A DNA stretch of 15,863 bases, taken from the NCBI GenBank assembly GCA_029932675.1, contig JAOZPP010000018.1, positions 27,249 to 43,111 on the forward strand. The letters are read 5' to 3'. This document shows, one piece after another, positions 1-15,863 of the stretch. The notes beneath the pieces are model-generated. The model saw nothing but the letters and a program-made list of their open reading frames with translations, did no database searches and was not told where the DNA came from. Positions within the stretch are counted from its first letter, which is position 1, and every line of letters starts with the position of its first letter. A program made the translations under genes and the position numbers. Origin of the DNA: a bacterium. Its GTDB lineage: Bacteria > SM23-81 > DAOVCL01.

Positions 1-652
1 CCGCTACTTGATTGGAGGATGCAGGTGTAACCGTATAATAGCTGATGGCCGCCGGAACAGTGGTGACCGTAAAGGTGACCGTATCGGCAGGGGAAGCCAT
101 AACCGCCTCCACCTGGTTGGTGCTGTCCGTAGAGGTAGAGGTAGTTAGGGTGCTGGTGGCCCTCCCATCTGTGCCACTTAAGACCGGTGAGGGGCTTACA
201 CTGCCTCCCCCCCTGGTTACAGTGAAGGAGATACTCTTGTTGTCTACCTTGTTCCCATAACTGTCCTGGACCTCCACTACCAACTCCTGGTCAGCCCCGG
301 CCACCACCGTGGAGGAGTTGCCGCTTATATAGACCAGATTGGATGCCGGGGCATGATCCACTGTTATGGTGCTACTTGTCCCGGTCTTGTTGTTGCCATC
401 TGTGGCCGTGAGGGTGAGCTGCTCGGCCACCGTGTCGGTGACCGTGAATGTGGCTACCCCCGAGGATAAGGTGAGAGGATTGGTAGCATAGCTGACCCCT
501 GTCCCAGTGCTGCTCATGGTCACCGAGGTGCTGTTGTCGGTGGTCACCAAGTTGTTGTTCACATCATAAGCCCTTACCTCTACCCCAAAACTTGTCCCCG
601 CTACTTGATTGGAGGATGCAGGTGTAACCGTATAATAGCTGATGGCCGCCGG
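1..652 (-). repeat. Tandem 597-bp (199-residue) coding repeat, start of second copy
   Basis: Positions 1-55 are identical to positions 598-652, in the same frame of the Ig-like repeat gene. The offset of 597 bp is exactly 199 codons, so the repeat unit is a pair of Ig-like domains. Only 55 bp of the next copy is inside the window and all 55 bases match, which suggests recent duplication or homogenisation. Confidence 0.85.
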
Positions 653-1201
653 GATGACATCTACATCCCAAGCCCCTGCCGATCTCTCTGTGCATCTAGT
701 ATATGCACCTGAGCTCGTATCATCGTAGTAAGAGATGAAGTGGTTGGAGGAACTGGTAGTAGAGGGGATACCCTCTGCGAAGGTGACCTTCAGGGAGTCA
801 AGGACACCACTGGCTGGGGCCAAGATGACCAACGAATCGCTTCCGGTGTAATAATACCAATAGCAGTGGCCTGAATCTGGATGAGTAGAAGTAGTTACCT
901 TGGCGCTGTCTTGCAGAAGCCACTGCGGAACCCCATCGGCGAGGATTTCCTCCACGGTTATCTCTTGGTTGGTAAAAGGGTTATGGATGACGAATTTGTC
1001 CGCGCTGGCTGTGGCTGAGGTGTCGACTATGGTGAAGGTATAAGTAAAATCCTGGGAAGAACCGGCCACCACACTGTGGGGGGCAATCTTCACCTTCACG
1101 GTATCAGCTTGGTTATCGCCCGCAGCCATTGCCCCATAGGAGGGGAGGAAGGTTAGGACGGCAAAAAGGATGCTGGAGATATTTCTTAGTTCCCTTCTCA
1201 T
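1..1201 (-). CDS. Large secreted Ig-like repeat protein, N-terminal part (runs off the left edge)
   Basis: An uninterrupted frame of 400 codons starts with ATG at 1201 and is still open at the window edge, so the C-terminus is missing. Residues 1 to about 26 look like a signal peptide (basic MRRELR start, hydrophobic core, small residues ending in GAMA), so the protein is probably exported. Residues about 30-180 form a beta-rich N-terminal domain I do not recognise. From about residue 183 two Ig-like domains follow. The first begins PAAISYYTVTPASS; the second begins NLVYISGNSS and contains GNKVDNKSISFTVT, the pattern of invasin/intimin-like (Big_1-type) domains. The first domain then starts again at the window edge. 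Such proteins are usually adhesins or structural cell-surface proteins. The start lies 6 nt after the stop of the upstream gene with only a weak ribosome site (TAAGG), which suggests coupled translation. Whether it ends in a PEP-CTERM or another anchor cannot be seen. Confidence 0.85.
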   Translation of the reverse strand, partial: MRRELRNISSILFAVLTFLPSYGAMAAGDNQADTVKVKIAPHSVVAGSSQDFTYTFTIVDTSATASADKFVIHNPFTNQEITVEEILADGVPQWLLQDSAKVTTSTHPDSGHCYWYYYTGSDSLVILAPASGVLDSLKVTFAEGIPSTTSSSNHFISYYDDTSSGAYTRCTERSAGAWDVDVIPAAISYYTVTPASSNQVAGTSFGVEVRAYDVNNNLVTTDNSTSVTMSSTGTGVSYATNPLTLSSGVATFTVTDTVAEQLTLTATDGNNKTGTSSTITVDHAPASNLVYISGNSSTVVAGADQELVVEVQDSYGNKVDNKSISFTVTRGGGSVSPSPVLSGTDGRATSTLTTSTSTDSTNQVEAVMASPADTVTFTVTTVPAAISYYTVTPASSNQVA

Positions 1202-1207
1202 TACGCC

Positions 1208-1735
1208 TTAATCTGAGGACTTTCTGAAGGCTCGATCAGTGAATTTGAAGGAAACCTCTCTTCTTCCCTCCTCATAGGTCCGTAAGGTAAACTCAAATGG
1301 ACCTTGGCCATAGAGGCCATGAGCTGAGAAGGTGATCTTGATCTCTTCTCGGGGTGTTTTTTGAGAGGAAGTCCTTATGGTGAGTAGGCCTAGATCAGGA
1401 TCAAAATCCCAGGTGGTATATCCTTCCTCTTGAGGAGGATTTTTTGATTTCCTTACCCAAAAGCGATCTTTACCCTGCATGAATCCCAGTAATATAAGCT
1501 TCTTACAACAAGAGGGGGAGGATGAAATTTCGAAAGTATTTTGATGACCTCCATCCAGGGAGAAGGTAAAATCAAAAGTTTGTGTTTTCTTATTTGGTCC
1601 TATGATTTGTGGTGAAATGCCCACTTTGGAGGATTTTGCAAACCCAGAGGTAACTGGAATAAAGGAAAGGAAAATACACAAAGCCGCGGTAGTAACAATA
1701 TATGGCCAACTCTTTGTCTGATCTTTGATAGACAT
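1208..1735 (-). CDS. Small secreted protein of unknown family, first gene of the Ig-repeat operon
   Basis: This 175-residue protein has an N-terminal hydrophobic segment (about residues 12-33, ending SGFAKS) that looks like a signal peptide or anchor. The rest is rich in beta-type patterns (TFDFTFSLDGG, IKITFSAHGLYG, REVSFKFTDRAF) and includes a Cys-Cys pair in SPSCCKK. I do not recognise the family. ATG at 1735 is preceded by a good ribosome site (GGGAGA, about 5 nt away). The stop lies 6 nt before the Ig-like repeat gene, so the two are very likely co-transcribed. It could be a partner, chaperone or small surface subunit of the repeat protein, but that is inference from position only. A sigma-54 element and a possible sigma-70 element lie upstream. 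Confidence 0.75.
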   Translation of the reverse strand: MSIKDQTKSWPYIVTTAALCIFLSFIPVTSGFAKSSKVGISPQIIGPNKKTQTFDFTFSLDGGHQNTFEISSSPSCCKKLILLGFMQGKDRFWVRKSKNPPQEEGYTTWDFDPDLGLLTIRTSSQKTPREEIKITFSAHGLYGQGPFEFTLRTYEEGRREVSFKFTDRAFRKSSD

Positions 1736-1782
1736 GTTTCTCCCTTTTAAGCTTGATTTAATTGTGAGGTAGAATTGCTTTT

Positions 1783-1811
1783 AAATTAACATATCCTCAG
1801 GATGTTGTCAA
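1783..1811 (-). promoter_or_regulatory. Possible sigma-70 promoter with an 11-bp palindrome in its spacer
   Basis: On the minus strand a perfect -35 hexamer TTGACA (1806-1811) is followed after 17 nt by TAATTT (1783-1788), itself preceded by TGT as in extended -10 elements. The spacer contains the palindrome ATCCTCAGGAT (1793-1803), which could be an operator. The start site would fall about 40 nt before the ATG at 1735. The -10 match is modest, so this is tentative. Confidence 0.35.
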
Positions 1812-1883
1812 GTCAAACTTCTTCTTCTCCCTCATAGTTTTCTCCAGGTAGGATCTAAGAATCTAAAAACTACCTTAAGAGGA

Positions 1884-1899
1884 GCAAAAAATGTGCCAA
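1884..1899 (-). promoter_or_regulatory. Sigma-54 (-24/-12) promoter for the 1735 operon
   Basis: The minus strand reads TTGGCACATTTTTTGC, with exactly 10 nt between the invariant GG and GC. It fits the sigma-54 consensus TGGCAC-N5-TTGC completely. Transcription would begin near 1872, giving a leader of about 137 nt before the small secreted protein. The leader contains a 12-codon reading frame (ATG near 1832, MREKKKFDLTTS) behind a GGAGA site, of unknown meaning. Confidence 0.8.
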
Positions 1900-2163
1900 T
1901 TTTTGTTCAGAAAGATCTTCTTGCTCCCTAAAATATCCATTGGTGGAATGGGAGGGTTTAGGGGGAGGGAACTGAGTCCTCAGATAGGGCCGGTAGGAGG
2001 TTTGCGGCAAATCCTTGGCTTTCGCTCTCCATCTTATGCTATTCACCCAAGAGGCAATTAGTTGATAGAACCTCATTATTAACGGCTTAGGTATTCACCC
2101 TTTAAGGGAGACAATATTTATCTCTGCTTCCTTGATTCCCTGGGGTTCCGTAATTCAGGCCTT

Positions 2164-2201
2164 ATAAAAAAAGAGGGAGAAGATCTAAATCTTCTCCCTC
2201 T
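2164..2201 (-). terminator. Intrinsic terminator of the PEP-CTERM gene at 2231-2974
   Basis: A perfect 13-bp inverted repeat (arms 2172-2184 and 2189-2201, loop CTAA) lies 29 nt after the stop codon. On the minus strand it is followed by a T-run (TTTTTTTATAA), the classic Rho-independent layout. Confidence 0.9.
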
Positions 2202-2230
2202 AAGAAATAGGCTAATGTTTTTGCAAGTTT

Positions 2231-2974
2231 TTATCTTTTTCGTCTCCATCCGCGCATCCGGCGCAGAAAACCGAGTCCTAAGAGGCCGGAACCCATCAGG
2301 ATTAAGGTGCTGGGTTCAGGCACTGGGGCTACACCAGTAAGATCGCCTGCGTCATTCCCACACTGCATCGTCCAGTGGATATGATATGGGCCAAGCTCAT
2401 TAGTGAGCTGTGATCTGGCGATCTTGGCCTCAATGGCGTAACGTCCATCGAAACTACCATAGCTGAATTCAGCGATGGTTTGGGAATTATCATATGCAGA
2501 AACCCTCCAAGGGTCTGAAACTCCTCCCCAACGGATTTGGGTTAGTTGCCAATTGAGGTTACCGGAAAGCAAATTTCCATTGTTGTCCACATCGATTCCG
2601 TATTCATATTTGCCATCACAGTTAAGGTCTATGGCGATGTCACCTGGGAGATAATAATCGTTGTTCCAAGCTCTACCTCCAAGAGGGAAACCAGTTACTA
2701 CAGCAAAATAGGCATAGGAGTTATCCAAACCATAGTACATTGCCTCTACATCGTAAGCATCTCCGCCCCATCCAGGTCCAACCTGACCATTTGAGGAACC
2801 CACATAGTCCTCCACATAATAGTTGATGTAATCAAGCTCTTTAGCATTGGCATCTACATCCCAGTTACCATAGCTGACCCCCCAAGAGCCCAAAAACAAT
2901 GTTGCCTGGAGGGGTGTCGATCCCAGTGAGGCCAATCCTATGATGAGCAATAGAATAAATATCATCCTTTTCAT
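2231..2974 (-). CDS. PEP-CTERM sorting-domain protein
   Basis: I place the start at the ATG at 2974 (247 residues, beginning MKRMIFILLLIIG), because it has a strong ribosome site (AAAGGGG) and a clean signal peptide of about 24 residues ending in LQA. The longer frame up to 3052 would start inside the sigma-54 -24 element. The C-terminus (residues 218-247) is a textbook PEP-CTERM signal: VPEPST, a hydrophobic helix with LLGLGFL, then a basic tail ending RRKR. In this system an exosortase recognises and processes the tail while the protein is sent to the cell surface or extracellular matrix. The mature part is rich in Tyr, Trp, Asp, Asn and Gly, with an Asp/Asn stretch (DLNCDGKYEYGIDVDNNGN) that could bind calcium. 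The exact domain family is not recognised. The gene is monocistronic, with its own promoter and terminator. Confidence 0.92.
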   Translation of the reverse strand: MKRMIFILLLIIGLASLGSTPLQATLFLGSWGVSYGNWDVDANAKELDYINYYVEDYVGSSNGQVGPGWGGDAYDVEAMYYGLDNSYAYFAVVTGFPLGGRAWNNDYYLPGDIAIDLNCDGKYEYGIDVDNNGNLLSGNLNWQLTQIRWGGVSDPWRVSAYDNSQTIAEFSYGSFDGRYAIEAKIARSQLTNELGPYHIHWTMQCGNDAGDLTGVAPVPEPSTLILMGSGLLGLGFLRRMRGWRRKR

Positions 2975-3036
2975 TGTTTTCCCCTTTCTTTTTTGCGAAT
3001 TGTAAGGAAACTGCTGATCTTCACTTTTTATATAAT

Positions 3037-3052
3037 GCAAAATGTATGCCAA
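3037..3052 (-). promoter_or_regulatory. Sigma-54 (-24/-12) promoter for the PEP-CTERM gene at 2974
   Basis: The minus strand reads TTGGCATACATTTTGC, with 10 nt between GG and GC. It differs from the consensus only in the final base of TGGCAC. Transcription would start near 3025, about 50 nt before the ATG. An inverted repeat AAGGTC-N11-GACCTT lies upstream at about 3174-3196 and could be an activator site, though that is unproven. Confidence 0.78.
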
Positions 3053-3266
3053 GATGGTTAGAAGTCACAAGTCATTAAACTGTCATAGGTTACAAAGGTG
3101 GTTCTAAGTCTCATTGTGAGGGAGGTCCAGAAAGTTGTTAAAAGAAACGACAGTAAATGGTTTTCTGAACTTTAAGGTCAAGTCTCTATGGACCTTAGAG
3201 ATGTAATAAGCGATGACAGCTTCATTAGGTTTTTCCTCACTATTTTTATCCAACGAATCATTCCCC

Positions 3267-3298
3267 TCTAACAAAAAAGGGGCAATTAGCCCCTTTTT
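3267..3298 (-). terminator. Intrinsic terminator of the PEP-CTERM gene at 3325-3957
   Basis: A perfect 10-bp stem (AAAAAGGGGC at 3274-3283 with GCCCCTTTTT at 3289-3298, 5-nt loop AATTA) lies 26 nt after the stop. The minus strand continues the T-run (TTTTTTGTTAG). The A/T-rich arms would also allow it to work on the plus strand. Confidence 0.88.
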
Positions 3299-3324
3299 GT
3301 CATCTCAATGGCTGTATTCTCTAT

Positions 3325-3957
3325 TTACCTTCTCTTCCTGCGAAATCTACTATAAGCAGTTACTCCCACCAAGCCTGTTCCTAGCAGAAAGAGAGTGCTT
3401 GGTTCAGGAACTGGTGCTAAATCTTCGGTAGTTTCAACTCTTAGGTCATCAATTCCAATTGCCCCACCACCGAGGCCATCAGTAAAAGCCAAGGTATAAA
3501 CGGGTCTGTCGAAATAATAAGTGGCCCTTCCTGATCGCCAAAAGTGGCAAGGTTCGTGGAAGAAGAGAAGGTCGAGGTCTTCAATCGACCGGGGGAGCTG
3601 TTGATCAAAATCAGCCCAAGCTTGTATGGCATTAAATCTTACTCCCCAATCGAATGTAACAGACCTTATAGGCGTATCCCGAAAGGAGATATAAAACCAG
3701 TGAGGTCCAATAGAGGGGATATTTCGGATATATCGGTCACCAAAATAGTCATGTAAGGGTGTCAACACACCTACGAAGGCATTTCTGACCTCTATATCAG
3801 AGCCGTAAATTCCCTCCATATAGTTCTCAATCCCCTGGGGACCTTCCCACCAGTTGAGGGCGTTAAAATCAAAAAGAATTGAAGCTTTAACATTTTTGGT
3901 CGGGGAGAAAAACACAATAAGGATGCCCCCCAAAAGGAGTACTCTAAGAACTCGCAT
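3325..3957 (-). CDS. PEP-CTERM sorting-domain protein
   Basis: This 210-residue protein has a signal peptide (residues 1 to about 25, MRVLRVLLLGGILIVFF..., ending VKAS). Its C-terminal PEP-CTERM signal (residues 183-210) has VPEPST, a hydrophobic segment FLLGTGLVGVTAY and a basic tail ending RRKRR. Exosortase-dependent sorting to the surface is therefore expected. The body has beta-sandwich-like features (SVTFDWGVRF, GIDDLRVE), as in other PEP-CTERM proteins with lectin-like folds, but I cannot name a domain. The start ATG at 3957 has a GAGG site 6 nt upstream. It is a single-gene unit: its promoter lies 42 nt upstream and a terminator follows the stop. Sequence similarity to the neighbouring PEP-CTERM protein seems limited to the sorting tail. 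Confidence 0.9.
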   Translation of the reverse strand: MRVLRVLLLGGILIVFFSPTKNVKASILFDFNALNWWEGPQGIENYMEGIYGSDIEVRNAFVGVLTPLHDYFGDRYIRNIPSIGPHWFYISFRDTPIRSVTFDWGVRFNAIQAWADFDQQLPRSIEDLDLLFFHEPCHFWRSGRATYYFDRPVYTLAFTDGLGGGAIGIDDLRVETTEDLAPVPEPSTLFLLGTGLVGVTAYSRFRRKRR

Positions 3958-3998
3958 ATTTGCCTCATGTATTTAAGAGGGTTGAAAAAATTAATACC

Positions 3999-4014
3999 GC
4001 AAAAACTGTGCCAA
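3999..4014 (-). promoter_or_regulatory. Sigma-54 (-24/-12) promoter for the PEP-CTERM gene at 3957
   Basis: The minus strand reads TTGGCACAGTTTTTGC, a full match to TGGCAC-N5-TTGC with 10 nt between GG and GC. The predicted start is near 3987, about 30 nt before the ATG. Upstream, CACTGGACAGTG (4180-4191) is a 12-bp near-palindrome and TTTATCGATAAA (4200-4211) is a perfect palindrome. Either could be a regulator site. Confidence 0.85.
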
Positions 4015-4227
4015 TCTGAAGATCTAATGGTTTCGTCCTCTCCATCTGCTTGAAATATAAGTGATAACAAATAAAACTTTTCTTGTAACGTTCTTTTCAC
4101 AATAGCTAAAATTCTGGAAAATGTATATTCTTCCGACGATCTGGTAAATACAAGGAAGTTAACTTGTTGTAAATCAAACCACTGGACAGTGTAAACTTTT
4201 TTATCGATAAACTCAAATATGGTTATC

Positions 4228-4698
4228 TCATCCCAGCAGAAGGTAGGAGTTGATGAATTTTAGAAGATTTTGTTTTCCGTTGCCCGCTTCTGGATAGGAT
4301 ATTACCATTGTTTTTATCCTTCCTTTTTCATCCCCAGCCTTCAAGGGGAGCAAGGGGAGAATGCCTTCCTCAAGCTTCGCGGCTAAGTATTCTGCACCTT
4401 CCTTCGAGGTGCCAGCTAAGATCAAGGCCAATTTCCCATGGCCTAGGGGACAGACGAAATCGGTTTCCCTTATACTTTCCTTTATCCTTTCTCCTATTCT
4501 GAAGGTCATCTTTGCCCTCTCCTTTTGGGATAGGGGATATCTTTCCATCAAGGAGGAGAAATCGATAATTACAAGGGAAAGATACTCGCAATATCTCTCA
4601 GACCTCTTTATCTCCTGGCCAAGGATCCTCTTAAATTCAGTGTAACTCAAGAGGGGAGAATCATAGGCGAAAAGTTCCAATTCTACTCCTTTCGACAC
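4228..4698 (-). CDS. Degenerate GGDEF-domain protein, last gene of the prsK-prsR operon
   Basis: The 156-residue protein has the outline of a GGDEF (diguanylate cyclase) domain: an opening helix with LLSYTEFKRILGQEIKRSER, a strand LSLVIIDFSSL that keeps the metal-site Asp (D46), and a hairpin DFVCPLGHGKLALIL where YGGDEFAIIL would be expected. The signature is therefore GHGKL instead of GGDEF: both acidic catalytic residues are gone, so c-di-GMP synthesis is unlikely. It may bind a nucleotide, dimerise, or act as a partner of PrsK or PrsR. It begins 25 nt after prsR and is probably in the same transcript. The start at 4698 is GTG with a weak ribosome site. An in-frame TTG at 4680 has a much better one (AAAGGAG, 6 nt), giving 150 residues and fitting the domain equally well. 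Confidence 0.8.
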   Translation of the reverse strand: MSKGVELELFAYDSPLLSYTEFKRILGQEIKRSERYCEYLSLVIIDFSSLMERYPLSQKERAKMTFRIGERIKESIRETDFVCPLGHGKLALILAGTSKEGAEYLAAKLEEGILPLLPLKAGDEKGRIKTMVISYPEAGNGKQNLLKFINSYLLLG

Positions 4699-4723
4699 AA
4701 TTTGTCTTTACCATTGGGAGCCC

Positions 4724-6103
4724 TCAAATCCTTCCTCCTTTATGTGATTTTCCTCTCTTCTCTATCCCATATTTTGCCATCAGGTCATAGAGGGAGGGAC
4801 GACTAATCCCCAATTCTGCCGCCGCCTTAGAGATGTTCCATCGGTTAGCCGCCAGGGCCTCTCTGATGAAGTCTTCTTCCACCTTCTCCTTAGCCTCTCT
4901 AAGGGAGAGGTCCCCTAACCTCGGTTTGTGTTTAAGGTCCAGGTCCTCTGCTTGAATCACATTTCCATCGGTCATTATGATTGCTCTCTTTACCTTGTTT
5001 TCCAGCTCCCGCACATTGCCTGGCCAGCGGTACTCCATCATCCCTCTGATTGCCTCTGGGCTAAAACCTCTGATCTTTTTCCCATAATCCTTACTAAAGT
5101 GAGCGAGGAAAGATTTGGCCAAAAGGATGATATCATCACCCCTTTCTCGGAGGGGGGGGAGGGAAACCGAAATGACTCCCAACCTATAATAAAGGTCCTG
5201 ACGAAAATTACCTTTCTCCATCTCCTGTTCCAAATTTTTGTTCGAAGCGGCAATTACTCTAACATCCAACTGGATGGGAACATTTCCTCCCACCCTTTCT
5301 ATCTCCCTCTCCTGAAGGACTCGTAAGAGCTTAACCTGGAGGTTAGGGGTGAGTTCCCCGATCTCATCCAAGAATACAGTTCCTCCATTGGCTATTTCGA
5401 ACTTGCCCTTCCTCTGAGCGTGGGCCCCGGTGAAGGAACCCTTTTCATGGCCAAATAGTTCGCTCTCTAAGAGATTCTCCGGTATGGCTCCACAATTTAT
5501 GGTAACAAATGGTTTTTCTCTGCGAGGGCTGCGATAATGGATTGCTCTGGCCACCAATTCCTTCCCTGTGCCGCTCTCTCCGTATATAAGGGCGGTAGCA
5601 TCGGTAGCAGAGATCCTTTCGATTATTTCATAAACCTCAAGCATCTGTGGGCAACTGCCAATAAGGTCCTCAAATCTTTTTTCCTCTTCCAATCTATGGA
5701 AAAGGGCCTCATTTTCCCTCTCCAATTTTTGCACATAGAGGGCTCTTCTGATAATTACCTTTAGCTCATCAAAATCTATTGGCTTTTGAAAATAGTCATG
5801 GGCCCCCAATCCAATTGCCTTTAGCGCAAGTTCCTTACCTTCTTTCCCAGTGATCATTATTACCTTTAATTTTGGATCGAACTTCATCATATCCTTCAGA
5901 AGTTCCATTCCCTCCTCATCCCCCGAAGAAGGGGAGAGGCCGATATCAAGTAGGACCAAATCGGGCTCCTTCTTTGAGACCTTTTCCTTTGCCTCGGTGG
6001 AATCGGCAGCCAATAGAACCTCATAGTCCTCGGAAAGTGCCCATTTTAACTGCTCTCTAATCCCCTCATCGTCATCAACTATCAGAATGAGGTCCTTAAT
6101 CAT
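4724..6103 (-). CDS. prsR: PrsR-type sigma-54-dependent response regulator
   Basis: This is an NtrC-family activator of 459 residues. A receiver domain (1 to about 120) has the acidic triad DDD at 10-12, phospho-acceptor D53, T85 and K107. The AAA+ domain (about 145-385) has Walker A GESGTGKE (175-182), the sigma-54-contacting loop GSFTGA (222-227, a variant of GAFTGA) and Walker [11 protein letters not shown] (241-250). A Fis-type helix-turn-helix follows (about 418-442, [20 protein letters not shown]). Phosphorylated by its kinase, it should open sigma-54 promoters. I chose the ATG at 6103 over the 6196 upstream extension because it starts the receiver fold directly, has a GGGAGG site and overlaps the prsK end by 8 nt, indicating translational coupling. 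Length and the kinase partner fit the PEP-CTERM-associated PrsR family. Its likely targets are the four sigma-54 promoters in this window. Confidence 0.93.
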
Positions 6104-8180
6104 CTCTTCCCTCCCAAGTGCTAAGCTCAATGGTGAATGCTGTCCCTTTCCCTTCCTCGCTTTCCACCTCGATCTTACCTCCATGAGCTTCCACAATTTC
6201 TTTGCTTTGGTATAGACCTAAGCCCAATCCCTCCTCTTTACTGGTTTGAAATGGTTTAAAGAGGGAATTCTTAATAAAGCTTTCGCTCATCCCTATTCCA
6301 GTGTCTGAAATCCTAAGCTTTGCCCTCCTTCCCGTAGGTGATTTTGAAGTGTAGAACTTCAGCTTTCCTCCTTTGGGCATTGCTTCCATCCCATTTAGAA
6401 CGAGATTTAGGATGACCTTTTCTAAGAGCTCTCGATCCCCCTTGACTAAGGGAATACCATTTAGATGCTTCTCAACTTCTATTCCCTTTCTCCCCTCTGG
6501 TTTTAGTTTGGTCAATGTCTCCTCAACCAAGGAGTTCAAATCCACTGGCTCTTCATTAATCCTCATACCTTGAGGGACGGTTCTCAATTTGCCAATAAGG
6601 GAGTTCATCCTCTCTACAGCCGAAGCTACTGTTGTAAGCATGCTCTTCTGAAACTCCTCATTTTGAAGATGCTTGTTTGCGTTCTTTACCAGAAGGGAGA
6701 GGGTAGAGACGGAATTCTTTAGATCGTGGATGATGAAGGAGGATAGCTTATGGAAGGATTCTAACTGTTTGTGGGCTATTAGATTCTGATTTAACTTAGC
6801 GTTCAAGATGGCCATTGCTGAGTGGTCTCCAATGGTCTCCAATATCTCCATATCCTCCTGGGAATAACCTCCTTCCTTTTTTCCCAAACTCAATAGGGCC
6901 ACCAATTCTCTTTTACTGATCAAGGGAACAAGGACCTTGGTACCCAACTTCTGGAAACTTTCCCTTACCTCCTTATAGGGGCCTTCTATTTGCCGAACAT
7001 CAATTGGTTTCCCATATCTCCAGATCCAATCGGAGAATTTATGGTCTTGCGGTATCTTCACCCTCTTCACGGAGTTTATCCTCCAGAAGAGTTCAAACCT
7101 ACCTTCGCCCTGCGGCAGGAAGATGGCTACTTCCTTTACATTGATAAGCTGAGAGATGATCTGTCCTATCGTTTGGACAAGTTCCCTTAAATCGATAATC
7201 GATGATAGCTCTTGGCTGAATCTGCTCCATTCCCGCCGATAATCATACCTCCCTCGATAGAAGTTGCGGTCCACAAATCCCTTGATCCTCTCCTTGAGGG
7301 AACTGGAAAGGAGGAGGAAGATCAGTGCCACTATAAAGGCAAAGGAGGCTAAAATGGAGGTGTAAACCTTTATATCTCCGTTCAGAGTTCCCATTAGTTT
7401 TCCAACAATTCCAGCTCCTACCAAATAGACGCCCACAATGAACAGCAACACAGAGGAATAGACGAACTGTCTTCCTACATAGATCTTGGTCTGCAAGGTC
7501 TTCCGCTTAAGCGAAAAGTAGAGGAATCCCAGACCATTAAGGAAGACCAATAGGGAGGCGATAAGCATGGAACTGAAGCTGATTCTGGAATAGAGGATCA
7601 TCTCTGAGGAAGCCCAGATCAGGAAGAGAAAACCCATCATCAGGGCTAAAAGGGGAACGACCATTCTCCCTTGGGAATCTGGGGTAAGGGACCTGAAAGT
7701 ATTTTCTAAATTGACCAGAACCACCACAGAGGAGAGAAGCAGGAAGATGAGAAAGGATTTGCCTATCCCACCAAAGAGGAAAAGGAGGCCTCCCCCTGGA
7801 GTGTAAACCAAGGAGAGAAATCTCTCTGAGAAGGAGAAGACCAGAAAAAAACAACCGGTCAGATAAAGTAGCCCAATATACCATCCCCATCTCCTCAAAT
7901 ATTGACCATACTCCTGGCGAGCAAAACATAAGGAGAAAAGGGTCCAATGGCCAGGTAGAAAACAGAGCCCCACAAGGGAGAGCCTGGAGAAGAAAAGCAT
8001 CTCCTTAGGCTCGAAGGTGGAGAAGACCAGGGTTGAGCAGATCTCTATCCAGAAGATGGAGAGGGAACCAAAGAGAAATGAACGACCCAGAGTTCCCTTT
8101 GGCCCTTTAAACCACACGAGTAACCCCACACTACCGGCTACCAATGCAGAAAGCAATGAGAGGGGGAGATAGAGGTTCAT
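6096..8180 (-). CDS. prsK: PrsK-type membrane sensor histidine kinase of PEP-CTERM systems
   Basis: This protein has 694 residues. The N-terminal 300 residues contain about nine or ten membrane helices. A GAF-like domain follows (about 325-465, ending DHSAMAILNAKLNQNL), then the phospho-acceptor box SFIIHDLKNS with H485, and an ATPase domain with N-box ILNLVLNGMEAM (590-601), G1 DTGIGM (626-631) and G2 GLGLGL (651-656). The order multi-helix membrane region, GAF, HisKA, HATPase matches the PrsK family, which occurs in genomes with PEP-CTERM sorting. It should autophosphorylate in response to an unknown envelope or membrane signal and pass phosphate to PrsR D53. Its ATG overlaps the stop of the TPR lipoprotein gene (ATGA), and its own end overlaps prsR, so the three are translationally coupled. 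Confidence 0.93.
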   Translation of the reverse strand: MNLYLPLSLLSALVAGSVGLLVWFKGPKGTLGRSFLFGSLSIFWIEICSTLVFSTFEPKEMLFFSRLSLVGLCFLPGHWTLFSLCFARQEYGQYLRRWGWYIGLLYLTGCFFLVFSFSERFLSLVYTPGGGLLFLFGGIGKSFLIFLLLSSVVVLVNLENTFRSLTPDSQGRMVVPLLALMMGFLFLIWASSEMILYSRISFSSMLIASLLVFLNGLGFLYFSLKRKTLQTKIYVGRQFVYSSVLLFIVGVYLVGAGIVGKLMGTLNGDIKVYTSILASFAFIVALIFLLLSSSLKERIKGFVDRNFYRGRYDYRREWSRFSQELSSIIDLRELVQTIGQIISQLINVKEVAIFLPQGEGRFELFWRINSVKRVKIPQDHKFSDWIWRYGKPIDVRQIEGPYKEVRESFQKLGTKVLVPLISKRELVALLSLGKKEGGYSQEDMEILETIGDHSAMAILNAKLNQNLIAHKQLESFHKLSSFIIHDLKNSVSTLSLLVKNANKHLQNEEFQKSMLTTVASAVERMNSLIGKLRTVPQGMRINEEPVDLNSLVEETLTKLKPEGRKGIEVEKHLNGIPLVKGDRELLEKVILNLVLNGMEAMPKGGKLKFYTSKSPTGRRAKLRISDTGIGMSESFIKNSLFKPFQTSKEEGLGLGLYQSKEIVEAHGGKIEVESEEGKGTAFTIELSTWEGRDD

Positions 8181-9637
8181 TTCAAATCCTCCATCTTCTT
8201 TTTCACCTTTTCCTTAAGGGGATGATTTGGGAAGCGTCGGAGGAATTCTTTGTAGACCTTTAAGGCGCCTGATTTATCCTGAAGCTTGGTTTCATAGACC
8301 ATCCCCAAAAGAAGGTAACCATTGATCATAGGTCGGGAGGGGGGGAAATCCCTGATCAGGGACCATAAGGAAGAGATTGCTTCCCTCCATCTCTTTTGAT
8401 GGAGGTAACACTGAGCTATCTTTTCTTGTGCATAGGCGGCATAAAGTGACTTGGGTGAATCCTCCACCATTCCCTGGTAGGTCTTCACTGCTCTTTTATA
8501 TTCCTGCTTGGCAAGGTTCTCAATCCCCGCTTGGGAGTAGTGGTCAGCCAAGTAGAGGGGAATCCGGAGAGCAGCTTGGGTATGAGGGTATTTATCCAAT
8601 ACCCATCGATATTCGTTCAGGGCCTGATCCCACTTACCCTCCGTTTCGTAGCTTGCCCCTATGCCAAATTGGGCCTCTGCAGAGGAATTCACATCCTTGG
8701 GGAATTTTTTTATTACCTCTTGGAAAGCCTTTCTTGCTTGGGCTGGGAGGCCCTTTTTCAGATAGAGCCTACCGATAGAAAGCTCAGCCCTTCCTCCCAG
8801 AGGGTCCTCAGGATAGTTGTCCAATATTTGCTGATAGGTCCTTAAGGCTTGATCGGTCAAATTGAGCTTTTCGGAATAGATATCACCGGCGGCAAATAGT
8901 ATTTGGGGGAGAAGGGGGCTTTGAGGGTATTTTTTAACTATCCCTTCCAACGCATTCACCGCCTCCCTCCATTTCCCTTGGTCGGCATAGGAGATGGCAA
9001 TTTGATTTTGAGCCAAAAGGGCAAGGGGAGTTTGGGGCCAGCGGTTCACTATTCCTTGATATAACTCCCTAGCCCAACTATATTCATTTGCCGCCCCTTT
9101 TCCCAGTCTGCGATATAGTCTAGGGATCTGGAGAGGAGTGGGTAGAAGTTCCTGCGCCAGCTTATTTTGGGGGGGAGATGAGAGATAACTTTCCGCCAGG
9201 GTCCTGTACTCCTCGATTGCCTTATGTAGATCCCCCATCCCCTCATAAGTTTGAGCAAGGGATAGCCTCACGAAAGCTTGAAGGTCCTTATCTTGTTTGG
9301 TATCATTTAATAGCTTCTGATATTCATCGATGGTTTGCTGGTATTCCCCCTGGGCGAGATATAATTGGGCTATCTTCAACCTGGCCTTGGTGGTCAAATC
9401 CTCTAATCCCCTTCCCTTATCCTGATCCTGAAAACCTATCACCTTACGATAGGCTTCGATAGTGCGGCTATAGTCCTCCTTTTGGGCTAAATTTGGATTT
9501 ATCAGTATCCTCTGGTAGAGCTTTCCAGCTTTAAAGAATGCCTTTTCCGCTTTGTAGCGGGGAAGGATTGAACTTTCCCTTGCACACCCTACCAAGAGGC
9601 CCAGGATGAAAAGAGGCCAAAGCCATCTCCCCTTCAA
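8177..9637 (-). CDS. TPR-repeat lipoprotein
   Basis: The 486-residue protein has a lipoprotein signal peptide (FILGLLVGC, lipid-acceptor C18) followed by about ten tetratricopeptide-type helical repeats (for example QYQQTIDEYQKLL, QALRTYQQILDNYPEDPLGGRAELSIGRLYLKKG split over two repeats). It is likely an envelope scaffold, similar in style to BamD/YbgF-like TPR proteins. A longer TPR lipoprotein commonly sits beside prsK/prsR in PEP-CTERM loci; this one holds that position but is only about half as long, so I give no symbol. The start codon is TTG at 9637: no in-frame ATG is nearby, the ribosome site AAGGAGG lies just upstream, and TTGA overlaps the stop of the preceding gene. Its stop overlaps the prsK start in the same way. 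Confidence 0.87.
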   Translation of the reverse strand: MKGRWLWPLFILGLLVGCARESSILPRYKAEKAFFKAGKLYQRILINPNLAQKEDYSRTIEAYRKVIGFQDQDKGRGLEDLTTKARLKIAQLYLAQGEYQQTIDEYQKLLNDTKQDKDLQAFVRLSLAQTYEGMGDLHKAIEEYRTLAESYLSSPPQNKLAQELLPTPLQIPRLYRRLGKGAANEYSWARELYQGIVNRWPQTPLALLAQNQIAISYADQGKWREAVNALEGIVKKYPQSPLLPQILFAAGDIYSEKLNLTDQALRTYQQILDNYPEDPLGGRAELSIGRLYLKKGLPAQARKAFQEVIKKFPKDVNSSAEAQFGIGASYETEGKWDQALNEYRWVLDKYPHTQAALRIPLYLADHYSQAGIENLAKQEYKRAVKTYQGMVEDSPKSLYAAYAQEKIAQCYLHQKRWREAISSLWSLIRDFPPSRPMINGYLLLGMVYETKLQDKSGALKVYKEFLRRFPNHPLKEKVKKKMEDLK

Positions 9638-10464
9638 CTTTCCTCCTTCACTAGTAGGTAAAATCCAGTGATCGATCCAATGAGAAAGTAGTTGGTTAAA
9701 ATAGAGAAACCGATATAGAAGGCAAGAAGCCAGCAGATTAACTCGGGGGTGAATCTGCTTATCAGGAAGCCTCCCTTACTCAGGACCCAATCTAAGGGGA
9801 GTCTAAGACCAATGGGAACAGCTACTAAGGAGAAGGAGGAGAATGGGTTCTGAGCGAAGAGGGAGAAACTTCCCCTTAATGCCCTCAACAGTCCTTTTTT
9901 CTCCCAGACTACCAAGACAGAGGTATAAGCAAAGGCTGCCCCCACAATTATCCCTAATAGGGTGGATAAGGTGCGGAGAAACTTCCCCTCAAGTGGGGTG
10001 GATACGGCTAAAAGTCGTGGAAACCCCTGTACAAACCCAAGGACTAGGGCTGTCTCCAGAATCCAAATTATAAAGAGGACCCCATAGAGGGGTAACACCT
10101 TTCTTATCCCTTCTTTTAATTGGGGGCTCTCGCCGTTAAATCTGGTAGCAAACAGTTGGGTGGCCATCCCAATTACCCCTATCCCTATTATCCCGCTGAG
10201 GAGAATGTCTACCCGATGAAACATATCCGGCAAGAAGACCATACATTGAGGATAATGGAGGGCCATAGGGCCGAAGAACCGGCGATAAAGGGGGGGTAGG
10301 ATGGAAGAGAAAGGTGGATAAGCGAAATGGATCAATCCTATTAATATCCCCCCCTGGAGAATTGCATAGATAAGGAAAGGGACGAAGAGCTTGAGGGTCT
10401 TGACCGATCTCGCCGTCTGTACCCAGGCCCAGAAGAAAAGGTTGAGTTTCTCTAAGGCTCCCAT
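9634..10464 (-). CDS. Six-helix integral membrane protein of unknown function
   Basis: This 276-residue hydrophobic protein has about six predicted membrane helices (roughly 24-46, 87-110, 125-148, 166-187, 208-226 and 243-270), with basic loops such as RRFF and WEKKGLLRALRGS. The layout resembles DUF4013-like or YihY-like polytopic proteins of unknown role, but I see no diagnostic motif and do not assign a family. It lies 8 nt after the FN3 lipoprotein gene and overlaps the TPR lipoprotein start, so it is firmly inside the operon. It could help in envelope assembly or in sensing together with PrsK; this is positional inference only. The ATG at 10464 has only a weak ribosome site, consistent with coupled translation. 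Confidence 0.78.
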   Translation of the reverse strand: MGALEKLNLFFWAWVQTARSVKTLKLFVPFLIYAILQGGILIGLIHFAYPPFSSILPPLYRRFFGPMALHYPQCMVFLPDMFHRVDILLSGIIGIGVIGMATQLFATRFNGESPQLKEGIRKVLPLYGVLFIIWILETALVLGFVQGFPRLLAVSTPLEGKFLRTLSTLLGIIVGAAFAYTSVLVVWEKKGLLRALRGSFSLFAQNPFSSFSLVAVPIGLRLPLDWVLSKGGFLISRFTPELICWLLAFYIGFSILTNYFLIGSITGFYLLVKEES

Positions 10465-10472
10465 CTGTTTGC

Positions 10473-13400
10473 CTACTTTCCTTTGCTGGGGGTTCCGCTC
10501 ACCTCGTTGCTCCCCGCCGAAAGGTCACCTTGGTCGTAGACGAAGACCCGATAGAAGTAAGTTTCTCCCATATTCAGCCTTGTATCAAGATACTCGGTTA
10601 TCTCCCTTGTATTTATGATGTAGATGGGGGCCGCATTAGTGTCCACAGGGCTAGAGGAGGAGCGGAAGATGCGATAGGTGGCAAAGTCATTGGCCTGGCT
10701 CTCCGACCAGCTCAACCTTAGGGTGATGCTGTCCTCGACCACCGGTTGCGCCAGGACCACCGGTTGGGGGGGGAGGTTCTCTAAGGTAGTTCCGCTTACC
10801 TCATTGCTTCCTGAAGCCTTATCCCCGGTGTCCACCACATAGACCCGGTAGTAGTAGGTGGTGTTCGGGGCAAGGCCCGTATCCTGGTAGGTGGTTGATG
10901 TCCTCTCCGGAAGCTGGGCAACAAGCTGCGAGCCTGAGCTCACCCCCTGGTTGGGGGAACGGTAGATTCGATAGGAGGAGAAGTCCCAGTCTGAGTTCTC
11001 GGTCCAGGAGAGGGTAAGGGAGTTTTCTGTTTGGCTCTGGGGATCTGAAAGGAAAACCGGATGGGGAGCGCTGTTGTCCGTTGTTCCGCTCACCTCGTTG
11101 CTCCCAGCCCAAAGCCCTTTCTGATCAAAAACATATATCCGATACCAGTACTCTCGGTTGTCAGTCAACCCACTATCCACCAAACTGGTGTGCGAGGGAT
11201 CTGTTATCTCCTCGATCAGCTCTGATGAGAGGTTGACCCCTGAATGGCGCGAACGGTAAACCCGATAGCTCTGGAAATCGTCCTCTTCGTTCCTACTCCA
11301 GGAGAGGCCCAGGGACGAACTGTCCAGAACGGTGACCTCCTCTAAGACCACCGCCTCTGGGGGGCTGTTCTCGGTGGTGGCCGAAACCTCATTGCTTCCC
11401 CTTCCCTTTCCTCCCTGGTCGTAGACGAAGAGGCGGTAGTAGTAGGTCTTGTTTCCAGTGAGTGCGGTGTCCTGGTAAGTGAGCTGGAACCTATCCTCTA
11501 TTGTCACCACTTGGTAAGATGCTGAATCAACTCCTGATGATGGGGAACGGAAGAGCCGGTAGGAGGCGAAGTCGTCGTCTGAGTTCTGGCTCCAGGAGAG
11601 GTCGATCCTGGTGGCCGAGACCGCATTTGGCTGATAAAGGGTAACAGGTTCAGGTGGTTCATCCGGGTTCGTCTTTCCCATCTCCTCATTGCTACGGGAG
11701 GAGTGTCCTCCCTTGTCACGTACATAGAGGCGATAGTAGTAACCCGTGTTCTCCTTTAGTCCGGTGTCCTGGTAGGCAGTAGTGGTTTGGCTGGTAATTG
11801 TGGCCACCAGGGTGGAGGTCGAATCTACCCCGGAGCTCTCTGAGCGATAGAGGTTATAGGAGGCGAAGTCCTCGTCGGAGTTCTGGCTCCAGGAGAGGTT
11901 GAGCTGGGAGAAGGAACCAACAATGGGCGAAGGGGGATAGAGGATGACTGGCTCTGGTGGTTCATCCTGGTTTGTCCTCCCCACCTCCTCGTTACTGGGG
12001 GCCCCAAGCCCTCCTCTGTCCCAAACGTAGACCCGATACCAGTAGGTGGTGTTCTCCTTTAGTCCGGTGTCCTGGTAGGCCGTAGTGGTTTGGGAGGTGA
12101 TCGTGGCCACCAGGGTGGAGGCGGAGTCTACCCCAGGGTCTTGGGAGCGATAGAGTTCGTAGGAGGCGAAGTCCTCATCTGAGTTCTGGCTCCAGCGGAG
12201 GCTGAGCTGGGAGAAGGAACCAACAATAGGCGAAGGGGGATAGAGGATGACAGGTTTGGGAGGCTCGTTTTCCTTGGTTGTGCCCTTTACCGGTTTGCTG
12301 GCCGAAGAGAGTCCACTCTGATCGAAGACATAGAGCCTATACCAGTAGTCCGTGTTCTCTTTTAGCCCTGTGTCCTCAAAAGATGTGGTATTTCTATCGG
12401 TGATAGTGGTTACCAGGCTTGAGGTAGAGTCAACCCCTGGTTCCTCTGCTCTAAAGAGCATATAGGAGGCGAAATCCTCTGCACTGGAGGGAGACCAGGA
12501 GAGGTTGAGGGAGGTGGTGGAGTTACCTACGGGGGTGGGAGATCTCAGCTCCACCGGAGGAGGGGGGCTTTGAATAGTTAGCGTCCCCTGAGTATTAACC
12601 GGGGTAGCCTGGTTTCCTGCCCGATCGGTGAAGTGGCCAACTACCCTTGCCTGCAGGACTTCCAGACCTCCAGGGATGATAAAATCCGAGGCATAAATCC
12701 CATTTGCGCTGTCCTCGAGGACTATCTCTATCTGAGCAGTTCCTATATCTATAGTGGCCTTCCCATTGGGTTCCCCAGCATCAAGCCTGAAATGAATTGT
12801 ATCCCCAGGGCTAAGCCTTTTTCCTTCCGAGTCCTCACTCACCGTTCTTATGGCTGCCTGGGTGTCTAAGGTTATCTTGTCTGAAGCTGGATTTTCTGTT
12901 TCTATTCCTTTGGAGTCCTTAAACTTAACGAATACCCGTTTCTCTCCATCTCCTTCAGTGAGCCTCCATTCCTTTTCTGGGGAGAAAGGTTCCCAGGAGC
13001 TGGCGGTAAATGTAGAGTCATTGGCTAACATCATTAAGGTTGCCCCTTGAGGGGCAGTAAGGGTGAGGGAAACGTCTTGGTGGTTGGTGAATTCCTTCCC
13101 CCCCTCGATGATGAGGTCATAAGCAGAGGGGGTGGCAGAGATCACTGGAGTAGGGTTACCTTCATAGCCCTGATTATTGTAGGCAGAAACTTTGTAAAAA
13201 TATTCCCGGTTATTTAGCAGTCCTGAATCCCTATAAGAATAAGAAGTTGAGGGGAGGGAATCCCTTTGAGTTGAATCTATTTTGGTGAATTCTCCTCTTA
13301 ATGAATCAGCCCTATAGATGTAAAAGCCTCTCACCTCCTGCTGATCGCTCCAAATCAAGGTTACCTCCCTATCTCCCACCAGTGCCAGAAGGTTCTTAGG

Positions 13401-13502
13401 AGCAGAGGGGAAACTAACCTCCGTGGGTGTAAAAGGCTGGTGTCTTTTGCTGCATCCCCCAGCTAAGAGCACAATCACCAAAAAGGGCAAGATCCTTTTC
13501 AT
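10473..13502 (-). CDS. Large lipoprotein with eight fibronectin type III domains
   Basis: The 1009-residue protein begins with a lipoprotein signal (FLVIVLLAGGC, acceptor C17), so it is membrane-anchored and exposed to the periplasm or surface. One FN3 domain (about 33-128) is followed by a region of about 185 residues with Ig-like strands and the sequence HFTDRAGNQ. Seven more FN3 domains of 90-105 residues each follow to the C-terminus, with recurring motifs such as LSWSQNSDEDFASY.LYRS, TTAYQDTGL, YYYRLYV and GSNEV. Such proteins commonly bind polysaccharide or other surface polymers, which would suit an exopolysaccharide context, but no ligand can be read from the sequence. There is no PEP-CTERM tail (it ends GTPSKGK). 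The start ATG at 13502 has a good AAGGAG site. It lies 10 nt after the PEGA-DUF5683 gene and 8 nt before the membrane protein gene. Confidence 0.9.
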   Translation of the reverse strand: MKRILPFLVIVLLAGGCSKRHQPFTPTEVSFPSAPKNLLALVGDREVTLIWSDQQEVRGFYIYRADSLRGEFTKIDSTQRDSLPSTSYSYRDSGLLNNREYFYKVSAYNNQGYEGNPTPVISATPSAYDLIIEGGKEFTNHQDVSLTLTAPQGATLMMLANDSTFTASSWEPFSPEKEWRLTEGDGEKRVFVKFKDSKGIETENPASDKITLDTQAAIRTVSEDSEGKRLSPGDTIHFRLDAGEPNGKATIDIGTAQIEIVLEDSANGIYASDFIIPGGLEVLQARVVGHFTDRAGNQATPVNTQGTLTIQSPPPPVELRSPTPVGNSTTSLNLSWSPSSAEDFASYMLFRAEEPGVDSTSSLVTTITDRNTTSFEDTGLKENTDYWYRLYVFDQSGLSSASKPVKGTTKENEPPKPVILYPPSPIVGSFSQLSLRWSQNSDEDFASYELYRSQDPGVDSASTLVATITSQTTTAYQDTGLKENTTYWYRVYVWDRGGLGAPSNEEVGRTNQDEPPEPVILYPPSPIVGSFSQLNLSWSQNSDEDFASYNLYRSESSGVDSTSTLVATITSQTTTAYQDTGLKENTGYYYRLYVRDKGGHSSRSNEEMGKTNPDEPPEPVTLYQPNAVSATRIDLSWSQNSDDDFASYRLFRSPSSGVDSASYQVVTIEDRFQLTYQDTALTGNKTYYYRLFVYDQGGKGRGSNEVSATTENSPPEAVVLEEVTVLDSSSLGLSWSRNEEDDFQSYRVYRSRHSGVNLSSELIEEITDPSHTSLVDSGLTDNREYWYRIYVFDQKGLWAGSNEVSGTTDNSAPHPVFLSDPQSQTENSLTLSWTENSDWDFSSYRIYRSPNQGVSSGSQLVAQLPERTSTTYQDTGLAPNTTYYYRVYVVDTGDKASGSNEVSGTTLENLPPQPVVLAQPVVEDSITLRLSWSESQANDFATYRIFRSSSSPVDTNAAPIYIINTREITEYLDTRLNMGETYFYRVFVYDQGDLSAGSNEVSGTPSKGK
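11622..12227 (-). repeat. Tandem pair of 303-bp FN3-encoding repeats
   Basis: Two adjacent 101-codon units (11925-12227 and 11622-11924) both begin IVGSFSQL and remain highly similar in nucleotide sequence, including GAGAAGGAACCAACAAT on the plus strand in both. The other FN3 units of the gene are much more diverged, so this pair looks like a recent internal duplication or gene conversion. Confidence 0.8.
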
Positions 13503-13512
13503 TCTCTTCTCC

Positions 13513-14238
13513 TTAGAAATTTATGGTTACTCTTAACACTGGGGTCCCTTCTTCCAGGCCCCCAGAGATGACTGGCGTTCCTAAATCATATTCCCCTTGC
13601 TGAGAGGAGGGGAAGAAAATGAGTGCGTCTAAGATGTTGTAAGCCCAAAGGGCTCCAGTCATCCAGAGGATAGTATTTCTTCGTCGGTAATTATCATTGG
13701 CCTGCTTTTCCTTGTCCCGCACCTGCAATTCAAGGGCAAGCCTCTCCTTTTCCCTTTTCGTTGTGGTGTAATCCCTTAATGCTTGATTGTAACTATCCAC
13801 TGCCCGGTCGTATTGGGCATCAATTGCTATAAAGGAGAAAGCAAGGCCGATCATCGCAAAGCTGATTGCCCCTCCCTTAAACCTCTTATCCATATACCAT
13901 TGTCCCCAACCAGGAAATAGGGTGGACCTTAAGGCTGCTTTAAGTCTGGTCTTAGGGGTAAGCCTAATCAAAAGCGGGCCACTTCTCTCTCCCACTAAGT
14001 TGACCCTTTGGAACCAGGTCTCATAACCCCTCTTGGAGGCAGTGATCTTGTAGGTGCCCACCAAAAGATAAGGAACCTTCATGGGTGTCTTACCCACAAA
14101 TGTATGTTCCCCTTCTACATACACGGTAGCCCCTGGGGGAACAGAATTTATGGTAATCCCTTTGGGTTCAGAGGCTAAGGTGGAGGAGAGGGGGAGAGAT
14201 AAAATTAGGAGGGAAGAGAAAAACAGGATCTTCCTCAT
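13513..14238 (-). CDS. PEGA-domain and DUF5683-like membrane protein
   Basis: This 241-residue protein opens with a signal peptide (1-23, ending TLAS). A PEGA domain follows (about 28-95: ITINSVPPGATVYVEGE ... GKTPMKVPYLLVGTYKITASKRGYE), a small beta fold common in surface and envelope proteins. Then comes a DUF5683-like part with LRSTLFPGWGQWYMDKRFKGG (about 103-123), a membrane helix (121-139), a charged coiled-coil-like stretch (143-185) and a second helix (188-208). The C-terminus ends VLRVTINF; a terminal Phe is typical of outer-membrane beta strands, but this is weak evidence. ATG at 14238 has a very strong ribosome site (GAGGAGGT). It appears to be the first gene of the long unit ending in prsK-prsR, since 209 nt separate it from the sugar transferase. 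Its role in the pathway is not known. Confidence 0.85.
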   Translation of the reverse strand: MRKILFFSSLLILSLPLSSTLASEPKGITINSVPPGATVYVEGEHTFVGKTPMKVPYLLVGTYKITASKRGYETWFQRVNLVGERSGPLLIRLTPKTRLKAALRSTLFPGWGQWYMDKRFKGGAISFAMIGLAFSFIAIDAQYDRAVDSYNQALRDYTTTKREKERLALELQVRDKEKQANDNYRRRNTILWMTGALWAYNILDALIFFPSSQQGEYDLGTPVISGGLEEGTPVLRVTINF

Positions 14239-14447
14239 CTGGCTTTTACCTCCTCTTTAAGGTTAAACATTCATTAAATATGGCCTTTGAGAAATAGGAC
14301 AAGTATTTACTAAACAATAGCTGTGTAAAGGTTTCTGGGGTAGGATCTCATGACCTTTTCTTATTCGTTATCCAGGCAATAGGCAAAAAGTCTGGGATTA
14401 CCGAACCATTTCCGGGGTTAGGATGACGCTCATCGCTGATTCCCTTC
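14239..14447. other. Intergenic region upstream of the seven-gene operon
   Basis: No gene and no sigma-54 element is seen. A weak sigma-70-like pair on the minus strand (TTGTCC, 16 nt, TATTTA) lies about 40-70 nt before the ATG at 14238. Short hairpins after the sugar transferase stop (GATGA-GCG-TCATC at about 14422-14434) lack a T-run, so termination there is uncertain and read-through into the operon remains possible. Confidence 0.4.
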
Positions 14448-15365
14448 TTAGTATGCTCCCTTACCAGTAATCAGAACCCCCACAGTGGAGAAGATGATCT
14501 TCAGATCTTTGATTAAGGTGCAATTATGTACATAATCGAGATCCAACTTGACTTTTCTTTTAACATCTTCTATCGAGGAATCGTATCCACATTCTATCTG
14601 CGCCGGACCAGTAAGACCTGGTTTAATGACCAATCTGGCGGGATATTCGGGGACTTTCTCCTTAAGGCTTTTCACAAAGTAGGGACGCTCTGGCCGCGGG
14701 CCAACTAGGCTCATCTCCCCTTTTAATACATTGAAAAATTGAGGGATCTCATCCATTCTTGTCTTACGCAGGAACCTTCCCACTTTGGTAATGCGTGGAT
14801 CGTTAGGTATTGCCCAGATAGGTCCGCTCTTTTTTTCCGCATCTTCCCTCATAGTGCGGAATTTATATAGATAAAAGGGGGTTCCCCAAAGGTTTTCTCT
14901 CCTTCTTTCTCCCCTTCTTCTTTCCCCTCCATTATGTACTGGATTTCTTCTTCTCTCCCTTTGCCTTCTGTTGCGCCCTATCCTCAACTGTTTATAGAAG
15001 ATGGGGCCTGGAGAGTCCAATTTTATGGCCAAGGGGACAAAGATGAAGAGGGGGAGAGAGATGATGAGACCAATTAAGGCACCGAAGATGTCAATCCCCC
15101 TCTTCATCCACTTACGGAGGGAACTTCTGATGGCTAAAGGAAACTCACTCTTCCATATCTCTTCCGGGCTTAAGATAAAGACAAAAAGCGATGAGAGGAG
15201 AAAAAGAGGGGAGAGAAGAATAGCTTTGGCTATATAACGGAACCCCTTAAAGAAAATGGTACCCTTGGATTTAAGTCCGGGGTAGAGAAAACCGGAGAAA
15301 TCCGCCTCTGCCAATAGGCTAGCCCTCCCCTCTCCGTCGAACTTAGCTAACCCGTGGCCTTTCAT
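14448..15365 (-). CDS. Exopolysaccharide sugar-phosphate transferase with an arginine-rich insertion
   Basis: This 305-residue member of the bacterial sugar transferase family (polyprenyl-phosphate sugar-1-phosphate transferase) would start repeat-unit assembly on undecaprenyl phosphate at the inner membrane. It shows KRGIDIFGALIGLIISLPLF (re-entrant membrane helix, about 88-107), DSPGPIFYKQLRIGR (117-131), YKFRTMREDAE (167-177), RKTRMDEIPQFFNVLKGEMSLVGPRPERP with the catalytic pair D205-E206, and KPGLTGPAQ (248-256). It lacks the four-helix N-terminal region of long WcaJ-type enzymes and has one extra hydrophobic segment (43-68). Between the GR and YKFRTM motifs sits an insertion (about 131-160) with ERRR, GERRRGERRR. 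The start ATG at 15365 is well supported by GGGAGGT 6 nt upstream and a sigma-54 promoter whose start site would lie about 30 nt before it. It probably serves the exopolysaccharide pathway that accompanies PEP-CTERM sorting. Confidence 0.92.
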   Translation of the reverse strand: MKGHGLAKFDGEGRASLLAEADFSGFLYPGLKSKGTIFFKGFRYIAKAILLSPLFLLSSLFVFILSPEEIWKSEFPLAIRSSLRKWMKRGIDIFGALIGLIISLPLFIFVPLAIKLDSPGPIFYKQLRIGRNRRQRERRRNPVHNGGERRRGERRRENLWGTPFYLYKFRTMREDAEKKSGPIWAIPNDPRITKVGRFLRKTRMDEIPQFFNVLKGEMSLVGPRPERPYFVKSLKEKVPEYPARLVIKPGLTGPAQIECGYDSSIEDVKRKVKLDLDYVHNCTLIKDLKIIFSTVGVLITGKGAY

Positions 15366-15407
15366 CCTTGACCTCCCTTGCGTAAAATTTCGTATTCTCT
15401 AAGAGAT

Positions 15408-15423
15408 GCAAGGTCTATGCCAG
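15408..15423 (-). promoter_or_regulatory. Sigma-54 (-24/-12) promoter for the sugar transferase gene
   Basis: The minus strand reads CTGGCATAGACCTTGC followed by A, with 10 nt between GG and GC. It differs from TGGCAC-N5-TTGCA at one base. The predicted start is near 15396, about 31 nt before the ATG at 15365, and the strong ribosome site lies between them. Confidence 0.78.
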
Positions 15424-15863
15424 ATGAAGAAGAAGAAGGGTAAAAATTGTGGTAATTAAAGGAAAAGTTAACGTGAACCGTAGAGATGAGGGAAATTCCA
15501 GTGGTGATAGGGGGTTAGGTAAGCACGTTTCTTGGAGAGGAGGAATAACAATCATTTAGGGGCAAAGCCTCCCTTCTTCCTTTATGCAATGGCCTGCATA
15601 AATTAGGTATGGTATTGCAGAAAGTCTTCAGGGCTAAGGGTTTGCTGTAAATCCCCTGCCAGGAAGTGATGGAAAATAAATGGCTCTCCCTTCTCAGGGT
15701 TGGCTGGAAATCGCTTTAAGAGCAATACGATCTCCTCACTGCTGCGGAGAGGGGAAGGGAGAACTCTTCCTGGAGGGGTGAATTCTTGGCCTCGATCCTT
15801 TGCCTGGGGTGTAGTCAGTTAAAGTTAATTTCAGGAAGTTTCCTTCGCCGTTAGGGAATCTTT
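15424..15863. other. Long upstream region of the sugar transferase, mostly non-coding
   Basis: No intact gene is seen. The sequence TCCAGTGGT (15497-15505) recurs near other sigma-54 promoters. An inverted repeat TATGCA-N6-TGCATA lies at about 15583-15600. On the minus strand, 15603-15818 is an open stretch of 72 codons without an ATG. It encodes a protein-like sequence (for example SSEEIVLLLKRFPANPEKG and LSPEDFLQYHT) that ends at TAA, and the same frame continues as FMQAIA-stop-RKKGGFAPK-stop. It may be a decayed gene end. Confidence 0.35.

Follow-up and report, generated by a model that had tools for sequence, protein, structure and literature searches.

The stretch of DNA analysed here (the window, 15,863 nucleotides), from an uncultured Zixibacteria-type bacterium, carries prsK and prsR in tandem, with overlapping genes, together with two PEP-CTERM genes, an Ig-repeat unit and a sugar transferase gene, as follows:

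14448-15365, minus strand: sugar transferase of 305 aa, a short form of the TIGR03025/TIGR03013 type (PF02397 210 bits)
8177-9637, minus strand: TPR lipoprotein occupying the PrsT position but falling short of the PrsT model (TIGR02917 55.8 bits, cut-off 312)
6096-8180, minus strand: PrsK histidine kinase (TIGR02916 383 bits, cut-off 300)
4724-6196, minus strand: PrsR, an NtrC-type response regulator with receiver, AAA+, Fis-type HTH and GSFTGA loop (TIGR02915 590 bits, cut-off 502.6)
4228-4698, minus strand: GGDEF-like protein without the GGDEF motif, after prsR (PF00990 22.2 bits, cut-off 23.8)
3325-3957, minus strand: PEP-CTERM protein 2, 210 aa (TIGR02595 26.8 bits and PF07589 30.0 bits, both over cut-off)
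2231-2974, minus strand: PEP-CTERM protein 1, 247 aa with the ATG at 2974 as start (TIGR02595 and PF07589 over cut-off)
2172-2201, minus strand: intrinsic terminator ending PEP-CTERM gene 1, a 13-pair stem followed by a T run
2-1735, minus strand: Ig-repeat unit, with a 175-aa secreted protein and the first part of a very large repeat protein running beyond the window

Both PrsK and PrsR exceed the curated equivalog cut-offs, which bears out the kinase and sigma-54 activator pair of the original prediction. A PrsR equivalog match alone is not sufficient for membership of the system, since another genome (G030) is also over the TIGR02915 cut-off yet has no PEP-CTERM genes. The home genome holds three PEP-CTERM genes and a single exosortase (215 bits with TIGR02602, over cut-off), and rpoN, whose presence the original prediction needed, was found in it. 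The sugar transferase scores below the cut-offs of TIGR03025 (289.5 versus 295.6) and TIGR03013 (250 versus 393). The listed open reading frame of PEP-CTERM gene 1 (2231-3052) begins at a TTG overlapping the -12 element; translation of this gene most likely starts at ATG 2974 instead.

Sigma-54 sites of the window

15408-15422 (15-bp core), minus strand: sigma-54 site of the sugar transferase, TGGCATAGACCTTGC; conserved as TGGCATATACCTTGC in G001 and TGGCATAGACTTTGC in G003
3999-4013 (15-bp core), minus strand: sigma-54 site of PEP-CTERM gene 2, TGGCACAGTTTTTGC; aligns with TGGCACAATTTTTTC in the congener
3037-3051 (15-bp core), minus strand: sigma-54 site of PEP-CTERM gene 1, TGGCATACATTTTGC; aligns with TGGCATTGATTTTGC in G001
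1884-1898 (15-bp core), minus strand: sigma-54 site of the Ig-repeat unit, TGGCACATTTTTTGC; identical in G001
1783-1811, minus strand: sigma-70-like promoter TTGACA-17-TAATTT, downstream of the Ig sigma-54 site, read from the sequence and conserved in G001

The four sigma-54 sites are real, and their places, strand and GG-N10-GC spacing (present in 4/4) are as predicted. Each lies 41-148 nt from a start codon and precedes a separate transcription unit, as had also been claimed. The motif TGGCAC-N5-TTGC is exact at two of them and has C to T at the sixth base in the other two; TGGCAY-N5-TTGC occurs in the window four times, exactly at these places, against 0.04 expected from dinucleotide shuffles. 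Genome-wide statements are based on pattern and family searches. In the home genome, such a pattern search has returned 40 sites versus 4 for the backward control, a control rate that gives 0.02 sites expected per window-sized stretch, and four of the 40 lie within a single 13.5-kb stretch around prsR (P ~7e-5). A consensus scan with two mismatches allowed was uninformative (10 found versus 8.3 expected), so that significance rests on the class with none or one. Each of the four positions is kept in one relative or more, that of the sugar transferase even across families. Of the PEP-CTERM genes in four phylum genomes, 11/12 have a sigma-54 site, versus 2/103 background ORFs.

Ahead of prsK/prsR, no sigma-54 site scoring 13 or more was found, in agreement with the original prediction. 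Transcripts from the 15408 promoter may run on into prsK-prsR, since no predicted terminator separates the sugar transferase from the PEGA gene heading the prsK-prsR operon. The home genome encodes about 26 sigma-54 activators, so a promoter cannot be attributed to PrsR just because it lies close to prsR.

PrsR-type boxes at the PEP-CTERM promoters

4190-4206, minus strand: distal, weaker PrsR-type box of gene 2, CGATAAAAAAGTTTACA; 68 nt farther upstream than the proximal box
4122-4138, minus strand: proximal PrsR-type box of gene 2, CGTCGGAAGAATATACA; 108 nt upstream of the -24 element; TGTCGGTTGAACATACA in G001
3202-3218, minus strand: distal, weaker PrsR-type box of gene 1, TGTCATCGCTTATTACA; 66 nt farther upstream than the proximal box; G001 has TGTCATAGCTCATTACA in the matching place
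3136-3152, minus strand: proximal PrsR-type box of gene 1, TGTCGTTTCTTTTAACA; 84 nt upstream of the -24 element

These 17-nt boxes, YGTCG-N9-ACA, correspond to motif 1 of Haft et al. (2006), the PrsR box proposed together with a sigma-54 motif 2 for PEP-CTERM genes (PMC1569441). They are present upstream of both PEP-CTERM promoters of the window and of the third PEP-CTERM gene of the home genome (contig C21), as well as upstream of PEP-CTERM promoters in three other phylum members. The box-to-promoter spacing at all three home genes is 84-108 nt, partly outside the 32-92 nt reported in Proteobacteria (PMC1569441). The boxes come in tandem, 65-69 nt apart in 10/12 promoters, and the mean box score at 67 nt is 5.7 sd above the average over distances. 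The composite of box and sigma-54 site has 11 matches in four genomes and none in backward controls; in the home genome it marks 3/3 PEP-CTERM genes and one more place. Over the 40 home sigma-54 sites, the box matrix scores 15-18 for three and at most 9.4 for the rest, a clean split from a model partly built from the sequences it describes, the core of which was seen independently in genome G045 and in the 2006 motif.

G045, from outside the phylum, has 19 PEP-CTERM genes, a PrsR over cut-off and the same 17-nt layout (TGTCGG-N8-ACA). TTTACA alone as a PrsR site gave misleading matches, and the full layout was then seen in G045; with a matrix from G045 alone, some home boxes scored poorly and unrelated sites ranked among them. 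The matrix built from the phylum separated the two. The recognition-helix pattern SRx[ST][LF]YD is common to the home and G045 PrsR proteins and missing in the paralogue and the PrsR-like protein compared. Control of the two window PEP-CTERM genes by PrsR is supported by PrsR-type boxes at both that are conserved in relatives, PrsR being the probable binder of the 17-nt boxes.

Box B and the remaining promoters

15585-15598, minus strand: box B palindrome, candidate site of a second sigma-54 activator, TGCAGGCCATTGCA; TGCAGGAAATTGCA in G001 and TGCAGCCCTTTGCA before the Wza/Wzc operon

No PrsR-type box was found at the sugar-transferase promoter (best score 2.2 in the 441 nt upstream of 15422, to the contig end); its orthologues have none in G001 and a weak one in G003 (8.0 versus 15-18). 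What is conserved there is box B, TGCA-N5-TTGCA, an island of conservation in the congener, which is common to this promoter, to a Wza/Wzc-type exopolysaccharide export operon elsewhere and to sister-family PEP-CTERM genes without a PrsR box. Its composite with a sigma-54 site has six matches in four genomes and none in controls, and it accompanies 3/40 home sigma-54 sites versus 0.064 in shuffles. Because of this sharing, the sugar-transferase promoter most likely belongs to the regulon of a second sigma-54 activator. By position only, a candidate is the gene at C75:84544-85893, divergent from the Wza/Wzc-type operon. The claim that PrsR ties polysaccharide initiation to PEP-CTERM cargo is not supported by this promoter.

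The Ig promoter at 1884 is a conserved sigma-54 site with neither box: the best PrsR-type score within 600 nt is 2.2 (2.0 in G001), and box B was not found there. No element common to the Ig and sugar-transferase promoters was detected, and a conserved block immediately ahead of the Ig promoter has no other occurrence in the home genome. The promoter scanner gave near this unit only a related 9/12 match (1816-1788) to the sigma-70-like promoter.

Regulatory model and known systems

We favor, with a probability of about 0.78, a reading in which the window holds a PrsK/PrsR system with two PrsR targets, the sugar transferase most likely answering to a second activator and the Ig unit being assigned to neither. 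PrsK would phosphorylate PrsR, which would bind a tandem pair of YGTCG-N9-ACA boxes, a strong one with a usually weaker partner at a distance of about 67 nt, lying 73-141 nt upstream of the sigma-54 promoter, loop to the RpoN polymerase and open the promoter, turning on the monocistronic PEP-CTERM genes 3957-3325, 2974-2231 and the third on contig C21. The 15408 promoter would most likely be run by the activator binding TGCA-N5-TTGCA, which would also serve the Wza/Wzc-type export operon. The sites, boxes, conservation and co-occurrence are seen in the sequence; the binding of PrsR to its boxes, the binder of box B, phosphorylation and looping are inferred parts of the model.

In the original prediction PrsR controlled all four units, which the analysis supports for the two PEP-CTERM genes and does not support for the sugar transferase and Ig unit. 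That PrsR nevertheless runs the four, through remote or degenerate sites at the latter two promoters, would fit the clustering around prsR, and since enhancers of this class can act from afar (PMC4641369), those of the NtrC type over kilobases, PrsR may control 1884 or 15408 from a distance; this reading is unlikely, given the box-free 441 and 600 nt, the orthologues in G001 or G003 scoring at best 8.0 and a conserved palindrome that the sugar-transferase promoter shares with loci lacking prsR. Box B could instead be an alternative recognition mode of PrsR, both boxes forming one regulon, as it precedes PEP-CTERM genes in G002 and G003 whose home-genus homologues carry PrsR boxes. The two boxes, however, share little sequence and never co-occur at the promoters examined, and a Fis-type HTH usually recognises one sequence, which makes this very improbable. 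Least likely, one or more of the four sites could be a chance match or an inactive promoter: consensus matches by themselves are no proof and the Ig unit also has its sigma-70-like promoter, but both the excess over expectation and the conservation of all four positions speak against it.

The favored circuit resembles the system of Haft et al. (PMC1569441) in its PrsK and PrsR by curated models, in a 17-nt box, compatible with TTTACA at its 3' end, that lies ahead of a -24/-12 site at monocistronic PEP-CTERM genes, and in the occasional repetition of the box. It differs in its lineage outside Proteobacteria, to which the motif was restricted in 2006, in having only three PEP-CTERM genes, in a longer box-promoter spacing (73-141 versus 32-92 nt), in the tandem spacing near 67 nt and in the lack of a PrsT by model at the locus; of the genomes in the 2006 paper, only 4/13 had prsT in tandem with the prsK/prsR pair (PMC1569441). 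In Desulfovibrio vulgaris, DAP-chip with the PrsR DVUA0057 enriched five predicted PEP-CTERM targets in 2011 (PMC3333781), the regulon comprising six operons (PMC3333781, PMC4641369); regulator and targets are alike, whereas binding was shown there and is predicted here. For that species, DVU0110 is predicted as a second activator with the same motif, unlike the two activators here, which appear to use different boxes. Another example is pepA of Aquincola tertiaricarbonis, a PEP-CTERM gene with TGGCAC / CTGCTT, a mapped start and RpoN dependence (PMC9850573). In that species pepA precedes prsT, and its dependence on PrsR was not shown, being likewise a prediction here.

PrsR control of PEP-CTERM genes (proposed in 2006) and PrsR binding in Desulfovibrio (2011) are already known, and a literature search found no paper linking Zixibacteria with PEP-CTERM. 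What appears new is the extension to a Zixibacteria-type lineage, the tandem-box geometry and the two-regulator split. The same box, promoter and regulator in this lineage would make the circuit wider than the Proteobacteria-confined account, and the PrsR box offers a sequence test that tells likely PrsR targets from nearby sigma-54 promoters, which nearness to prsR cannot do. Box B predicts that polymer synthesis and protein cargo respond to different signals. We give even odds that in this phylum polysaccharide assembly and PEP-CTERM cargo are split between two sigma-54 activators with different boxes and that one homologous PEP-CTERM family changed its activator between the sister families; if true, this switch would represent regulatory rewiring of a protein-sorting system.

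Sigma-54 sites in the window and the home genome

The four minus-strand sigma-54 sites of the original prediction have been recovered at the positions claimed, two with the full TGGCAC-N5-TTGC and two with T as sixth base:

1884, minus strand, Ig-repeat unit
3037, minus strand, PEP-CTERM gene 1
3999, minus strand, PEP-CTERM gene 2
15408, minus strand, sugar transferase

The strict pattern TGGCAY-N5-TTGC matches these four sites in the window and no others (0.04 in shuffles), and the home genome, of 3.03 Mb on 116 contigs (the window being C77:27249-43111), has 40 matches versus 4 for the backward control. For PEP-CTERM gene 1 (ORF 2231-3052), the ATG at 2974 is the best start, the shorter form being preferred because the longer one would overlap the promoter. 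The home genome contains one rpoN and about 26 sigma-54 activators. About 12 sites lie 140-290 nt downstream of an activator gene (contigs C9, C18, C30, C35, C46, C47, C62, C98, C102, C108, C109 and C111), several of these activators having 930-1030 aa, and an activator with an adjacent target appears to be a habit across the whole home genome. Nearness to prsR is therefore weak evidence of control by PrsR.

Probable PrsR boxes at PEP-CTERM promoters

PrsR control of PEP-CTERM genes via sigma-54 was proposed in 2006, together with a 17-nt motif 1 that has TTTACA at its end (PMC1569441). DAP-chip with the PrsR-type regulator DVUA0057 gave enrichment of five predicted PEP-CTERM targets (PMC3333781), and the regulon of this protein has been reconstructed as six operons (PMC4641369); in Aquincola, RpoN dependence and the transcription start have been shown for one PEP-CTERM gene (PMC9850573). 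The layout YGTCG-N9-ACA, compatible with motif 1 (PMC1569441), precedes both PEP-CTERM promoters of the window (3136-3152 and 4122-4138), the PEP-CTERM gene on contig C21, and PEP-CTERM genes in the congener G001 and in G002 and G003, of a sister family (one G002 copy is TGTCGGGATTGTTTACA). Outside the phylum, the element TGTCGG-N8-ACA (17 nt) is common to the PEP-CTERM promoters of genome G045. A composite search (PrsR box, 81-141 nt, sigma-54 site) gave 11 matches in the four phylum genomes and 0 in backward controls. Its home-genome matches are 3/3 PEP-CTERM genes (the two in the window and the one on C21 are the only ones, and the single exosortase lies on C75) and one other place, C75:87909. 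The box scores 15-18 at three of the 40 home sites and at most 9.4 at all others; the 40 do not include the C21 promoter, where the element reads TGGTAC.

In 10 of 12 promoters the box is preceded, at a distance of 65-69 nt, by a second one that is often weaker; the mean box score near 67 nt is 7.3, the mean across all distances being -6.1 (sd 2.3). In G045 the second box is 62-68 nt away in five cases, the others being at 20, 100 or 110 nt; the 2006 paper mentions no more than an occasional repetition of motif 1 (PMC1569441). We infer PrsR binding to the boxes, phosphorylation and DNA looping. At C75:87909-88077 (11909-12078 of region L069), a sigma-54 site is accompanied by a pair of perfect PrsR-type boxes with a spacing of 65 nt; the sole gene nearby, a doubtful target, encodes a DUF5658 protein and would start about 18 nt after the GC.

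Sugar-transferase and Ig-repeat promoters

A single PrsR regulon of four units stands in part: both PEP-CTERM promoters carry PrsR boxes, but none was found at the sugar-transferase promoter, and at the Ig-unit promoter neither a PrsR box nor box B (a palindrome described below) was found. PrsR may still drive both promoters as a remote enhancer-binding activator. The sugar-transferase site is very probably a real promoter, since it is conserved in G001 and G003. An island, TTATGCAGGnnATTGCATAAA, is common to the home and G001 upstream regions, around 160-190 nt upstream. A search of the four genomes for TGCA-N6-TGCA ahead of a sigma-54 site gave six matches (0 in backward controls), reading TGCA-N5-TTGCA (box B) in 6/6: the sugar transferase (home genome and G001), a Wza/Wzc-type operon on C75, the gene of an HTH-containing protein on C97, and a single PEP-CTERM gene in both G002 (C278; L272, 4919) and G003 (C70; L273, 15137), with box B in place of the PrsR box. 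Box B is present at 3/40 home sigma-54 sites, versus 0.064 in shuffles. The G002 and G003 genes with box B are homologues of the window's PEP-CTERM gene 1 (34-38% identity when the sorting tail is left out), and the gene 1 family seems to have changed activator between sister families, because the G002 and G003 homologues carry box B and the window gene PrsR boxes. An operon encoding two kinases and an activator (C75:84544-85893) runs divergently from the Wza/Wzc operon, this activator being, by position only, the most likely candidate for the box B regulator.

G001 retains the sigma-54 site of the Ig unit, the block immediately before it and a sigma-70-like promoter. The Ig-repeat gene extends as a very large protein (C77, about 14001-28500; L067), with a run of N inside, in the assembly; its end reads as an FlgD-like tail and not as a PEP-CTERM signal.

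The PrsK/PrsR pair and its locus

PrsR passes its model (TIGR02915, 590 bits, cut-off 502.6), as does PrsK (TIGR02916, 383, cut-off 300), and the TPR lipoprotein of the locus falls below the PrsT model (55.8, cut-off 312). The PrsR model alone can over-call, since a protein of genome G030 (C73:40599-41933) exceeds the TIGR02915 cut-off although its HTH is generic, and no PEP-CTERM gene was detected in that genome. PrsR is 85% identical to its counterpart in L086 (contig C171 of G001, a Candidatus Zixiibacteriota metagenome genome of the same genus). Across the four genomes compared (G000, the home genome, to G003), both families share one gene order (sugar transferase, PEGA, FN3, membrane protein, TPR, prsK, prsR, GGDEF-like), which contig breaks interrupt in G001. 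Transcription from the sugar-transferase promoter may run on into prsK-prsR, since no terminator is predicted in between. The GGDEF-like protein (window 4228-4698) is without the GGDEF motif, and its gene adjoins prsR in 4/4 phylum genomes, directly after it in the home genus, without intervening PrsR boxes or sigma-54 site. In G002 and G003 (L197 10605-10835, L198 18806-19033), a tandem PrsR-box pair and a sigma-54 site lie between the two genes, and because they precede it, the GGDEF-like gene looks PrsR-controlled there. The window case is the PrsR/sigma-54/PEP-CTERM control system, now in another phylum, with binding predicted from sequence.
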